A DNA stretch of 64,000 nt, taken from Herbidospora galbida. GTDB taxonomy: Bacteria > Actinomycetota > Actinomycetes > Streptosporangiales > Streptosporangiaceae. The stretch is from positions 1-64,000 of the forward strand of contig NZ_SZQA01000010.1 in NCBI RefSeq assembly GCF_005233835.1, read 5' to 3'. The translations under genes and the position numbers were made by a program. Shown here in pieces: positions 1 to 64,000 of this stretch. Each line of letters opens with the position of its first letter. Position 1 is the first letter of the stretch. The notes under the pieces are model-generated. The model was not told where the DNA came from and searched no databases. It was given only the letters and a program-made list of their open reading frames with translations.

Positions 1-125
1 CTTGAGATGAGGTCTCCCACCTGTGAAGGGTAAGGCCCCCGGTAGACGACCGGGTTGATAGGCCGGGAGTGGAAGCGCGGTAACGTGTGGAGCTGACCGG
101 TACTAATAGGCCGAGGACTTGACCA
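1..125 (+). rRNA. 23S ribosomal RNA, 3' end (partial)
   Basis: The opening bases carry the conserved 3' terminal region of bacterial 23S rRNA, including the stretch 'gaccggtactaataggccga' just before the end. Most of the gene lies left of the window. The 3' boundary is estimated from the usual end shortly after 'gacttgacc'. A short spacer separates it from 5S rRNA, as expected in an rrn operon. Confidence 0.93.
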
Positions 126-179
126 TATTTGCTCGCGTCGACTATGCAACTCTCGAACCACAAGCAGGTTCGCTAGAGT

Positions 180-297
180 TACGGCGGTTATGGCGGAGGG
201 GAAACACCCGGTTACATTCCGAACCCGGAAGTTAAGCCCTCCAGCGCCGATGGTACTGCACCGGGGACGGTGTGGGAGAGTAGGACACCGCCGGACA
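180..297 (+). rRNA. 5S ribosomal RNA
   Basis: About 117 nt with the actinobacterial 5S pattern: a 5' arm starting 'acggcggttatggcgg', the conserved internal 'cattccgaacccggaagtta', and a 3' arm 'gacaccgccgga' that pairs with the 5' end. It follows 23S by about 55 nt. Ends are estimated from the terminal helix. Confidence 0.93.
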
Positions 298-307
298 ATC
301 TTTATAT

Positions 308-338
308 CGAAGGCCCCGATCGTTGATCGGGGCCTTCG
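308..338 (+). terminator. rrn operon terminator hairpin
   Basis: A perfect 14-bp inverted repeat (308-321 with 325-338) with a 3-nt loop lies about 10 nt after 5S rRNA. The position and strong GC stem fit the transcription terminator of the rRNA operon. There is no long T tract, which is normal in high-GC actinobacteria. Confidence 0.8.
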
Positions 339-431
339 ACGTTTCGTGGGGGTATTGCCCGGCCTTATGGCCGGGCTTTCTGCGTTTCCGCCGACGCCAT
401 CTTCAACAGGTGAGCGTCGAGGGCTACATTG

Positions 432-1340
432 ATGCCCACGATGTCCCCCCGTCGTGTGGTTCTCCCCCTCCTCGCAGCGCTGGCCCTGGCCGCCAGTGCC
501 GCCTCGCATGACCTTCCTCGCCCGGCCGAGCCGGCCCCGGTTCCGGTCAGAGCCGTCGCGGTGACGTCGGAGCCGGTGCGGGCGCGGCCCCAGGTCGTAC
601 CGGAGCCGGAACCCGCTGACCCTCCCGTCGACACGCGGAAGCTGACCAAAGCGGTGAAGCGGCTGCTCAAGAGCCGGCCGGGGCGGACCTCGATCACCGT
701 CGAGGATCTGCGCGGCAAGCGGGTCTTCCGGTTCGGGGGGAAGGCGGTTCTCCCGACGGCCAGTGTCGCGAAGGTCGACATTCTCATGGCGCTGCTGCGG
801 AAGGAGCGCTGGGATCGGCTGCCCCAGGCCGTGAAGAGGGATGCCGAGATCATGATCCGGTACTCCGACAACAAAGCGGCCGATCGGCTCTGGGAGCGGA
901 TCGGCCGCGAGGCGGGGCTGGCCCGGGCCAACAGGGCGTTCGGGCTGAAGGCGACGACCGCGGTGCCCGGGAGGTGCGTCGACCTCTACTGCTGGGGGAT
1001 CACCCGGACCACCACGAACGACCAGGTGCGGTTGCTCAAGTATCTGCCGAGGCTCGACGACGGGGCCGTCGTTCGGCGGCTGATGCGCCGGGTCGTACCG
1101 GAGCAGAAGTGGGGGGTGAGTGCGGGGGCCTGTGCCGGGGAGCGGGTCGCGCTCAAGAACGGCTGGTTGAAGCATGTGGCCAACGACCTGTGGGCGATCA
1201 CGAGCGTGGGGCTCATCGCTGATCGGTACGCGGTGGCCGTGCTCACTGAGGACAACGTCACCAGCGAGGCCGGGATCGCCAAGGTCGAGCAGCTCGTCGA
1301 GACGGTGCTCGACGGGTTCCGCGCATGTCCTAAGGGGTGA
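432..1340 (+). CDS. Secreted class A beta-lactamase-like serine hydrolase
   Basis: About 302 residues. The N-terminus (MPTMSPRRVV then a hydrophobic run to about residue 24) is a signal peptide, followed by a Pro/Val-rich linker to about residue 68 and a class A beta-lactamase/transpeptidase fold. Three active-site motifs are visible: SVAK (Ser111, Lys114), SDN (145-147) and KNG (242-244, in place of KTG). The nucleophile and general base are therefore present, but substrate is unknown; actinomycetes encode many such proteins that are not resistance enzymes. ATG 432 is preferred over the adjacent TTG because GAGGG lies 8 nt upstream; a second ATG at 441 is possible. The 3' end overlaps the convergent regulator gene by 11 bp. 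Confidence 0.82.
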   Translation: MPTMSPRRVVLPLLAALALAASAASHDLPRPAEPAPVPVRAVAVTSEPVRARPQVVPEPEPADPPVDTRKLTKAVKRLLKSRPGRTSITVEDLRGKRVFRFGGKAVLPTASVAKVDILMALLRKERWDRLPQAVKRDAEIMIRYSDNKAADRLWERIGREAGLARANRAFGLKATTAVPGRCVDLYCWGITRTTTNDQVRLLKYLPRLDDGAVVRRLMRRVVPEQKWGVSAGACAGERVALKNGWLKHVANDLWAITSVGLIADRYAVAVLTEDNVTSEAGIAKVEQLVETVLDGFRACPKG

Positions 1341-2016
1341 CCAGGCGGTAGCCGACCCCCCTCACGGTCTGGATGAGTTTGTCGTCCTCGTCGCCCAGCC
1401 GGGCGCGCAGGCGTTTCACGTGGACGGCGATGGTGTTGGTGGACATCGCGTCCGCGGAGTGCCAGACGTGCCGCATGATCTGCTCGCGGGTCACGGTGCG
1501 GTCGGCGTTGCGCATGAGGTAGTGCAGCAGCTCGAACTCGCGCAGGGGTAGGTGGACGACGCGGCCGCCCACCTTCACCTGGTAGGCCGTGACGTCGAGG
1601 GCGACGTCGCCGATGGTCAGGACGGTCCGCTGGATGCCCTGCCGGCGGAACGCCGCGTGGACGAGCGGAAGCAGCTCGGGTACGCGGTACGGCCGGGCGA
1701 CGCACGCCGTCGCCCCGGCCGCCAGCGCCTCCATGGCCTGTTCCGCGAATCCCTCGCCGACGCCCAGCAGGACCGGTACGGCTCGTGCCAGGCGTACCGC
1801 CCGGACGAAGTCGACCGGTCCGATGATGGGCAGCGACGCGCTGATGAGGACGGCGTCCGGGCGCAGTGCTCCCGCCTGGAGCAGCGCCTGGGCGCCGTCG
1901 AACACGCCGGTGACGTCGATTCCCTCGGATTCGAGTTCGTGTGTCAGGTCCTCGACCAGGGCGCTGTCGGGGTCGGCGACCAACAGCGTCGGCGCGGATC
2001 GAGTTTCCCCGTCCAC
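1330..2016 (-). CDS. OmpR-type winged-helix regulator with degenerate receiver domain
   Basis: About 228 residues: a receiver-like domain (roughly 8-120) then an OmpR/PhoB winged helix (about 130-226, ending in the typical 'QTVRGVGYRL'). The receiver keeps the acidic 'ADPDS' patch. The phospho-acceptor Asp is replaced by Ser (VLISASLP), the switch Thr is not evident, and the conserved Lys is Arg (VARPY). This should not be phosphorylated in the usual way, so it is probably an atypical regulator controlled by protein level, a ligand or a partner. It lies just downstream of pstSCAB on the same strand (23-nt gap), so co-transcription and a phosphate-related role are plausible but inferred. No cognate histidine kinase gene is adjacent. 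Confidence 0.87.
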   Translation of the reverse strand: MDGETRSAPTLLVADPDSALVEDLTHELESEGIDVTGVFDGAQALLQAGALRPDAVLISASLPIIGPVDFVRAVRLARAVPVLLGVGEGFAEQAMEALAAGATACVARPYRVPELLPLVHAAFRRQGIQRTVLTIGDVALDVTAYQVKVGGRVVHLPLREFELLHYLMRNADRTVTREQIMRHVWHSADAMSTNTIAVHVKRLRARLGDEDDKLIQTVRGVGYRLVTP

Positions 2017-2039
2017 CCGGTCCTCCCCAATGTGTCGGA

Positions 2040-2816
2040 TCAGCCGAAACGCCCGGTGATGTAGTCTTCGGTCGCTTTCTGGGACGGGCTCGTGAAGATC
2101 TTGGTGGTGTCGTCCATCTCGATCAGCTTGCCCGGCTGGCCCTGGGCCGCCAGGTTGAAGAACGCCGTCTTGTCACTCACGCGAGCGGCCTGCTGCATGT
2201 TGTGGGTGACGATGACGATCGTGAACTCCTGCTTGAGCTTGGCGATCAGGTCTTCGATCGCCAGCGTCGAGATGGGGTCGAGCGCCGAGCAGGGCTCGTC
2301 CATCAGCAGGACCTGCGGCCGGACCGCGATGGCGCGGGCGATGCACAGACGCTGCTGCTGTCCGCCCGACAGGCCGGAACCGGGCTTGGGCAGCCGGTCC
2401 TTGACCTCGTTCCAGAGGTTGGCGCCCTTGAGGGACTCCTCGACGATGCCGTCGAGCTCGCTCTTGGAGTAGCGGTGGTTCAGGCGCAGGCCCGCGGCCA
2501 CGTTGTCGTAGATCGACATCGTGGGGAACGGGTTGGGGCGCTGGAACACCATGCCGATGGTGCGGCGGACCGACACCGGGTCGACGTCGGCGCCGTAGAG
2601 GTCCTGCTCCTCCATGCGGATCTTGCCCGTGACGGTGGCGCCCGGGATGACCTCGTGCATGCGGTTCAGGGTGCGGAGGAAGGTCGACTTGCCGCAGCCC
2701 GACGGGCCGATGAAGGCGGTGACGGCGCGGGCGTCGATGGTCATCGAGATGCCTTCGATGGCCTTGTGGCCACTGTAGTAGGCGTCGACGTCCGTGACCT
2801 CGATCTGTTTGGCCAT
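2040..2816 (-). CDS. pstB: Phosphate ABC transporter ATP-binding protein PstB
   Basis: 258 residues, full length for PstB. It shows Walker A (GPSGCGKST near residue 40), Q-loop, the signature LSGGQQQR, Walker B (VLLMDEP) and the switch His (VTHNMQQ). PstB energises high-affinity phosphate import through PstCA on the inner face of the membrane. The reading frame stays open upstream into pstA, but family alignment and the ATG beginning [10 protein letters not shown] fix the start at 2816. It follows pstA by 5 nt and is the last transporter gene of the operon. Confidence 0.97.
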
Positions 2817-2821
2817 GGCGA

Positions 2822-3709
2822 TTACCTCTTCCTCGCGGGCGAGCGCCAGTACGTGATGAGGCGCGCGGCCAGGTTGAGCAGCATGATGATGATGATCAGC
2901 GTGAGGGCGGCGGCCCAGGCGCGGTCGATCGCGGTGTCGTTGGGCCGGGCGGCCTGGTCGAACACGTACAGCGGCAGACCCATCTGCGCCCCGTTGAACG
3001 GGTCGTTGTTGATGGAGTCGGTGAAGAAGACCGTCAGCAGCAGCGGCGCCGTCTCGCCGGCGACCCGTGCGACGGCCAGCATGATGCCGGTCACGATGCC
3101 GGTGAAGGCGGTGGGCAGCACGACCTTGACGATGGTGCGCCACTTGGAGACGCCCAGGGCGTAGGAGGCCTCGCGCAGGTCGTTGGGGACCAGCATCAGC
3201 ATCTCTTCGGCGGCCCGGACGACCGTGGGCAGCATCAGGATCGACAGCGCCATCGCGCCGGCCCAGCCGGAGAACGGCATGCCCAGGATCAGGATCCAGA
3301 AGGCCAGGACGAACAAGCCGGCGACGACCGAGGGGACACCGGTCATGATGTCGACGAAGAAGCTGATCGCCCGCTTGAGGCGGCCGTTGGTGCCGTACTC
3401 GACGAGGTAGACGGCGGTGAGCAGACCGATCGGCACGGAGATGAGCGAGGCCAGCGCGACCTGCTCCAGGGTGCCGATGATGGCGTGGTAGGCGCCGCCG
3501 CCGGCGTCCCTGGCCCCGATGTTGCGCATCGAGTGGGTCAGGAACTCCATGTCGAAGCGGGCCATGCCGTTGGAGATCACCATCCACAGGACGGAGATCA
3601 GCGGGACGACCGCGATGGCGAACGCCAGATAGACAAGGGCCTGAACGCCCTTGTCCTTGAACCGGCGCATGCCGGAGATTCGCTGGATTTCTGGAGTGAC
3701 GGCACTCAC
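2822..3709 (-). CDS. pstA: Phosphate ABC transporter permease PstA
   Basis: 295 residues with about six membrane helices and the binding-protein-dependent permease signature (the '[11 protein letters not shown]' EAA loop) that docks on PstB. Homologous to PstA, the second permease of the high-affinity phosphate importer. It begins with GTG overlapping the pstC stop by 4 nt (GTGA), which indicates translational coupling. No missing segments are seen. Confidence 0.95.
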
Positions 3710-4689
3710 GCGGCGACCCTCGCGTATTCCTTGCGGCGGGAGATGACCCAGCGGGCGGCCATGTTCACCAGCAGGGTGATGACGAACAGCACCAGACCGG
3801 AGGCGATGAGGGCGCCCCGGCCGATGTCGTTGGCCTCGCCGAAGCCGTTGGCGATGTTGGCCGCGATGCTGTTGCCGTTGGCGCTGAGGATTTCGTAGCT
3901 GATCGTGAACGTGGCCGGGAAGATCAGGGCCACCGCGATGGTCTCGCCCATGGCGCGGCCGAGGCCGAGCATCGCGGCGCTGATGACGCCGGGACGACCG
4001 AACGGCAGCACGGCCATCCGGATCATCTCCCAGCGGGTGGCGCCGAGGGCGAGGGCCGCCTCCTCCTGCATCTTGGGGGCCTGCAGGAAGACCTCACGGG
4101 AGATGGCGGCGATGATCGGCAGGATCATGATGGCCAGCACCAGCGACCCGACGAGCATCGACCGGCCGACGACCTGGTCGCCGCCGAAGATCGGGATCCA
4201 GCCGAAGTAGTCGTTCAGGAACTGCGAGGGCCCGCGCATGAACGGGACCAGGAAGATGATGCCCCACAGGCCGTACACGACCGAGGGGACGGCCGCGAGC
4301 AGGTCGATGATGTAGCCCAGGAACGAGGCCAGCCGGCGGGGGGCGTAGTGGGAGATGAAGAGCGCGACCCCGATCGCGATCGGCGTGGCGATGATCAGCG
4401 CGAGGAAGGAGCTGAGGACGGTGCCGAACGCGAGCGCGCCGATGCCGAACTTCGGCTCTGAGGCGTTGGCGTTCCACGTCAGTTCGGTGAGGAACGACGC
4501 GGTGTTCGCCTGGAGTGCGGGGATGGCTCGCGCGATCAGGAACACGGCGATGGCCGCCATGATCACGAGCAGCAGGATGCCCGCACCGGTCGATGCGTAA
4601 CGGAAGGGGCCGTCGCCACGGCTGCGCCGGAAGGCGGACCGGCTCAGGGGAGCCGACCCGCCTTCACGCATTTGCGTCGAGGTCGCCAT
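3706..4689 (-). CDS. pstC: Phosphate ABC transporter permease PstC
   Basis: 327 residues. A cytoplasmic N-terminus of about 30 residues is followed by about six membrane helices and an EAA loop ('[13 protein letters not shown]'). It forms the phosphate channel together with PstA. It starts 3 nt after the pstS stop and overlaps pstA by 4 nt, so pstS-C-A-B are tightly packed in the standard order and should form a single transcript driven from the PHO-box region upstream of pstS. Confidence 0.96.
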
Positions 4690-4692
4690 TGG

Positions 4693-5805
4693 TTAGGCGA
4701 TGGCCTCAACCGCGGCGCGGACCTTGGTCAGCAGCGACGCGGGGAGCGGCGCGTAGCCGAGGTTGGTCAGCACCTGCTGGCCCTCGTCCGAGGCGGTGTA
4801 GGTGAGGAAGCCCTTGACGAGCGGCAGGTCCGTGGCCGAGAGGCCCTTCTCACAGGTGATCTCGTAGGTCACCAGGACGATCGGGTAGGCGCCCGCGGCC
4901 GAGGTGGCGTAGTCGATCTTCAGCTTGAGGTCGTTGCCGGTGCCCTCGACGGTGGCGGCCTCGACGGTCTTGCCGGCGCTCTCGGGGGTCAGCTCGACGA
5001 ACTCGCCGGAGCCGTTGGCGACCTTGGACTTCTGCAGGCCCGAGTTCTCGGCGTACGAGAGCTCGACGTAGGAGATGGCGCCCTCGGTCGACTTGACCGA
5101 CGCGGCGATCTGGTCGGAGCCCTTGGCGCCCTGGCCCTTGGCCTCGGCCGGCCACGCCTTGCCCGGTTCGTACGGCCACTCGGCGGTGGCGGCCAGGAAC
5201 TTGGTGAAGTTGTCGCTGGTGCCCGACTCGTCCGAGCGGTGGAACGCCTGGATGTCGGTCGAGGGCAGCTGGGCGTCGGGGTTGTCAGCCTTGATCGCGG
5301 GGTCGTCCCACTTGGTGATCTGGCTGTTGAAGATGCCGCCGATGGTCTTCGGCGAAAGCTGCAGGCCGTCGACACCGGGGAGGTTGTAGACCACGGCGAC
5401 CGGGCCCACGACCATCGGCAGGTTGATGGCCTTGCCGGTGGCGCAACGGGCGTCGGCCTGAGCCGGCTCGTCTTCCTTCAGAGCCGAGTCGGAACCGGCG
5501 AACGCGACGGTGCCGGCGATGAACGCCTGGACACCGGCGCCCGAGCCGCTCGGCTGGTAGTTGATGCTCACACCGGGGTTGGCGCCCTGGAACGCCTTCT
5601 TCCACTCGTCGACCGCGTTGGCCTGAGCCGAGGAGCCCGCGGCGTTGATGGTGCCGCTGAGCGCGGCGTCGCCCGAGGCCGCGGGAGCGGCGGCGGCACC
5701 GGTGTCGGTCGCGGTGGAAGGGGTGGTGTTGTCGTCAGTACCACACGCGGCGAGCGACAGCACGCCGGCGATGGCGGCTACGGCGAGCCGGCCTGCATAC
5801 TTCAC
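4693..5805 (-). CDS. pstS: Phosphate-binding lipoprotein PstS
   Basis: 370 residues. The signal peptide ends in a lipobox (LAAC, Cys21), so the protein is anchored to the outer face of the membrane. A low-complexity Thr/Ala linker precedes the periplasmic-binding-protein fold with PstS hallmarks (SGTINAAGSSAQ near the N-terminus, 'GSGAGVQAF', 'RSDESGTSDNF'). It captures phosphate for PstCAB. It starts with GTG; GGAGG at 5814-5818 (complement) gives 8-nt spacing. First gene of the operon, under a PHO-box array. Confidence 0.96.
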   Translation of the reverse strand: MKYAGRLAVAAIAGVLSLAACGTDDNTTPSTATDTGAAAAPAASGDAALSGTINAAGSSAQANAVDEWKKAFQGANPGVSINYQPSGSGAGVQAFIAGTVAFAGSDSALKEDEPAQADARCATGKAINLPMVVGPVAVVYNLPGVDGLQLSPKTIGGIFNSQITKWDDPAIKADNPDAQLPSTDIQAFHRSDESGTSDNFTKFLAATAEWPYEPGKAWPAEAKGQGAKGSDQIAASVKSTEGAISYVELSYAENSGLQKSKVANGSGEFVELTPESAGKTVEAATVEGTGNDLKLKIDYATSAAGAYPIVLVTYEITCEKGLSATDLPLVKGFLTYTASDEGQQVLTNLGYAPLPASLLTKVRAAVEAIA

Positions 5806-5852
5806 GGCTGAATCCTCCAGATTGTTTCTTCAACAACCGGGAGGCTAGGGAT

Positions 5853-5896
5853 CGAAGGTGACCTGATGGCCGGACGAAGGTGAACGAAGAATGAAC
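5853..5896 (-). promoter_or_regulatory. PHO box: four 11-nt units upstream of pstS
   Basis: On the minus strand there are consecutive 11-nt units: GTTCATTCTTC, GTTCACCTTCG, a weaker unit, and GGTCACCTTCG. Direct repeats of GTTCACC with 11-nt period are the binding pattern of PhoP in Streptomyces and relatives. The block ends about 48 nt before the pstS GTG, the right place for activation. TAGCCT about 7 nt further downstream is a possible -10 element. Confidence 0.88.
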
Positions 5897-5983
5897 GGGT
5901 CAGGTCCCCTTCGTGTAGGTCTCAGTAGATAACGGCCAGGTCACAGGCGTATCGCGGCGTTCACGAAAGCCGGCCTGGCCGGT

Positions 5984-7240
5984 TCAGAAGCTGCTGGTCG
6001 CACGCAGTCTGTCGTCGAAATCGCGGACCAGCAGAGACGGCGGGCCCTCGTAGTCGCGGCGGAACCGCCGCACCCGGTGGAGGACTCTCTCGGACGAATA
6101 GACGACCCCCGCCTTGAGCGCCTCACCCGCCAGGGTGAAGGCCTCGTCGACCTCCCCGGCCATCCGGCGGGCCGTGGCGATCTCCAGCATGAGCAGCGCC
6201 TGCTGCTTGGCGGCGGGGCGTACGGAGATGAGGGATTCGGCGAAGGCCGAGACCGCGTCGTGGGGGCGGCCCAGGCGGACCATCACCAGTGCGCGGTATC
6301 CGGCCAGCTTGCCGGGGTCGAAGGGGAAGACCCACGGCCAGGGCGGCGACGACGTCCGTTCGCTCTGGGCGACGGCGATCTCCGCCTCACGGAGGCAGTT
6401 GAGCGCGGCCATCACGTCGCGTTTGCCCGCATGGCCCAGCGCCTCGATGCAGGCCAGCCACGCCCGCGCGGTGGCCGGCGGATTGCCGCCCATCTGCGCT
6501 CTGGCCTGGGCGACCATCGTCAGCCCGAGCAGCGGGTCGTCGTGGTCGATCTCGAAGGCGGCCAGGCTGCCCAGCATGTACGCCTCCAGCAGCGGATGCT
6601 CGGCCCGCCGGGCCGAGTCGACCGCGAACCGGTAGAACATGCGGGCGGTTCCGATGTCCTGCATGTCGGCGTGTAACCAGGCGGCGAACCCGGCGGCCTC
6701 GCTGACGGTCGGGCAGACCTCCACCGCGAACGGCGTCTCGGCCGAGCGGGCCAGGGCCCGTTTGGTGAGCTCGACGTGGGCGACGGCGCCGCGGGCGAGC
6801 TCCCGGGCGGGGGTCTCGGCCTCCAGCCGGCGCTGCGCGCCGGTGATCGCGGCGAGGGACGACGCGGTCGTCTCGTCGGCCGACCGGTAGGAGATGGACG
6901 GCGCCACGGGCATCGCGGCGAGGAAGGCTATCTTGCTGAAGTCGCGGCGTTTCGTGGGGTCCTCACCCCCGACGTCGCCGATTCGCAGCAGGTAGTGCGG
7001 GATGCCGACCTGCCGCGCGAGGTCGCGGATCTGATCGACGGTGAGCGACTGGCGCCCCCGGAGCACCTTGGAGACCCAGCTCTGGGAGTAGCCGAGGAAG
7101 TCGGCGAGCTGGCCCTGCGTCCATCCGCGAGCGGATCGGACCTGATCGAGAATCGTCGCCATGTCACACTCGGCGAGCGCGCCGGCGACCGGCGGCCGGG
7201 CCCAGAAGTCCGGCGGCAGACCGTTTCCGTCATGACCCAT
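5984..7240 (-). CDS. XRE-family helix-turn-helix protein with TPR-like C-terminus
   Basis: 418 residues. An N-terminal XRE HTH (about 30-90, with 'QGQLADFLGYSQSWVSKVLRG') is followed by a long Ala-rich helical region resembling tetratricopeptide repeats. This is a common actinomycete regulator type, presumably a DNA-binding protein whose TPR part senses a peptide or protein partner; its target is unknown. The 'LPPDFWARP' segment before the HTH is typical of the family and supports the start at 7240. No Shine-Dalgarno is visible, so translation may be leaderless. It lies upstream of pstS on the same strand, but the PHO box separates the two units. Confidence 0.85.
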   Translation of the reverse strand: MGHDGNGLPPDFWARPPVAGALAECDMATILDQVRSARGWTQGQLADFLGYSQSWVSKVLRGRQSLTVDQIRDLARQVGIPHYLLRIGDVGGEDPTKRRDFSKIAFLAAMPVAPSISYRSADETTASSLAAITGAQRRLEAETPARELARGAVAHVELTKRALARSAETPFAVEVCPTVSEAAGFAAWLHADMQDIGTARMFYRFAVDSARRAEHPLLEAYMLGSLAAFEIDHDDPLLGLTMVAQARAQMGGNPPATARAWLACIEALGHAGKRDVMAALNCLREAEIAVAQSERTSSPPWPWVFPFDPGKLAGYRALVMVRLGRPHDAVSAFAESLISVRPAAKQQALLMLEIATARRMAGEVDEAFTLAGEALKAGVVYSSERVLHRVRRFRRDYEGPPSLLVRDFDDRLRATSSF

Positions 7241-7355
7241 GACGGTAAGTTACGCCCATTCGAGACGTCACGCAGGAATTCGCCGGACGAATATCGCGAT
7301 TTCTGATCCGCATGGCGTATTCCCCGGGATCGGCCCAGGTAGTGAGTATCACGGC

Positions 7356-7670
7356 ATGGATGCCCCCATCAAGACAGTCTCACGTGGAAAGGTCATGACC
7401 ACCTATCACGGCCCGCACGTGCCGAGCCATCCCGATCCGGACGCCAAGCGGCTGACCTGGCGTCCTGGCGCGCGGTGGACCGACCGCGAGCGGGTCAGGG
7501 CTCATTCGTGCTCGTGCCGGGGAGTGGTCTACGAATTCGTCGGGGCGGCGGGTCAGTACTTCATTCGCCGTACGACACTGCAGTCGCAACTCACCGAGGA
7601 GACCGAACGAATGGTGTCCTCACGGGCCGAACAGATGTGGGCCGACCTTTTCTCCGGAAAAGTCTATTAA
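7356..7670 (+). CDS. Hypothetical small protein, about 104 aa
   Basis: I do not recognise a named family. The product is hydrophilic, with a 'SCSCRG' di-cysteine motif, an aromatic 'VVYEFVGAAGQYFIRR' strand-like segment and a helical C-terminus (QMWADLFSGKVY). No signal peptide or membrane helix. The frame is open further upstream; ATG 7356 was chosen, but ATG 7395 with GGAAAGG just ahead is an alternative start giving MTTYHGPH. The gene is divergent from the XRE-TPR gene and its end overlaps hisN by 4 nt. Third-position GC is consistent with real coding. Confidence 0.62.
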   Translation: MDAPIKTVSRGKVMTTYHGPHVPSHPDPDAKRLTWRPGARWTDRERVRAHSCSCRGVVYEFVGAAGQYFIRRTTLQSQLTEETERMVSSRAEQMWADLFSGKVY

Positions 7671-8446
7671 GCGAGCTTTTTGAGTACTTCGGTGTGCAGC
7701 AGCCCGTTCGAGCACACCATGCTCCCGCTGTCGAGCGGCGGATTGCCGCCCACGCCGGTACACGCACCGCCGGCCTCTTCGACGATCACGGTGAGCGCGG
7801 CCATGTCCCATGGCGACAGTTCCGGTTCGGCCGAGACGTCCACCGCACCCTCGGCCACCATCATGTGGGACCAGAAGTCGCCGTAGGCCCGCGTCCGCCA
7901 CACACTGCGCGTCAGATCGAGGATGTTGTCGAGCTTCCCCTCCTTCTCCCAGCCGCTCAGGCTGGAGTAGGAGAAGGACGCGTCCTCCAGTTTGGCGACC
8001 GACGACACCCGGCACCGGGTGGCCTTGGTCAGACTGCGGCCGGTGAACGCGCCGCCGTCGCGGGCCGCCCACCAGCGCCGCTGGAGCGCCGGGGCCGAGA
8101 CGCATCCGACGACGACCTTGCCCTCTTCCATGAGCGCGATCAGGGTCGCCCAGACAGGCACGCCACGCACGAAGTTCTTGGTCCCGTCGATGGGGTCGAC
8201 GACCCAGGAACGCATGCCGTAGCCCGTCTTGCCGAACTCCTCGCCAATGACGGCATCGCGGGGGCGAGCCCGGCGAAGGGTGCCCCTGATCGCTTCCTCG
8301 ACCGCCCGGTCGGCGTCGCTGACCGGCGTCAGGTCGGGCTTGGTCTCGACCTTCAGATCCACGGCCTTGAAACGGCGCATCGTGATGTCGTCGGCCGCGT
8401 CGGCCATCACGTGCGCGAGTCGCAGATCATCGCTGTAAGCCGTCAC
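7667..8446 (-). CDS. hisN: Histidinol-phosphatase, inositol monophosphatase-like (HisN)
   Basis: 259 residues of the inositol monophosphatase superfamily. Metal-site motifs are intact: 'GEEFG' (Glu), 'WVVDPIDGTKNF' (DPIDGT signature) and 'SPWDMAA' (Asp). In actinobacteria this type carries out the histidinol-phosphate dephosphorylation step of histidine synthesis (Mg2+-dependent, cytoplasmic). Its position in the same orientation after aroA-rsgA matches the usual actinomycete order and supports HisN rather than a generic inositol phosphatase. GTG start. Confidence 0.88.
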   Translation of the reverse strand: MTAYSDDLRLAHVMADAADDITMRRFKAVDLKVETKPDLTPVSDADRAVEEAIRGTLRRARPRDAVIGEEFGKTGYGMRSWVVDPIDGTKNFVRGVPVWATLIALMEEGKVVVGCVSAPALQRRWWAARDGGAFTGRSLTKATRCRVSSVAKLEDASFSYSSLSGWEKEGKLDNILDLTRSVWRTRAYGDFWSHMMVAEGAVDVSAEPELSPWDMAALTVIVEEAGGACTGVGGNPPLDSGSMVCSNGLLHTEVLKKLA

Positions 8447-8510
8447 AGATCACACGCTAGCGGTTTCGGCCGCATTTCCATCAGACCCGGGACCGCTCCA
8501 GATCCTACCA

Positions 8511-8975
8511 ATGAGTAACATGCCGTCCATGACCACTTTCGACACGGGGGCTCTGTTCCTGCAGAGCGTCCCCTTCGCGCGCACCCTCGGCGTGTCTTTC
8601 GACTCCGTCGAGTCCGGTACGGCTGTCGCCCGTCTCGCAGACCGTCCCGACCTGCACAACCACGTCGGCGGCCCCCATGCCGGAGTGGTGTTCTCCCTGG
8701 CCGAGTCGGCCTCCGGGGCGGCCATGCTCTCGCTGTTCGGCGACACCCTCGACCGGGCGACGCCGCTGGCCACGGTGGGGCGGGTGGCGTACAAGAAACT
8801 GGCTCTCGGGGACCTGACCGCCGAAGCGGTCGTGCGTGCCGAGCGCGAGGCGGTGCTCGCCGAACTCGCCGCCCGGCAGAGGCCCGAGTTCACCGTCGAG
8901 GTGACGGTACGCAACGCGGAGGGCGCGACCGTCGCCGAGGTCACCGTCGAGTGGACGCTGCGGCCCAACCGCTAG
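8511..8975 (+). CDS. Hotdog-fold thioesterase (PaaI/DUF4442-like)
   Basis: About 154 residues with the hotdog thioesterase layout, including 'HNHVGGPHAGVVFSLAESASG', where the His/Gly-rich loop precedes the central helix. Likely hydrolyses an acyl-CoA, but the substrate cannot be told. Three in-frame ATGs lie close together (8511, 8520, 8529) and no clear ribosome site is present, so the start is uncertain. It is inserted between hisN and rsgA on the opposite strand; its stop overlaps the rsgA end by 4 nt. Confidence 0.78.
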   Translation: MSNMPSMTTFDTGALFLQSVPFARTLGVSFDSVESGTAVARLADRPDLHNHVGGPHAGVVFSLAESASGAAMLSLFGDTLDRATPLATVGRVAYKKLALGDLTAEAVVRAEREAVLAELAARQRPEFTVEVTVRNAEGATVAEVTVEWTLRPNR

Positions 8976-9979
8976 TCGTCGTCGGGGGAGCCCTCGCGGC
9001 TGCTCAGCAGGCGGCGCAGTGACACCAGGCGGGCGGGGTCGCCATGGCCCTCGGCCACGAACCGGTCGAGGGCGCAGCCGTCGCCCAGGTGGTTGCAGCC
9101 CTTCGGGCAGTCGACCGCGGCCTCGTTGAAGTCGGGGAAGGCGACCAGCACGTTGTCGATCTCGACATGCCCGAGCCCGAAGCTGCGCACGCCCGGCGTG
9201 TCGATGATCCAGCCGCCGTCGGGCAGCTCCAGCGCGACGGCGGAGGTGGAGGTGTGCCGGCCCCGGCCGGTGACGGCGTTGACGTGGGACACCGCCCGAC
9301 CCGCCGTCGGCACCAGCGCGTTGACCAGCGTCGACTTGCCCACGCCCGAGTGGCCGACCAGCACGCTCACCCGGCCGGTCAGCTGGTCGCGCAGCTCAGA
9401 CAGGTCGCCGCCGCGCCGGACCGTGATGTGCCGGACGCCGAGCGGCTCGTAGAGCGAGATCAGCTCGTCGGGGTCGGCCAGGTCGGCCTTGGTCAGGCAG
9501 AGCAGCGGGTCGATGTCGGCGTCGAAGGCCGCCACCAGCAGGCGGTCGATCATGCGCGGCCTGGGCGGCGGGTCGGCCAGCGCGGTCACGATGACCAACT
9601 GGTCGGCGTTGGCCACGACCGGCCGCTCGACCTCGTCGTAGTCTTCGGCGCTGCGCCGCAGCATCGAGCGGCGCTCCTCGCGGCGGACGATCCGGGCCAG
9701 CGAGTCGGGCTTGCCCGACGTGTCGCCGACGAGCGCGACCTCGTCGCCGACCACGATGCCCTTGCGGCCGAGTTCCCTGGCCTTCATCGCGGTGATCACC
9801 GTCGACGGGCCGGTCTCGTGGATGCCGCGCCCGGTCAGCACCGTGTAGCGGCCCCGGTCGACCGCGACGACGAAGCCCGGCACCGCCGCTTCGTGGGCAG
9901 GCCGGAGGCGGGTGCGCGGCCGGGAACCCTTGCCCGGCCGGACCCTGACGTCGTCTTCGTCGTATTCGCGCCGTCTCAG
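8972..9979 (-). CDS. rsgA: Ribosome small-subunit GTPase RsgA
   Basis: About 335 residues: N-terminal OB domain, circularly permuted GTPase (G4 'CLTKADL', then G1 'GHSGVGKST', then G3 'DTPG') and a C-terminal zinc site (Cys-Pro-x-Gly-Cys-Asn-His, then Cys). RsgA assists late 30S assembly. No ATG/GTG fits the family N-terminus. Alignment places the first residue at a CTG (9979-9977) inside the aroA stop (CTGA overlap), with GGGGGGAG 7 nt upstream; a GTG 30 nt further upstream (10009) is the alternative. It is translationally coupled to aroA. Confidence 0.93.
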
Positions 9980-11253
9980 GACGCGTCTCCCCCCAGCATC
10001 GCCGCCCACATCGTGGCGAACTCGGGCAGCGTCTTGGCGGTCGTGGCGATGTTCTCCACCTCGACGCCGGGCACGGCCAGGCCGATGACGGCCCCGGCGG
10101 TGGCCATGCGGTGGTCGTCGTAGGAGTGGAAGACGCCCTCGCGCAGCTTCTTCGGGAAGATCTCCAGGCCGTCGTCGGTCTCGCGGGCGTCGCCGCCCAG
10201 GCGGTTGACCTCGGTGGCCAGCGCGGTGATGCGGTCGGTCTCGTGGCCCCGGATGTGGGCCACGCCCCGGATGCGGGTCGGTGAGTCGGCCAGCGCGGCC
10301 AGCGCCACGATCGTCGGGGTCAGCTCGGCCTCGTCGCGCAGGTCGACGTCGACGCCGTGGAGGCCCCCGCCGTGGACGGTCAGGCCCTCGGCCGTCAGCT
10401 CGACCCGCGCGCCCATGCCGGTCAGCAGCTCGCGCAGCCGGTCGCCCGGCTGGGTGGTCTCGGCCGGCCAGTGGGGGATGGTCACCGAACCGCCGGTGAC
10501 CATCGCGGCGGCGAAGAACGGGGCCGCGTTCGACAGGTCGGGCTCGACGGTGAAGTCGGTGGCCGCGACGGGGCCGGGCAGCACCCGCCACACGTACTGC
10601 TCGGAGTCGTCGACCTCGACGCCCCTGGCCCGGAGCATCTGGACGGTCATCGCGATGTGCGGCATCGACGGGACCGGCGGGCCGACGTGGCGGACCGTGA
10701 CGCCCTTCGGGAACCGGGCCGCCGCGAGCATCAGCCCGGAGACGAACTGCGAGGAACCGGACGCGTCGACGGTCACCTCGCCGCCGGTGAGCGGGCCGCG
10801 GATCGTGAACGGCAGCCGGTCGCCCTCGACGTGGGCGCCCAGGGCGCGGAGCGCGTCGAGGATGGTGCCCATCGGGCGCTTGCGGGCGTGGGGGTCGCCG
10901 TCGAAGGAGACCTCGCCGTCGGCCAGCGCCGCGATCGGCGGCAGGAACCGCATGACGGTCCCGGCCAAGCCGCAGTCGATGTGGCCGCCGCCGATGATCG
11001 GGCCGGGCGTCATCTCCCAGTCGGCGGAGGAGGCGCTCGTGCCGACGTTGGTCATGCCGGCGCCGAGGGTCCGCAGGCCCGCGGCCATCAGGTCGGCGTC
11101 GCGGCTGCGCAGCGCCAGCCGCACCCGCCCCGGACCGTCGGCCAGCGCCGCCAGCGGCAGGGCGCGGTTGGTCACGGACTTGGAGCCGGGCAGCGCCACG
11201 GTGGCGACCACCGGGCCGGACGCGACGGGCGCGGGCCACAACGGAGCGGACAT
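9976..11253 (-). CDS. aroA: 3-phosphoshikimate 1-carboxyvinyltransferase (EPSP synthase)
   Basis: 425 residues, full length. It catalyses transfer of enolpyruvate from PEP to shikimate-3-phosphate in aromatic amino acid synthesis. Diagnostic segments are '[17 protein letters not shown]' (substrate loop), 'GTVMRFLPP', 'SSQFVSGL' and the C-terminal '[11 protein letters not shown]'. The frame remains open upstream, but the family N-terminus (MSAPLWPAP) fixes the start at 11253. First gene of an aroA-rsgA unit with an SRAP gene divergent 36 nt away. Confidence 0.96.
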
Positions 11254-11289
11254 GCGTCCAAGCCTATCGGCGGGTGGCAGTCTGGAGTG

Positions 11290-12006
11290 ATGTGCGGTAG
11301 ATACGCGTCGGCGCGCAAACGCCACGAGCTGCTTGAGGAGTTCGAGGTCGAGCTCGACTCGGAAGAGGAGCTCGCCCCCGACTACAACGTCGCCCCCACC
11401 AAGAACGTGTACGCGGTCATGAGCCGCGTCCCCCACGTCGAGGGCGCCACCCGGCCGGTCCGGCAGCTGCGGGTGGTCCGCTGGGGCCTGGTCCCGAGCT
11501 GGGCCAAAGACCCGTCGATCGGCTCCCGCATGATCAACGCCAGGATCGAGACGGTCGCCGAGAAGCCCGCCTTCCGCAAGGCCTTCGCCACCCGCCGCTG
11601 CCTGCTGCCCGCCGACGGCTACTACGAGTGGATGCCGACCGACGACAAGCGCAAGCAGCCCTTCTTCATCCACCCCGAAGACGGCGGCGTGCTGGCCATG
11701 GCGGGCCTGTACGAGTTCTGGAAGGACCCGGAAGGCGAGTGGATCTGCACCTGCACGGTGATCACCCAGGACGCCGAAGACCGCCTCGGCCACATCCACG
11801 ACCGCATGCCCATGCTGATCGCCCGCGACAAGTGGGCGGAATGGCTCGACCCCGCGGTTTCGGACGCCTCCGAACTCCTCGTTCCGGCCACTTCGGCGGG
11901 CCTGGTCGCTTATCCGGTCGACCCGGCGGTGGGCAACGTCCGCAACAACGGAGAGCGGCTCATCGCCCCACTTCAGGACAGCGGTGACACCGATCAGCTG
12001 TTCTGA
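11290..12006 (+). CDS. SOS response-associated peptidase-family protein (SRAP, YedK/HMCES-like)
   Basis: 238 residues beginning Met-Cys-Gly-Arg. Cys2 is the catalytic residue that becomes N-terminal and forms a covalent thiazolidine with abasic sites in single-stranded DNA. Other family signatures: '[12 protein letters not shown]', 'INARIETV', '[13 protein letters not shown]' and 'IHDRMPMLI' with the active-site His. It shields abasic sites at stalled forks. The Cys2 requirement fixes the start. In M. tuberculosis the same gene (Rv3226c) also neighbours aroA, supporting conserved synteny. Confidence 0.94.
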
Positions 12007-12022
12007 GTGTCCCCGGGTGTAA

Positions 12023-12214
12023 GGAGCGCCGACCTGGTCTGAATATCGGGAACAAGGCGAGAGCTACGCGCTCGTCGCCGGCCTCGATGAGGACACGGCC
12101 ATCCGCCGCTTGGGGCTCGACCCGGCGGACTGCCCGATCACCGACGGCGGTGCTTACCGCCATGCGCTCCCCGGGGTCGGCAATGTGATCGCCGACACCT
12201 GCATCGAGATCTAG
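12023..12214 (+). pseudogene. Start-less fragment, possibly DUF6461-like
   Basis: An open frame of 63 codons without a usable start runs from just after a TAA (12020) to TAG 12212. The peptide contains '[20 protein letters not shown]', reminiscent of the 'FVRGLxPDEALRRLG' segment of DUF6461-type proteins of actinomycetes, and ends 'NVIADTCIEI'. It reads as the remnant of a longer gene rather than a functional ORF. The family link is from memory and tentative. Confidence 0.4.
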
Positions 12215-12471
12215 CGGCTCGTCGTCGTGCCCACGACATAGCGGACGGGCGCACCCTGTGTCGGGCGTCCTGCTTCAGGCCCGAAGCAAACGCCTGCTTC
12301 GTGTGCTCTGACCAGGTGTCCGCAGCTCGCAAGAGCGGAATACCTCTAATGGCAGGTGAGACCGGGAGGAACGGCCGACTCTCGGTGATCACCCTGCTCC
12401 GATTGCAGAAGTGCCACAACTGAGCCGTCGACCTCCCGGCGGCGTCCCCCCATTCCCGGAGGTGCGGATTC
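12215..12471. other. Intergenic stretch without a recognisable gene
   Basis: With the fragment before it, this makes about 465 nt lacking an intact gene. A 24-codon ORF at 12349-12423 ends 'LLRLQKCHN'; I cannot assign it. A good ribosome site (GGAGG, 12458-12462) for the next gene closes the stretch. No tRNA, CRISPR or clear terminator was seen. Confidence 0.5.
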
Positions 12472-12777
12472 GTGGAATCTGCGGCCGCGCGTATGCGCCT
12501 GGAGATGATGCTCGACGACCTGGACCGGTCCATCGGAGTCCTGACAACCGCCCCCTCGGCCGAGATCACCCTCGGCGACGCCGACCGGAATCGGGCCATG
12601 ATCGAGGCGGCGAGCCGGCAGCGCCAGGCGGTGGTGGCCGCACTGTCGCGGCTCGACGCCGGGACCTACGGCCGCTGCGTCGACTGCGGCGTCGCGGTGC
12701 CCGAGGGCAGGCTGGAGGCCCGTCCCGAGGCGGCCCGTTGCATCGGGTGCCAGTCGAGACGTGAAAGACGCCGCTAG
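12472..12777 (+). CDS. DksA/TraR-type C4 zinc finger protein
   Basis: 101 residues. A helical N-terminal coiled-coil segment (about 5-60) is followed by a Cys4 zinc finger: Cys-x2-Cys ('CVDCG') and Cys-x2-Cys ('CIGC') 17 residues apart. This arrangement belongs to the DksA/TraR family, whose members reach into the RNA polymerase secondary channel; actinobacterial versions are shorter and less well characterised. GTG start with GGAGG 9 nt upstream. The stop abuts the convergent methyltransferase gene with no spacing. Confidence 0.85.
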   Translation: MESAAARMRLEMMLDDLDRSIGVLTTAPSAEITLGDADRNRAMIEAASRQRQAVVAALSRLDAGTYGRCVDCGVAVPEGRLEARPEAARCIGCQSRRERRR

Positions 12778-13521
12778 TCAGAGGGGCTTGCGCCCGCTCG
12801 CCACCAGATGGATGCCGACCGTGTCGTCGTCGTCGGGGTGGGCGTCAAGCTCGGTCCGCACCAGCCACGACAGCGACCGCTGGTCGCTGCCAAGCACGTG
12901 GTCGACCGTCGAGGGCGACAGGACGGTGCGCGGGCGGACCCACTCGACCTCCAGGCCCGCGCCCGTGAGCAGGTCGCGCAGCTGGGCGGCCGAGAAGCAG
13001 CGGGTGATGCTCCCGTCGGGCCAGGGCACCAGCATGACCTCGCCCGTCTGGCACAGGTGGGCCCAGTAGTTCTGCTCGGCCAGGATCGCCATGCCGAGCA
13101 CGAGCGAGTCGACGCAGACCAGCACCCGGCCGCCCGGCTTGAGCACCCGGGTCACGTCGGCCAGCGCCGACTCGGCCATGATCTCGACCGACAGGGCGCG
13201 CTCCTCGGCGACCACGGCGTCGACGCTCTCGTCGGCGAGGAACGCCAGGTCGTCGCTGCGCACCTTGTGAATGTGGTCGGACGCCTCCCGGAGCCACGGC
13301 TCGGCGGCGGGACGGCGGAAGTCGAGCACCTCCACCACGCGGTGCCCGGCCCGCGCGGCCTGGGCGGGCCAGCGCCCCCGGCCACCGGACAGGTCCAGCA
13401 GCAAAGAGGGCTTTTCGGGCAGCCAGCGGCGCAGCTGCTCGGCGACGACGGCGTGGTAGAAGGTCCAGTAAGGCCCGAGGTTTCCTGTGCCGTTGAGTTC
13501 ATTGGCCGGAATGGGCAGCAC
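12778..13521 (-). CDS. Class I SAM-dependent methyltransferase
   Basis: 247 residues with a Rossmann methyltransferase core: motif I 'LLLDLSGGRGRW' (about 40-52), an acidic strand 'VVEVLDF', and 'VLKPGGRVLVCVD' (post-motif segment). The substrate is not predictable. Divergent from sigR with about 130 nt between the starts; that region carries the sigR promoter. Cytoplasmic, no membrane segment. Confidence 0.83.
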   Translation of the reverse strand: MLPIPANELNGTGNLGPYWTFYHAVVAEQLRRWLPEKPSLLLDLSGGRGRWPAQAARAGHRVVEVLDFRRPAAEPWLREASDHIHKVRSDDLAFLADESVDAVVAEERALSVEIMAESALADVTRVLKPGGRVLVCVDSLVLGMAILAEQNYWAHLCQTGEVMLVPWPDGSITRCFSAAQLRDLLTGAGLEVEWVRPRTVLSPSTVDHVLGSDQRSLSWLVRTELDAHPDDDDTVGIHLVASGRKPL

Positions 13522-13627
13522 GAGCGGCTCCTGGACGTTGACGATCTCAGAAGGGCATGGTGGCGACGGTGTCGCTACCGGCCGGTACGTAGCTTTTTCC
13601 CCGGATAAGGCATTGCGTACCTTGTCC

Positions 13628-13655
13628 GGGAACAGACTCTACGCCGCCGCGGTTG
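13628..13655 (+). promoter_or_regulatory. SigR-type promoter (autoregulation)
   Basis: GGGAAC (13628-13633), an 18-nt spacer, then GTTG (13652-13655). This matches the consensus for SigR/SigH-dependent promoters in actinobacteria (GGGAAY-N18-GTT). It sits immediately upstream of sigR, so SigR should amplify its own operon after thiol-oxidative stress. The start site is expected near 13661-13665. Confidence 0.9.
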
Positions 13656-13664
13656 ACGATGGGC

Positions 13665-14351
13665 ATGAACGCGTTGCTGGTGAGGCCGGAAACCCCGGCC
13701 TATGCCGTCCCGGTATCCTCTGATGCGATAAGCATCTATGAGGGGGTGGGTCCGGTCTCCAAGACAGCCGAGGAGACTCTGGAGCAGCGCAGTGAGCGGT
13801 TCGAACGGGATGTCATGCCCTATCTCGACCAGCTCTACTCCGCCGCGCTCCGGATGACCCGCAATCCCGCCGACGCCGAAGACCTCCTCCAGGAGACCTT
13901 CGCGAAGGCCTTCGCGTCGTTCCACCAGTTCCAGGTGGGCACCAACCTGAAGGCCTGGCTCTACCGCATCCTGACCAACACCTTCATCAACAGCTACCGC
14001 AAGAAGCAGCGCGAACCGAAGCAGGCCGGCACCGAGGAGATCGAAGACTGGCAGCTCGCCCGCGCCGAGTCCCACACGTCGAGTGGGCTCAAGTCGGCCG
14101 AGCTCGAGGCGCTCGAACACCTCCCCGACAGCGACGTGAAAGACGCTCTCGCGGCGCTCCCCGAGGAATTCCGGATCGCGGTCTACCTGGCCGACGTCGA
14201 GGGGTTCCCCTACAAGGAGATCGCCGACATCATGGGGACCCCCATCGGAACCGTGATGTCGCGCCTCCACCGCGGCCGCAGGCAACTGCGCTCGCAGCTT
14301 GAGGACTACGCGCGCGAGCGCGGGCTTGTGCGATCGGAGGAGGGCGCATGA
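13665..14351 (+). CDS. sigR: Thiol-oxidative stress ECF sigma factor SigR
   Basis: About 228 residues with sigma region 2 ('[27 protein letters not shown]' in part, '[19 protein letters not shown]') and region 4 ('[27 protein letters not shown]'), very close to Streptomyces SigR and mycobacterial SigH. It drives thioredoxin and other redox-repair genes. The start is uncertain: ATG 13659 and 13665 lie at or next to the predicted SigR-promoter start site (leaderless translation), whereas family alignment (GPVSK...) also allows GTG 13746. Two forms, as known for SigR in S. coelicolor, are possible. Overlaps rsrA by 4 nt. Confidence 0.93.
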
Positions 14352-14614
14352 GCTGTGGTGACCACCACGACACCGACTGTAGTGAGGTGCTCGACCGGGT
14401 CTACAGCTTTCTCGACGGTGAACTCGACGAGGACAAGTGTGGAGACATCCGGCAGCACCTTGACGAGTGCGACCCCTGCCTGCGGGAATACGGGCTCGAC
14501 AAAGTCGTGAAGCAGCTCGTGGCCAAACACTGCGGTTGTGACCCGGTGCCCGACGACCTTCGGGCCAAGATAAGGCTGCGGATCGAACAGGTACGAACCG
14601 AACTGGTGGAATAG
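14348..14614 (+). CDS. rsrA: Redox-sensing zinc anti-sigma factor RsrA
   Basis: 88 residues of the zinc-binding anti-sigma (ZAS) family. The His-x3-Cys-x2-Cys core is present (HLDECDPC) with an upstream Cys (Cys11 in 'DTDCSEV') completing the zinc site. The N-terminus MSCGDHH and '[10 protein letters not shown]' match Streptomyces RsrA. Oxidation forms a disulfide, releases zinc and frees SigR. The ATGA overlap with sigR couples the two for stoichiometry. Shorter at the C-terminus than S. coelicolor RsrA. Confidence 0.94.
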
Positions 14615-14624
14615 CCTGCAGGCC

Positions 14625-15533
14625 ATGCGGATTCTGGTCACGGGCGGTGCGGGTTTCATCGGTTCCAACCTCGTCGATCGGCTGCTCGCCGACGGCCACG
14701 AGGTCGTCGTGGCCGACGACCTCTCATCGGGGTCCAACCGGGCTCCCCGGGCGGAGTTCCACCAGATCGACGTCCGCGACCCGGCACTGGCCGAGGCCGC
14801 CGACGGCGCCGAGGTGATCTGCCACCTGGCCGCGCAGATCTCGGTCCGCGCCAGCGTCGCCGACCCGCTCACCGACGCGCGCGTCAACGTCGAGGGCACC
14901 CTCAACGTCCTCGAGGCGGCCCGCGCGAAGAAGGTCCGCAAGGTCGTCTTCGCGTCGTCGGTGGCCCGTTACGGCCGCCCCGAGACCATTCCGGTCCCCG
15001 GGAACACCCCGGCGCGGCCGATGTCCCCCTACGCCGCCTCGAAGGTGAGCGCCGAGGCCTATCTGTCGGCCTACCGCGCGCTCTACGGCATCGAATACAC
15101 CACGCTGGTGCTCTCGAACGTCTTCGGGCCGCGTCAGTCGCCCGGCGGCGAAGCGGGCGTGGTGGCCATCTTCACCGACGCCCTCCTCGGCGGCCGGCCG
15201 ACCGTCCTGTTCGGCGACGGCTCCCAGACCCGCGACTACGTCTACGTCGACGACGTGGTCGACGCCTTCACCCGCGCCTGCGGCCCCCGGGGCGACGGCG
15301 AGGTCTTCAACATCGGCACCGGCGCGCAGACCTCCGACCGCGCGCTGCACACCCTCATCGCCGCCGCCGCCGGGGTGCCCGACGAGCCCGACCTCGCGCC
15401 CGCCCGGCTGGGCGACCTGCCCGCGATGGCGGTCGACCCCCGGCCCGCGTTCGACGGGCTGGGCTGGCGGCCCGAACACGACCTCGCCTCCGCGCTCAAA
15501 CTCACCGTGGATTGGGTTCGCAACGCTCAGTGA
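14625..15533 (+). CDS. NAD-dependent epimerase/dehydratase (UDP-sugar 4-epimerase-like)
   Basis: 302 residues of the extended short-chain dehydrogenase family: nucleotide-binding 'TGGAGFIGSNL' at the N-terminus, catalytic Tyr-x3-Lys in 'SPYAASK', and sugar-binding 'VFGPRQSP' and 'QTRDYVYVDDV'. Probably acts on a nucleotide sugar for cell-envelope or exopolysaccharide synthesis; the exact sugar is unclear. Starts 10 nt after rsrA on the same strand, so read-through from the SigR promoter is possible. Confidence 0.86.
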   Translation: MRILVTGGAGFIGSNLVDRLLADGHEVVVADDLSSGSNRAPRAEFHQIDVRDPALAEAADGAEVICHLAAQISVRASVADPLTDARVNVEGTLNVLEAARAKKVRKVVFASSVARYGRPETIPVPGNTPARPMSPYAASKVSAEAYLSAYRALYGIEYTTLVLSNVFGPRQSPGGEAGVVAIFTDALLGGRPTVLFGDGSQTRDYVYVDDVVDAFTRACGPRGDGEVFNIGTGAQTSDRALHTLIAAAAGVPDEPDLAPARLGDLPAMAVDPRPAFDGLGWRPEHDLASALKLTVDWVRNAQ

Positions 15534-15646
15534 TGAGTTGATTACGGTTTGGCGACAACCCAGTGAAGTGCCTGTCCGCTGGGTAGCCTGACCCTGCACA
15601 TCAATGTGGAGGCGGCGCAGGTTGACAGACGCGCCTTCTTTGAGGG

Positions 15647-16999
15647 ATGGCCGCTTTGCGCGAAATGCCGTGGCCGGCGAAGATCTACTTCGTCCTGTGC
15701 ATCGGGGCGGCCGGAATTCTGCTCCTCCGGAGCTCGCAGGCCTATGACCAGCTCGACTGGTCGTCGACGCTGGTCCTCGCGCTGCTCTTCCTCGTCTGCG
15801 AGTCGGTGCCGACCCAGCTGAGTGTGCGCCAGGCGGCGATCTCGGTCAGCTTCTCGGCCGCCCTCGCCGCGGTGGTGCTGGTCGGCCCCGAGGGCGCGGC
15901 CCTCGTCGCCGCCACGGCGGTCTTCTCCGTACGTCCGGGGCTCGCCACCCACAAGCGCCTCTTCAACGGGGCGCAGTTCCTCATCTCGGGCTACGTCGCC
16001 GGGTGGGTCTACACCCTGGCCGGCGGGGTGCCGGGCCTGCCCAGGCGCACCGACTTCCCCGAGATCATCCTGCCCTACGGCGCCGCGACCTTCGTGTTCG
16101 TGGCGCTCAACTTCGTGCTGACCGCGCTGATCCTGGCGCTCGCCGAGGGCGTGGGCAAACGCCAGGTGCCGGTGCCCGACGTGGCGCAGTTCCTGCTCTC
16201 CTACCTCGGGTACGCCACCTTCGGTCTCCTCATCGCCGGGTTGTGGGCCACCGTCCAGTCGATCTCGGCCGTGCTGGTCCTTCTGCCGCTGTTCGTCGCG
16301 CGCTGGGCGTTCGGCCAGTACCACGCGCAGCACCGCTCCTACGAGGCCACCATCGCGGCCCTCTGCCAGGCGGTGGAGACCAAGGACTGGTACACCCGGG
16401 GCCACTGCACCCGCGTGTCGGCCGCCGCGTCGATGATCGCCGAGGAGATCGGCATGGGCACCGAGCGCCTCCACGCCATCCGCTACGCCGGCATGCTCCA
16501 CGACGTCGGCAAGCTCGGCGTGCCGACCAAGGTCCTGCAGAAGGAGGGCGTCCTCACCGAAGAGGAGTTCGCCGCCATCCAGCTCCACCCCATGCGGGGC
16601 CTGGAGATCGTGCGCGGCATCGGCTTCCTCGACGAGGCGTTCGCCGGGATCATGCACCACCACGAGCGATACGACGGCCGGGGCTATCCGATGGGCCTGG
16701 CAGGGTCGGAGATCCCCGAGTTCGCGCGCATCATCTGCGTCGCCGACGCGTTCGACTCGATGACCTCCGACCGCTCCTACCGCAAGGCCAAACCGCAGGA
16801 GGAGGCGGTGGCCGAGCTGCGCAAGTGGTCGGGCACCCAGTTCGACCCGATCATGGTCGGGGCGTTCATCCGGGCGCTCGACCGCGACGGCTGGAACCCG
16901 CCCGCGAGCGTGCCCGCGCCCAGCGGCATGCCGGTGGTGACCGCCGCCAAAGACCACGACGACCCGACCACGCCGATCCAGGTGGTGTCCGACCGATGA
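15647..16999 (+). CDS. Membrane protein with HD-GYP phosphodiesterase domain
   Basis: 450 residues. The first 220 or so contain about six hydrophobic segments, a membrane sensor-like module. Residues about 235-420 are an HD-GYP domain with metal-binding 'MLHDVGKLG' and an intact 'HHERYDGRGYP'. HD-GYP proteins hydrolyse cyclic di-GMP or related cyclic dinucleotides, so this copy looks active. The final 30 residues are a Pro/Thr-rich tail. Its stop overlaps the next gene (ATGA), which encodes a second membrane HD protein. Confidence 0.88.
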   Translation: MAALREMPWPAKIYFVLCIGAAGILLLRSSQAYDQLDWSSTLVLALLFLVCESVPTQLSVRQAAISVSFSAALAAVVLVGPEGAALVAATAVFSVRPGLATHKRLFNGAQFLISGYVAGWVYTLAGGVPGLPRRTDFPEIILPYGAATFVFVALNFVLTALILALAEGVGKRQVPVPDVAQFLLSYLGYATFGLLIAGLWATVQSISAVLVLLPLFVARWAFGQYHAQHRSYEATIAALCQAVETKDWYTRGHCTRVSAAASMIAEEIGMGTERLHAIRYAGMLHDVGKLGVPTKVLQKEGVLTEEEFAAIQLHPMRGLEIVRGIGFLDEAFAGIMHHHERYDGRGYPMGLAGSEIPEFARIICVADAFDSMTSDRSYRKAKPQEEAVAELRKWSGTQFDPIMVGAFIRALDRDGWNPPASVPAPSGMPVVTAAKDHDDPTTPIQVVSDR

Positions 17000-18261
17000 C
17001 GAGCGAGACCCGGGGCATCCAGGGCCTCGACTCGGGGCAACTCCTGCTGATCTGCGCCGGGGGGATGCTCGCGGTGGCCGGGATCTCCCACACGGCCGCC
17101 GTCGGGCTGGTCGACTCGCAGGTGGCGATCGGGTTCGGCGCGCTGATCACGTGCGGCGAGCTGGCCCGGCTGACCATGCCGGGCAACCGCGAGGTGGCGC
17201 CGATCAGCACGGCCGCCGCGTTCGGCTACGCGCTGCTGCTCTACGTCGGCGGCGAGCAGGCCGCCCACTCGGCGCTGCAGGTCGTCGCCGTCATGGCCGT
17301 CGGCATGATCGCCGGTGGGCTGCCGCACCTGGCCGTCGGCCGGGCGCCCCGGCTCGACGCGCTGGCCCGGCGGCTCATCTGCGGCTCGCTGCTGGCCTTC
17401 GCGTTCCGGCCGTTCGCCGACGTGCTGCGCCCACCGCCCGGCGGGGCGTGGTGGGTGGCGCTGCTGGTGATGGCGCTGCTCATCGGGGTGGCCCTCGCCG
17501 TCGACGTGGTGGTGGCCGGCCTGCTGCGGGCCGAACAGGTCCGCACGGCGTTCTCGGTCGCCGTACGCGACGAGGCGCGCATGGCCGCGCCGCTCGGCGC
17601 CGCCGTGGCGGCCAGCGGCATCCTGCTCGCGCTCGCGCTGCACAGCATGGAGCTGACCGCCCTGCTGGCCTTCGCCGCGCCGCTGCTCGTCACCCAGGTC
17701 GCCTTCCGCAAGTACGCCGGCATCCGGGCGACGTACCTGCAGACCATCAGGGCGCTCGCACGGGTCACCGAGGTCGGCGGCTACGTCGAACCGGGTCACT
17801 CGCGCCGGGTCAGCCGCCTGGCCGTGGCCATCGGCCGCGACCTCGGCATGGCCGAACCCGAACTCCTCGAACTCGAGTACGCCGCCCTCATGCACGACAT
17901 CGGACAACTCAGCCTGACCGACCCCATCCCCGGCGGCGCGACCGTGCTGACCGACCCCGAGCAGGCCCGCCGCATCGCCGAACTCGGCGCCGAGGTCATC
18001 CGCAAGACCGGCGTGCTCAACCAGGTCGCCGACATCGTGCGCCGCCAGTGCGACCCCCTCGAAGAAGGCCCGCCGCTGGCCAGCCGCATCATCAGGGCCG
18101 CCAACGCCTACGACGACCTGGTGAGCGGATCCACCAACCGCGACCGCGCGGCCGCCGCACTCGAACGCATGCGGCTCGACGGCGGAAACCAGTACGACCC
18201 CGAAGTGGTCGAGGCGATGGCGACCGTCATCGACCGGCTCGTCCCGGTCAACAGACTGTGA
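16996..18261 (+). CDS. Membrane HD-domain protein with degenerate GYP motif
   Basis: 421 residues with the same plan as the preceding protein: about six membrane helices, then an HD domain (about 250-420). The HD pair survives (LMHDIGQLS), but the HHExxDGxGYP segment has become 'RRQCDPLEEGPPL', losing both His and the Gly-Tyr-Pro. It may be a catalytically weakened or regulatory partner of the upstream HD-GYP protein, to which it is translationally coupled by a 4-nt overlap. The partner role is inference. Confidence 0.84.
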   Translation: MTSETRGIQGLDSGQLLLICAGGMLAVAGISHTAAVGLVDSQVAIGFGALITCGELARLTMPGNREVAPISTAAAFGYALLLYVGGEQAAHSALQVVAVMAVGMIAGGLPHLAVGRAPRLDALARRLICGSLLAFAFRPFADVLRPPPGGAWWVALLVMALLIGVALAVDVVVAGLLRAEQVRTAFSVAVRDEARMAAPLGAAVAASGILLALALHSMELTALLAFAAPLLVTQVAFRKYAGIRATYLQTIRALARVTEVGGYVEPGHSRRVSRLAVAIGRDLGMAEPELLELEYAALMHDIGQLSLTDPIPGGATVLTDPEQARRIAELGAEVIRKTGVLNQVADIVRRQCDPLEEGPPLASRIIRAANAYDDLVSGSTNRDRAAAALERMRLDGGNQYDPEVVEAMATVIDRLVPVNRL

Positions 18262-18349
18262 CAATTGTGGGCTTCCTACAGTTTGAGGCGTAACGATCAG
18301 TGCTCAAGAGTGCACGGCGCGGGATGATCCGGGCCGTAAGGTTGGCTGC

Positions 18350-19681
18350 GTGTTCGAGTCAGTCTTGGTCGCCAATCGCGGCGAAATCGCTCGCAGGATC
18401 ATCCGGACCCTCAACGAGATGGGGATCAGATCGATCGCCGTCCACTCCGAGGCCGACGCCGACCTGCCCTTCGTTCGTGAGGCCGTCGAGTCGGTGAACA
18501 TCGGCCCGGCCAATCCGGCGCAGAGTTACCTCGACCAGGCCCAGGTCCTGGCCGCCGCCCGCGCCACCGGCGCACAGGCGATCCACCCCGGCTACGGCTT
18601 CTTCTCCGAGAACGCCGAGTTCGCCCGCGCCGTCATGGCCGCCGGGCTGACGTGGATCGGCCCCTCGCCCGAGGCCATCGTCCAGATGGGCGACAAGATC
18701 AACGCCCGCAACCTCATGGAGACCGCCGGTGTGCCGGTCGCCGCGGGCACCCGGGAACCGGTCACCACGATCGAGGAGGCCACCAAGGCCGCCGCGAAGA
18801 TCGGCTACCCGGTAATGGTGAAGACCGCCGGTGGCGGCGGCGGCATCGGCATGGGAGTCGCCCACGACGAGGGCACCCTCGCCAAGGCCTTCGACCAGGC
18901 CTCGCGCGCGGCCGCCCGCTTCGGCGGCACCGCCGCGATCCTGCTCGAGCGCTACATCGAGCGCGCCCGCCATGTCGAGGTGCAGATCCTCGGCCTCAAC
19001 GACGGCCGCGTGCTGGCCCTGGGCGAACGCGACTGCTCGGTGCAGCGCCGCCACCAGAAGGTCGTCGAGGAGTCGCCGTCTCCGGGCATCACACCCGAGC
19101 TGCGCGAGCGCATGCTCGCGGCAGCGGCCCGCGCGGGCGCGGCGGTCAACTACCGCGGCGCCGGCACCGTCGAGTGCCTCGTCGACGCCGACGCGCAGGA
19201 CTTCGTGTTCCTCGAGATGAACACCCGCCTGCAGGTCGAGCACCCGGTGACCGAGCTCGTCACCGGCGTCGACCTGGTCGCCGCGCAGCTCCGCATCGCC
19301 GCCGGTGAGGACGTCGACATCGACGCCACCCCCCGCGGCCACGCCATCGAGTTCCGCGTGTACGCCGAAGACCCCAAGCGCTTCCTGCCCGGCCCCGGTC
19401 ACGTCACCGCATGGGTCGAGCCGTCGGGCGAGGGCGTCCGCGTCGACTCCGGCTACGAGGCCGGCAACACGGTCACGCCCTTCTACGACCCGCTGATGGC
19501 CAAGCTCTGCGTCTACGGCGCCACCCGCGCCGAGGCGATCGAGCGCGGCAGGGCGGCCGTCGCGGGTTTCACGATCTCCGGGCCGAAGCACAACCTGCCG
19601 TTCTGCGCCGAACTCCTCGACCACCCCGAGTTCGTCAGCGGCGACTATGACACCGGTCTGGTGTCCCGCATGAGATCGTGA
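18350..19681 (+). CDS. Biotin carboxylase subunit (AccC-like)
   Basis: 443 residues, full-length biotin carboxylase: N-terminal 'VANRGEIARRI', ATP-grasp loop 'KTAGGGGGIGM', 'RDCSVQRRHQKVVEE', and 'EMNTRLQVEHPVTE' with the catalytic Arg. It carboxylates biotin using ATP and bicarbonate. No biotinyl domain is fused; a stand-alone biotinyl protein follows 34 nt downstream, and no carboxyltransferase gene is nearby. Which carboxylase the pair serves is unknown. GTG start at 18350. Confidence 0.9.
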   Translation: MFESVLVANRGEIARRIIRTLNEMGIRSIAVHSEADADLPFVREAVESVNIGPANPAQSYLDQAQVLAAARATGAQAIHPGYGFFSENAEFARAVMAAGLTWIGPSPEAIVQMGDKINARNLMETAGVPVAAGTREPVTTIEEATKAAAKIGYPVMVKTAGGGGGIGMGVAHDEGTLAKAFDQASRAAARFGGTAAILLERYIERARHVEVQILGLNDGRVLALGERDCSVQRRHQKVVEESPSPGITPELRERMLAAAARAGAAVNYRGAGTVECLVDADAQDFVFLEMNTRLQVEHPVTELVTGVDLVAAQLRIAAGEDVDIDATPRGHAIEFRVYAEDPKRFLPGPGHVTAWVEPSGEGVRVDSGYEAGNTVTPFYDPLMAKLCVYGATRAEAIERGRAAVAGFTISGPKHNLPFCAELLDHPEFVSGDYDTGLVSRMRS

Positions 19682-19714
19682 TCCGGAACGACAGAGGTTT
19701 GATGGGAGACAGCG

Positions 19715-19924
19715 GTGGCTGAGGTACGCGCGGAGATGGTGGCGAACGTCTGGAAGGTCGTCGTCGCCGAAGGTGAGACGGTGTCCGACGGAGACACCCT
19801 GGTCATCCTGGAGTCCATGAAGATGGAGATCCCGGTCATCGCCGAAGACGACGGCGTGGTCGCCATCAAGGTCGCCGAGGGCGACGTGGTGCAGGAAGGC
19901 GACCTGATCGCCGTCATCGAGTAG
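19715..19924 (+). CDS. Stand-alone biotinyl/lipoyl attachment protein (BCCP, TB7.3-like)
   Basis: 69 residues, essentially only a biotinyl domain, with the attachment site 'ESMKMEIPV' (Lys in MKM). Close to mycobacterial TB7.3 (Rv3221c), which also lies between sigH/rshA and pdtaS. Presumed to carry carboxybiotin from the biotin carboxylase encoded just upstream. GTG start with GGGAGA about 6 nt ahead. The end overlaps the convergent thioesterase gene by 11 nt. Confidence 0.92.
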   Translation: MAEVRAEMVANVWKVVVAEGETVSDGDTLVILESMKMEIPVIAEDDGVVAIKVAEGDVVQEGDLIAVIE

Positions 19925-20297
19925 CGCGCGAGAGGAACTTCTCGCGGTCGACCACGACCCGCTCGATCGCGCCGGTGGCGACGACCGAGCCGTCGAGGTG
20001 GGCCGCGGTGAAGGCGAAGACCAGGCGGCGCCCCTCGACCTCGACCAGCTCGGCCGAGATCTCGACGTGGGCGCCCAGCCCGCTCGCCGCGAGGTGCTGG
20101 AGCTCGACCCGCACGCCGACCGAGGTCTGCTCGGACGTGAGCTGCCCGCCGATCGCCTCGCAGGTCAGGCCTTCGGCGAGCGCCAGCAGTCTCGGCGTGC
20201 CCAGCACGGGCACGTCGCCGCTGCCGAGCCTCTCCGCGGTGTCACTCTTCTCCACCATGATCAACCGTTCGGCCCGCAGTCCGGGTGTGAGCGCCAT
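19914..20297 (-). CDS. Hotdog thioesterase, FlK-like
   Basis: 127 residues resembling the fluoroacetyl-CoA thioesterase (FlK) group of hotdog proteins: 'VEKSDTAERLGSGDVPVLGTPRLLALAE' in part contains the Thr and Glu of the family active site, and 'HLAASGLGAHVEISAEL' follows. Most actinomycete members are housekeeping acyl-CoA thioesterases of unknown substrate; fluoroacetate detoxification should not be assumed. Start ATG at 20297. Confidence 0.82.
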   Translation of the reverse strand: MALTPGLRAERLIMVEKSDTAERLGSGDVPVLGTPRLLALAEGLTCEAIGGQLTSEQTSVGVRVELQHLAASGLGAHVEISAELVEVEGRRLVFAFTAAHLDGSVVATGAIERVVVDREKFLSRATR

Positions 20298-20344
20298 GGT
20301 GGGATGCTAGTAGTTCGACCCTCCAACTGATCGAAAGGTGTGAC

Positions 20345-20527
20345 GTGGACCTTTACTGCGACCACTGCGGGGGCCTTTCGGATGACGGCGACCACGGGGC
20401 CTGTCAGAGCGCCCGTGAGATGGAGCCGCCTCGCTACTGCGCCAAGTGCCGGCGCCGGATGACCGTCCAGGTGACGCCTACGGGCTGGTCGGCGCGCTGT
20501 TCGCAACACGGGCTCACGGCAGCCTGA
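20345..20527 (+). CDS. bsaP: Biotin synthase auxiliary protein BsaP
   Basis: 60 residues, GTG start. Two N-terminal cysteines (YCDHCGG), another Cys ('GACQSAREMEPPRYCAKC' region), a Cys-x2-Cys, 'RRMTVQVTPTGW' and a final 'CSQHG' match BsaP, the small protein needed for biotin synthase activity in Corynebacterium and mycobacteria. In those genomes it adjoins bioB; here it lies about 3.5 kb from bioB, next to the biotin carboxylase genes and upstream of a kinase gene. Recognition is by motif memory. Confidence 0.8.
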   Translation: MDLYCDHCGGLSDDGDHGACQSAREMEPPRYCAKCRRRMTVQVTPTGWSARCSQHGLTAA

Positions 20528-20667
20528 ACGCAACCTGAACCAAACCTGTGTTCTGACCGTTATGGTGAGGGATTCCTGGGAGATCTGGGCTTACCGGCCG
20601 ATTTTGCCGGTGCCCGCTAGACTTCCGGCACGACAGGTGGTCAGTGACATAGGGGGTATCCGGGGGC

Positions 20668-22305
20668 ATGGTTGCCCAAGGGACGACGCTGGCCGGGCGC
20701 TACCGATTGGACCAGCGCATCGGCGCTGGCGGAATGGGCGAGGTCTGGCGCGGGGAAGACACCGTCCTCGCGCGTACGGTCGCCGTCAAGGTGCTGCTCC
20801 CGGGTCGGCTCGACGACCCCGGCTTCGGAGCGCGCTTCCAGGGTGAGGCGCGCGCCATGGCGCTCATCAACCACCCCGGCGTGGTCGACGTCTACGACTA
20901 CGGGGTGACCGACGTCCCGGGTGACGGTCCGACCGCCTACCTGGTGATGAAGTTCGTCGACGGCGAGCCGCTCGACCGGCTGCTGCTCCGGGTCGGGCGC
21001 ATCCGCCCCGACGCGGTGATGGAGCTCATCGGGCAGGCCGCGGCGGCGATCCAGGCCGTCCACGACCGGGGCATCGTGCACCGCGACGTGAAGCCGGGCA
21101 ACCTGCTCGTGCAGGCCGACGGCACCCTCGTCCTCACCGACTTCGGCATCGCCCGCTCCGACGCGGCGAGCCGGTTGACCGACGCCGGCATGGTGCTCGG
21201 CACCGCCGCCTACTGCGCGCCCGAGCAGGCCGAGGGCGAGCCGGTGACGCCGGCGGTCGACATCTACGCGCTCGGCGTGGTCGCCTACGAGTGCCTGGCC
21301 GGGCGGCGTCCCTTCGACGGCGACACGCCGGTCACGATCGCGCTCAAGCACATCCGCGAACAGCCGCCGCCGCTGCCGCCCGACATCCCGCCGCACATCC
21401 GCCACGTGGTGGAGCGCGCCCTGCTGAAGTCGCCGGCCGAGCGGTGGCCGACGGCCATGGCGATGAGCCAGGCGGCCCGGCAGGCCGCCAACCCGGGCGC
21501 GTCGCTGACCCAGCCCAACGCCGCCCAGGCGCCTTCCGGCGTGTTCCCGAAGACGGGCGACTGGTACGAGCCCCCGGCGACCGGAACCTACGCCGCCGCC
21601 GCGACGGGCAACTACCCGGCGACCGGCAGCTTCCGCACCACCGCCGTCACGCCCGAGACGACGCCTGCGGGCGGGGGCGGGCGACGCAAGCGGAACAACA
21701 AGAAGCGCGGCCTGACGATCGTCGCCATCGTGGCGGCGGTGTTCGCGTCGGTCGGCATCGGCTGGGCGGGCGTGAACATCATCGGCAACCCGGGCGAAGC
21801 GACCGAGAAGCCACCGGAGTCGCAGCACGTCGCCGCGACCGACAGCGCCTCCCCGAGCCCGAGCCCGAGCAGGACGCGCCCCAAGCCGTCGCGGACGCCG
21901 GTCACCGCCAAGCCATCGGTGAGCGAGGAGCCCTCGGAGGAGCCCTCCGAGGAACCGTCGCCGAGCCCTTCGCCGAGTCCCTCGCCCAAGCCGTCGAAGC
22001 CGACCGTGAAGCCGTCGCCGACTCCGACCAAGGAGATGCGGACCGTCCCGCTGCTCTGGAAGCTGTCGGCCGACGCGGCCGAGTCGGTGCTGCTCAAAAA
22101 CGGGTTCCAGGGCTCCTTCCAGACCAAGGGCGACACCGGCCTGGGCTGCACCGAGGTCTACTCGCAGAACCCGAAGGGCTCGACGCAGGCGCCGGTCGGC
22201 TCGACGGTGACGGTCTACGTGCGGCGCATCGCCTGCCCGGCGGCCCCGCCGTCGCCGTCGCCGTCTCCCTCGGCCGCGTCGACGGGCACGGGCACCGCTC
22301 CGTAG
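20668..22305 (+). CDS. Transmembrane serine/threonine protein kinase with one PASTA domain
   Basis: 545 residues. Kinase domain (about 10-275) has a Gly-rich loop 'GAGGMGEVW', catalytic Lys (VAVKVLL), 'HRDVKPGN' and 'DFGIARS', all intact. A juxtamembrane Thr/Ala-rich stretch leads to one membrane helix ('LTIVAIVAAVFASVGIGW'), then an extracellular Ser/Pro/Glu-rich linker and a single PASTA domain that probably senses muropeptides, ending in a Ser/Pro tail. Related kinases (PknB type) have several PASTA repeats; one is unusual but not unique. The GGGGG run upstream serves as ribosome site. Confidence 0.92.
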   Translation: MVAQGTTLAGRYRLDQRIGAGGMGEVWRGEDTVLARTVAVKVLLPGRLDDPGFGARFQGEARAMALINHPGVVDVYDYGVTDVPGDGPTAYLVMKFVDGEPLDRLLLRVGRIRPDAVMELIGQAAAAIQAVHDRGIVHRDVKPGNLLVQADGTLVLTDFGIARSDAASRLTDAGMVLGTAAYCAPEQAEGEPVTPAVDIYALGVVAYECLAGRRPFDGDTPVTIALKHIREQPPPLPPDIPPHIRHVVERALLKSPAERWPTAMAMSQAARQAANPGASLTQPNAAQAPSGVFPKTGDWYEPPATGTYAAAATGNYPATGSFRTTAVTPETTPAGGGGRRKRNNKKRGLTIVAIVAAVFASVGIGWAGVNIIGNPGEATEKPPESQHVAATDSASPSPSPSRTRPKPSRTPVTAKPSVSEEPSEEPSEEPSPSPSPSPSPKPSKPTVKPSPTPTKEMRTVPLLWKLSADAAESVLLKNGFQGSFQTKGDTGLGCTEVYSQNPKGSTQAPVGSTVTVYVRRIACPAAPPSPSPSPSAASTGTGTAP

Positions 22306-22307
22306 CA

Positions 22308-22341
22308 ACGTGGCGGTGACGGTGAACCGTCACCGCCACGT
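22308..22341. terminator. Bidirectional terminator between kinase and ThDP enzyme genes
   Basis: A 16-nt perfect inverted repeat (22308-22323 with 22326-22341) fills the 38-nt gap between two convergent genes. It can act on both strands. Confidence 0.82.
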
Positions 22342-22343
22342 CG

Positions 22344-23978
22344 TCAGACGCCCGTCGTGCTGCGCGGGTAGGCGATCTCGGGGTCGGTCGCGATGTTCAC
22401 CATGTAGGGCACGCCCGACTCGAACGCGCGCTTCAGCGCCGGCCCGATCTCGCTGGGCTTGGTGACGAGTTCGCCGCCCCCGCCGAGCGCGGTCACGACC
22501 TGGTCGTAGCGGCACTGGGGCTGCAGGTCGGCGGCGACGTCGTAGCCGTAGAGCATCTGCATGGGGTGTTTCTCCAGGCCCCACATGCCGTTGTTGCCGC
22601 AGATCATGACGACCGGCAGCTTGTGGCGGACCAGCGTGTCGACGTCCATCAGCGAGAAGCCGGCGGCGCCGTCGCCGAGCAGGAGCACGACCTGCGACGA
22701 CGGGCGGGCCAGGCGGGCCGCGATGGAGTAGCCGAGGCCGGTGCCGAGACAGCCGTAGGGGCCGGGGTCGAGCCAGTGGCCGGGGCGCTTCGGCTCGACG
22801 TACTTGCCGGCGTAGGAGACGAAGTCGCCGCCGTCGCCGATGACCACGGCGTCGTCGGCCAGCTGCCGGTTGAGCTCGCCGTAGATGCGCATCGGGTGGA
22901 TCGGGTCGCTGTCGGCGGCCAGCAGTTCGGCGTCGTCGGCGATGGCCGCCTTGGCCGCCTCGGCCAGCTTGGTCGTCCACTCGTCGCGGGGTTTCACATT
23001 CGCGGTACGGCACGCCGCCGCCAGCCCCCAGAACACCAGCGACAGGTCGCCCGCCGCCGAACCGGACAGACCGGTGTGGGTGGCCAGCTGGGAGGGCGCG
23101 TCGGCGAGGTGGACGACCCGGGCCAGCGGCGCCCCCTCCTTGCCGCCGAACCAGCCGTAGTTGAGCCGGAAGTCGAGCGGGGTGCCCGCCACGATGACCA
23201 GGTCGGCCTGCGAGAACGCGAGGCCGCGGGCGCGGGTGACCAGCAGCTCGTGGCCCGAGGGCAGGATGCCGCGGCCCTGGCCGTTGGGCACCACCGGCAG
23301 CCGGAACTCCTCGGCGAAGTCGCGCGCGGCCTCTTCGGCGCGGTCCATCCACACGTCGGAGCCGACCACCAGCATCGGCCGCTCCGCCTCGGCGATCAGC
23401 GCGGCGATGGCGGCCAGGTGGTCGGTGTCGGGCTCCAGCGGCGAGGGCGCCAGCGTCTCGGTCTCGACCGAGGGGGAGGGCGCGAACAGGTGGTCCATGT
23501 AGAAGTCGAGGAACACCGGGCCGCGATGGGGGGCGAGCGCGGTGCGGAAGGCCATCTCGACGTCCTGGCCGATCGAGTCGGCGCCGGAACCGGTGAAGGC
23601 CAGCTTGGTGATCGGGTCGAGCAGCGGCGGGTGGTCCATCTCCTGGAGCGCGCCGGAACCCCAGCGCGACTGCGGGGCCCGGCCGCCGAGGATCACGACC
23701 GGGCTGCCGTTGAAGTGGGCGGTCGCCACGCCCGACACCCCGTTGGTGATGCCGGGCCCGGCCGTGAGCACCGCCAGGCCCGGTTTGCGGGTGAGCCGCG
23801 CCGTCGCCTCGGCGGCGAAAACGGCGCTCTGCTCATGGCGTACGTCGAGGATGCGCATGTCTTCGTGGACGGCGCCGTCGTAGAGGGGGAAGACGTGGCC
23901 ACCCGAGAGGGTGAACATCGTCTCGACGCCGTAGGCCTTGGAGACGCCGACAGCGACGTCGCCCGCGTGCTTGCTCAT
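22344..23978 (-). CDS. Thiamine diphosphate-dependent enzyme, acetolactate synthase-like
   Basis: 544 residues with the three-domain layout of the acetolactate synthase/benzoylformate decarboxylase family. The ThDP-activating Glu lies in 'DVRHEQSAVFAAEATAR', and the ThDP motif runs 'GDGAAGFSLMDVDTL' to 'GNNG'. No regulatory subunit (ilvN-like) is adjacent, so it is probably a stand-alone decarboxylase or carboligase rather than the biosynthetic AHAS. Start ATG 23978. An imperfect inverted repeat (about 23990-24008) just upstream could bind a TetR-type repressor. Confidence 0.83.
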   Translation of the reverse strand: MSKHAGDVAVGVSKAYGVETMFTLSGGHVFPLYDGAVHEDMRILDVRHEQSAVFAAEATARLTRKPGLAVLTAGPGITNGVSGVATAHFNGSPVVILGGRAPQSRWGSGALQEMDHPPLLDPITKLAFTGSGADSIGQDVEMAFRTALAPHRGPVFLDFYMDHLFAPSPSVETETLAPSPLEPDTDHLAAIAALIAEAERPMLVVGSDVWMDRAEEAARDFAEEFRLPVVPNGQGRGILPSGHELLVTRARGLAFSQADLVIVAGTPLDFRLNYGWFGGKEGAPLARVVHLADAPSQLATHTGLSGSAAGDLSLVFWGLAAACRTANVKPRDEWTTKLAEAAKAAIADDAELLAADSDPIHPMRIYGELNRQLADDAVVIGDGGDFVSYAGKYVEPKRPGHWLDPGPYGCLGTGLGYSIAARLARPSSQVVLLLGDGAAGFSLMDVDTLVRHKLPVVMICGNNGMWGLEKHPMQMLYGYDVAADLQPQCRYDQVVTALGGGGELVTKPSEIGPALKRAFESGVPYMVNIATDPEIAYPRSTTGV

Positions 23979-24053
23979 TCGTGAAACCTACCAGTCGGTT
24001 AACTAGTGGGACCTACGAGCTGCCCTGGCCGCGGGCGAACGAACCCTCCTGGT

Positions 24054-25046
24054 CTAAAGCGTCTGGGACAGGGCCTTGATCGGCATCTTCAGGTCGGTCA
24101 GCAGAGCCAGATCTTCGGCTGGGGGGCGGCCGAGGGTGGTCAGGTAGTTGCCCACGATGATCGCGTTGATGCCACCCATCATGCCCGCACGAGTGCCCAG
24201 GTCGCCAAGGGTCAGCTCACGTCCGCCGGCGTACCGGAGGATGGTTCGCGGTAGTGCGAGGCGGAAGGTCGCGATTGTCTTCAGCGCCTCGCTGCCCTCG
24301 ACGACCGGGTAGTCGGCGAAGGGGGTGCCGGGGCGGGGGTTGAGGAAGTTGAGCGGGACCTCGTCGGGCTGGAGCTCGCCGAGCTGGGCGGCGAACTCGG
24401 CGCGCTGCTCGACCGACTCGCCCATGCCGATGAGGCCGCCGCAGCACAGTTCCATGCCGGCCTCGCGCACCATCAGGCAGGTGTCCCAGCGCTCCTCCCA
24501 CGTGTGCGTGGTGACCACGTTCCCGAAGTGGGACTTACAGGTCTCCAGGTTGTGGTTGTAGCGGTGGACGCCCATCTCGGCGAGCTCGTCGACCTGGGCC
24601 TGCGTCAGCATGCCGAGCGAGCAGGCCACGTTGATGTCGACGGCCTCCTTGATGGCCTTGACGCCCTCGCGGACCTGGTCCATCAGGCGCTTGTCGGGCC
24701 CGCGCACGGCCGCGACGATGCAGAACTCGGTGGCGCCGGTCTGGGCGGTCTCGACGGCGGCCTTCACCAGCTCGTCGATGTCCAGCCACACGGAGCGCAC
24801 GGGGGAGGTGAACTGGCCCGACTGCGAGCAGAAGTGGCAGTCTTCCGGGCAGCCGCCGGTCTTCAGGGAGATGATCCCCTCGACCTCGACCTCCGGGCCG
24901 CACCACTTCATCCGCACCTCGTGGGCGAGGGCGAGGAGGTCGGGCAGGCTCTCATCGGGCAGGTTCAGGCATTCGAGCGCCTGCTCCCGCGTCAAGCCCC
25001 TGCCCTCGTCGAGCACCTGCGTTCTGGCGATCTCCAGGATGGTCAT
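24054..25046 (-). CDS. bioB: Biotin synthase BioB
   Basis: About 330 residues, full length. Radical SAM enzyme that inserts sulfur into dethiobiotin; the Cys-x3-Cys-x2-Cys for the 4Fe-4S cluster (CPEDCHFC) and the auxiliary-cluster Cys ('VACSLGML') are present, as are 'YNHNLET' and '[13 protein letters not shown]'. ATG 25046 has GGGAG 6 nt upstream; a TTG precedes it. In the biotin operon order this gene should follow bioD, but a tnpB element on the opposite strand lies between them, so bioB now probably needs its own promoter. Confidence 0.97.
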
Positions 25047-25114
25047 CAAATCTCCCTGAGCGTGGCTGATCCCGCATCTGGGCGGGAGAGGAAACGTATC
25101 TTGGCGTCACAGGA

Positions 25115-25130
25115 TCGAACATGTGTACGA
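25115..25130. promoter_or_regulatory. LexA/SOS-box-like palindrome
   Basis: TCGAAC-ATGT-GTACGA differs by one base from the Gram-positive SOS box TCGAAC-N4-GTTCGA. It lies between the divergent bioB and tnpB genes, 69 nt upstream of the bioB start and 32 nt upstream of tnpB. LexA control of tnpB or bioB is a hypothesis. Confidence 0.45.
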
Positions 25131-25161
25131 TTCTTGACGCCCCTGCGATAGATTTCAGACC

Positions 25162-26256
25162 GTGAAACGGGCCTTCAAGTACCGCTTCTATCCGACTCCG
25201 GAGCAGGCAGAACAGCTGTCCCGAACGTTCGGCTGCGTGCGCCTGGTCTACAACAAGGCGTTGGAGGAGCGGACACGTGCCTTCAGAACGGACGGCCGCA
25301 AGGTCTCCTACCTGCAGAGTTCCGCCGCGCTGACGGCGTGGAAGCGAACTGAAGAGCTGGGTTTCCTCAACGAGGTGTCGTGTGTGCCGCTGCAACAGGC
25401 GTTGCGGCATCTGCAGGCGGCTTTCGCGAACTTCTTCGCGAAGCGGGCGCGATATCCGGTCTTCAAGTCGCGCAAAAGGTCTCGGGCCTCGGCCGAATAC
25501 ACACGTTCGGCATTCCGCTGGTCTGGCGGCACGCTTACCCTGGCCAAGATGGACACCCCACTCGACATCGTGTGGTCGCGGCCGCTGCCCAACAGGGCGA
25601 AGCCGTCCACGGTCACGGTGTCGAAGGATGCGGCGGGCCGCTGGTTCGTCTCGATTCTGGTGGAGCACGAGATCGTCCCCTTGCCCTCGGTCGAGGCCGC
25701 GGTCGGCGTCGATGTCGGTATCGCCGAACTGGCGACCCTGTCGACCGGAGAGAAGATCGACAATCCGAGATGCGAACGGGCCGATCGCAGAAAACTCGCG
25801 AAGGCCCAACGGGCCCTGGCACGCAAGGGAAAGGGCAGCAACAACCGCGCCAAGGCCAGAACGGCCGTCGCCCGGATCCATGCCCGGATCGGGGATCGCA
25901 GGCGCGACCATCTTCACAAGGTCACGACACGGCTTGTTCGCGAGAACCAAGTGATCGCCGTGGAAGACCTGTCCGTTCGCAACCTGGTCAGAAATCGTTC
26001 TCTTGCCAGGGCCGTCAGCGACGCGGGCTGGCGGGAACTGCGGACCATGCTGTCGTATAAGTCCGCGTGGTACGGCCGGGAATTGCTGATCGTCGACCGC
26101 TGGTGCCCCTCCAGCAAGCGATGCTCCGAGTGCGGGGCCGTGGCCGAGTCGATGCCGCTGCGACTTCGACAGTGGTCGTGCGTCTGTGGCGCGTCCCATG
26201 ACCGTGATGTCAACGCGGCCAGGAACATCCTCGCGGCCGGGCTGGTCGAGAGGTGA
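25162..26256 (+). CDS. tnpB: TnpB, RNA-guided nuclease of IS200/IS605-type element
   Basis: 364 residues with intact RuvC residues: Asp184 (GVDVGI), Glu268 (VEDL) and Asp349 (DRDVNAA), plus a zinc finger (Cys321, Cys324, Cys340, Cys342). The N-terminal 'YRFYPTPEQ' helix-turn-helix segment is standard. TnpB proteins are ancestors of Cas12 and cut DNA using a guide RNA made from the element's right end. Nothing suggests inactivation. The gene runs opposite to bioB and bioD, which flank it. Confidence 0.95.
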   Translation: MKRAFKYRFYPTPEQAEQLSRTFGCVRLVYNKALEERTRAFRTDGRKVSYLQSSAALTAWKRTEELGFLNEVSCVPLQQALRHLQAAFANFFAKRARYPVFKSRKRSRASAEYTRSAFRWSGGTLTLAKMDTPLDIVWSRPLPNRAKPSTVTVSKDAAGRWFVSILVEHEIVPLPSVEAAVGVDVGIAELATLSTGEKIDNPRCERADRRKLAKAQRALARKGKGSNNRAKARTAVARIHARIGDRRRDHLHKVTTRLVRENQVIAVEDLSVRNLVRNRSLARAVSDAGWRELRTMLSYKSAWYGRELLIVDRWCPSSKRCSECGAVAESMPLRLRQWSCVCGASHDRDVNAARNILAAGLVER

Positions 26257-26381
26257 AACGCCTGTGGAGCCGGTGTGAGACCCCAAGGAGACTCCTCTCT
26301 GGCCGGGCGGTCGGCGATGAAGCAGGAACACTCACGGGCGACCGTGAGAACCCCCTCCCTCCGGGGAGGGGAGGATGTCAA
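26257..26381 (+). ncRNA. Predicted reRNA/omega-RNA region at right end of tnpB element
   Basis: The 125 nt after tnpB have the conserved look of the right end of actinobacterial tnpB elements, including 'gatgaagcaggaac' and a terminal hairpin (26352-26359 with 26364-26371) just before the TCAA end. In characterised systems this region is the scaffold of the guide RNA and the bases beyond the end form the guide. The guide would start at 26382, inside bioD. Confidence 0.6.
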
Positions 26382-27100
26382 TGGGAAATCCTAAGGGCGG
26401 TCCGGAAGGCCGACGGGTCGAACGCGCCGCCCAGCGGCGCCCCCAGCGAGGCCCGCGCGACCTTGCCGAACGCCTGCCTGCGCAGCAGCCCGGCATTCTC
26501 CGGTACGGCCCCCGCCAGCGGCCTGGCCGCCAGCATCTCGAGGTCGGCGACGTTGCACCGTTCGGCCAGCCCCGGCTCCGCCGGCCACGACCCGATGACC
26601 ACCCCGGCCAGGTCGAGCCCGTGGTTGGCCATCGCCTCCAGCGTCAGCGCCGTGTGGTTCAGGGTGCCCAGCCCGGCCCGCGCCACGACCAGCACCTGCG
26701 CCTTCAGCGTGTGGGCCAGGTCGGCGAGGGTGGCGCCCTCTTCGTCGAACCGTACGAGAAGACCGCCCGCGCCCTCGACCACGACGAGCCGGTGGGACTC
26801 GGCGAGTTCGGCGATCCGCGTGGCCGTCTCGGTCAGGTCGAGCGCGGGCTGCCCCGAGACCCGCGCGGCGGCGGCCGGGCTCAGCGGGTCGGGGTAGCGG
26901 GCGAACTCGAAGGTGTTCGTCGCGCCCGAGAGCCGGATCACCTCGTCGAGGTCACCCGGCTCGTCTTTCCCGACGCCGGTCTGGGCCGGTTTGACCACCG
27001 CCACGGGACCGCCCCGCTCGATCGCCAGGGCCGTGACGGCGGCCGTGACCACGGTCTTCCCGACACCGGTGTCGGTGCCGGTCACCACAAGAACGCTCAT
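26378..27100 (-). CDS. bioD: Dethiobiotin synthetase BioD
   Basis: 240 residues. P-loop 'GTDTGVGKT', substrate Lys in 'VKPAQTG', and '[13 protein letters not shown]' identify the ATP-dependent closure of the dethiobiotin ureido ring from DAPA and CO2. The last codons are odd: the final His codon and TGA stop are completed by the TCAA end of the adjoining tnpB element. The native C-terminus was therefore altered at its last residue or residues; the catalytic core is complete and likely functional. Lies 10 nt after the GntR gene. Confidence 0.96.
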
Positions 27101-27110
27101 CCGGCCAAGA

Positions 27111-27836
27111 TTACGGAGTCGGACGCCGCAGCCGCGTGACGAACTTGTAGCGGTCGCCCCGATAGAGGGACTGCGCCCACTCGACCGGGTTGCCGTCGGC
27201 GTCGAAGGCGTGCCGGGTCAGCATCAGCATCGGCAGCCCTATGTCGACGCCGAGGACCTGCGAGTCGTAGGGCGTGGCCAGGACCGTCTCGATGATCTCC
27301 TCGGCGTCGGAGAGCCGGACGCTGTAGGCGTTGTGGAGCGTCTCGTACAGCGAGGGGTGGCCCTCCAGCTCCCGCCGCAGCCGTGGGAATCGCCGCGCCG
27401 ACAGGTGGGTGGTGTCGATCGACATCGGTTCGCCGTTGGCCAGGCGCAGGCGGTGGATGCGCAGCACCCGGCCGCCGGGGTTGATGGCCAGCCGCCGGCC
27501 GAGGGCCTCGTCGGCGGTGATGTAGGAGATGTCGAGGATCTTGGTGTCGGGTTCGAGGCCGACGGTCCGCAGGTCCTGGACATAGGAGGTGAGCTGGAGG
27601 ACCTGGGCGACCTTGGGCTGGGCGACGAAGGTGCCCTTGCCCTGGATGCGGATCAGGCGGCCCTCGACGACGAGTTCGGTCAGCGCCTGGCGTACCGTCG
27701 TGCGTGAGGTCTCGAAGCGCACCGCGAGGGTGCGCTCGGGGGGCAGGGCACTCCCGGCGGGCAGGCTCTTGGTGAGCTCGAGCAGGCTACGTTTGACGTC
27801 GTAGTACTTCGGCACCCGGGGAGTGTCTTCGGTCAC
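27111..27836 (-). CDS. GntR/HutC-family regulator, DasR-like
   Basis: 241 residues: winged-helix DNA-binding domain (about 10-75, '[21 protein letters not shown]') and a UTRA effector domain. Long stretches agree with Streptomyces DasR as remembered ('[20 protein letters not shown]', 'LQLTSYVQD', '[12 protein letters not shown]'). DasR senses phosphorylated aminosugars and controls chitin/GlcNAc uptake, so its place between bioF and bioD is unexpected. GTG 27836 overlaps the bioF stop (GTGA), giving translational coupling. An open frame continues upstream, but the family N-terminus supports this start. Whether it controls biotin genes is not known. Confidence 0.88.
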
Positions 27837-28984
27837 GCGGTCACCTTCGTTCCGGCCACGGCGGCGAGCGCGCGCCCGGTCACCGCGAGATCTTCGGACC
27901 CCAGATTGGCCCGAGCGGTCAACCTTAGACAAGACCGCCCGTCTGGAACCGAAGGGGGTCTGAAGCAGCCGACCTTCACACCGTGGTCCGCGCAGGTCGC
28001 GGCGGCGGCCAGGGCCCGGTGGGGATCGCCCAGCACCACCGGCACCACGGCGGCGGCCGGCTCGGTGGTCTCGAACCCGAGTTCGCGGGCGGTCGAGGCC
28101 AGTGCGAGGGCGATTTCCCGGGCTCGTTTCGGCAGGTCAGGCTCCTCTTCGAGGATGTGCAGCGCGGCGAGGGCCGCCCCGGCGCTCGCGGGGGCGAGAC
28201 CGGTGTCGAAGATGAACGACCGGCCGGTGTCGACGAGGGTGTCGATCACCTCCGGCGCGCCGAGCACGGCGCCGCCCTGGGAGCCGAGCGACTTCGACAA
28301 CGTGACGGTTCTCACAATGTGAGCATTCCCCGCAAGTCCGGCATTGTGAACCGCCCCGCGGCCGGATTCCCCGACGACGCCGAGGGCGTGCGCCTCATCG
28401 ACGACGAGGAGCGCTCCATTCCGTACGGCCACCTCCGACAGCGCCCCCAGCGGCGCGAGGTCGCCGTCGACGGAGAACACCGCGTCGGTGACCACCACGG
28501 CGTTCTCCTCCTCGCGGCCGGCCAGCGCCTTCTCGACCGCGCCGACGTCGCCGTGGGGGGTCACCACCACGCGGGCGCGGGCGAGCCGGCACGCGTCGAC
28601 GATCGAGGCGTGGTTGCCCGCGTCGGAGACGACCAGCCCGCCCCGGCCGAGCGTGGCCACGGCGGCGAGGTTGGCTAGGTAGCCGGAGGAGAACACCAGC
28701 GACCTGGGGGAGTGGCTGAAGGCCGCGAGGGCCTCCTCGAGTTCGTGGTGGAGCCGGGTGCTGCCGGTGACCAGCCGGGACCCGGTCGCGCCGGTGCCCC
28801 ACTCGCGGGTCGCGGCCACGGCCGCCTCGGTCAGCCGGGGATCGCGGCAGAGCCCCAGATAGTCGTTGGAGGCCAGGTCGAGCAGCCCGTCGAAGTCGGG
28901 CGAGCGCGGCCGCAGCACCCGGGTCAGCCCGGCGGCGGCGCGGCGCTCGGCGGCCTGGCGAAGTCGATCGATCGGCCCATGCAT
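27833..28984 (-). CDS. bioF: 8-amino-7-oxononanoate synthase BioF
   Basis: 383 residues, a PLP-dependent alpha-oxoamine synthase. PLP-binding Lys lies in '[11 protein letters not shown]'; '[11 protein letters not shown]', '[12 protein letters not shown]' and 'VDEAHALGV' are class hallmarks. It condenses pimeloyl thioester with alanine in biotin synthesis. First gene of the bioF-gntR-bioD unit, divergent from pdtaS (67-nt gap). ATG 28984 is chosen from family length; an upstream GTG at 29035 would add 17 residues. No bioA is seen in the window. Confidence 0.93.
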
Positions 28985-29051
28985 GGAGAGATGATGCCAG
29001 GTGCCGTGTCCCGATTGGCGTTCGGCCTGTCTCACGACGCATCATGCCTAG

Positions 29052-30530
29052 GTGCCAACTCTCAGCGACCTGGTGGCCAAGCACACCGATCTGTCCGCCG
29101 CCGACCTCGAATGGGTGCATTCGCTGGTCTCCGACTGGCAGTTGCTCGCCGACCTGTCCTTCGCCGACCTCATCCTGTGGATCCCCGCCGAAGAGGGCTG
29201 GATCGCGGTCGCCCAGATGCGGCCGACGACCGGGCCGACGGTCTACCACGACGACGTCGTCGGCTCCTTCATCGGCCGCAACGAGCGGCCGCTGATCGAG
29301 ACGGCCTGGCAGGAGCGGCGGATCTGCCGAGAGGGCGATCCCGACTGGTCGACCGGCGTGCCGGTCCGGGAGGAGACGATCCCGGTCCGCCGCGCCCTCG
29401 ACGGGCCGCTCATCGGGGTCATCCAGCGTTCGACCAACCTGTCGTCGGCGCGTACGCCCTCGCGGCTGGAGCTCACCTATCTCCAGAGCGCCTCCGACCT
29501 GGCCCAGATGGTCGCCGAGGGCCGGTTCCCCTTCCACGGCGACGAGCCCATGCTGGTCCGGTCGCCCAGGGTGGGCGACGGGCTGCTGCGGCTCGATAGG
29601 GCCGGGCGGGTCACCTACGCCTCGCCCAACGCGCTGAGCGCCTACCGCCGGCTCGGGCTGCACGCCGACCTGGTCGGCTCGGAGCTCGGCAAGACCACGG
29701 CCGACCTCTGCTACCGCGACGAGCCCATCAACGAAGACCTGATGCTGGTCGCCAGCGGCAAGGTGCCGAAGGAGACCGAGGTGGAGCGTGGCGGGACGGT
29801 CGTCCAGCTCCGGGCCATCCCGCTGATCATCTCCGGCGGGCGGATCGGCGCCCTGGTACTGGTGCGCGACGTGACCGAGCTGCGGCGCCGGGAGCGCGAG
29901 CTGCTGACGAAGGACGCCACGATCCGGGAGATCCACCACCGGGTCAAGAACAACCTGCAGACGGTGGCCGCGCTGCTGCGGCTGCAGTCGCGCCGCCTGC
30001 GGGTGCCCGAGGGGCGGGCCGCGCTCGACGAGGCGGTCAGAAGGGTCGGGTCGATCGCGATCGTGCACGAGACCCTGGCGCAGATGCCCGAGGAACTGGT
30101 CGCCTTCGACGAGATCGCCGACCGGGTCATCCACATGACGGCCGAGGTGTCGGTGGCCCAGGTGGCGCTTCGGCGGGCGGGCACGTTCGGCATCCTGCCG
30201 GCGGCCGTGGCGACGCCGATCGCGATGGTGCTGACCGAGCTGCTGCAGAACGCCGTGGAGCACGGGCTCGACGGGCGGCCGGGCAACGTCGAGGTCCGGG
30301 TGGAGCGCCTTCAGGACACGCTCGAAATGGTGATCGCCGACGAGGGTCAGGGGCTGCCGTCCGGATTCGACATCGAGACCAACAGCAATCTGGGCCTGCA
30401 GATCGTGCGGACCCTCGTCGTGGGAGAGCTTTCCGGACGCCTCAACATAGCCCCGCGAGAAGGCGGCGGCACGGAAGTCGTCCTCAGCATTCCGGTGAAC
30501 GTTCCCACCAACGACATTCACCGGATTTGA
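29052..30530 (+). CDS. pdtaS: Sensor histidine kinase PdtaS (GAF-PAS-HisKA_2)
   Basis: 492 residues: N-terminal GAF-like domain (about 10-150), PAS-like domain (about 170-275), then a HisKA_2 dimerisation/phosphoacceptor segment ('REIHHRVKNNLQT', His295/296) and an HATPase. Matches mycobacterial PdtaS (Rv3220c), a soluble kinase that signals to the ANTAR-domain antiterminator PdtaR; no pdtaR lies here. No membrane helix, so a cytosolic signal is sensed. GTG start. Adjacent to convergent whiB1, as in M. tuberculosis. Confidence 0.92.
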   Translation: MPTLSDLVAKHTDLSAADLEWVHSLVSDWQLLADLSFADLILWIPAEEGWIAVAQMRPTTGPTVYHDDVVGSFIGRNERPLIETAWQERRICREGDPDWSTGVPVREETIPVRRALDGPLIGVIQRSTNLSSARTPSRLELTYLQSASDLAQMVAEGRFPFHGDEPMLVRSPRVGDGLLRLDRAGRVTYASPNALSAYRRLGLHADLVGSELGKTTADLCYRDEPINEDLMLVASGKVPKETEVERGGTVVQLRAIPLIISGGRIGALVLVRDVTELRRRERELLTKDATIREIHHRVKNNLQTVAALLRLQSRRLRVPEGRAALDEAVRRVGSIAIVHETLAQMPEELVAFDEIADRVIHMTAEVSVAQVALRRAGTFGILPAAVATPIAMVLTELLQNAVEHGLDGRPGNVEVRVERLQDTLEMVIADEGQGLPSGFDIETNSNLGLQIVRTLVVGELSGRLNIAPREGGGTEVVLSIPVNVPTNDIHRI

Positions 30531-30583
30531 CCCGTGCGCAACAAACGCGCAATGCGGGCAGGCTCTAATTCGGTTGTATGAAT

Positions 30584-30838
30584 TCAGACGTTGGCACGGG
30601 CGCGGGCCCGGGCGGTGCGGCGCTTGAGAGCGCGACGCTCGTCCTCACTGAGGCCGCCCCAGACGCCGGCGTCCTGCGCCGACTCCAGAGCCCACTTCAG
30701 GCACAGTTCGCTGACCGTGCACTGACGGCAGACCTGCTTGGCCTCTTCAATCTGCATCAACGCGGGCCCGGTGTTGCCGATCGGGAAGAACAGCTCGGGG
30801 TCCACGTCACGGCAGGCAGCGCGGTGGCGCCAGTCCAT
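30584..30838 (-). CDS. whiB1: WhiB-family iron-sulfur transcription factor (WhiB1)
   Basis: 84 residues from MDWRHRAAC. The four cluster-binding Cys are present (C9, then Cys-x2-Cys and a later Cys in 'VCRQCTVSELC'), with the turn 'GVWGGLSEDERRALKRR'. WhiB1 is a NO-sensitive 4Fe-4S protein that binds the primary sigma factor region 4. The start at 30838 rather than the upstream in-frame ATG (30847) is supported by family alignment and GGAG about 8 nt upstream. A CRP-like palindrome lies upstream. Confidence 0.94.
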   Translation of the reverse strand: MDWRHRAACRDVDPELFFPIGNTGPALMQIEEAKQVCRQCTVSELCLKWALESAQDAGVWGGLSEDERRALKRRTARARARANV

Positions 30839-30884
30839 GCGTTCCACTCCTTCGTAAGTGGAGCCTGGGCGGCTCCTGCACCTT

Positions 30885-30900
30885 TGTGAACAGTTTCACT
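30885..30900 (-). promoter_or_regulatory. CRP-like operator upstream of whiB1
   Basis: TGTGA-ACAGTT-TCACT, one base from a perfect TGTGA-N6-TCACA palindrome, 47 nt upstream of the whiB1 start. The M. tuberculosis whiB1 promoter is known to be controlled by the cAMP receptor protein. The same motif recurs upstream of the protease-like array genes in this window. Confidence 0.7.
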
Positions 30901-31113
30901 AACTGACGCGAACGGCCGCCCGAAACTTTGAGGGACGAGATTCGCGATGACGATCGCCGGGAACCTTGGCGTGAGCTGTGGCTCTCGTAAAGGTCCTACG
31001 TTCCGACGTCGCGTTCAGCTTTTCAGCCACTCCTACAGCACACAAGAGGTTTGGGGGAAGGTTTTGCGGGTCCTAGCTGTCGGATGCGTCACACTATGAC
31101 CGCTTGTAACTGT

Positions 31114-32067
31114 CTAGACCAGAACTTGTAACGCGTCCGGGATAGAGCGAAATGTCACCCTTTCCCGTTCTCCCAGGTAGTCGCCGTCAAGCTGCAGCGC
31201 GATGGGCCGAACCGCCTCGATCGTGAAAACACTCTCGTCATGTGCTTGAACGAGGTGTTTACCTGTCGGCAATCCCTGAGGCTCGCCGACGATCTGCCGG
31301 AGCAGGTTCGCCACGGCCGGGAGCCGCAGTTTCGTCATCGCCAGCAGGTCGAGACCGGTGTCGAATCCGGCCCACGGAGTCGGGTTGACCGGCCGGCTCC
31401 CGACGAACGTCCAGGGCGCGGTGTTCGAGACGATCGCCAGGAAGATCCCCGGTACGTCGGTCTGCCCCGGCCGGGTCAGGGTCATCGCCGGATGCCGCCG
31501 GTCGGTCATGAGGTAGTGCCGCAGGGCCGTCTGCATGTACAGCGTCGGCGAAGCCCGGTAACCGGCGCTGCGCAGGCCTTCGACGGCTCTGATGACCTCG
31601 GCGTCCCAGCCCAGGTCGGCACAGAATGTGAAGTAGCGAGACTCCACCCCTGCCCCGGTGCCGGAATCCCTAACATCCCATTCGGCCAGCCCGAGGCTGA
31701 TCGTCCGCGACCGGCCCTCACGCAGCGCCTCGAGGAGCGCGCCGGTGGCCTCGACCGGATTGTTCGGCAGCCCCAGCGCCCGCGCCAGCACATTGGCGCT
31801 GCCCCCCGGAATGATGATCATCTTGGCCCGGTCGTCGACCGCCATCAGCCCGTTGGCCACCTCGTTGACCGTTCCGTCGCCGCCGAGGACGGCCACCGCG
31901 TCGAAGCCCTTCTCCTTCGCGTGGGCGGCCAGCACCGACGCGTGACCCCGATATCCGGTCTCGGCGACCTCCAGGTCGACCGCCGCCCCGAGCGCCCGCA
32001 GCAGGACGTCGAGCGTGCGTCGGTTGGTCGAGGTCGCCTTGGGGTTGACCAGCAGAAGTGCCCGCAT
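31114..32067 (-). CDS. Diacylglycerol kinase-family lipid kinase
   Basis: 317 residues with the DAGK catalytic layout: 'LLLVNPKAT' at the N-terminus, nucleotide-binding 'AVLGGDGTVNEVANGL', 'IIPGGSANVLARALGLP', and a C-terminal beta domain. Probably phosphorylates diacylglycerol or a related lipid at the inner membrane face. Divergent from a small membrane protein gene. The roughly 275-nt gap towards whiB1 holds the whiB1 promoter region and nothing else recognisable. Confidence 0.88.
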   Translation of the reverse strand: MRALLLVNPKATSTNRRTLDVLLRALGAAVDLEVAETGYRGHASVLAAHAKEKGFDAVAVLGGDGTVNEVANGLMAVDDRAKMIIIPGGSANVLARALGLPNNPVEATGALLEALREGRSRTISLGLAEWDVRDSGTGAGVESRYFTFCADLGWDAEVIRAVEGLRSAGYRASPTLYMQTALRHYLMTDRRHPAMTLTRPGQTDVPGIFLAIVSNTAPWTFVGSRPVNPTPWAGFDTGLDLLAMTKLRLPAVANLLRQIVGEPQGLPTGKHLVQAHDESVFTIEAVRPIALQLDGDYLGERERVTFRSIPDALQVLV

Positions 32068-32102
32068 GCCTGAAGGTTATGCGACGGGTAGTCTCACCAA
32101 CT

Positions 32103-32483
32103 GTGCAGAACCGTCCGTTCACCCTCCTCGTCGCGGCGGTCGCCGTCGCGATCGAAGGACTGGCCGCCGTCGCGATCGGCGGCTGGGTCGCCTACGAGAC
32201 CCTGCTCGGCGGGGCCGGCGACGTCATGAGCTCGCTCGTGCTGGCCGCGTTCGCCCTGGCCGTGGGCGCCGGCCTGGTCTGGGTCGCATGGGGGATCCTC
32301 CAGCTGATGCGCTGGAGCCGGGGGCCCGCCGTGGTCACCCAGATCTTCGCCGGGCTTCTCGCGATCACCCTGATCCAGGCGGGGCAGCTCGCCTGGGGCG
32401 TGCCGCTGATCGTGGCGGCCGTGGTGATTCTCGTCACTCTTCTCGCGCCGCCCTCGACCCACGCCCTCATGGGCGACGTCTAG
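32103..32483 (+). CDS. Small integral membrane protein, four predicted helices
   Basis: About 126 residues, almost entirely hydrophobic, with four candidate helices (for example 'LLVAAVAVAIEGLAAVAI', 'VLAAFALAVGAGLVWVAW', 'AGLLAITLIQ', 'VPLIVAAVVILVTLL'). Function unknown. The frame is open from 32058, but GTG 32103 is preferred: the hydrophobic N-terminus starts there and a -10-like TAGTCT (32089-32094) suggests leaderless expression. Confidence 0.72.
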   Translation: MQNRPFTLLVAAVAVAIEGLAAVAIGGWVAYETLLGGAGDVMSSLVLAAFALAVGAGLVWVAWGILQLMRWSRGPAVVTQIFAGLLAITLIQAGQLAWGVPLIVAAVVILVTLLAPPSTHALMGDV

Positions 32484-32496
32484 GGCCGGAAAAGGA

Positions 32497-32524
32497 CTCG
32501 GCCGGCGCTTGCGCGCCGGCCGAG
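32497..32524. terminator. Bidirectional terminator
   Basis: A 12-bp perfect stem (32497-32508 with 32513-32524) and 4-nt loop lies between the convergent membrane protein and sigma factor genes. Confidence 0.82.
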
Positions 32525-32525
32525 G

Positions 32526-33305
32526 TCAGTCTTCCGCGGTCAGGCCTTCGCGCAGCTGCGCGAGGGTCCGGGCCAGCAGGCGGGACACGTGCATCTGCGA
32601 GATGCCCAGCTCGGTGGCGATCTGCGACTGGGTCATGTTGCCGAAGAACCGCAGGAGCAGGATGCGCTTCTCCCGAGGAGGCAGGCGCTCCAGCAGCGGC
32701 TTCAGCGACTCGCGGTATTCGACGCCCTCCAGCGACTCGTCGACGATGCCGAGCGAGTCGGAGACCGCCGGCGCGTCGTCGTCGCCCGAGTCGGGCGCGT
32801 CGAGCGAGACCGTCGAGTAGGCGTTGGCCGACTCGAGGCCCTCGAGCACCTCTTCCTCGGTCATCTGGAGATGGGCGGCCAGTTCGGCCACCGTGGGCGC
32901 CCGGCCCTCGCGCTGCGACAGCTCGCTGATCGCCTTGGTCAGCGACAGCTTCAGCTCCTGCAGGCGGCGCGGCACGCGGACCGCCCAGCCCTTGTCGCGG
33001 AAGTGTCGCTTGATCTCACCGACGATGGTCGGGGTGGCATAGGTCGAGAACTCGACGCCCCGGGCCAGGTCGAACCGGTCGATCGATTTGATCAGGCCGA
33101 TCGTCGCCACCTGGGTCAGGTCGTCGAGCCACTCGCCGCGGTTGCGGAACCGGCGGGCGAGGTATTCCACCAGCGGAAGGTGCAGCTCGACGAGCTCGTC
33201 GCGGATGCGCTGGCGGCGCGGGTCGTCGGCCGGCAGCTCAGCGAGCTCCCCGAAGAGGGTGCGGGCGCGCACCCGATCCGGGACTCCGGAGTCGCTGGTG
33301 GCCAT
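32526..33305 (-). CDS. SigB/SigF/WhiG-type stress sigma factor
   Basis: 259 residues of the sigma-B/F group with regions 2, 3 and 4: 'FSTYATPTIVGEIKRHFRDKGW' (2.4/3.0 border), 'VRVPRRLQELK' and the region 4 HTH 'MTQSQIATELGISQMHVSRLL'. Such factors direct general-stress or sporulation genes and are held by an RsbW-like kinase, which is encoded 17 nt upstream. ATG 33305 with GGAAAGGA upstream is preferred over a slightly longer start. Confidence 0.9.
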   Translation of the reverse strand: MATSDSGVPDRVRARTLFGELAELPADDPRRQRIRDELVELHLPLVEYLARRFRNRGEWLDDLTQVATIGLIKSIDRFDLARGVEFSTYATPTIVGEIKRHFRDKGWAVRVPRRLQELKLSLTKAISELSQREGRAPTVAELAAHLQMTEEEVLEGLESANAYSTVSLDAPDSGDDDAPAVSDSLGIVDESLEGVEYRESLKPLLERLPPREKRILLLRFFGNMTQSQIATELGISQMHVSRLLARTLAQLREGLTAED

Positions 33306-33322
33306 GGCACGGGTCCTTTCCG

Positions 33323-33742
33323 TCACGCCGGCCTCGCCGCGCCTCGCCGCTTGCGCAGCACGATCGCCATGTGATCGGGGGAGGACACGGCATCGACGTC
33401 GTCGGCGAGCGCGGTGAGCACCATCCAGGCGAAGTCATCGCGTTTGGGCTCGGCGATCCCGACGGTGGTGACCTCGACCCGGATCGACATCTCCTGTCCG
33501 GTCAGCTCGAACTCCGCGATCAGGTCGGTGCCGGGGACGGCGTGGCGCAGCAGCATGGCGCACGCCTCGTCGACGGCGATCCGCAGATCTTCCATCTCGT
33601 CGATGGTGAAGTCGAGCCGTGCCGCCAGACCTGCTGTCGCGGTCCGCAACACGGACAGATAGGCGCTGGCCGCCGGAAGCCGTACGCTCACGGCGTCGCG
33701 GATCCCGGCCAGATCCCCTGTGACATCAGTTGCGTCGGTCAC
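33323..33742 (-). CDS. RsbW/SpoIIAB-type anti-sigma factor
   Basis: 139 residues with a GHKL ATPase fold: 'LRIAVDEACAMLLRHA' corresponds to the N box, 'VGIAEPKRDDFAW' and 'DHMAIVLRKRR' to later strands. The catalytic Glu is kept, but the N-box Asn that coordinates Mg2+ appears to be Met, so kinase activity is uncertain. Expected to bind the sigma factor encoded immediately downstream. GTG start behind AAGGAGG. No anti-anti-sigma gene is adjacent. Confidence 0.83.
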   Translation of the reverse strand: MTDATDVTGDLAGIRDAVSVRLPAASAYLSVLRTATAGLAARLDFTIDEMEDLRIAVDEACAMLLRHAVPGTDLIAEFELTGQEMSIRVEVTTVGIAEPKRDDFAWMVLTALADDVDAVSSPDHMAIVLRKRRGAARPA

Positions 33743-33848
33743 GATCCTCCTTGCCCTGCCGGCCACATCTCGCGGGGCCGCATGTTTGCAACCTACCGCC
33801 ACTCGACCGCGATTGCTCGGCTTGGACGCGCCGATGCCGGAAATGCGC

Positions 33849-33888
33849 GGACCCCGCACGGAAAGCTCCGAGTGATCGTGCGGGGTCC
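33849..33888 (-). terminator. Terminator after sodN
   Basis: Inverted repeat 33849-33860 with 33877-33888 (12 bp, 16-nt loop), 13 nt after the sodN stop. Confidence 0.68.
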
Positions 33889-33901
33889 GGGGCGGTGAGG
33901 C

Positions 33902-34288
33902 CTAGGCGGCCTTCGTCTCCCAGAAGATCTTCGCGATCTCGTCGATCTTGCCCAGGAGGTCGTCGGCCTTGGCGACGTCGACGGTGCCCTTGGCGCCGGC
34001 GGCGCCGGCCAGCTTGGTGGCGTCCCAGAAGAGCTGGTGGAGCTGCGGGTGCGCCTCCAGGTGCGGGGGCTTGAAGTAGTCGGTCCACAGCACCCACAGG
34101 TGGTGCTTGACCAGCTCGGCCCGCTCCTCCTTGATCGTGAGGGCCCGCGAGCGGAACACCGGGTCGTCGTTGTCGGCGTACTTCTGCATGATCGCCTTGA
34201 CCGATTCGGCCTCGATACGCGCCTGTGCGGGGTCGTAGACGCCGCAGGGCAGGTCACAATGGGCCGATGCCACGTGCTTGGCAAGCAT
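33902..34288 (-). CDS. sodN: Nickel superoxide dismutase SodN
   Basis: 128 residues. The nickel hook 'HCDLPCGVYDP' begins after a short leader (MLAKHVASA), which must be cleaved so that His becomes the N-terminal Ni ligand with the two Cys. The remainder forms the four-helix bundle. It dismutates superoxide, probably in the cytosol. The divergent neighbour encodes SodX, the processing protease, in the standard actinomycete arrangement. Confidence 0.96.
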   Translation of the reverse strand: MLAKHVASAHCDLPCGVYDPAQARIEAESVKAIMQKYADNDDPVFRSRALTIKEERAELVKHHLWVLWTDYFKPPHLEAHPQLHQLFWDATKLAGAAGAKGTVDVAKADDLLGKIDEIAKIFWETKAA

Positions 34289-34345
34289 CGGGTTTCCTTT
34301 CGTCAGAGTGGCTGCGGTTCCGACATTACTGCTCCGAGGTGGATC

Positions 34346-34660
34346 ATGTTCACCAGCGTCCGGGTCTCCGGGGATTCCATGCTTCCGGCCCTGCGGCCCG
34401 GCGACTGCCTGGTGGTCCGCCGCACCGCGAAGATCCGTCCGGGCGATGTCGTGATCGCTCGCATACCCGGAAACCTCATCGTCAAAAGGGTGTTCCGGTG
34501 GACCGATGAGGGGTGGTGGCTGGAGAGCGACAACCAGCGCGCGCCCGGCCGCAAGGACTCGTGGGACTTCGGCGCGATTCCCCAGGACCGGATCGTCGGG
34601 AAGGTGGTCGGCCGTTACTGGCCGTCACTCGCCTTGGGGCCGCGCTTCCTGGCCCGGTAG
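34346..34660 (+). CDS. sodX: Nickel-type SOD maturation protease SodX
   Basis: 104 residues of the signal peptidase S26 fold. Catalytic Ser in 'VSGDSMLPALRPGD' and Lys in 'NLIVKRV'. It removes the SodN leader. The frame is open upstream, but ATG 34346 with GAGGTGG just ahead gives the family N-terminus (MFTSVRV). Divergent from sodN (57-nt gap); the 3' end overlaps the CGNR gene by 46 bp in opposite orientation. Confidence 0.94.
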   Translation: MFTSVRVSGDSMLPALRPGDCLVVRRTAKIRPGDVVIARIPGNLIVKRVFRWTDEGWWLESDNQRAPGRKDSWDFGAIPQDRIVGKVVGRYWPSLALGPRFLAR

Positions 34661-35160
34661 GCGGCCACGTTGGCCCGGCTGGCGCACCGCTCGGAGCAGT
34701 AGCGCCGCGACCTGTTCGACGAGGTGTCGAGGTAGGCGTTGCGGCAGGGCGCGGCCTGGCAGATGCCCAGCCGGTCGGCGCCCAGGCCGGTGACCACGCT
34801 GGCCAGGCCCATCACCGACCCGACCGCGACGGTGTCGCCGACCCGGCCGCCCTCGGTCAGGTGCATGTGCCAGGGCTGGCCGTCGTGCCCTGCGATCTGG
34901 GGGTGGACGGGATGGCGTACCAGCAGCCCGTTCAGCCGCTGGACGACGTCCTCCTCGTTGCCCTCCGCGGCCGACTCGAACACCTCGGTCAGTTCGTCGC
35001 GCAGCTCGATGACGTGGTCGAGGTCGCGCCGGGTCGCCCGCCCGGCGGCCTCGGTCCGGCCGGTCTCCGACAGCAGGTCACGCAGCCCGTCGAGGGTCTT
35101 CAGATCGTCCCGGCGGTTGACGAGGAGGACGGCCAGCTCGGCATAAGAGGTCAAGTCCAC
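34615..35160 (-). CDS. CGNR zinc finger (ABATE-domain) regulator
   Basis: 181 residues: N-terminal ABATE-like helical domain and a C-terminal CGNR-type zinc finger ('LGICQAAPCRNAYLDTSSNRSRRYCSERCASR' in part) with four Cys. The classic 'CGNR' is 'CRNA' here. Presumed stress-linked transcription factor. GTG start at 35160. An inverted repeat just upstream may be its own operator. Confidence 0.87.
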   Translation of the reverse strand: MDLTSYAELAVLLVNRRDDLKTLDGLRDLLSETGRTEAAGRATRRDLDHVIELRDELTEVFESAAEGNEEDVVQRLNGLLVRHPVHPQIAGHDGQPWHMHLTEGGRVGDTVAVGSVMGLASVVTGLGADRLGICQAAPCRNAYLDTSSNRSRRYCSERCASRANVAAYRARKRGPKASDGQ

Positions 35161-35166
35161 GGGGAA

Positions 35167-35207
35167 CCCTGTAATAGGTGACTCTGGACATTGAGTATTA
35201 CACAGGG
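35167..35207. promoter_or_regulatory. Inverted repeat upstream of CGNR regulator gene
   Basis: TGTAATA (35170-35176) and TATTACA (35196-35202) are perfect complements 19 nt apart, with flanking CCC and GGG extending the symmetry after a 2-nt offset. It lies 10 nt upstream of the CGNR start and is AT-rich against a GC-rich background. Likely an autoregulatory site; inference only. Confidence 0.5.
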
Positions 35208-35429
35208 ACGGAAAGTTCCAAAGAGATTGTCAGGGCATTAAAGGCCAAACGCTTGCGGTGTACGCGACCGCGAGCGGCCGTCTCAGCATGTGGCACACTA
35301 GGGCAACGGGTGACCCCCGTGCCCGAGACGGCCGTCAACGACGACGGTTCCGGTGTCTATCCATGCCGCGGGCCCTCGTCTCGTAACGGTCTGTGTTGTG
35401 TCCGTCACCAGACATCAGGGGTCAGCGTA

Positions 35430-36605
35430 ATGACTGCTTCCCTCGAAGCCCTCGACCTCGATCCGGCCTTCGCGCTGCACCGCGGCGGAAAGCTAGAGGT
35501 CAGAGCCACCATCCCGGTCCGAAACGCCGACGATCTGTCGCTCGCCTACACGCCCGGCGTGGCCCGGGTCTGCTCGGCCATCGCCGATTCGCCCGAGCTC
35601 GCCAACGAATACACCTGGGTCTCCAACGTGGTGGCCGTCGTCACCGACGGCACCGCCGTGCTGGGGCTCGGCGACATCGGCCCCGCCGGCGCGATGCCCG
35701 TCATGGAGGGCAAGTCGCTGCTGTTCAAGGAGTTCGGCGGGGTCGACTCGGTGCCCATCTGCCTCGACTGCACCGGGGTCGACGAGATCGTCGAGACCGT
35801 CGTCCGGCTCGCGCCCTCCTTCGGAGGCATCAACCTGGAGGACATCAGCGCCCCCCGGTGCTTCGAGATCGAAGACCGGCTGCGGGAGCTGCTGTCGATC
35901 CCGGTCTTCCACGACGACCAGCACGGCACGGCGATCGTCGCCACCGCCGCGCTGACCAACGCCGCCCGGCTCATCGGCCGTCCGCTCGGCGAGCTCCGGG
36001 CCGTGGTGGCCGGGGCCGGGGCGTCCGGGGTCGCGGTGACCCGCATGCTGCTCAACGCCGGCATCGGCGACATCGCGGTCTCCGACAGCAAGGGCCTGAT
36101 CTTCGAAGGCCGGGCCGGAATGAACCCCTACAAGGACGCCCTGGCCAGGGAGACCAACAAGGCCGGGCTGACCGGCTCGACCGAGGCGGCCCTCGCCGGC
36201 GCCGACGTCTTCATCGGCCTGTCGGGCGCGACCATCTCCGAGCAGGCCATCGCGTCGATGACGCAGGACGCCATCGTGTTCGCCCTGTCGAACCCGACGC
36301 CCGAGGTCCACCCGCAGGTCGCCGCCAGGCACGCCGCCGTGGTCGCGACCGGGCGGTCCGACTTCCCCAACCAGATCAACAACGTGCTCGCCTTCCCCGG
36401 GGTGTTCCGGGGGGCGCTCGACGTGCGGGCGACCACGATCACCGAGAACATGAAGATCGCCGCCGCGGCGGCGCTCGCGGGGGTCGTGGGCGACGAGGTG
36501 CGGGCCGACTACATCATCCCCTCGCCGTTCGACGACCGGGTCGCCCCGGCCGTCACCCGAGCGGTGGCCGACCAGGCCCGCAAGGACGGCGTGGCCAGGC
36601 GCTGA
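35430..36605 (+). CDS. NAD(P)-dependent malic enzyme
   Basis: 391 residues, the short bacterial type. Substrate/metal motifs 'YTPGVARVC', 'FEIEDRLRELLSIPVFHDDQHGTAI' (in part) and the nucleotide-binding 'VVAGAGASGVAVTRML' are intact. It converts malate to pyruvate and CO2 with reduction of NAD(P). ATG 35430 has AGGGG upstream and matches the family N-terminus. A terminator shared with the first array gene follows. The roughly 270 nt upstream contain its promoter and the CGNR inverted repeat. Confidence 0.94.
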   Translation: MTASLEALDLDPAFALHRGGKLEVRATIPVRNADDLSLAYTPGVARVCSAIADSPELANEYTWVSNVVAVVTDGTAVLGLGDIGPAGAMPVMEGKSLLFKEFGGVDSVPICLDCTGVDEIVETVVRLAPSFGGINLEDISAPRCFEIEDRLRELLSIPVFHDDQHGTAIVATAALTNAARLIGRPLGELRAVVAGAGASGVAVTRMLLNAGIGDIAVSDSKGLIFEGRAGMNPYKDALARETNKAGLTGSTEAALAGADVFIGLSGATISEQAIASMTQDAIVFALSNPTPEVHPQVAARHAAVVATGRSDFPNQINNVLAFPGVFRGALDVRATTITENMKIAAAAALAGVVGDEVRADYIIPSPFDDRVAPAVTRAVADQARKDGVARR

Positions 36606-36612
36606 CATCGGA

Positions 36613-36645
36613 GACGGCCCGGTCCCCGAAAAGGGCCGGGCCGTC
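36613..36645. terminator. Bidirectional terminator at left edge of the array
   Basis: GACGGCCCGG (36613-36622) pairs with CCGGGCCGTC (36636-36645). It lies between malic enzyme and the convergent first protease-like gene. Confidence 0.78.
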
Positions 36646-36655
36646 TGCGGCGCGA

Positions 36656-37795
36656 CTACTTCTTGACGATGCTGCCCGACCAGTTATTGGCCGCGGCCTT
36701 GTAGACGTCGTACGTCTCGCCGTCGAAGTAGGGCGAGGTGATCTTGTCGATGCGGTCGTTGCCGTTGGAGTCGGCGAAGGCGCTCGTCACGCCGTTGACG
36801 TAGCCGAGGCGGCGGGCGTTGCTGTACTTCAGCAGCCACGGGCCGCCGTCGGCGCCCGGCGTCATCGAGCAGGTGATCGCGATCTGCTCCTCGATCTTGA
36901 GCCCCGCGTCGGTGACCTCACGGTTCGGCTTGCCGTAGCACCACTTCGGGGTGACCCCGGTGAACGCCTTGTTGCCGTCGGGGTGCCGGGCCGCGGGGTA
37001 GCCGAAGGCGTAGACCGCGCCGGCGCCGACCTTCTGGTTGTAGGCCAGGCCCTGGCCGCCGACGTTGTCGCCGAGGCGGCCGGCGTCCTTGACGGTGAGG
37101 ATCCACCACTTGCCCTTGTCACGCCACTTGAGGCCGCCGTGGGCCTTGTACTGCTTCTCGGAGACGGCCCTGGTGGCCTCGAACTTGACGCCGTTGTAGA
37201 CCGTGACGAAGGCGTAGTCGCGGTCGTAGTCCTCGTAGACGTCGAAGTCGTAGTGGGTGAAGCCCTGCTTGGCGACGTACACGCCCCAGGGGGCCTTGCC
37301 CTGGTAGTAGCCGGGGACGAAGATCCACTGGTCGAGCATGTGGTCGTTGTCGTCGGTGTCGAAGACGCAGTGCCCCGCGGTGGCGACCAGGTTCTTGTAC
37401 TTGGCCTGGATCGAGGTGGCCGAGCACCAGTGGGTTTTTCCGTTCTTGCGGAAGAAGACCTTGCCCAGCGTCTTGGGGATGTTGATGTTCTTCGAGGTGC
37501 CGGCCTGGCCGCCCGGACCGGTCGGGGAGACGGTGCCCGCCTTGCCGTCGGCCGACGGGCCGCCCTTGGAGGACAGCTTGGCCACCTTGGCGACCGTCTC
37601 GGCGTCGGGGCCCCACTGGGTGGCGGCCTTGAGCGCCTTGCTGTTGCTGCGGAACCAGAAGCCCGCGATGTTGTCGGCGTCTGCCACGGAGACCGTGGGT
37701 CCGTCGGCGGGCGAGGCGTTCGCCGGTAACGCCACTAGAACGGCGGATCCAGCTATGCCGGCGGTCACGAGACCCAGGCGTGCGCGCGTGTCCAC
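36656..37795 (-). CDS. Array copy 1: trypsin-like protein, catalytic Ser replaced by Asp
   Basis: 379 residues, GTG start behind GGAGG. Signal peptide to about residue 28. His142 (TAGHC) and Asp193 (DRDYAFV) of the triad remain, but the GxSGGP motif reads GADGGP, giving Asp316 in place of Ser. The oxyanion glycines and both disulfide pairs (Cys124-Cys143, Cys286-Cys309) are kept, so the fold should be intact and the change looks like a specific loss of the nucleophile. The prodomain is the most divergent of the left group. Ca-like loop 'DSNGNDRID' near 342. CRP-like site 85 nt upstream. Confidence 0.92.
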   Translation of the reverse strand: MDTRARLGLVTAGIAGSAVLVALPANASPADGPTVSVADADNIAGFWFRSNSKALKAATQWGPDAETVAKVAKLSSKGGPSADGKAGTVSPTGPGGQAGTSKNINIPKTLGKVFFRKNGKTHWCSATSIQAKYKNLVATAGHCVFDTDDNDHMLDQWIFVPGYYQGKAPWGVYVAKQGFTHYDFDVYEDYDRDYAFVTVYNGVKFEATRAVSEKQYKAHGGLKWRDKGKWWILTVKDAGRLGDNVGGQGLAYNQKVGAGAVYAFGYPAARHPDGNKAFTGVTPKWCYGKPNREVTDAGLKIEEQIAITCSMTPGADGGPWLLKYSNARRLGYVNGVTSAFADSNGNDRIDKITSPYFDGETYDVYKAAANNWSGSIVKK

Positions 37796-37879
37796 GTGAG
37801 CCCTCCTTTTCCTCCCGTTGCGGATTTGATCTAGCAGGTGACTAACCGTGAGACCGAAAACAAACGGGAGGAGAAGGAA

Positions 37880-37895
37880 TGTGACCTAAGTCACA
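37880..37895 (-). promoter_or_regulatory. CRP-like palindrome upstream of array copy 1
   Basis: TGTGA-CCTAAG-TCACA: perfect TGTGA/TCACA arms with a 6-nt spacer, 85 nt before the start of copy 1. Confidence 0.75.
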
Positions 37896-37922
37896 TAGTG
37901 ACTTACGGCAGATTCAGGAGCG

Positions 37923-39008
37923 CTACTTAACTTCGGTGAGACCGAGCGTGCCGTCCTTCTTGACGATCGAGCCCGACCAGAGCGGGGCCGCGGTCTTGTA
38001 GACCGCGTAGGTCTCGCCGTCGAAGTAGGGCGAGGTGATCAGGTCGCTGCGGTTGTTGCCGTCGGTGTCGCCGCCGAGGCTGCTCACGCCGTTCAGGTAG
38101 CCCTTGCGGGCGGTGCTGCTGTACTTGATGATCCACGGGCCGCCGGAGGCGCCGCCGGTCAGCGAGCACCGCAGAGCCAGGTGCTCCTCGGCCTTCACGC
38201 TCTTCTCAGCCACGGGGTAGACCGGCTTGCCGTAGCACCACTTCATGGTCGAGCCGGTGTAGGTGTAGTCGCCGTCGGGGTGGGCGGCGGTCGGGTAGCC
38301 GAATACGAAGACGTTCTGGCCGACCTTCTGGTTGTACGCGAAGCCCAGCCCGCCGACGTTGTCGCCCAGGCGGCCGACGTCCTTCCACTTGCCCTCCGAC
38401 CACGTGATGCCGTTGTAGACGGTCACGAAGGCGAAGTCGCGGTCGATGTCCTCGTAGACGCTGAAGTCGTAGTGGGTGTAGGCGGTCTTGCCGACGTACA
38501 CGCCCCACGGAGTCTTGCCCTGGTAGTAGCCCGGGATGAACACCCAGTGGCCGACGACCGAGGCGTTGCTCTCCAGGTCGTAGGCGCAGTGCCCGGCGGT
38601 CGCCACGAGGTTCTTGTACGCCGACTGGATCGACGACGCCGAACACGAGTAGAGGGAGTCGCCGAGCGTGAAGAACACGCGGCCGGCGCTCTTCGGCAGG
38701 TTGACGTTCTTGGTCGTCGTCGTGGGCTTGGCCTCGTCGCCGATGGCGGGCACCACGCCCGGCTTGCCGTCGGCGGCGGGGCCGCCGGTGGAGACGTGCT
38801 TGGGGACGCGGGCGTGCTCCAGGCCGTAGGGGGCGGCGGCCTTGAGGTTCTTGCCGCCGTCGGCGGTCCAGAACTCCAGGGTGTCGGCGGCCGCGGCGGG
38901 CGTCGCCAGCTTCGCCGAGGTGCCCAGCTTGGGGGCCGCGTTCGCCGGGACCGCTAAGGAGGCGGCCACGAGGCCGGCCACGCCGACGGGAAGGAGGATG
39001 CGCTTCAC
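37923..39008 (-). CDS. Array copy 2: secreted trypsin-like serine protease, triad intact
   Basis: 361 residues from GTG 39008 (the frame is open upstream, but signal peptide and AAGGAG support this start). Triad complete: His140, Asp191, Ser288 in GASGGP. Disulfide cysteines 122-141 and 258-281 present. Signal peptide cut near Ala24/25. Its loop after the Asp strand is short (about 12 residues against about 50 in copies 3-9). C-terminal extension 'KKDGTLGLTEVK' is unique in the array. Likely the active secreted protease of the left group; specificity unknown. Its leader resembles that of copies 3-7, but no CRP-like site is present. Confidence 0.92.
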   Translation of the reverse strand: MKRILLPVGVAGLVAASLAVPANAAPKLGTSAKLATPAAAADTLEFWTADGGKNLKAAAPYGLEHARVPKHVSTGGPAADGKPGVVPAIGDEAKPTTTTKNVNLPKSAGRVFFTLGDSLYSCSASSIQSAYKNLVATAGHCAYDLESNASVVGHWVFIPGYYQGKTPWGVYVGKTAYTHYDFSVYEDIDRDFAFVTVYNGITWSEGKWKDVGRLGDNVGGLGFAYNQKVGQNVFVFGYPTAAHPDGDYTYTGSTMKWCYGKPVYPVAEKSVKAEEHLALRCSLTGGASGGPWIIKYSSTARKGYLNGVSSLGGDTDGNNRSDLITSPYFDGETYAVYKTAAPLWSGSIVKKDGTLGLTEVK

Positions 39009-39122
39009 AGGGGGTTCGCTCCTTGCGATGGGCGTGAGACGCCTCTTGCGTCCCATGCGCCAGAAAGGGATAACCAGAAACTTACATGACTCTGGCAACT
39101 CAGCTAAAGAACACATAAAAAA

Positions 39123-39153
39123 GGAAAAGCCCGGCTGGATGCCGGGCTTTTCC
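39123..39153 (-). terminator. Terminator after array copy 3
   Basis: 13-bp perfect stem (39123-39135 with 39141-39153), 5-nt loop, flanked by A and T tracts; it follows copy 3 on the minus strand. Confidence 0.85.
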
Positions 39154-39173
39154 ACTGCCGTCAAGCGGATCGA

Positions 39174-40385
39174 CTAGGCGATCGAGCCGGTCCACAGGTT
39201 CGCGGCGGCCTTGTAGACACCGTAGGTCTCACCGTCGAAGTAGGACGAGAGCGAGGTGTCGATGCGCTTGTTGCCGTCGGAGTCGGAGACGCCGATGGTC
39301 ACGCCGTTCAGGTAGCCGAGACGGCGGGTGTTCTTGTACTGCGCCAGCCACGCCGAGCCCAGCGAGCCCTGGCCGGTGAAGGACGACTTGACGCCCAGCA
39401 GCTCCTCGCCCTTGATGGCCGAGGCCTTGGCGGCGAAGGTCTTGCCGTAGCTCCACTTGAGGGTCTTGCCGCTGTAGGCGGCGTTGCCGTCCGGGTGCGA
39501 GCCGCTCGGGTAGCCGAAGACGAAGACGCTCGAGCCGACCTTCTGGTTGTACGCGAAGCCCTGGCCGCCGACGTTGTCACCGAGGCGACCGGCGTCCTTG
39601 AACTTCCACACGAAGTACTTCGTGACGTCCTTGCCGTCGACCTTCTCGGTCTTCTTCCGGGTGAGGAAGCCGCCACCGTTCTTCTGGTACGTGTTGTACT
39701 CGGCCTCGGTGATCTCGGCGGGCGCACCCTGGCCGAGCGAGATGCCGTTGTAGACGTTGACGAACGCGTAGTTGCGGTCGCCGTCCTCGTACACGTCGAA
39801 GTCGTAGTGGGTGAAGGCCTGCTTGCCGACGTACACGCCCCACGGGGTCTTGCCCTGGTAGTAACCCGGGACGAACACCCAGTAGTTCATGGTCGCCGAG
39901 TTGGTCTCGGTGTCGTAGACGCAGCTGCCGGCCGTGGCGACCAGGTTGCGGTAGGCCGACTGGACCGAGGTGGCGGTGCACCAGCGGGGGTTGACGGCCA
40001 CGACGCGCCCGGTGGCCGGGTCCTTCTTGACGCCGTCGGCGAAGAACACCTTGCCCGTGGTCTTGGGCAGGTTGATGTTCTTGGACGTGCTGGTGGTCTT
40101 CTTCTCGTCACCGATGGCGGGGACGATGCCCGGCTTGGTGTCGGCGGTGGGGCCGCCGGTCGAGACGTGCTTCGCCGGGACCGTGGTCTCGACGTTGTAC
40201 GGCTGCGCGTTGATCAGGTTCGCGGCGCCTTCCGTCAGCCAGAGGGCGGCGATGTTCTTGGCCGCGATGCCCGTCGTCGCCAGGGGGTCGGAGGCGACGT
40301 CACCGGCGGCGGAGGCCGGCTGGGTGACGAGAGCGGAGGCCAGCAGACCGGCCGCCACACCACCGAGGGCGAGAGTGCGCTTCAT
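39174..40385 (-). CDS. Array copy 3: pseudoprotease, all three catalytic residues lost
   Basis: 403 residues, ATG with GGAG upstream, signal peptide ending ASA-AG near 27. Triad positions read Ser154 (TAGSC), Asn205 (DRNYAFV) and Leu342 (GSLGSAW), so it cannot be a serine protease by this mechanism. The first disulfide remains (Cys136-Cys155); the second pair has become Ser312 and Ser334. The loop after the Asn strand is long (about 213-262), Lys-rich and unlike those of its neighbours. Ca-like loop 'DSDGNKRID' kept. Probably secreted, with a binding rather than catalytic role (inference). Confidence 0.91.
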   Translation of the reverse strand: MKRTLALGGVAAGLLASALVTQPASAAGDVASDPLATTGIAAKNIAALWLTEGAANLINAQPYNVETTVPAKHVSTGGPTADTKPGIVPAIGDEKKTTSTSKNINLPKTTGKVFFADGVKKDPATGRVVAVNPRWCTATSVQSAYRNLVATAGSCVYDTETNSATMNYWVFVPGYYQGKTPWGVYVGKQAFTHYDFDVYEDGDRNYAFVNVYNGISLGQGAPAEITEAEYNTYQKNGGGFLTRKKTEKVDGKDVTKYFVWKFKDAGRLGDNVGGQGFAYNQKVGSSVFVFGYPSGSHPDGNAAYSGKTLKWSYGKTFAAKASAIKGEELLGVKSSFTGQGSLGSAWLAQYKNTRRLGYLNGVTIGVSDSDGNKRIDTSLSSYFDGETYGVYKAAANLWTGSIA

Positions 40386-40588
40386 GGGGGAACTCCTCTT
40401 GGTCTGTACGTGGGCCGCCTCTTGCGTCCCATGCGTCAGTAAAGGGGCAGTCCGGAACTTACATGCCTGTTCGTCACACGCGGTAGCGAATCTGGGGCGC
40501 CCGAAACCACCCAGGTTCCCGTGACATTTCCGTGATCTGTCAGACCCGAGGTCAGAGGTGGAGTCGGGTTGTTATCAACAGGTGATGA

Positions 40589-40604
40589 TGTGATGTAAAT
40601 CACA
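40589..40604 (-). promoter_or_regulatory. CRP-like palindrome upstream of array copy 3
   Basis: TGTGA-TGTAAA-TCACA, perfect arms, about 204 nt before the copy 3 start. The inner bases (ATGTAAAT) also occur upstream of copy 6. Confidence 0.75.
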
Positions 40605-40671
40605 TAAGGTCGATGGCACCGATTCGGGGGCCCGTGCGTCAAAGGGAACTTCGTTGGAACGGGCAAACGAA

Positions 40672-40695
40672 AAGGCCCGGCCGGAGCCGGGCCTT
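40672..40695 (-). terminator. Terminator after array copy 4
   Basis: AAGGCCCGGC (40672-40681) pairs with 40686-40695, loop CGGA, 15 nt after the copy 4 stop. Confidence 0.82.
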
Positions 40696-40709
40696 CCGTT
40701 GGAGAACCA

Positions 40710-41915
40710 CTACGCGATCGAACCGCTCCACAGGTTCGCGGCGGCCTTGTAGACGCCGTAGGCCTCGCCGTCGAAGTACGGCGACACCGAGGTGTCATAG
40801 CGCTTGTTGCCGTCGGTGTCCGAAACACCGATGGTCACGCCGTTCAGGTAGCCCAGACGACGGGCGCTCTTGTACTGCGCGATCCACGAGGAGCCCAGGG
40901 CGCCCTCGCCGGTGAAGGAGGACTTGACGCCCAGCAGCTCCTCGGCCTTGATGGCGGAAGCCTTGGCGGCGAAGGTCTTGCCGTAGCTCCACTTGAGGGT
41001 CTTGCCGGTGAAGGCCTGGTTCCCGTCGGGGTGCTGGCCACTCGGGTAGCCGAACACGTAGACGCTCTGGCCGACCTTCTGGTTGTAGGCGAAGCCCTGG
41101 CCACCGACGTTGTCGCCGAGGCGACCGGCGTCGATGAACTTCCAGACGTAGAACTTGCCCTTGTACTTGAAGTGGAACTTGTAGGTCTTGGCGACCGCCT
41201 CGGTCACCTCGGTCCAGGCGCCCAGGTCGGCGTCGGACTTGATGTCGGCGAAGCCGCCCGAGGGCAGCTTCAGGCCGTTGTACACGGTGACGAACGCGTA
41301 GTTGCGGTCGCCGTCCTCGTACACGTCGTAGTCGTAGTGGGTGAAGGCCTGCTTGCCGACGTAGATGCCCCACGGGGTCTTGCCCTGGTAGTAACCCGGG
41401 ACGAACACCCAGTTCTCGAGGGTGGCCTTGTTGGTCTCCGTGTTGTAGACACAGCTGCCGGCGGTGGCGACCAGGTTGCGGTAGTTCGACTGCACCGAGG
41501 TGGCCGAGCACCAGTGCGGGTTCACGGCGACCCAGCGGCGCGACTTGTGGTCCCAGTCGAAGCCGTCGGAGAAGAACACCTTGCCCGTGGTCTTGGGCAG
41601 GTTGACGTTCTTCGAGGTGCTGGTGGTCTTCTTCTCGTCACCGATGGCGGGGACGACACCCGGCTTGGTGTCAGCGGTGGGGCCGCCGGTCGAGACGTGC
41701 TTGGAGACGACCTGGGTCTCCACGTCGTAGGGGGTCGCGTTGACCAGGTTGGCGGCGTTCTCCGCCAGCCACAGGGCCGCGATGTTCTTGGCCGCGATGC
41801 CGGTCGAGGCCAGCGGGGTGCTGGCGACGTCGCCGGCGGCGTTGGCCGGCTGGGTGACGAGAGCGGAGGCCAGCAGGCCGGCCGCCACGCCACCGAGGGC
41901 GAGGGTGCGCTTCAT
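40710..41915 (-). CDS. Array copy 4: pseudoprotease, all three catalytic residues lost
   Basis: 401 residues from MKRTLALGG (ATG 41915; the frame is open 45 nt further, but the signal peptide and GGAG set the start). Triad positions are Ser154, Asn205 and Leu340 (GALGSSW). Second-disulfide cysteines are Ser (WSYG, KSSFT). The insert before the catalytic domain ('FDWDHKSRRWVAVNP') and the loop after the Asn strand ('SGGFADIKSDADLGAWTEV') are private to this copy, whereas flanking scaffold is nearly identical to copies 3 and 5. Ca-like loop 'DTDGNKRYD'. Confidence 0.91.
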   Translation of the reverse strand: MKRTLALGGVAAGLLASALVTQPANAAGDVASTPLASTGIAAKNIAALWLAENAANLVNATPYDVETQVVSKHVSTGGPTADTKPGVVPAIGDEKKTTSTSKNVNLPKTTGKVFFSDGFDWDHKSRRWVAVNPHWCSATSVQSNYRNLVATAGSCVYNTETNKATLENWVFVPGYYQGKTPWGIYVGKQAFTHYDYDVYEDGDRNYAFVTVYNGLKLPSGGFADIKSDADLGAWTEVTEAVAKTYKFHFKYKGKFYVWKFIDAGRLGDNVGGQGFAYNQKVGQSVYVFGYPSGQHPDGNQAFTGKTLKWSYGKTFAAKASAIKAEELLGVKSSFTGEGALGSSWIAQYKSARRLGYLNGVTIGVSDTDGNKRYDTSVSPYFDGEAYGVYKAAANLWSGSIA

Positions 41916-42181
41916 GAGGGAACTCCTTGGTCTGTACGTGGGCCGCGTCCTGCGTCCCATACGTCAGGAAAGGGATGTTCCGGAGGTTACCCCCGCGATC
42001 TTTTGCGCCTGAAGTGGCGTTTGCGCACTTCAGAGGCCCGTGATGTGGCCGTGATCTGAGTGACTCACAGTCGGGTCACGAGTCAGCGACTCCCGGACGC
42101 GGAAAGTCCACGCTCACAGGGGTGCCGGGCTTGACCGTGATGGTTAACCGATGGTTAAGAAGTCGGACATAGATCCACAAA

Positions 42182-42197
42182 TGTGACACAAATCACA
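42182..42197 (-). promoter_or_regulatory. CRP-like palindrome upstream of array copy 4
   Basis: TGTGA-CACAAA-TCACA, perfect arms, followed by GATCAATGGAACC, a tail also seen beside the sites of copies 6 and 7. Confidence 0.75.
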
Positions 42198-42222
42198 CGC
42201 GATCAATGGAACCGAAACGCGT

Positions 42223-42250
42223 GAGGCCCGGCCGTCACCGGCCGGGCCTC
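42223..42250 (-). terminator. Terminator after array copy 5
   Basis: GAGGCCCGGCC pairs with the complementary arm ending at 42250 (11 bp, 6-nt loop), 12 nt after the copy 5 stop. Confidence 0.8.
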
Positions 42251-42261
42251 AGGTCGGGCAC

Positions 42262-43488
42262 TTAGGCGATCGAGCCGGTCCACAGGTTCGCGGCGGCCTT
42301 GTAGACGCCGTAGGTCTCGCCGTCGAAGTACGGCGACACCGAGGTGTCGAAGCGCTTGTTCTTGTCGGTGTCGGAGACGCCGATGGTCACGCCGTTCAGG
42401 TAGCCCAGACGACGGGCGCTCTTGTACTGGGAGATCCAGGCGGAGCCCAGCGAGCCCTCACCCGTGAACGACGACTTGACTCCGATCAGCTCCTCGGCCT
42501 TGATGGCCGAGGCGCCGGCGGCGAAGGTCTTGCCGTAGCTCCACTTGAGGGTCTTGCCGGTGTAGGCCTGGTTGCCGTCGAGGTGCTTCCCGCTCGGGTA
42601 GCCGAAGACATAGACGCTCTGGCCGACCTTCTGGTTGTAGGCGATGCCCTGGCCGCCGACGTTGTCGCCGAGACGGCCCGCGTCCTTGAACTTCCAGACG
42701 TAGTAGTGCTTCTTGCCGTCCTTCCACTCCGTGCCCGCGAGCAGGAGACGGCGGCTGCCCGCCCAGTAGGCCTTGTACTCGGCCTGGGTGACCTCGGTCT
42801 TGCTGACGTCGGCCGACTGCTCCGGGCCGTTCAGCGTGAGGCCGTTGTACACGGTGACGAACGCGTAGTTGCGGTCGCCGTCCTCGTAGACGTCGTAGTC
42901 GTAGTGGGTGAAGGCCTGCTTGCCGACGTACACGCCCCACGGGGTCTTGCCCTGGTAGTAGCCCGGGACGAACACCCAGTGGTTCATGGTCGCCTTGTTG
43001 GACTCGGTGTCGTAGACACAGCTGCCGGCGGTGGCGACCAGGTTGCGGTAGTTCGACTGCACCGAGGTGGCCGAGCACCAGTGCGGGTTCTTCGCGACGA
43101 CCTTGAAGTCGTCCATGGTGCCCTGGATCTCGAAGCCGTCGGCGAAGAAGACCTTGCCCGTGGTCTTGGGCAGGTTGACGTTCTTCGAGGTGCTGGTGGT
43201 CTTCTTCTCGTCACCGATGGCGGGGACGACGCCCGGCTTGGTGTCGGCGGTGGGGCCGCCGGTCGAGACGTGCTTGCTGGCGACCTGGGTCTCCACGTCG
43301 TAAGGCGTGGCGTTGACCAGGTTGGCGGCGTTCTCGGTCAGCCAGAAGGCCGCGATGTTCTTGGCCTGGATGCCGGTGGCGGCGAGCGGGGTGCTGGCGA
43401 CGTCGCCGGCCGCGGAGGCCGGCTGGGTGACGAGGGCGGAGGCGAGCAGGCCGGCCGCCACACCGCCGAGGGCGAGGGTGCGCTTCAT
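42262..43488 (-). CDS. Array copy 5: pseudoprotease, all three catalytic residues lost
   Basis: 408 residues, the longest copy, from MKRTLALGG (ATG 43488, GGAG upstream). Triad positions: Ser156, Asn207, Leu347. Second-disulfide Cys pair replaced by Ser. Private segments are 'FEIQGTMDDFKVVAKNP' before the first Cys and a loop of about 55 residues (216-269) containing 'SRRLLLAGTEWKDGKKHYY'. Ca-like loop is 'DTDKNKRFD' with Gly replaced by Lys. This copy lacks a CRP-like palindrome: only 172 nt separate it from copy 6, so its promoter differs or it is read with its neighbour. Confidence 0.91.
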   Translation of the reverse strand: MKRTLALGGVAAGLLASALVTQPASAAGDVASTPLAATGIQAKNIAAFWLTENAANLVNATPYDVETQVASKHVSTGGPTADTKPGVVPAIGDEKKTTSTSKNVNLPKTTGKVFFADGFEIQGTMDDFKVVAKNPHWCSATSVQSNYRNLVATAGSCVYDTESNKATMNHWVFVPGYYQGKTPWGVYVGKQAFTHYDYDVYEDGDRNYAFVTVYNGLTLNGPEQSADVSKTEVTQAEYKAYWAGSRRLLLAGTEWKDGKKHYYVWKFKDAGRLGDNVGGQGIAYNQKVGQSVYVFGYPSGKHLDGNQAYTGKTLKWSYGKTFAAGASAIKAEELIGVKSSFTGEGSLGSAWISQYKSARRLGYLNGVTIGVSDTDKNKRFDTSVSPYFDGETYGVYKAAANLWTGSIA

Positions 43489-43613
43489 GGGGGAACTCCT
43501 TGGTCTGTACGTGGGCGCGCTTGCGTCCATGCGTCAGGAAAGGGATGTTCCGGAGGTTACTGACGGGACCTTGTGGGACTGCAGCGATCAAGAAACCACT
43601 CAGAGAACGACAA

Positions 43614-43641
43614 AAGGCCCGGTCGTTAACGACCGGGCCTT
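43614..43641 (-). terminator. Terminator after array copy 6
   Basis: Fully palindromic 28-nt hairpin (AAGGCCCGGTCGTT and its complement), 19 nt after the copy 6 stop. Confidence 0.84.
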
Positions 43642-43660
43642 CCGTCAGCTGGTGACCGCT

Positions 43661-44833
43661 TTAGGCGATCGAGCCGCTCCACAGGTTCGCAGCAGCCTTG
43701 TAGACGCCGAAGGTCTCACCGTCGAAGTACGGGGAAACCGAGGTGTCGTAACGGTTGTTCTTGTCGGTGTCGGAGACGCCGATCGTCACACCGTTCAGGT
43801 AGCCAAGGCGACGAGCGCTCTTGTACTGCGAGATCCAGGCGGAGCCCAGCGAGCCCTCACCGGTGAAGGAGGACTTCACGCCGATGATCTCCTCGGCCTT
43901 GATGTCCGACGCCTTGGCGGCGAACGTCTTGCCGTAGGTCCACTTGAGGGTGTGACCGGAGTAAGCGTGGTTCCCGTCCGGGTGCGAGCCGCTCGGGTAG
44001 CCGAACACGTAGACGTTCTGGCCGACCTTCTGGTTGTAGGCGAGGCCCTGGCCCCCGACGTTGTCGCCCAGGCGACCAGCGTCGTTCCACTTCCAGATGT
44101 AGTACTTGCCGCCGTCGATGAAGCGGATGTCGTACTGCAGCCACAGTTCCTTCGAGACTTCGACGAGACCGCCGAGGTCCTTCAGGGTCTTGACGTCCTT
44201 GAGGCCGCCGTGGGGCAGCTTCAGGCCGTTGTACACGGTGACGAACGCGTAGTTGCGGTCGCCGTCCTCGTACACGTCGAAGTCGTAGTGCGTGAACGCC
44301 TGCTTGCCGACGTAGATGCCCCACGGGGTCTTGCCCTGGTAGTAACCGGGGACGAAGACCCACTTGTCCAGGGTCGCCTTGTTGTTCACGACGTCGTAGA
44401 CGCAGTGACCGGCGGTCGCGACAAGGTTCTTGTACGCGGCCTGGACCGAGGTGGCGGTGCACCAGTGCGACTTCTTGTCAGCGCCGATGAAGAACACCTT
44501 GCCCGTGGTCTTGGGCAGGTTGACGTTCTTCGAGGTGCTGGTGGTCTTCTTCTCGTCACCGATGGCGGGAACGATCCCCGGCTTGGTGTCGGCGGTCGGG
44601 CCACCGGTCGAGACGTGCTTCCCGACGACCTGGGTCTCCACGTCGTAGGGGGTCGCGCCCTTCAGCTGGGCCATGTTCTCGGCCCACCAGAAGGCGGCGA
44701 TGTTCTTGGCCGCGATGCCAGTGTTGGCCAGCGGGGTGCTGACGACGTCACCGGCGGCGGCAGCCGGCTGGGTGACGAGAGCGGAGGCCAGCAGGCCCGC
44801 CGCAATGCCACCGAGGGCGAGAGTGCGCTTCAT
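43661..44833 (-). CDS. Array copy 6: pseudoprotease, His kept, Asp and Ser lost
   Basis: 390 residues. His142 is intact (TAGHC), but Asp has become Asn193 and Ser has become Leu329. The second disulfide is lost (WTYG instead of WCYG; KSSFT). Shares prodomain features with copy 7 (WWAENMAQLKGATPYD), so the two are recent duplicates, but their loops differ after 'LPHGGLKDV' ('KTLKDLGGLVEVSKEL' here). Ca-like loop 'DTDKNNRYD'. ATG 44833 with GGAG. Own terminator and an upstream CRP-like site about 276 nt before the start. Confidence 0.91.
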   Translation of the reverse strand: MKRTLALGGIAAGLLASALVTQPAAAAGDVVSTPLANTGIAAKNIAAFWWAENMAQLKGATPYDVETQVVGKHVSTGGPTADTKPGIVPAIGDEKKTTSTSKNVNLPKTTGKVFFIGADKKSHWCTATSVQAAYKNLVATAGHCVYDVVNNKATLDKWVFVPGYYQGKTPWGIYVGKQAFTHYDFDVYEDGDRNYAFVTVYNGLKLPHGGLKDVKTLKDLGGLVEVSKELWLQYDIRFIDGGKYYIWKWNDAGRLGDNVGGQGLAYNQKVGQNVYVFGYPSGSHPDGNHAYSGHTLKWTYGKTFAAKASDIKAEEIIGVKSSFTGEGSLGSAWISQYKSARRLGYLNGVTIGVSDTDKNNRYDTSVSPYFDGETFGVYKAAANLWSGSIA

Positions 44834-45108
44834 GGGGGAACTCCTTGGTCTGTACGTGGGCCGCGTCTTGCGTCCCATGCGTCAGGAAAGGGATGAGTGG
44901 ACCTTACAGCCGATCTTGGGTGTGTCCGTAGCGATACCTGGGGCTCGTTGACGCGCTTGAGGCGTCGAGATATTTCCGTTATCCGACTGACTGGAAGTTG
45001 ACAGGCTTGTAAGGATTGCCTCTGGTGTAGAAGCGCAGTTCGGATGCCCTTGATCCGCCCTCTGTGGGGGCGGAAGAAAACCACAAGGTTCTGTGAAGTT
45101 CCTGGGAA

Positions 45109-45124
45109 TGTGATGTAAATCACT
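45109..45124 (-). promoter_or_regulatory. CRP-like palindrome upstream of array copy 6
   Basis: TGTGA-TGTAAA-TCACT, one mismatch in the outer base, followed by GATCAATGGAACC as at copies 4 and 7. Confidence 0.72.
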
Positions 45125-45186
45125 CGTGATCAATGGAACCGATCGGCGAGTTAACCCAACCTTTGCTGGAACGTGCAAAAACGACA

Positions 45187-45215
45187 AAAGACCCGATCGT
45201 AACGATCGGGTCTTT
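45187..45215 (-). terminator. Terminator after array copy 7
   Basis: AAAGACCCGATCGT (45187-45200) pairs with 45202-45215; a T run follows on the minus strand. Confidence 0.84.
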
Positions 45216-45231
45216 CGTCGAGCTGGACCGC

Positions 45232-46407
45232 TTAGGCGATCGAGCCGCTCCACAGGTTCGCAGCAGCCTTGTAGACGCCGAAGGTCTCACCGTCGAAGTA
45301 CGGGGAAACCGAGGTGTCGTAACGGTTGTTCTTGTCGGTGTCGGAGACGCCGATCGTCACACCGTTCAGGTAGCCCAGACGACGGGCGCTCTTGTACTGC
45401 GACAGCCACGCGGAGCCCAGCGAGCCCTCACCGGTGAAGGAGGACTTGACGCCGATGATCTCCTCGGCCTTGATGTCCGAAGCCTTGGCCGCGAACGTCT
45501 TGCCGTAGCTCCACTTGAGGGTGTGGCCGGTGTAGGCGTGGTTGCCGTCCGGGTGCTTGCCGCTCGGGTAGCCGAAGACGTAGACGCTCTGGCCGATCTT
45601 CTGGTTGTACGCGAGGCCCTGGCCACCGACGTTGTCGCCGAGGCGACCGGCGTCGAAGAACTTCCAGACGTACCACTTGCCGTCCTTGAACTTCTTCAGC
45701 CAGTTCTCGTACTGGTGGGCGAGCTCCGGCGACACCTGGACCCAGCTGCCGATGTTCTCCGGCGTGACGTCCTTGAGGCCGCCGTGGGGCAGCTTCAGGC
45801 CGTTGTACACGGTGACGAACGCGTAGTTGCGGTCGCCGTCCTCGTACACGTCGAAGTCGTAGTGGGTGAAGGCCTGCTTGCCGACGTAGATGCCCCACGG
45901 GGTCTTGCCCTGGTAGTAACCCGGGATGAAGACCCACTTGTCCAGGGTCGCCTTGTTGCCCACGACGTCGTAGACGCAGTGACCGGCGGTCGCGACGAGG
46001 TTCTTGTACGCGGCCTGGACGGAGGTGGCGGTGCACCAGTGCGACTTGCCGTCAGCGCCGCGGAAGAACACCTTGCCCGTGGTCTTGGGCAGGTTGACGT
46101 TCTTCGAGACGCTGGTGACCTTCTTCTCGTCACCGATGGCGGGAACGATCCCCGGCTTGGTGTCGGCGGTCGGGCCACCGGTCGAGACGTGCTTCCCGAC
46201 GACCTGGGTCTCCACGTCGTAGGGGGTCGCGCCCTTCAGCTGGGCCATGTTCTCGGCCCACCAGAAGCCCGCGATGTTCTTCGCCGCGATGCCCGTGTTG
46301 GCCAGCGGGGAGCTGACGACGTCGCCGGCGGCGGCGGCCGGCTGGGTGACGAGAGCGGTGGCCAGCAGGCCCGCCGCCACGCCACCGAGGGCGAGAGTGC
46401 GCTTCAT
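45232..46407 (-). CDS. Array copy 7: pseudoprotease, His kept, Asp and Ser lost
   Basis: 391 residues, ATG 46407 with GGAG. Triad positions: His142, Asn193, Leu330. Second-disulfide cysteines replaced (WSYG, KSSFT). Closest to copy 6 across the whole length except for the loop after the Asn strand, where 'TPENIGSWVQVSPELAHQY' and 'NWLKKFKDG' are private. That contrast of near-identical scaffold with divergent loop is the clearest in the array. Ca-like loop 'DTDKNNRYD'. Two CRP-like sites lie upstream. Confidence 0.91.
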   Translation of the reverse strand: MKRTLALGGVAAGLLATALVTQPAAAAGDVVSSPLANTGIAAKNIAGFWWAENMAQLKGATPYDVETQVVGKHVSTGGPTADTKPGIVPAIGDEKKVTSVSKNVNLPKTTGKVFFRGADGKSHWCTATSVQAAYKNLVATAGHCVYDVVGNKATLDKWVFIPGYYQGKTPWGIYVGKQAFTHYDFDVYEDGDRNYAFVTVYNGLKLPHGGLKDVTPENIGSWVQVSPELAHQYENWLKKFKDGKWYVWKFFDAGRLGDNVGGQGLAYNQKIGQSVYVFGYPSGKHPDGNHAYTGHTLKWSYGKTFAAKASDIKAEEIIGVKSSFTGEGSLGSAWLSQYKSARRLGYLNGVTIGVSDTDKNNRYDTSVSPYFDGETFGVYKAAANLWSGSIA

Positions 46408-46550
46408 GGGGGAACTCCTTGGTCTGTACGTGGGCCGCAGCTGCGTCCCATGCGTCAGGAAAGGGATGGCTGGACCTTACAGCGGCGATCTTCTGTGGCT
46501 GAAGAGCATTCCGAGGTTCGGTTGTAGCCCTGAGTGACGGATGCTTCTCC

Positions 46551-46564
46551 GTGATCCAAGTCAC
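46551..46564 (-). promoter_or_regulatory. Second CRP-like site upstream of array copy 7
   Basis: GTGA-TCCAAG-TCAC has the CRP core arms and the same 6-nt spacing, but lacks the outer T/A. It lies closer to the copy 7 start than the main site. Confidence 0.5.
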
Positions 46565-46681
46565 TTTCTGTTGACAGACATGTCAATGAGAACCGAGGAG
46601 CGGAAGCGCAGCTCTGCTGCCCGATGCGTGTGACGGGCGGGTGGCGAAGGGAACCACACCTTCCTGAGAAGATCATGGGAA

Positions 46682-46697
46682 TGTGATGCAAATCACA
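46682..46697 (-). promoter_or_regulatory. CRP-like palindrome upstream of array copy 7
   Basis: TGTGA-TGCAAA-TCACA, perfect arms, about 275 nt before the copy 7 start. Confidence 0.75.
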
Positions 46698-46728
46698 CGA
46701 GATCAATGGAACCCGTCGCGAACGGCAA

Positions 46729-46753
46729 AGGCCCGGCCTTATCGGCCGGGCCT
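46729..46753 (-). terminator. Terminator after array copy 8
   Basis: AGGCCCGGCC (46729-46738) pairs with 46744-46753, 5-nt loop. Confidence 0.8.
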
Positions 46754-46785
46754 GCACAGGTTCTTACTTGACTGATCGACCTTGA

Positions 46786-47985
46786 CTAGGCGATCGAGCC
46801 GCTCCAGAGGTTGGCGGCCGCCTTGTAGACGCCGTAGGTCTCGCCGTCGAAGTAGGCCGAGACGCTCGTGTCGATGCGCTTGTTGCCGTCGGTGTCGGAG
46901 ACGCCGCTCGTGAGACCGTTCAGGTAGCCGAGGCGGCGGGAGCTCTTGTACTGCGAGAGCCACGCCGAGCCCAGCGAGCCCTGGCCGGTGAACGACGACT
47001 TCACGCCGATCAGCTCTTCGGCCTTCACGGCCGACGCCTTGGCCTTGAACGTCTTGCCGTAGCTCCACTTGAGCGTGTGGCCGGTGTAGGCGTGGTTGCC
47101 GTCCGGGTGCGAGCCGCTCGGGTAGCCGAACACGTAGACGTTCTGGCCGACCTTCTGGTTGTAGGCCAGGCCCTGGCCGCCGACGTTGTCACCGAGGCGA
47201 CCGGCGTCGGTGAACCGGATCACGTAGTACTTGCCCTTGATCGGGCCGGGCGAGCGGATGGCCTTGCTGTAGGTCTCCCACTCGGCCTTGGAGACTTCCT
47301 TGGTGTTCTCGGTCCGCATCCACTTGGCGAACTCGCTGCCCTTGGCGGGCAGGCCCGACGCCGGCGCCTTGAGGCCGTTGTAGACGGTCACGAACGCGTA
47401 GTTGCGGTCGCCGTCCTCGTAGACGTCGAAGTCGTAGTGGGTGTAGGCGGTCTTGCCGACGTAGATGCCCCAGGGGGTCTTGCCCTGGTAGTAGCCCGGC
47501 ACGAAGACCCAGTAGTCGAGGGTGGCCTTATTGGTCACCGTGTCGTAGACGCAGCTGCCGGCGGTGGCGACCAGGTTCTTGTACTTCGACTGCAGCGAGG
47601 TGGCGGTGCACCAGTGGGGCTTGCCGTCGCCGCCGCGGAAGAACACCTTGCCGGTGGTGCGGGGGAGGTTGACGTTCTTCGAGGAGCCGCCGGACTTGGC
47701 CTCGTCGCCGATGGCGGGGACCGTTCCAGCCTTCCCGTCGGCCGCAGGGCCGCCGGTGGAGACGTGCTTGTTGACCTTGATGGTCGTCTCGGCGTTGTAG
47801 GGGGTCGAGCCGACCAGGTTCGCGTACTTGTTGGCGAACCAGTAGGCGACCACGTTCTTGGCCGCGAGCGACGTCTTGGCCAGGGAGTCGCTCGCCACGT
47901 CGCCGGCCGCCGAGGCGGGCTGGGTGACGAGGGCGGAGGCCAGCAGGCCGGCTGCCACACCGGAGAGGGCGAGGGTGCGCTTCAA
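46786..47985 (-). CDS. Array copy 8: pseudoprotease, all three catalytic residues lost
   Basis: 399 residues from TTG 47985 (LKRTLALSG), with GGAGAAG just upstream; no ATG fits the signal peptide, so TTG is the likely start. Triad positions: Ser144, Asn195, Leu338. Second disulfide lost. The prodomain 'STGGPAADGKAGTVPAIGDEA' is closer to copies 1, 2 and 9 than to 3-7, so it seems to be a separate loss event or a recombinant. The loop after the Asn strand is long (about 205-258) and basic ('KAIRSPGPIKGKYYV'). Ca-like loop 'DTDGNKRID'. Confidence 0.9.
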   Translation of the reverse strand: MKRTLALSGVAAGLLASALVTQPASAAGDVASDSLAKTSLAAKNVVAYWFANKYANLVGSTPYNAETTIKVNKHVSTGGPAADGKAGTVPAIGDEAKSGGSSKNVNLPRTTGKVFFRGGDGKPHWCTATSLQSKYKNLVATAGSCVYDTVTNKATLDYWVFVPGYYQGKTPWGIYVGKTAYTHYDFDVYEDGDRNYAFVTVYNGLKAPASGLPAKGSEFAKWMRTENTKEVSKAEWETYSKAIRSPGPIKGKYYVIRFTDAGRLGDNVGGQGLAYNQKVGQNVYVFGYPSGSHPDGNHAYTGHTLKWSYGKTFKAKASAVKAEELIGVKSSFTGQGSLGSAWLSQYKSSRRLGYLNGLTSGVSDTDGNKRIDTSVSAYFDGETYGVYKAAANLWSGSIA

Positions 47986-48134
47986 GGCTTCTCCATGCGT
48001 TGGTAAAGGGACCGTCAGGACGATATGCGGGATGTTCCGCGTGTCCAAAGCGACTTCACCGCGCCTTTGGGGCCGTTGTGCACCTATTGCCGCAGGTGGG
48101 AACTTGACTGGCGGCAGTCGGATCTTGGTTCAGA

Positions 48135-48150
48135 TGTGACCCGAATCACA
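48135..48150 (-). promoter_or_regulatory. CRP-like palindrome upstream of array copy 8
   Basis: TGTGA-CCCGAA-TCACA, perfect arms, about 150 nt before the copy 8 start. Confidence 0.75.
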
Positions 48151-48205
48151 TTTTTCCATGGCACCGAAATCCGGCTATGTACGTCTAATTCCTCTTGGCA
48201 TGAAA

Positions 48206-48233
48206 AAGGCCCGGCCGAGGACGGCCGGGCCTT
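48206..48233 (-). terminator. Terminator after array copy 9
   Basis: AAGGCCCGGCCG (48206-48217) pairs with 48222-48233, loop AGGA, 5 nt after the copy 9 stop. Confidence 0.84.
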
Positions 48234-48237
48234 CGTG

Positions 48238-49431
48238 TTAGGCGATCGAACCCGACCACAGGTTCGCCGCGTGCTTGTAGATGCCGTAGGTCTCGCCGTC
48301 GAAGTAGGGCGAGAGGCTGACGTCGATGCGGTCGTTGCCGTCGGTGTCGGAGACCGCGGCGGTGACGCCGTTCAGGTAACCCTTGCGGCTGGTGTTGCTG
48401 TACTTGTACATCCAGGCCGAGCCCGACGAGCCTTCGCCGGTGAAGCTGCACTTGACGCCGAGCAGCTCCTCCGCCTTGATGGCCGACGCCGAGGCCGGGA
48501 ACGTGGTCCCGTAGCACCACTTCTGGGTCTGGCCCGTGTAGGCGTGGTTGCCGTCGGGGTGTGACCCGCTCGGGTAGCCGAAGACGTAGTCCTTCACGTT
48601 CTTCTTCTGGTTGTACGCGAAGCCCTGGCCGCCCACGTTGTCACCCAGCCGGCCGGCGTCGACGAACTTCCAGATGTAGTACTTCGAGCCGATCTTCTTC
48701 GTGTACTTGGAGACGATCCACGGGTAGCTGCCGTAGGAGCGGTACTTGTCCCACTCGCTCTTGGAGACCTTCTTCCAGTCGCCGTCGAGCGGGCCGCCGT
48801 CGTGCGGGGCCTTCAGGCCGTTGTAGACGGTGACGAAGGCGTAGTTCCGGTCGAAGTCCTCGTAGACGTCGAAGTCGTAGTGGGTGAAGGCCTGCTTGCC
48901 GACGTAGATGCCGTAGGGGGTCTTGCCCTGGTAGTAGGCCGGGACGAACACCCAATACTTCATCGTGGCGGCGTTCGACTCGGTGTCGTAGACGCAGTGC
49001 CCGGCGGTGGCGACCAGGTTCTTGTACTTCGACTGGAGCGAGGTGGCGGTGCACCAGCGGGGGTTCTTGTCGGCGTCCAGGAAGAAGACCTTGCCGGTGG
49101 TGCGGGGCAGGTTGACGTTCTTGGACGTGGTGGAGCCCGCGCCGCCGATCGGCGCGACCAGGCCGGGCTTGCCGTCGGCCGAGGGGCCGCCCTTCGACAG
49201 GTGCTTGGCGACGACCTTGGTCTCGACGTCGTAGGGGGTGGCGGCGTTCAGGTTGGCCTTCGCCTGGCCGTACCAGAAGGCGACGACGTTCCAGGCGGCG
49301 ATGCCGCTGCCGGCCAGCGGGTCGGACGCCTCGTCGGGCGCGGCGCTGGCCGCGGACGGGACGGCCAGGGCCGCGCCGAGAAGGCCGGCGGTGGCGCCGA
49401 GGAGCGCGAGGTGCTTCGCTCGGGATCGCAT
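48238..49431 (-). CDS. Array copy 9: intermediate, His and Ser kept, Asp replaced by Asn
   Basis: 397 residues, ATG 49431 with GGAG. His146 and a Ser at the nucleophile position (Ser336, GSSGSAW) are present, but Asp is Asn197 and the GGP after Ser is GSA. Both disulfide pairs survive (Cys127-Cys147, Cys306-Cys328). It therefore sits between active copies and the Leu-type pseudoproteases: Asn at the Asp position usually cuts activity sharply. The loop after the Asn strand (about 208-256) is Tyr/Lys/Ser-rich. Its signal peptide differs from copies 3-8. No CRP-like site in the 90-nt gap to copy 10. Confidence 0.9.
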   Translation of the reverse strand: MRSRAKHLALLGATAGLLGAALAVPSAASAAPDEASDPLAGSGIAAWNVVAFWYGQAKANLNAATPYDVETKVVAKHLSKGGPSADGKPGLVAPIGGAGSTTSKNVNLPRTTGKVFFLDADKNPRWCTATSLQSKYKNLVATAGHCVYDTESNAATMKYWVFVPAYYQGKTPYGIYVGKQAFTHYDFDVYEDFDRNYAFVTVYNGLKAPHDGGPLDGDWKKVSKSEWDKYRSYGSYPWIVSKYTKKIGSKYYIWKFVDAGRLGDNVGGQGFAYNQKKNVKDYVFGYPSGSHPDGNHAYTGQTQKWCYGTTFPASASAIKAEELLGVKCSFTGEGSSGSAWMYKYSNTSRKGYLNGVTAAVSDTDGNDRIDVSLSPYFDGETYGIYKHAANLWSGSIA

Positions 49432-49521
49432 GGTGGTGCTCCTTCATTACAGAGGGTGTGCTGTGATGAAGGTAGGTTCCTGCGCTTTATCTCCGCTTTA
49501 TCGCCGGTTGCAGAGCGCTTA

Positions 49522-50631
49522 CTAGCTGGTCGCCTGCTTGGCGGCCTGCTGGTAGACCCGGGCGGTCACCGCGTTGAAATAGGGGGAGGACGCAGCGTCG
49601 AGCTTGCCGTCGGCGTTGATGTTCCACGTCAGGCTGGTCACGCCGTTGAGGAACCCGGTCTTCTTCACCGGATCCCAGCCGAGCACCCACGGGCCGCCGC
49701 TCGCGCCCGCTGTGAAGGGGCACGGGTTGAGCAGGACGCCGTTCTCCAGCAGGTAGGTGGGGGCCGTCGCGGCGGTGGCCCTGGTCGTGCCGGAACAGGA
49801 CCGGACGCTCTGGCCGTCGAAGGGGCGGGTGCCGTCGGGATGGGCGCCGGCCGGGTAGCCGAACACCGACACCGGGCGCGCGCGGCCCTTGGTCGAGGAG
49901 AACTGGAAGGCGCCGACCTTGTCTTCGAGTCGGCCGCCCTGCACCCGCTGGTCGCCCTTCCAGGTGAAGCCCTGGTAGACGGTCACGAACGCGTAGTCAC
50001 GGTCGTAGTCGCCCGCGCCCGAGAAGTCCTCGTGAAGGTAGAGCGTGTGGCCGACGTAGATGCCGGCGTCGGTGGAGCCGCCCGCGTAGGACGGGATGAA
50101 GACCCAGTTCTCCACGGGCTTGTTCTGGCCCAGCGACCAGCCGCAGTGGCCGGCCGTGGCGACCAGGTTGCGGTTCTTGGAGTGGACGACCGAACCGGAG
50201 CACCAGTACTCCTTGTCGCCCAGCTTGAAGAAGACCTTGCCGACCATCGGCTGCTGCGAGGGCGCGGCGGCGCCGGTCGCCGTCGTCGCGCTCTCGCCGG
50301 AGAGTTCCGCCATCGAGGGGGCCTGCCGCGCCGCGGTGGACGGCTTGGAGGCCGGGACATAGGTGCTGGCCTCCTTGAGCCGCGCGGGCGTCCAGTAGGA
50401 GGAGACCTTCTGCATGTCGCCGCCGGCCGCCGCGAGGGGGTAGGCCATCACGCCCTTGCCGAGATGCTTCTCCGCCGGCGGGGCGGCCATCTTGGCGGAG
50501 ACCTCCATCAGGGGCGCCGTGGGCGGGGCCGCGATGGCGGGCATGGAGGTCGGCGCCCAGATCGAGAGGAGCGCGGCGGCACCCAGCGCGGCGGCGGCGC
50601 CGCTCGCTGCAAGGGTGATCCGCCTGGTCAT
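49522..50631 (-). CDS. Array copy 10: secreted trypsin-like protease, triad intact, divergent
   Basis: 369 residues from ATG 50631 (MTRRITLAAS; GAGAGG upstream). Triad complete: His162, Asp212 (DRDYAFV), Ser311 (GASGGPW). The first Cys pair is present (Cys144-Cys163); the second is Cys279-Cys304 in a different context (VRSCSG, NPCPF). A long Ala/Pro-rich prodomain lacks the 'STGGP' block, and the variable loop is minimal. The Ca-like loop is weak ('NINADGKLD'). Probably a functional protease and an early branch. No terminator is visible before copy 9, so the two may be co-transcribed. Confidence 0.9.
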   Translation of the reverse strand: MTRRITLAASGAAAALGAAALLSIWAPTSMPAIAAPPTAPLMEVSAKMAAPPAEKHLGKGVMAYPLAAAGGDMQKVSSYWTPARLKEASTYVPASKPSTAARQAPSMAELSGESATTATGAAAPSQQPMVGKVFFKLGDKEYWCSGSVVHSKNRNLVATAGHCGWSLGQNKPVENWVFIPSYAGGSTDAGIYVGHTLYLHEDFSGAGDYDRDYAFVTVYQGFTWKGDQRVQGGRLEDKVGAFQFSSTKGRARPVSVFGYPAGAHPDGTRPFDGQSVRSCSGTTRATAATAPTYLLENGVLLNPCPFTAGASGGPWVLGWDPVKKTGFLNGVTSLTWNINADGKLDAASSPYFNAVTARVYQQAAKQATS

Positions 50632-50805
50632 GGGGGCCTCTCGGGGTTCTCGTGACGGAGGTATCGATCGTAAGGGGTGATTTTTCCAGATCACCAGTGA
50701 TCAGGCACAGGTTCTTGGCCGTCTCGTTATGAATTCGAGGGAACCGAACGGCCCTCTGGTCCGTCCGAGTAGATCGCGCCGAAGCTACGGCCCGCGTAAA
50801 AGGAA

Positions 50806-50838
50806 GCGCCCGGGAGACGAGGAACGTCTCCCGGGCGC
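50806..50838 (-). terminator. Terminator after array copy 11
   Basis: 14-bp perfect stem (50806-50819 with 50825-50838), 5-nt loop, in the 282-nt gap between copies 10 and 11. Confidence 0.85.
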
Positions 50839-50913
50839 GTGGTTCCATGGCCGTGTCTTTCGGGCGGATTCAGGGCGCGAGCCACGGCCGCCCTTCGGCC
50901 GTCCGCGTCTCGC

Positions 50914-52023
50914 TTACGCGGTCCAGCGGTTCGCCGCGACCTTGTAGACGTCGTAGGTCTCGCCGTTGAAGTACGGCGACGAGAGCCGGTCGTACCGGTC
51001 GTTGCCGTCGCTGTCCCAGGCGATGCTGTTGACGCCGTAGAGGTAACCGGAGCGGGTCTTGCTCTTGTAGTTCCAGAGCAGCGGGCCGCCGCTGGCGCCG
51101 GCGGTCATGCCGCACTTGATGCCGACGTGCTCCTGGACGTTGTACTTCGGCGCGGCCGGCATGGCCGAGGTCTGGCCGTAGCACCACTTCATCGTCTTGC
51201 CGCTGAACGGACGGTCGCCGTCCGGGTGCGGGCCGGCGGGGTAGCCGAACGAGAAGACGTTGGTCTTGGTGCTGCGGTTCCAGGTGAAGCCCTGGCCGCC
51301 GACGTTGTCGCCGAGGCGGCCGACGGCGGTCTTCACGAGCTTGTACTTGCCGTCGACCTTCTCCCAGCTGGCCTTGTAACCGGAGGCGACGTTGACGAAC
51401 GCGTAGTCGTAGTCGTAGTCCTCCTTGACCACGAAGTCGTCGTGCGCCTGGTACCAGGTGGCCGGGTAGATGCCGTAGGGCGCCTTGCCGTTCCACGCCT
51501 GCGTGCCGTCCCAGTACGACGGGATGAACACCCAGTTGTCGTAGAAGCGGTTGCTCGCCGGGTCGTACACACAGTGCCCGGCGGTGGCCACGACGTTGCG
51601 GAACTTGCCCTGGATCGAGGTGCCGGAGCAGTACTTCCAGCTCCTCGGGTCGAGCGGGTTCTTGCCGGGCAGGGTGAAGAACACCCGGCCGACCGTGTTG
51701 GGCAGGTTGACCTGCTTGCTGGCGGGGGTGCCCGCCTTCTCGCCGCCGATCGGCGGGACCACACCGGCCTTGCCGTCGGGCTGGGGGGTGCTCGGACGGC
51801 CCGAGCCCTTGACCGCGTTGCCCAGTTCCTCGGTACGGTCCTTCGCGGCGCGGAGCCGGTCGGGGGTCCAGAACTGCGCCGCCGCGGCGGCCGTGGTGGG
51901 GGCCGCCTTCTGGGTCACGTCACTGGGGGCCGTGGCCGTGGCCGACGAGGCGGTGCCCACCGCGCCGAACGCGACCAGCGCGCCGGCGAGGGGGATGGAG
52001 AGACGTCGTGCTCGGGAGATCAT
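50914..52023 (-). CDS. Array copy 11: secreted trypsin-like protease, triad intact
   Basis: 369 residues from ATG 52023 (MISRARRLS, GGAAAGGA upstream). Triad complete: His150, Asp206 (DYDYAFV), Ser311 (GASGGP). Cysteines 132-151 and 281-304 kept. Short loop after the Asp strand (about 218-234), a private insert 'WDGTQAWNGKAPYGIYPATW' before it, and a strong Ca-like loop 'DSDGNDRYD'. First gene of the array in transcription order. Its upstream region has no CRP-like palindrome. Confidence 0.91.
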   Translation of the reverse strand: MISRARRLSIPLAGALVAFGAVGTASSATATAPSDVTQKAAPTTAAAAAQFWTPDRLRAAKDRTEELGNAVKGSGRPSTPQPDGKAGVVPPIGGEKAGTPASKQVNLPNTVGRVFFTLPGKNPLDPRSWKYCSGTSIQGKFRNVVATAGHCVYDPASNRFYDNWVFIPSYWDGTQAWNGKAPYGIYPATWYQAHDDFVVKEDYDYDYAFVNVASGYKASWEKVDGKYKLVKTAVGRLGDNVGGQGFTWNRSTKTNVFSFGYPAGPHPDGDRPFSGKTMKWCYGQTSAMPAAPKYNVQEHVGIKCGMTAGASGGPLLWNYKSKTRSGYLYGVNSIAWDSDGNDRYDRLSSPYFNGETYDVYKVAANRWTA

Positions 52024-52286
52024 CGAAGTCCTTTCCCTTGGGACGAATTGAGGGTGCGTCCCAAATACGTGGAAACAGCTCCGAACGTTAATGACGCGAT
52101 CACGGGTAACGCCGCAGATATAACGAGAGGGCGGGGTCAATTGGCCTTAACGTTATTCATGCACTGCTGTTATGAATTGCGTTTCCGCAGGTGATCCCTG
52201 GTTTGCCGATTCGGTTTACGCATTATTCGCGGCCGGTCTCGGTCCCTTTTGTCACTCTGGTAACAGAGATAGAGTAATGTTCTGCC

Positions 52287-53249
52287 ATGATCGCAGTCAC
52301 GGCCTCGCAGACCGATCCGAACGACCCGCTGAAGGGTCTGACCGTGGGCGAGCGGCCCGAGCCCGCCGTCCCCGACGGCTGGACGACGGTGACCGTCCGC
52401 GCCACCGCGCTCAATCACCACGACCTGTTCACCCTCCGCGGGATCGGCATCAGCCCCGACCGGCTGCCGATGACGCTCGGCTGCGACGCGGCCGGCGTCG
52501 ACGAGGCGGGCAACGAGGTCATCGTGCACGCCGTCATCGGCGAGCCGGTCAACGGCGACGAGACCCTCGACCCCCGGCGGACCCTGCTGTCGGAGCTCCA
52601 CCAGGGCACCTTCGCCGAGAAGGTCGTGGTGCCCCGGCGGAACCTGGTGCCCAAACCGGCGGCGTTGAGCTTCGAGCACGCGGCGTGCCTGCCGACGGCG
52701 TGGCTGACGGCCTACCGGATGCTCTTCGAGAAGGCGGGCCTGGAGCCCGGCTCGACCGTGCTCGTGCAGGGCGCCGGCGGCGGCGTCTCGACCGCGCTGA
52801 TCGCCCTGGGTCGGGCGGCCGGCTACCGGATGTGGGTGACGAGCCGCTCCGGCGACAAGCGCGAGAAGGCCCTCGACCTGGGCGCCGACCAGGCCTTCGA
52901 GACGGGCGCGCGGCTGCCCGAGCGGGTCGACGCGGTCATGGAGAGCGTGGGGGAGGCGACGTGGGACCACTCGATCGCGTCGCTGCGCCCCGGCGGGAAG
53001 GTGGTGATCTGCGGCGCGACCAGCGGAATGGTCGCCCCCACCAAGCTGGCCCAGGTCTTCTTCCTGCAGAAGCAGATCATCGGCTCGACGATGGGCACCC
53101 GCGACCAGCTCGGCCGCCTCGCCACCTTCCTGGCCCAGACGGGCGTGCGCCCGCTGGTCGACCGGGTGCTCCCGCTGACCGAGGCCCGCGAGGGCGTGGC
53201 GGCCATGGCCGGGGGCGACGTCTTCGGAAAGATCGTCTTCACTCTCTAG
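52287..53249 (+). CDS. Zinc-less medium-chain dehydrogenase/quinone oxidoreductase family protein
   Basis: 320 residues of the MDR superfamily: N-terminal GroES-like part ('LNHHDLFTLRGIG'), then a Rossmann domain with 'VLVQGAGGGVSTALIALGRAAG'. The Cys/His residues of catalytic zinc are not evident, so it is closer to quinone oxidoreductases or enoyl reductases; substrate unknown. Divergent from array copy 11 and probably unrelated to it. The roughly 190 nt to the next gene contain nothing recognisable. Confidence 0.87.
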   Translation: MIAVTASQTDPNDPLKGLTVGERPEPAVPDGWTTVTVRATALNHHDLFTLRGIGISPDRLPMTLGCDAAGVDEAGNEVIVHAVIGEPVNGDETLDPRRTLLSELHQGTFAEKVVVPRRNLVPKPAALSFEHAACLPTAWLTAYRMLFEKAGLEPGSTVLVQGAGGGVSTALIALGRAAGYRMWVTSRSGDKREKALDLGADQAFETGARLPERVDAVMESVGEATWDHSIASLRPGGKVVICGATSGMVAPTKLAQVFFLQKQIIGSTMGTRDQLGRLATFLAQTGVRPLVDRVLPLTEAREGVAAMAGGDVFGKIVFTL

Positions 53250-53438
53250 GACGACTGGGGCACGCCCCCGCGTCCCCGTGACCGGGCGATCCGGGCGCGG
53301 CCGGTCGGCGCCGGTTACGGGGAGGCCGGGCGTCGGCGGGCGGGGCCGGCCGGGCGGAGCCGTAACGGAAGCAGAGAAGAGACCAGGAACGGCTCGAGAG
53401 ACCGCACACGACGCACACGCGAGCTCCACCCATCTGAC

Positions 53439-54197
53439 TCAGTCGCCCGGGTCGAGGATCGCCTTCAGGCGGGCCGCGGCCTCGTCGAGGACCGCCTTGC
53501 AGGCCGCCAGGTCATCGTCGCCGAGCCGGGTGTCGGCCGCCTCCGAGCGGACGTCGGCGACGAAGTCGGCCAGATACTGGCCCAGCTCGGCGTCGTTGGC
53601 CGTGGCCCGCTCGTCGTCGGTGGTGCCGTTGGGGGGCGTCGGGAAGCCCGTCATGGCCCAGGTGTCGGTCCAGATGCGCTGCCACTCGACCTTCCAGCGT
53701 TCCGACTCCGCCTTCCACTGCTGCTTCTGGCGGGACCATTCGGCCTTCTGCCGGTCGCGCTGGCGCTTCCACTCCTCGCGCGTGTCGCGCGCCGAGCCGG
53801 TCGTCTCGTGGTTGATGTTGCGGGCCATCGTGGTCAGCTCGTGGCGCAGGGAACGCACCGTCTGGCGGACGTCCTCCTTGACCTCGCGGGCGATGTCCTG
53901 GACCGAGGCGGTGATCTCGCGTTCCAGGTCGGCGAGCTCGTCGAGGCGGGCGTTCAGTTCGGCGCGGCCCTTGTCGGTGAGGGTGAAGACCTTCTTGCCG
54001 TCGACGACCTCGTGGGTGACCAGGCCCTCCTCCTCCAGCCGCGCCAGGCGCGGGTAGATCGTGCCGGGGGAGGGGGAATAGACGCCGAGGAAGCGGTCCT
54101 GCAGCAGGCGGATGACCTCGTAGCCGTGGCGCGGGCTCTCCTCCAGCAGCTTGAGCAGGTAGAGCCGGAGCCTGCCGTGGCCGAAGACGGGACTCAT
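53439..54197 (-). CDS. PadR-family transcriptional regulator
   Basis: 252 residues. N-terminal PadR winged helix ('LRLYLLKLLEESPRHGYEVIRLL', 'PSPGTIYPRLARLEEEGLV' in parts), then a long charged coiled-coil (about 85-170, with a Trp/Arg/Lys-rich stretch) and a C-terminal helical part. Presumed repressor of its own operon. Overlaps the DUF4097 gene by 4 nt, a pairing common in actinobacteria. Repeats near 55025-55064 are its likely operator. Confidence 0.9.
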   Translation of the reverse strand: MSPVFGHGRLRLYLLKLLEESPRHGYEVIRLLQDRFLGVYSPSPGTIYPRLARLEEEGLVTHEVVDGKKVFTLTDKGRAELNARLDELADLEREITASVQDIAREVKEDVRQTVRSLRHELTTMARNINHETTGSARDTREEWKRQRDRQKAEWSRQKQQWKAESERWKVEWQRIWTDTWAMTGFPTPPNGTTDDERATANDAELGQYLADFVADVRSEAADTRLGDDDLAACKAVLDEAAARLKAILDPGD

Positions 54198-54991
54198 TCT
54201 GTTTCCTTACTGAGCAGGGTCACGCCGCCCGAGACGGTGGTCGCGCTGAGGGTGGCCATGCCGCCGCCGAGGCGCCCCGTGAGGGTCTTGGTGCCGGGGT
54301 GGCCGTTGTAGGTGAGACCCGGGAAGGCGGACTCCAGGCTGCCCGACATCGAGCGGAAGGTCACGTCGCTGTCGGTGGCGCGCGGGAGCCGTACCCAGAT
54401 CGAGCCCGAGACCGTGTTGAGGGTCACGTGGCCGGTCGGGCCGAGCGTCAGGTCGGCGGTGATGTCGCCGTTCACGGTGTTGCCGCGCAGGCGGCGGGGC
54501 GTGCCGTCGGCGACGGTCAGCTCACCCGAGACGCTGGTGAACGACAGGTCGCCGGCCAGGGCGCGGCTCTCCACCGACCCCGAGACGGTCTCGGCGTGGA
54601 CGTCGCCGCTGACGCCGTCGAGCACGATGCCGCCCGAGACGCTGCGCACCCGGGTGCGGCCCTCGAAGCCGGCGACGACCGCTCCGGCGGAGATCACCCC
54701 CGCCTCGACCCGGCAGGTCTTCGGCACGGTCAGCGTGGCCACGCAGCGGCGCCCGCCGCCGGGCCGCAGCCAGCCGAGAACGCCCTCCCAGCTCAGGTCG
54801 CCGTAGCTGACCGTGAGGTGGCCGTCTTCGTGGTCGACGACCAGGGGGTCGCTGCCGATCTCGCTGATCTCCAGGCTGGGCGGGCCGTCGCTGGCCAGCA
54901 CCGCGAGGTGGCCCGCCACGATGCGCACGCTCAGCCGGTCGACCGGATCGAACGTGAGCTGGTCGGGTTGGTCGATGGTCCATCTCGGCAT
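54194..54991 (-). CDS. DUF4097-family beta-repeat protein
   Basis: About 265 residues, with repeated strands of the type 'VRSVSGGIVLDGVSGDVHAETVSGSV' in short blocks, the hallmark of DUF4097/DUF4098 beta-helix-like adhesin domains. Role unknown; such proteins often sit beside PadR regulators and may act in envelope stress. No signal peptide or membrane helix is visible. ATG 54991 (MPRWTIDQ) is preferred over a longer start. First gene of the pair. Confidence 0.85.
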   Translation of the reverse strand: MPRWTIDQPDQLTFDPVDRLSVRIVAGHLAVLASDGPPSLEISEIGSDPLVVDHEDGHLTVSYGDLSWEGVLGWLRPGGGRRCVATLTVPKTCRVEAGVISAGAVVAGFEGRTRVRSVSGGIVLDGVSGDVHAETVSGSVESRALAGDLSFTSVSGELTVADGTPRRLRGNTVNGDITADLTLGPTGHVTLNTVSGSIWVRLPRATDSDVTFRSMSGSLESAFPGLTYNGHPGTKTLTGRLGGGMATLSATTVSGGVTLLSKETE

Positions 54992-55024
54992 GACGCCGCC
55001 CCTTCCACGAATGCCTACAAACAC

Positions 55025-55064
55025 GATATGTCGCGTTCGTGGAAAGTCAAGATGTATCGCGTTC
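55025..55064 (-). promoter_or_regulatory. Direct repeats upstream of DUF4097-padR, probable PadR operator
   Basis: GATATGTCGCGTTC (55025-55038) and GATGTATCGCGTTC (55051-55064) repeat with a 26-nt period just upstream of the DUF4097 start. The second copy overlaps the end of the DUF6104 gene. Confidence 0.6.
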
Positions 55065-55239
55065 AGTCCTCGTCGTCGTCGAGCCGGGCCAGCCAGGTCG
55101 CCAGGCGTTCGACCGGGGTCTCGAACTCGGGGTTGAGGTCGACGAACTCGCGGAGCCGCTCGGCCAGCCAGACCATCTGCACCTCCTCCTCGCCCCGGCG
55201 TTCGACGAGTTCCTCGATGCCCCTGTCGGTGAAGTACAT
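55063..55239 (-). CDS. DUF6104 family protein
   Basis: 58 residues beginning MYFTDRGIEELVERRG, acidic and helical, ending 'LATWLARLDDDED'. This small conserved protein of unknown function usually lies next to kgd in actinomycetes, as here (69 nt after the kgd stop, same strand). ATG 55239. A cofactor or assembly role for the 2-oxoglutarate complex has been neither shown nor excluded. Confidence 0.88.
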   Translation of the reverse strand: MYFTDRGIEELVERRGEEEVQMVWLAERLREFVDLNPEFETPVERLATWLARLDDDED

Positions 55240-55264
55240 GGATATCCGCTCCCGGAAACGGCGA

Positions 55265-55289
55265 GAGGCCCCCCGCAGTGGAGGGCCTC
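55265..55289 (-). terminator. Weak hairpin after kgd
   Basis: GAGGCCC (55265-55271) pairs with GGGCCTC (55283-55289), 7 bp, between kgd and the DUF6104 gene. Confidence 0.5.
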
Positions 55290-55307
55290 CCGCTGGGTGT
55301 GACGTGT

Positions 55308-58300
55308 CTAGCCGAAGATCTCGGTGACGATGGCGTGGAGTTCGTTGTCGTGGGTGCTGTGGGAACCGGCGGCCGGCGAGGAGTTCGCCGCCCGCGAGAC
55401 CCGCCGCAGCCGACGGCCGTCGATGACCTCGGGCCGCTCGGTCAGCTTCAGCGCCAGGTAGGGCCACGGGCCCATGTTGACCGGTTCGTCCTGCGCCCAG
55501 ATGAGCTCGACGTCGTCGGCGTAACGGGCCAGTTCGGCCTTCAGCGGCTGCTCGGGGAACGGGAAGAGCCGCTCCATCCGGACGACCGCCGTGTCGGTGT
55601 GCCCGCCCTTGTCGCGTGCGGAGGCCAGATCGTAGTAGATCTTGCCGGAGCACAGGACGACCTTCCGGACGCCCGCCGGGTCGACCGTGGTGTCACCCAG
55701 GATCGGCTGGAAGGTGCCGGAGGTGAACTCCGACGCCGCCGACGCCGCCGCCTTGTGGCGCAGCAGCGACTTGGGCGTGAACACGACCAGCGGCTTGCGC
55801 CGGTCGGCCAGCGCCTGCCAGCGCAGCAGGTGGAAGTAGTTCGCCGGGGTCGTCGGCTGGGCCACGGTCATGTTGTCGAGCGCGCAGACCTGCAGGAAGC
55901 GCTCGATGCGGGCCGAGGAGTGGTCGGGACCCTGACCCTCGTAGCCGTGCGGCAGCAGCAGCACGACCGACGACCGCTGGCCCCACTTCTGCTCACCGGA
56001 CGAGATGAACTCGTCGATGATCGACTGGGCGCCGTTGACGAAGTCGCCGAACTGCGCCTCCCACATGACCAGAGCCTCGGGCCGGACCACGCTGTAGCCG
56101 TATTCGAAGCCCAGCGCCGCGAACTCGCTCAGCAGCGAGTCGTAGACGTAGAACTTCGTGACGCCCTCGTTGAACGTCTTCAGCGGGGTGTGGTCTTCGC
56201 CGGTGACCCGGTCGACCAGCACCGCGTGGCGCTGACCGAAGGTGCCGCGCCGCGAGTCCTGCCCCGCCAGGCGGACGGGGTGGCCGTCGAGCAGGAGCGA
56301 ACCGAACGCCAGCGTCTCGCCGGTCGCCCAGTCGATCGCGTCCTCCTCGATCATCGCGCCGCGCCGCTGGAGCACCGGGTTGAGCCTCGGGTGGACGGTG
56401 AAGCCCTCGGGCAGCGTGAGCTGCGTGTCGATGACCCGCTTGACGGTCTCCTCGGAGATGGCCGTCTTGGTGTCGTCGTGGCTCCACTCGATGAGCTCGT
56501 CGGTGGGCGGCTTGACGACCGCGCCCTCTTCGAGCGGCTTCTTGGCGGCCTCGCGGGTCTCGGTGAAGGCCCGCTCCAGCTGCTCCTGGTAGTCGCGCAG
56601 CGCCTGCTCGGCCTCTTCGACCGTGATGTCGCCGCGGCCGATCAGGGCCTCGGTGTAGAGCTTGCGGGTGGAGCGCTTGGCGTCGATCAGGTCGTACATG
56701 AGCGGCTGGGTGAAGCTCGGGTTGTCGGCCTCGTTGTGGCCGCGGCGCCGGTAGCAGATCATGTCGATCACGACGTCCTTGCGGAACGCCTGGCGGTATT
56801 CGTAGGCCAGCTTGCCGACCCGGACGACCGCCTCGGGGTCGTCGCCGTTCACGTGGAAGATCGGCGCCTGGATCATGCGCGCGACGTCGGTGGCGTACAC
56901 CGACGAACGCGAGGCCTCCGGGCTGGTGGTGAAGCCGACCTGGTTGTTGACCACGATGTGGACGGTGCCGCCGGTGCGGTAGCCGCGCAGCTGCGACAGG
57001 TGCAGCGTCTCGGCCACCACGCCCTGGCCCGCGAAGGCCGCGTCGCCGTGGATCAGCACCGGCAGGACGGTGAAGCCCTCGGGGCCCATCTCCAGCAGGT
57101 CCTGCTTGGCGCGCACGACGCCTTCGAGGACGGGGTCGACCGCCTCGAGGTGGGACGGGTTGGCGACGACCGACGCCTTGATCCGCTTGCCCGACGGCGA
57201 CACGAAGTCGCCGTTGGCGCCCAGGTGGTATTTCACGTCGCCCGAGCCGTGGGCGCTGCGCGGGTCGAGGTTGCCCTCGAACTCGCCGAACACCTGGGCG
57301 TAGGACTTGCCGACGATGTTGGCCAGCACGTTGAGACGGCCGCGGTGGGCCATGCCGATGACGACCTCGTCGAGCGACTCGTCGGCCGCCGACGCGATCA
57401 CCGAGTCGAGCAGCGGGATCAGCGATTCGCCGCCTTCGAGCGAGAACCGCTTCTGGCCGACGTACTTCGTCTGCAGGAAGGTCTCGAACGCCTCGGCGGT
57501 GTTGAGCCGCGCCAGCACGTGGAGCTGCTCGTCGCGGTCGGGCTTGGCGTGGGGCTTCTCGACCCGCGCCTGGATCCAGGCCCGCTCCTCGGGGTTCTGG
57601 ATGTGCATGTACTCGATGCCGACGGTGCGGCAGTAGGAGTCGCGCAGCACGCCCAGGACCTCGCGCAGCGTCATCAGCGCCCGGCCGCCGAAACCACCGG
57701 TCGGGAACTCGCGCTCCAGGTCCCACAGGGTGAGGCCGTGCTTGGTGATGTCGAGGTCGGGGTGCTTGCGCTGGCGGTATTCCAGCGGGTCGGTGTCGGC
57801 CATCAGGTGACCGCGCACGCGGTAGGCGTGGATCAGCTCGATGACGCGGGCCGACTTGGCGACGTCGTCGTCGTGGGAGGCCGACACGTCGGCGGTCCAG
57901 CGGACCGGCTCGTACGGGATCCGCAGCGACTCGAAGATGTCGTCGTAGAAGTCGTCGGCGCCCAGCAGCAGCTGGTGGATGCGCCGCAGGAAGTCACCCG
58001 ACTGCGCACCCTGGATGATGCGGTGGTCGTAGGTGCTGGTGAGCGTCATGACCTTGCTGATGGCCAGCCGCGAGAGCGTCTCGCCCGAGGCGCCCTGGTA
58101 TTCGGCCGGGTATTCCATCGCGCCGACGCCGATGATCGTGCCCTGGCCGGGCATCAGGCGCGGCACCGAGTGGACCGTGCCGATGGTGCCGGGGTTGGTC
58201 AGCGAGATCGAGGTGCCCTGGAAGTCGTCGACGCCGAGCTTGCCCGAGCGGGCCTTGCGGACGATGTCTTCGTAGGCCATCCAGAAGTGCTGGAAGTCGA

Positions 58301-58979
58301 GCGTCTCGGCGGCCTTGATCGACGGCACCAGCAATTGGCGCGTTCCGTCGCTCTTCTGGACGTCGATCGCCAGCCCCAGCCCGACGTGCTCGGGCCGGAC
58401 GATCGCCGGCTTGCCGTCGATCTCGCCGTAGGCGTAGTTCATCTCCGGCATGGCCTCGAGAGCCCGCACGATGGCGTAGCCGATGAGGTGGGTGAAGGAG
58501 ATCTTGCCACCGCGCCCACGGGACAGGTGGTTGTTGATCACGATCCGGTTGTCGATCAGCAGCTTGGCCGGCACGGCCCGCACGCTCGTCGCGGTCGGGA
58601 TCGCCAGCGACGCCTCCATGTTGAGGGCGGTGCGGGCGGCGGCGCCGCGCAGCTTCTCCTCGACCGCGCCGACGGGCGGTTTCGGCGCCTCGGTCTTGGC
58701 GGCGGCCGGCTTCTCGGGAGCCTTGGCAGGAGCGGCCTTCTTCGGCTCCGCCTTCGGCTGCGGGGGAGCGGTGGGTGCGGCGGGAGCGGGAGCGGCGGCC
58801 TGCGTCGCGTCGCCCGGCGGGGCGACCTTGCCCTGCCCGTTGTAATCCGCGAAGAAGTGCCACCAGGCCTTGTCAACCGACTCGGGGTCCTGAAGGTACT
58901 TTTGGTACAGCTCGTCGACAAGCCATTCGTTCTGTCCGAAGCTTGCCAGCGGGTTTGTCCGCGACGACTCAGACGACAC
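55308..58979 (-). CDS. kgd: Multifunctional 2-oxoglutarate decarboxylase/dehydrogenase (Kgd, SucA-type)
   Basis: About 1223 residues, the large actinobacterial E1o-E2o fusion. The N-terminal segment '[20 protein letters not shown]' is followed by an Ala/Pro/Lys linker, an E2-like acyltransferase domain ('[16 protein letters not shown]' with the catalytic His and Asp), then E1 with ThDP binding ('[13 protein letters not shown]', '[10 protein letters not shown]') and the C-terminal domain. There is no lipoyl domain; lipoate comes from a separate E2. It feeds the TCA cycle and is inhibited by GarA/OdhI-type FHA proteins. GTG 58979 fits the family start; GTG 59114 would add 45 residues. Confidence 0.95.
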
Positions 58980-59198
58980 GGCGGAAATCGCCCTCTTCCG
59001 CAGATCGGCGTTGATGTAAAGGAACCTGTCCAAGGCTACTCGTCCAGCCAGGTGACGAGAGCCGTCCGGCGCGTGGCTCCCGCTTATGCTCCCAGGACTG
59101 TCCGAACTGGTCACGCACGGGTAGCCCCCCAGGATGGTAGAGGCACCCTCACCGGCTGGTCAGGGCGAGGTCCCCTTTTCGTCATATTGGTCGTAATT

Positions 59199-59840
59199 CT
59201 AGCCGATTGTGCGTGTTGAAGTTCGGACCTCGGGGCTGATCACCTGCAGCAATGTGACCAGTTCGGCGCCGGCGGTGGCCAGTTCCTCCATGGTCATCGG
59301 GGCCAGGCGCTCCAAAATGAAAATCGCGTCGACCGTGTCTTCGGTGATCCGGGTGCGGACGCCCTGACGCCAGTTCCAGCGGCGGCACGTCACTCCCGCG
59401 TCGTCGCGCCACACGACCTCGCCCGGGGCGGGGTCGCCCAGCACCTCGTCGGCCTTCTCGTCGCCGGTGGCCCGGACCAGCCGCGCGGGGCCCTCGTAGC
59501 GGCGCAGGTCTTCGCCGCCGATGGGGAGCGTGTGGCGTACGGAGATGGAGTTGTAGGCGTCGACGACCAGGTTGATCTCGGGCAGCGGCATGCGGCGGAT
59601 CAGCGCGTCGACCGACGGGCGGGTGCGCTGGGGCTTGGCGCCGAAGGCGCGGTAGGCCTCGCGCCAGGCCTCGATCTTCTCGTGGTCGAGCGGCGCGGCC
59701 TGCGCCGACGCCTCGGCCAGCCACTTGCGCGACCGGTCGTCGGAGGGGCCGTTGACGAAGCCGACGGCCTCGACCAGGAGCACGGCGAAGTCGGGCCGCA
59801 GCGCGCGGACCGCCTCGTCGACGTGGATGTCGTTCAGCAC
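59199..59840 (-). CDS. B3/B4 tRNA-binding domain protein
   Basis: 213 residues resembling the B3/B4 domain of phenylalanyl-tRNA synthetase beta ('EINLVVDAYNSISVRHTLPIGGEDL' in part; 'VDAIFILERL'). Free-standing versions are thought to be trans-editing or tRNA/amino-acid-binding proteins; no activity can be assigned. GTG 59840 is used. Same strand as kgd but separated by about 220 nt. Confidence 0.83.
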   Translation of the reverse strand: MLNDIHVDEAVRALRPDFAVLLVEAVGFVNGPSDDRSRKWLAEASAQAAPLDHEKIEAWREAYRAFGAKPQRTRPSVDALIRRMPLPEINLVVDAYNSISVRHTLPIGGEDLRRYEGPARLVRATGDEKADEVLGDPAPGEVVWRDDAGVTCRRWNWRQGVRTRITEDTVDAIFILERLAPMTMEELATAGAELVTLLQVISPEVRTSTRTIG

Positions 59841-59853
59841 AGGAGAAGAGTAG

Positions 59854-59887
59854 GGGCCCGTGGCTCCCCCGGATGAGCCACGGGCCC
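59854..59887 (-). terminator. Terminator after GH9 cellulase gene
   Basis: 13-bp perfect stem (59854-59866 with 59875-59887), 8-nt loop, 9 nt after the cellulase stop. Confidence 0.83.
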
Positions 59888-59896
59888 GGGGTCGGC

Positions 59897-62434
59897 TTAG
59901 GCGCAGGCCTTGCCGTTCAGGAGGAACAGGTCCGGCACCGGGTTGGCGCCCGGGGCGCCGACGCCGTTGAAGCCGAAGGTGATCGACGAGCCGGGGTGGA
60001 TCTTCTTGTTGTGGGACAGGTTCTTCGCGGTCAGGGTCGCGCCCGACTGCGAGTAGTCGGCGTTCCAGCCGTGGTCGAGCTTCTGCCCGCCCAGGAACGA
60101 CCACTTCAGGTTCCAGCCGTCGATCGCGGCGGTCCCGGTGTTCTTGATCGTCACCTGGGTCGAGAACCCGGTCTGCCACGTCCCGTGGATCTGGTAGGTC
60201 ACGTCACACGAGCCGGGGGCCGTCACCGAGCCGTCGCCCTGGTCGGCGATGAAGGCCGAGATCCACGACAGCGGGGCGTTCCAGTTGATCGTCAGCTCGT
60301 TGGTCGCCCACGACTCGATGTGGTCGATGTAGCAGAACTGGGGCTTGCAGCCCTGCAGGTTGGTCTGCGCGATCGGGTCCTGGATGGCCGAGTTCGGGCC
60401 GCCCGCCAGGGTGCCCCGGGGCGGGTTGGGCAGGTCGGGGTTGAGCTGGTTGGCGTACCAGCGGGAGTGCTGGTTCTCGGAGTTGACCTCGCCGTAGCCC
60501 GTCACGTAGGAGATGTTCAGGGCGTTGCGGCCGAGGATGTAGTCGATGCCCTCCAGGACTCCGTCGAGGTACTTCTTCTGGCCGGAGATGTCGTACGCCG
60601 CCGCCATCACGACCATGTTGTTCAGGACGAGGTTGTTGGAGCCCCAGTCGAAGTCGGGCGGGTTGTACGGCAGGCCGTACGGATGCGCGTCGAGCGTGGC
60701 GAGGTACTTGTCGGCGCCTTCCAGCACCGAGGCGCGGACCGCCGCCCGGCCGGGCAGGTTGTTGGGCACCGTGGCCAGGTCGAGCCGGCCGAGCTGCGCC
60801 GTGGAGGCCCAGTCGAAGCCGCGCTCGCGCCACACGTCCGAGGTGTGCAGCGGCGAGTTCAGCACGGCGTCCCGGAAGACCGCCTCGCCGGTGGTGATGT
60901 AGAGCTCGGCGGCGGCCCAGTAGAACTCGTCGGTCACGTTGTCGTCGTTGTAGGCGCCGCCGCCCACGCCGTCGCCGGCGGAGGCGTAGATCGCCGGGTT
61001 GGCCTTGGCGGCCGTCCAGGCCTTGCGGGCGGCGGCCAGGTTCTCGGCCGCGAACGCCGCGTCGTAGGGCGCGAACAGGCGGGCGGCCTGGGCGGCCGTG
61101 GCGGCCAGGTTCAGCGTGGCGGCCGTGGAGACCGGGTGGAGCTCACGGGGCTGCGGGTCGAGGTGCGGCATCAGCGGCAGGCCGGTCCACGCGGCGTCGT
61201 GGATCTTGTGGTGGGCCATGCCGTCGGGGCGCTGCATCTTGAGCAGGAACTCCTGCTCCCAGCGGGCCTCGTCCAGGATGTCGGGAACGGCGTCGCCGCT
61301 CTCCGGGATCGCCAGCGAGCCGATGGTCTTGGCGGTGGCGGCGTTCTTGGTGCGCTCGAACTCGCTCATCAGCTGCCAGGCGGAGATGCCGCCGTTGACG
61401 ACGTACTTGCCGTGGTCGCCGGCGTCGTACCAGCCGCCCGAGACGTCGAGGGAGTAGTCGCACACGCCGGGCTGACACGGGACGTTCGTGTCGCCCTGGT
61501 TGGGCGCGACGCCGACGTGCCCCGCCGGGCGGCCGTAGCCGGGGCGCAGCGCGTCGTCGATCGCGATGCCGCTGCGCTGGGTGTAGTAGAACTTCAGCGC
61601 GTCCAGCTTGAGCTGGGCGTAGGCGCTCGCCGAGATGTCGAACGGCCGGCTGGTCTCGCCGTCGGCGGTGAGGGTGTAGCCCTCGCCGGCGGTCGTGTAC
61701 GCGCCGAAGTCGATGCTGTGGACGTTCTGGCCGGAGCTGGAGTCGACGCCGCGCGGGGTCGTCGAGCCGTCCGCCACGACCGTGCCGCCGTCGTTCTTGA
61801 GCTGCCAGGCCACGGCCTCGGTCGCGTCGGTGACGACGGTCGCGTTCTTGGGGCCGTTGGGCAGGTAGGCCACCTGGTTGACGCGCACCCGGGGGCCGGT
61901 GTCGGGCTCGTAGACCTCGGGCTCGGCGCCGCCGCGCAGCGACACGTCGTCGAGGCAGAAGCGCCACGGGGTCGCGCTGCCGCCGAGCTGGAAGGCGATC
62001 TGGGCGTTCGGCAGGCTGGTGGGCGGGGTGAAGGTGAACTCGTAGGAGTTGCCCGACACGCTCAGCTCGGGGTTGGCCGCGAAGAACGTCGTCCAGGGGT
62101 CGACCGGGAGCTGGATCAGCGCCCGGCCCACCCGCGAGGGCGTGGCCGAGGCGTAGAAGCGGTAGGCGTAGGTCTCACCGGCGACCAGCGGGATGCCGTC
62201 GAGGCCGATGATCGCGTCCCACGGGTTGGTCGTCGAGCCGGGGATGTCGGCGCACAGGCGGCCGTCCTCCAGTTCGACGGTGACGTTGCCGGTGTTCCAC
62301 CAGGGCGCGGTGGAGGTCTCGAACGTCCCGTTGGGGATCTGCTCGGGGCCCTCGTCGGCGTACGCGGCGGTGACCGGTAACAGGAGCAGGGCCGCCGCGG
62401 CGAACACGGCGGTGAGGCGGGAGGGTCGCGTCAA
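59897..62434 (-). CDS. Secreted GH9 endoglucanase/cellulase with CBM4-like and CBM2 modules
   Basis: About 845 residues. Signal peptide (to about residue 29, AYA-DE); N-terminal carbohydrate-binding module of CBM4/9 type; an Ig-like CelD_N domain ('[15 protein letters not shown]'); GH9 catalytic domain with '[13 protein letters not shown]' (catalytic Asp pair) and a C-terminal '[15 protein letters not shown]' (acid Glu); then a CBM2 ('[15 protein letters not shown]', '[10 protein letters not shown]'). It cleaves beta-1,4-glucan outside the cell. TTG 62434, 6 nt after GAGGTG, is the best start; the frame reaches an ATG at 62467, but that codon adjoins a CebR operator. Cellobiose-inducible expression is predicted. 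Confidence 0.93.
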
Positions 62435-62452
62435 AATGCACCTCGTCAGGTA

Positions 62453-62466
62453 TGGGAGCGCTCCCA
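62453..62466. promoter_or_regulatory. CebR/CelR operator at the cellulase gene
   Basis: The perfect 14-bp palindrome TGGGAGCGCTCCCA, identical to the operator of the LacI-family repressor CebR/CelR (relieved by cellobiose) in Streptomyces and Thermobifida. It lies 19 nt upstream of the proposed TTG start. Confidence 0.93.
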
Positions 62467-62557
62467 TGGCTCAGGTGCACCTGATGTTTCCAATGGGTTT
62501 CACCGAGGGTCAAGAATCGCAGGTCGGCGCAGGTGGGCGACCTGCCGCGCGTCCGGA

Positions 62558-62587
62558 TTGTCCGATGAAACTTTCAGCCACTAGAAT
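62558..62587 (+). promoter_or_regulatory. Housekeeping-type promoter of the MBL hydrolase gene
   Basis: TTGTCC (62558-62563), 18-nt spacer, TAGAAT (62582-62587). The same stretch holds an imperfect inverted repeat (ttgtccga and tcggacacaa), which may be a repressor site. Confidence 0.6.
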
Positions 62588-62618
62588 TTTGTTCGGTACG
62601 TCGGACACAATCGACCCC

Positions 62619-63650
62619 GTGAGAAGACCAACCGAACCGGCCAGTCCCGCCCAGCACGCCGCCTGGCTGGCCGGTCGCCTCCCCGAGGTCGAACGCGTCC
62701 GCCCCGGCCTCTGGTCGATCCCCGTGCCGCTGCCCAATACGCCGCTGCGCTACGTGCTCGTCTACGCCCTCGAACTGCCCGGCGGCGTGGCGCTGATCGA
62801 CGCGGGGTGGGACACCGAGGAGGCGTACGCGGCCCTCACGGCCGGGCTGAAGACGGCCGGCTACGACGTCACCGACGTCCGGGCGGTCCTGGTCACCCAC
62901 ATGCACCCCGACCACTACGGCCTGGCCGGCCGGGTCAGGGAGGACTCGGGCGCCTGGATCGGCCTGCACCCCGCCGACGCCCGGCTGCTGCGCGGCCGCT
63001 ACGACGACCCCGAGGACCTGTCGGAGCGCGAACTCCGGCTGCTGCTCCGCAGCGGCATCCCGGAGGAGAAGGCCCGCGAGCTGGCGGGCTCGTCGATGGC
63101 GATCCGCCGGCTGGTCTCGGCCGGCGCCCCCGACCGGCTCATCGAGGACGGCACGCGGCTCGACCTGCCCGGCTGGGACCTGACCGCGATCTGGACGCCC
63201 GGCCACTCGCCGGGCCATCTGTGCTTCGCCGGCGAGGGGCTGCTCTTCTCGGGCGACCACGTGCTCGCCAAGATCACCCCGATGGTGGCCTTCCATCCGC
63301 AGTCGGCGCCCGATCCGCTCGCCGACTACCTCGACGCCCTGCGCGCGGTGGGCCGCCTGGACGTCGAGGAGGTCCTGCCCGCCCACGAGTACCGCTTCCC
63401 CGACCTGCTCGGCCGCGTCGAGTATGTGATCTCCCACCACCACGACCGGCTGGCCGAGATCGAGCGGGTGGTGTCCGGGGAGCCGGGCCTGACGTGCTGG
63501 CAGATCGCGACCCGGCTGACCTGGTCGCGGCCCTGGGAGTCGATCCAGGGGTTCCAGCTGCGGGCGGCCAACAACGAGACGCTCGCCCACCTGATCTATC
63601 TGGAGGCGAAAGGCCGGCTACGCGAGGAAAGAAACCTATATTACAAGTAG
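62619..63650 (+). CDS. MBL-fold metallo-hydrolase
   Basis: 343 residues with the metallo-beta-lactamase metal motif 'VTHMHPDHYGL' (HxHxDH), later His in 'TPGHSPGHLC', Asp in 'FSGDHVL' and a final His in 'LPAHEYRF'. A C-terminal extension of about 80 residues looks like the winged-helix tail of LACTB2/PqqB-like hydrolases. Substrate unknown. GTG 62619 is chosen because a promoter lies just upstream. Divergent from the cellulase. Confidence 0.86.
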   Translation: MRRPTEPASPAQHAAWLAGRLPEVERVRPGLWSIPVPLPNTPLRYVLVYALELPGGVALIDAGWDTEEAYAALTAGLKTAGYDVTDVRAVLVTHMHPDHYGLAGRVREDSGAWIGLHPADARLLRGRYDDPEDLSERELRLLLRSGIPEEKARELAGSSMAIRRLVSAGAPDRLIEDGTRLDLPGWDLTAIWTPGHSPGHLCFAGEGLLFSGDHVLAKITPMVAFHPQSAPDPLADYLDALRAVGRLDVEEVLPAHEYRFPDLLGRVEYVISHHHDRLAEIERVVSGEPGLTCWQIATRLTWSRPWESIQGFQLRAANNETLAHLIYLEAKGRLREERNLYYK

Positions 63651-63674
63651 GAAATAAGTGCTACATTCGAGGCC

Positions 63675-63755
63675 ATGAGCCTGGAGTATCCCGGCGACGT
63701 CTTCTGGTACGACCTCCCCGACGACGAGGCCGAAGAATACGAGGAGGACGTCTGA
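63675..63755 (+). CDS. Acidic 26-residue peptide, coupled to FMN reductase
   Basis: ATG-AGC to TGA, 26 codons: starts MSLEYPGDVFWY and ends EAEEYEEDV. Its stop overlaps the next ATG (TGATG), so translation is coupled. A -10-like TACATT (63662-63667) eight nt upstream suggests leaderless expression. Codon use is GC3-rich like a real gene. Function unknown: it may be a leader peptide, a small partner protein or chance. Confidence 0.5.
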   Translation: MSLEYPGDVFWYDLPDDEAEEYEEDV

Positions 63756-64000
63756 TGGGCAGCATCGTGACCCTGGTCGGCAACCCCCGCAGCGGATCGC
63801 GCACGTTGACCGTCGCCGTCCGCGCCGCCGAGGCGGCCCTCGGCTCGGCCGGTGACGTGGTCGACCTCGCCGGTCTGGCCCCCCACCTGTTCGCGCCCCA
63901 GCCGGTCTCGGCCGTGGAGGTGGCGCTCGACCTCGTCAAGGACGCCGATGTGCTGGTGGTGGCGAGCCCGACGTACAAAGGGACCTACACGGGGCTCCTC
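63755..64000 (+). CDS. NADPH-dependent FMN reductase-like flavoprotein (partial)
   Basis: 82 residues are visible before the window ends. Flavodoxin-like fold: phosphate-binding loop 'LVGNPRSGSRT' and the flavin contact 'ASPTYKGTYTGLL', characteristic of SsuE/MsuE-type NAD(P)H:FMN reductases that supply reduced flavin to monooxygenases. The C-terminal half lies outside. ATG 63755 overlaps the stop of the small acidic ORF. Confidence 0.85.
   Translation, partial: MGSIVTLVGNPRSGSRTLTVAVRAAEAALGSAGDVVDLAGLAPHLFAPQPVSAVEVALDLVKDADVLVVASPTYKGTYTGLL

Follow-up and report, generated by a model that had tools for sequence, protein, structure and literature searches.

The 64,000-nucleotide window of the soil actinomycete Herbidospora galbida analyzed here (NZ_SZQA01000010.1) holds, at 36656..52140, a conserved array of chymotrypsin-fold (S1) genes, all on the minus strand, in which copies 2, 10, and 11 have an intact catalytic triad, copy 9 is borderline, and copies 1 and 3–8 are pseudoproteases. 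The new element is a CRP-type palindrome, TGTGA-N6-TCACA, that is associated with the copies lacking the catalytic Ser. The presence of this candidate control site in front of most dead and few intact copies suggests a regulated set used for a non-cutting purpose. On balance, and well short of certainty, we favor the view that the dead copies bind or regulate without cleaving, are controlled together, and share their locus with active sister proteases. The most familiar pseudoproteases with the S1 fold come from animals; here, a bacterial S1 family has dead copies beside intact sisters, together with a promoter marker. Living members represent what appear to be intermediates (Ser with the insert described below; Ser and operator with a Cys pair lost; Ser lost with His and Asp kept; all three residues changed), and the path from an enzyme family to a non-enzymatic one becomes directly testable.

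Triad states and fold of the array

The initial annotation had described eleven S1 genes and a triad state for each, and both hold as listed, with copies 10 and 11 lying past the end of the interval it marked. In the order His-Asp-Ser, copy 1 (36656..37795) reads H-D-D, its Ser replaced by Asp, and copy 2 (37923..39164, true start probably near 39008-39056) reads H-D-S. Copies 3 (39174..40385), 4 (40710..41960), 5 (42262..43530), and 8 (46786..48048, start probably at 47985) are S-N-L, and copies 6 (43661..44878) and 7 (45232..46407) are H-N-L. Copy 9 (48238..49431) is H-N-S here, and copies 10 (49522..50694) and 11 (50914..52140) are H-D-S. In the alignment, and by comparison with the closest S1 proteases, Anisep (3wy8), AL20 (3cp7), and the glutamyl endopeptidase of Bacillus intermedius (1p3c), the catalytic Ser is missing from copies 1 and 3–8; copies 3–8 also lack the Asp and the second Cys pair, copies 3–5 and 8 lack the His, and copy 9 lacks the Asp. 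Unlike these three proteases, the array copies have a long insert after the Asp strand.

The claim that the named residues sit in the triad slots is borne out by the alignment and by a confident structure model of copy 8. The two-barrel chymotrypsin fold was found in the models of copies 2 and 8, the former with a pLDDT of 86.3 and a Foldseek TM score, on the target, of 0.87 to 3wy8. Nine of the 11 copies were scanned against Pfam and NCBIfam. Copies 2 (Trypsin_2 and Trypsin), 10, and 11 (both Trypsin) passed the curated Pfam cut-off, copies 1 and 7 matched Trypsin_2 below it, and copies 3, 5, 8, and 9 matched no Pfam family; none of the nine matched NCBIfam. Signal-like N-termini, judged by eye, suggest that the copies are exported.

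The array is present in 7/7 Herbidospora genomes, and its types are also kept in related genera. Among 392 collected homologues, 238 are Ser-less, and 171 of these retain both His and Asp. The catalytic slot shows no drift, with Ser in 152 of the 390 copies readable there, Leu or Ile in 135, Asp in another 93, and one of Ala, Gly, and Asn in the other 10. Conservation of 95% or more is seen at 165 of the 351 columns for the Leu/Ile clade, at 93 for the Asp copies, and at 43 for the Cys-intact Ser copies, the last being a pool of several old paralogs and not a like-for-like control. The dead copies also keep the pro-region and an LNGV stretch, taken as a wall of the cleft.

Order of residue loss

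It had been proposed that Asp changed first, then Ser, and then His. The homologues point elsewhere: on their 392-row tree, all eight inferred Ser losses start from an intact His-Asp pair, and seven leave both residues in place. By parsimony counts on the same tree, His or Asp was lost 16 times on Ser-less branches versus three times on Ser-bearing branches of approximately equal total length (p = 0.002); the first parsimony map implied reversals (HDL to HDS, for example) at nodes with weak support. The Leu clade to which copies 3–8 belong reads H-D-L/I in Microbispora and Planotetraspora, and S-D-L is held by Acrocarpospora and Microtetraspora as well. In Herbidospora, all 37 members of this clade lack the Asp and 25 lack the His (24 SNL and one NNL), and within this genus the data are consistent with a change of Asp before His. 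Of the seven Herbidospora species, four have copy 9 as H-N-S and the other three as H-D-S. This copy belongs to a different clade from the H-N-L copies, and its Asn is therefore a separate Asp change, copy 9 not being ancestral to H-N-L.

Copy 1 falls in a second Ser-less clade, the Asp clade, which is found in several genera. Two Ser-bearing copies are located inside the Leu/Ile clade, and a single Leu/Ile clade was rejected with 66 rows (p = 3.65e-05) and again when the Microbispora rows from the copy 9 position were added (p = 2.0e-05). It was not rejected (p = 0.49 and 0.55) after four rows were dropped, namely one truncated at the Ser column, the two long-branch Ser-bearing copies inside the clade, and one long-branch Asp copy; thus, one origin of the Leu/Ile clade is allowed. 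In the history we envisage, the loss of Ser came early, with probably a single change to Leu/Ile in the clade of copies 3–8 and a separate one to Asp in that of copy 1, and the Asp and His changes would have come afterward.

A CRP-type palindrome upstream of Ser-less copies

Exact palindromes lie, on the minus strand, upstream of copies 1 (37880..37895), 3 (40589..40604), 4 (42182..42197), 7 (46682..46697), and 8 (48135..48150, past a stem-loop that follows copy 9), and a version with one mismatch lies upstream of copy 6 (45109..45124). Copy 5 follows copy 6 after a short spacer and has no operator of its own, and copies 2, 9, 10, and 11 have none. Across the Herbidospora arrays, the palindrome precedes 41/44 Ser-less versus 0/28 Ser-bearing copies, across the family 164/206 versus 17/145, and in loci fetched later 28/32 versus 1/5. 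By clade, it is found in 98/106 Leu/Ile and 67/89 Asp copies and in none of those related to copies 2 (0/21), 9 (0/14), 10 (0/48), and 11 (0/32). There are exceptions in both directions: the operator is present in 15/17 Ser-bearing copies that occupy the copy 9 position in Microbispora and its relatives, and it is absent from all 18 members of one Asp ortholog group. In 66 loci around the family (1.19 Mb), the 149 exact sites comprise 127 before Ser-less copies, 15 before Ser copies, two before a duplicate row, and five elsewhere; the 8.3-Mb genome has 16, seven of which precede the S1 family.

The consensus TGTGA-N6-TCACA is that given for CRP/GlxR regulons of actinobacteria (PMC5449483, PMC5327559), and the array palindrome matches it. 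The genome also encodes a CRP-type protein, a full-length relative of Mycobacterium tuberculosis CRP (3d0s; E = 1.9e-83). The passages on these regulons in the two papers mention no pseudoprotease set among the targets. A dedicated regulon is predicted here for the family.

The association between operator and Ser loss appears to hold at the level of clades, the two having been inherited together in a few of them. It is thus conceivable, at odds clearly lower than those of the reading we favor, that the palindrome came down with the promoters of an old duplicate lineage and is unconnected to the loss of catalysis, the operator and the missing Ser simply marking the same clades. A phylogenetic test by independent pairs had about one informative pair of 11 and gave no support for a link, and the Ser-bearing copies of Microbispora and relatives noted above fit this alternative. 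Against it, both separate Ser-less clades have the palindrome, whereas the copy 2 clade, which groups with the Asp clade with a support of only 0.53, does not. Away from the S1 family, the window also has two one-mismatch palindromes, at 28301 and 30885.

A proposed non-cleaving role and selection on the copies

In the mechanism we propose, the dead copies, each with its own folded insert, would bind targets without cutting them, and a cAMP receptor protein would switch them as a set, separately from their intact neighbors. At the molecular level, they most likely bind without cleaving and so compete with the active proteases of the array or regulate them, perhaps by retaining substrates, inhibitors, or those very proteases. 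A more ambitious version, which we regard as speculative and rather improbable in full, is an extracellular recognition system of Streptosporangiaceae, in which many pseudoprotease paralogs, each adding a folded insert of its own to a common dead S1 scaffold, are induced together by cAMP-CRP, unlike their intact sisters. By sensing signals or sequestering them, they would control the sister proteases while the organism germinates or develops.

Known systems offer partial analogies. Animal serine protease homologs, haptoglobin, and azurocidin are S1 pseudoproteases that have lost triad residues and serve non-catalytic roles. The array copies share with them the S1 fold and the lost residues, and probably a non-catalytic role, but those are animal proteins and are not known to resemble a tandem bacterial array bearing an operator on its dead copies. 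Csp proteins are subtilisin-like, and CspC and CspA work with an active sister protease. In Clostridioides difficile, CspC and CspA are soluble pseudoproteases that regulate spore germination in response to signals (PMC6636752, PMC12880746). The array copies would resemble them as soluble bacterial pseudoproteases with a proposed regulatory role. The array copies differ in their modeled chymotrypsin fold, in being many, and in having a CRP-type site in front. Bacterial S1 pseudoprotease arrays were absent from the matches listed in the open-access literature, in part the best 8–15 of many.

The dead copies could instead stand outside any protease pathway, serving outside the cell as structural or surface proteins of the mycelium, the spore, or the sporangium and merely reusing a stable fold. 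High conservation, a large number of copies (a single genome has as many as 24 matches at E <= 1e-60, fragments of a split gene being counted individually), and another exact genomic palindrome, which precedes the gene of a CAP-domain protein whose N-terminus looks signal-like, would suit such proteins. We nevertheless think this unlikely, as the dead copies remain in tandem with intact proteases, retain the pro-region and LNGV stretch, and, in the 171/238 Ser-less copies mentioned above, keep both His and Asp. Much less likely still is that some copies cut with another nucleophile, such as the Ser that lies two positions beyond the missing one (GSLGS). This second Ser has a frequency of 1.00 in Leu/Ile copies, versus Gly at that position in 107/116 Cys-intact Ser copies, and many genera have kept His and Asp. 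However, copies of the copy 9 type have the same second Ser alongside the catalytic one, as do V8-type proteases, and the Herbidospora Leu clade has lost the His in 25/37 and the Asp in 37/37 members. Finally, relaxed selection on duplicates en route to loss, which the variation of triad residues among copies and species might suggest, is already contradicted by the conserved motifs and operators, by the presence of an array in all seven Herbidospora genomes, and by the rejection of omega = 1 in every tested group (omega 0.03–0.13).

That rejection extends to all ten ortholog groups, pseudoprotease and intact alike (omega 0.027–0.130), with values of 0.027 for copy 1, 0.067 for copy 3, 0.070 for copy 4, 0.097 for the group of copies 6 and 7, and 0.028 for copy 9. 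Neutral omega was not seen in copies 3–8, and purifying selection is strong in those tested, copy 5 being in no group. With this same reservation for copy 5, the dead copies combine a homologous fold, loss of an essential residue, and retention by selection. Since destroyed active sites occur in strongly conserved frames, a selected non-catalytic role is supported; this part of the original interpretation stands, and the order of loss is the part that is not supported.

Selection on the inserts is less uniform. Pooled pairwise counts had hinted at positive selection in the inserts of copy 4 (1.75) and copy 2 (1.10, from nine codons), but codon maximum likelihood gave an insert omega of at most 0.45 in all ten groups, and we rejected that candidate. 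Insert omega is clearly above that of the rest of the protein in the copy 1, 4, 6/7, and 7b groups (likelihood ratio statistic over 40), weakly above it in those of copies 8 and 2 (4.3 and 5.1), and not raised in those of copies 3, 9, 10, and 11. Gene conversion among copies 3–8 of the window was likewise rejected, as the nearest copy in nine compared segments comes, outside a few exceptions, from another species. Across the segment that contains the bulk of the insert, DNA identity is 0.68–0.78 among window paralogs versus 0.83–0.99 with the closest copy of another species. The exceptions are the pro-region, where a window paralog is closer for copy 4 and tied for copies 3, 5, and 7 but not for copies 6 or 8, and one further paralog tie, elsewhere in copy 5.

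The array and its family

Eleven genes of the chymotrypsin (S1) fold lie on the minus strand at 36656-52140 of the window, in a genome of 8.3 Mb. The initial annotation had given a His/Asp/Ser triad state for each, and all eleven were borne out when the window copies were checked; its interval holds copies 1-9, but copies 10 and 11 lie beyond it. A second Cys pair is present in copies 1, 2, 9, 10 and 11 and absent from copies 3-8, which have Ser or Thr there. Stem-loops with T runs between copies (48180-48240, 40674-40688, 45182-45220 and 39123-39153) suggest separate transcription units, and the start of copy 2 is probably placed too far upstream, because its TTG-started reading frame begins beside a stem-loop. 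Most window copies carry a calcium-loop-like DxDGNxRxD stretch in the C-terminal part (DTDGNKRID in copy 8), the counterpart of which is missing from the aligned part of 3wy8. The window also holds, at 59897-62467, an ordinary GH9 cellulase that carries CBM2 and CBM4_9.

From 61 loci and stretches of seven genomes, 422 near-full-length family copies were found. Seven Herbidospora loci that were duplicates, copies identical to others and copies cut short at an edge were removed, leaving 354 rows, which span nine genera and one further family member and comprise 142 HDS, 92 HDD, 31 HDL, 29 SNL, 17 HNL, 11 SDL, 8 HDI, 5 HDA, 4 HNS and 4 HNI states, plus rarer ones. Further arrays added 38 non-identical rows for a 392-row tree. 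A search of 121 genomes in the order gave matches to copy 8 at E <= 1e-60 in 37, all of which belong to this family group.

The stretch after the Asp strand, measurable in 270 of the 354 rows, has a median of 19 residues (range 11-184) in Ser-bearing rows, and medians of 55, 165 and 149 residues where the Ser slot is Leu, Ile and Asp, respectively. This insert is not restricted to Ser-less copies, because copy 9 carries 52 residues. In the copy 8 model it is folded, with blocks at pLDDT 85-94. It is divergent among window paralogs and conserved across species.

An operator upstream of Ser-less copies

A perfect CRP-type palindrome, TGTGA-N6-TCACA, was found on reading the sequence upstream of copy 3. 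The window holds five exact sites, which precede copies 1, 3, 4, 7 and 8, and three one-mismatch sites, one before copy 6 and two away from the S1 family; two-mismatch sites over the entire window show no excess (18 versus 12.9 expected). Counting sites with up to one mismatch within 400 bp upstream, the operator precedes 164 of 206 Ser-less copies versus 17 of 145 Ser-bearing ones (Fisher p 5e-39, uncorrected for kinship), and shuffled upstreams pass the same criterion in 0.7%. Among rows fetched after the hypothesis was formed, the figures are 28/32 versus 1/5 (p 0.005), in loci that are not fully independent because they were chosen via pseudo-copy matches, some from close relatives of earlier genomes. 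In the Herbidospora arrays they are 41/44 versus 0/28.

By clade, the operator precedes 98 of 106 Leu/Ile copies and 67 of 89 Asp copies (one Asp group, 0/18), and none in the clades of copies 11 (0/32), 10 (0/48), 9 (0/14) and 2 (0/21). Copies at the copy 9 position in Microbispora and relatives have it in 15 of 17 cases despite a kept Ser. The link is thus one between clades and operator rather than one shown event by event, because an independent-pairs test was uninformative. The copy 1-position group of Microbispora, Microtetraspora and others lacks the operator (0/16); its Ser slot is Ser, Asp, Ala or Gly (e.g. L035:18194, L040:11386, L034:15715).

A second array type, represented among the 38 added rows, has copies of 444-622 residues, mostly H-D-I or H-D-L (loci L114, L116, L117, L118, L120, L121 and L122, from family members G074, G015, G100, G022, G020 and G037). 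There, an exact or one-mismatch operator precedes most Ser-less copies; none was found before three H-D-L copies of one kind (L116:8458, L117:6642, L122:2449) or before the Ser-bearing L114:12942 and L121:2619. Two solitary long paralogs of the H. galbida genome, H-N-L and Q-N-I (C21:78541-80034 and C106:113156-114673; loci L091 and L092), each have an exact operator.

Across 66 loci around the S1 family (1.19 Mb) the exact sites number 149, of which 127 stand upstream of Ser-less copies, 15 of Ser-bearing copies and 2 of duplicate rows; the remaining 5 are elsewhere.

Constraint and the order of residue loss

Selection was measured with a codon model (custom script) in ten ortholog groups that include all window copies but copy 5. 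Eight groups have seven sequences, one per species except that copies 6 and 7 are pooled with five other species; the copy 4 group has four, and c7b, a group without a window copy, has five. Omega (dN/dS) lies between 0.027 and 0.130, and omega = 1 is rejected in all ten groups (LRT 126-486). The pseudo groups (copy 1, 0.027; copy 3, 0.067; copy 4, 0.070; copies 6/7, 0.097; c7b, 0.130; copy 8, 0.054) stand beside intact groups at 0.068 (copy 2), 0.082 (copy 10) and 0.064 (copy 11), and copy 9 at 0.028. The dN/dS check proposed for copies 3-8 thus came out non-neutral (0.054-0.097), copy 5 being outside the groups. Insert omega clearly exceeds that of the rest in copies 1, 4, 6/7 and c7b, weakly in copies 8 and 2, and not in copies 3, 9, 10 and 11, and is <=0.45 in every group tested. 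The inserts look like paralog-specific surfaces rather than products of an arms race.

The initial annotation had proposed loss of Asp before Ser. On the 392-row tree, a FastTree tree with weak nodes, parsimony instead infers 8 Ser losses, every one in a background with His and Asp intact, and in 7 of them both residues stay intact; a prior map on 354 rows held unlikely reversals. His/Asp losses number 16 on Ser-less versus 3 on Ser-bearing branches (p = 0.002) of about equal length (31.4 and 32.0), and both residues are kept by 171 of 238 Ser-less and 147 of 152 Ser-bearing tips. In a 37-member Herbidospora Leu clade the Asp slot is always Asn, and the His slot is Ser in 24 and Asn in one, a pattern that fits loss of Asp before His; S-D-L copies in Acrocarpospora and Microtetraspora show the reverse. 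Across seven Herbidospora species, copy 9 is H-N-S in four and H-D-S in three.

Proposed role and candidate regulator

That the Ser position stays fixed as Leu/Ile or Asp argues for a site that is filled or locked, and against decay. Overall, the Ser-less copies are most likely exported S1 domains (a signal-like start and pro-region, judged by eye) that would bind without cutting and would act on the system in which copies 2, 10 and 11 work. S1 pseudoproteases are familiar from animals. Among the open-access literature matches listed, none describes a large family of S1 pseudoproteases in bacteria whose dead copies carry an operator; bacterial pseudoproteases as such are already known, C. difficile CspC/CspA being described in PMC6636752.

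The H. galbida genome encodes three high-scoring Crp-type proteins, one of which (locus L106) is similar along its length to 3d0s, the CRP of M. tuberculosis (E 1.9e-83). PMC5449483 reports TGTGA-N6-TCACA as the kind of site used by M. tuberculosis CRP and GlxR and lists S. coelicolor Crp as a non-binder of that site, so that assigning the operator to L106 rests on its likeness to M. tuberculosis CRP. In 182 aligned copies the operator is preceded, at a distance of 9-14 bases, by a weaker conserved stretch resembling GGTGCCAT/GGTTCCAT. The whole genome holds 16 exact sites (a control pattern, 0), 7 of them before the S1 family; of the other nine, two lie close to a type-2 NADH dehydrogenase-like gene, and the rest include sites by a CAP-domain protein, a response regulator and a GCS2-like gene as well as some that are unassigned. 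The CAP-domain protein (L096:1954-2907; site at C2:162491) has a signal-like start and the operator variant TGTGATTTACGTCACA upstream, and is a possible further member of the regulon.
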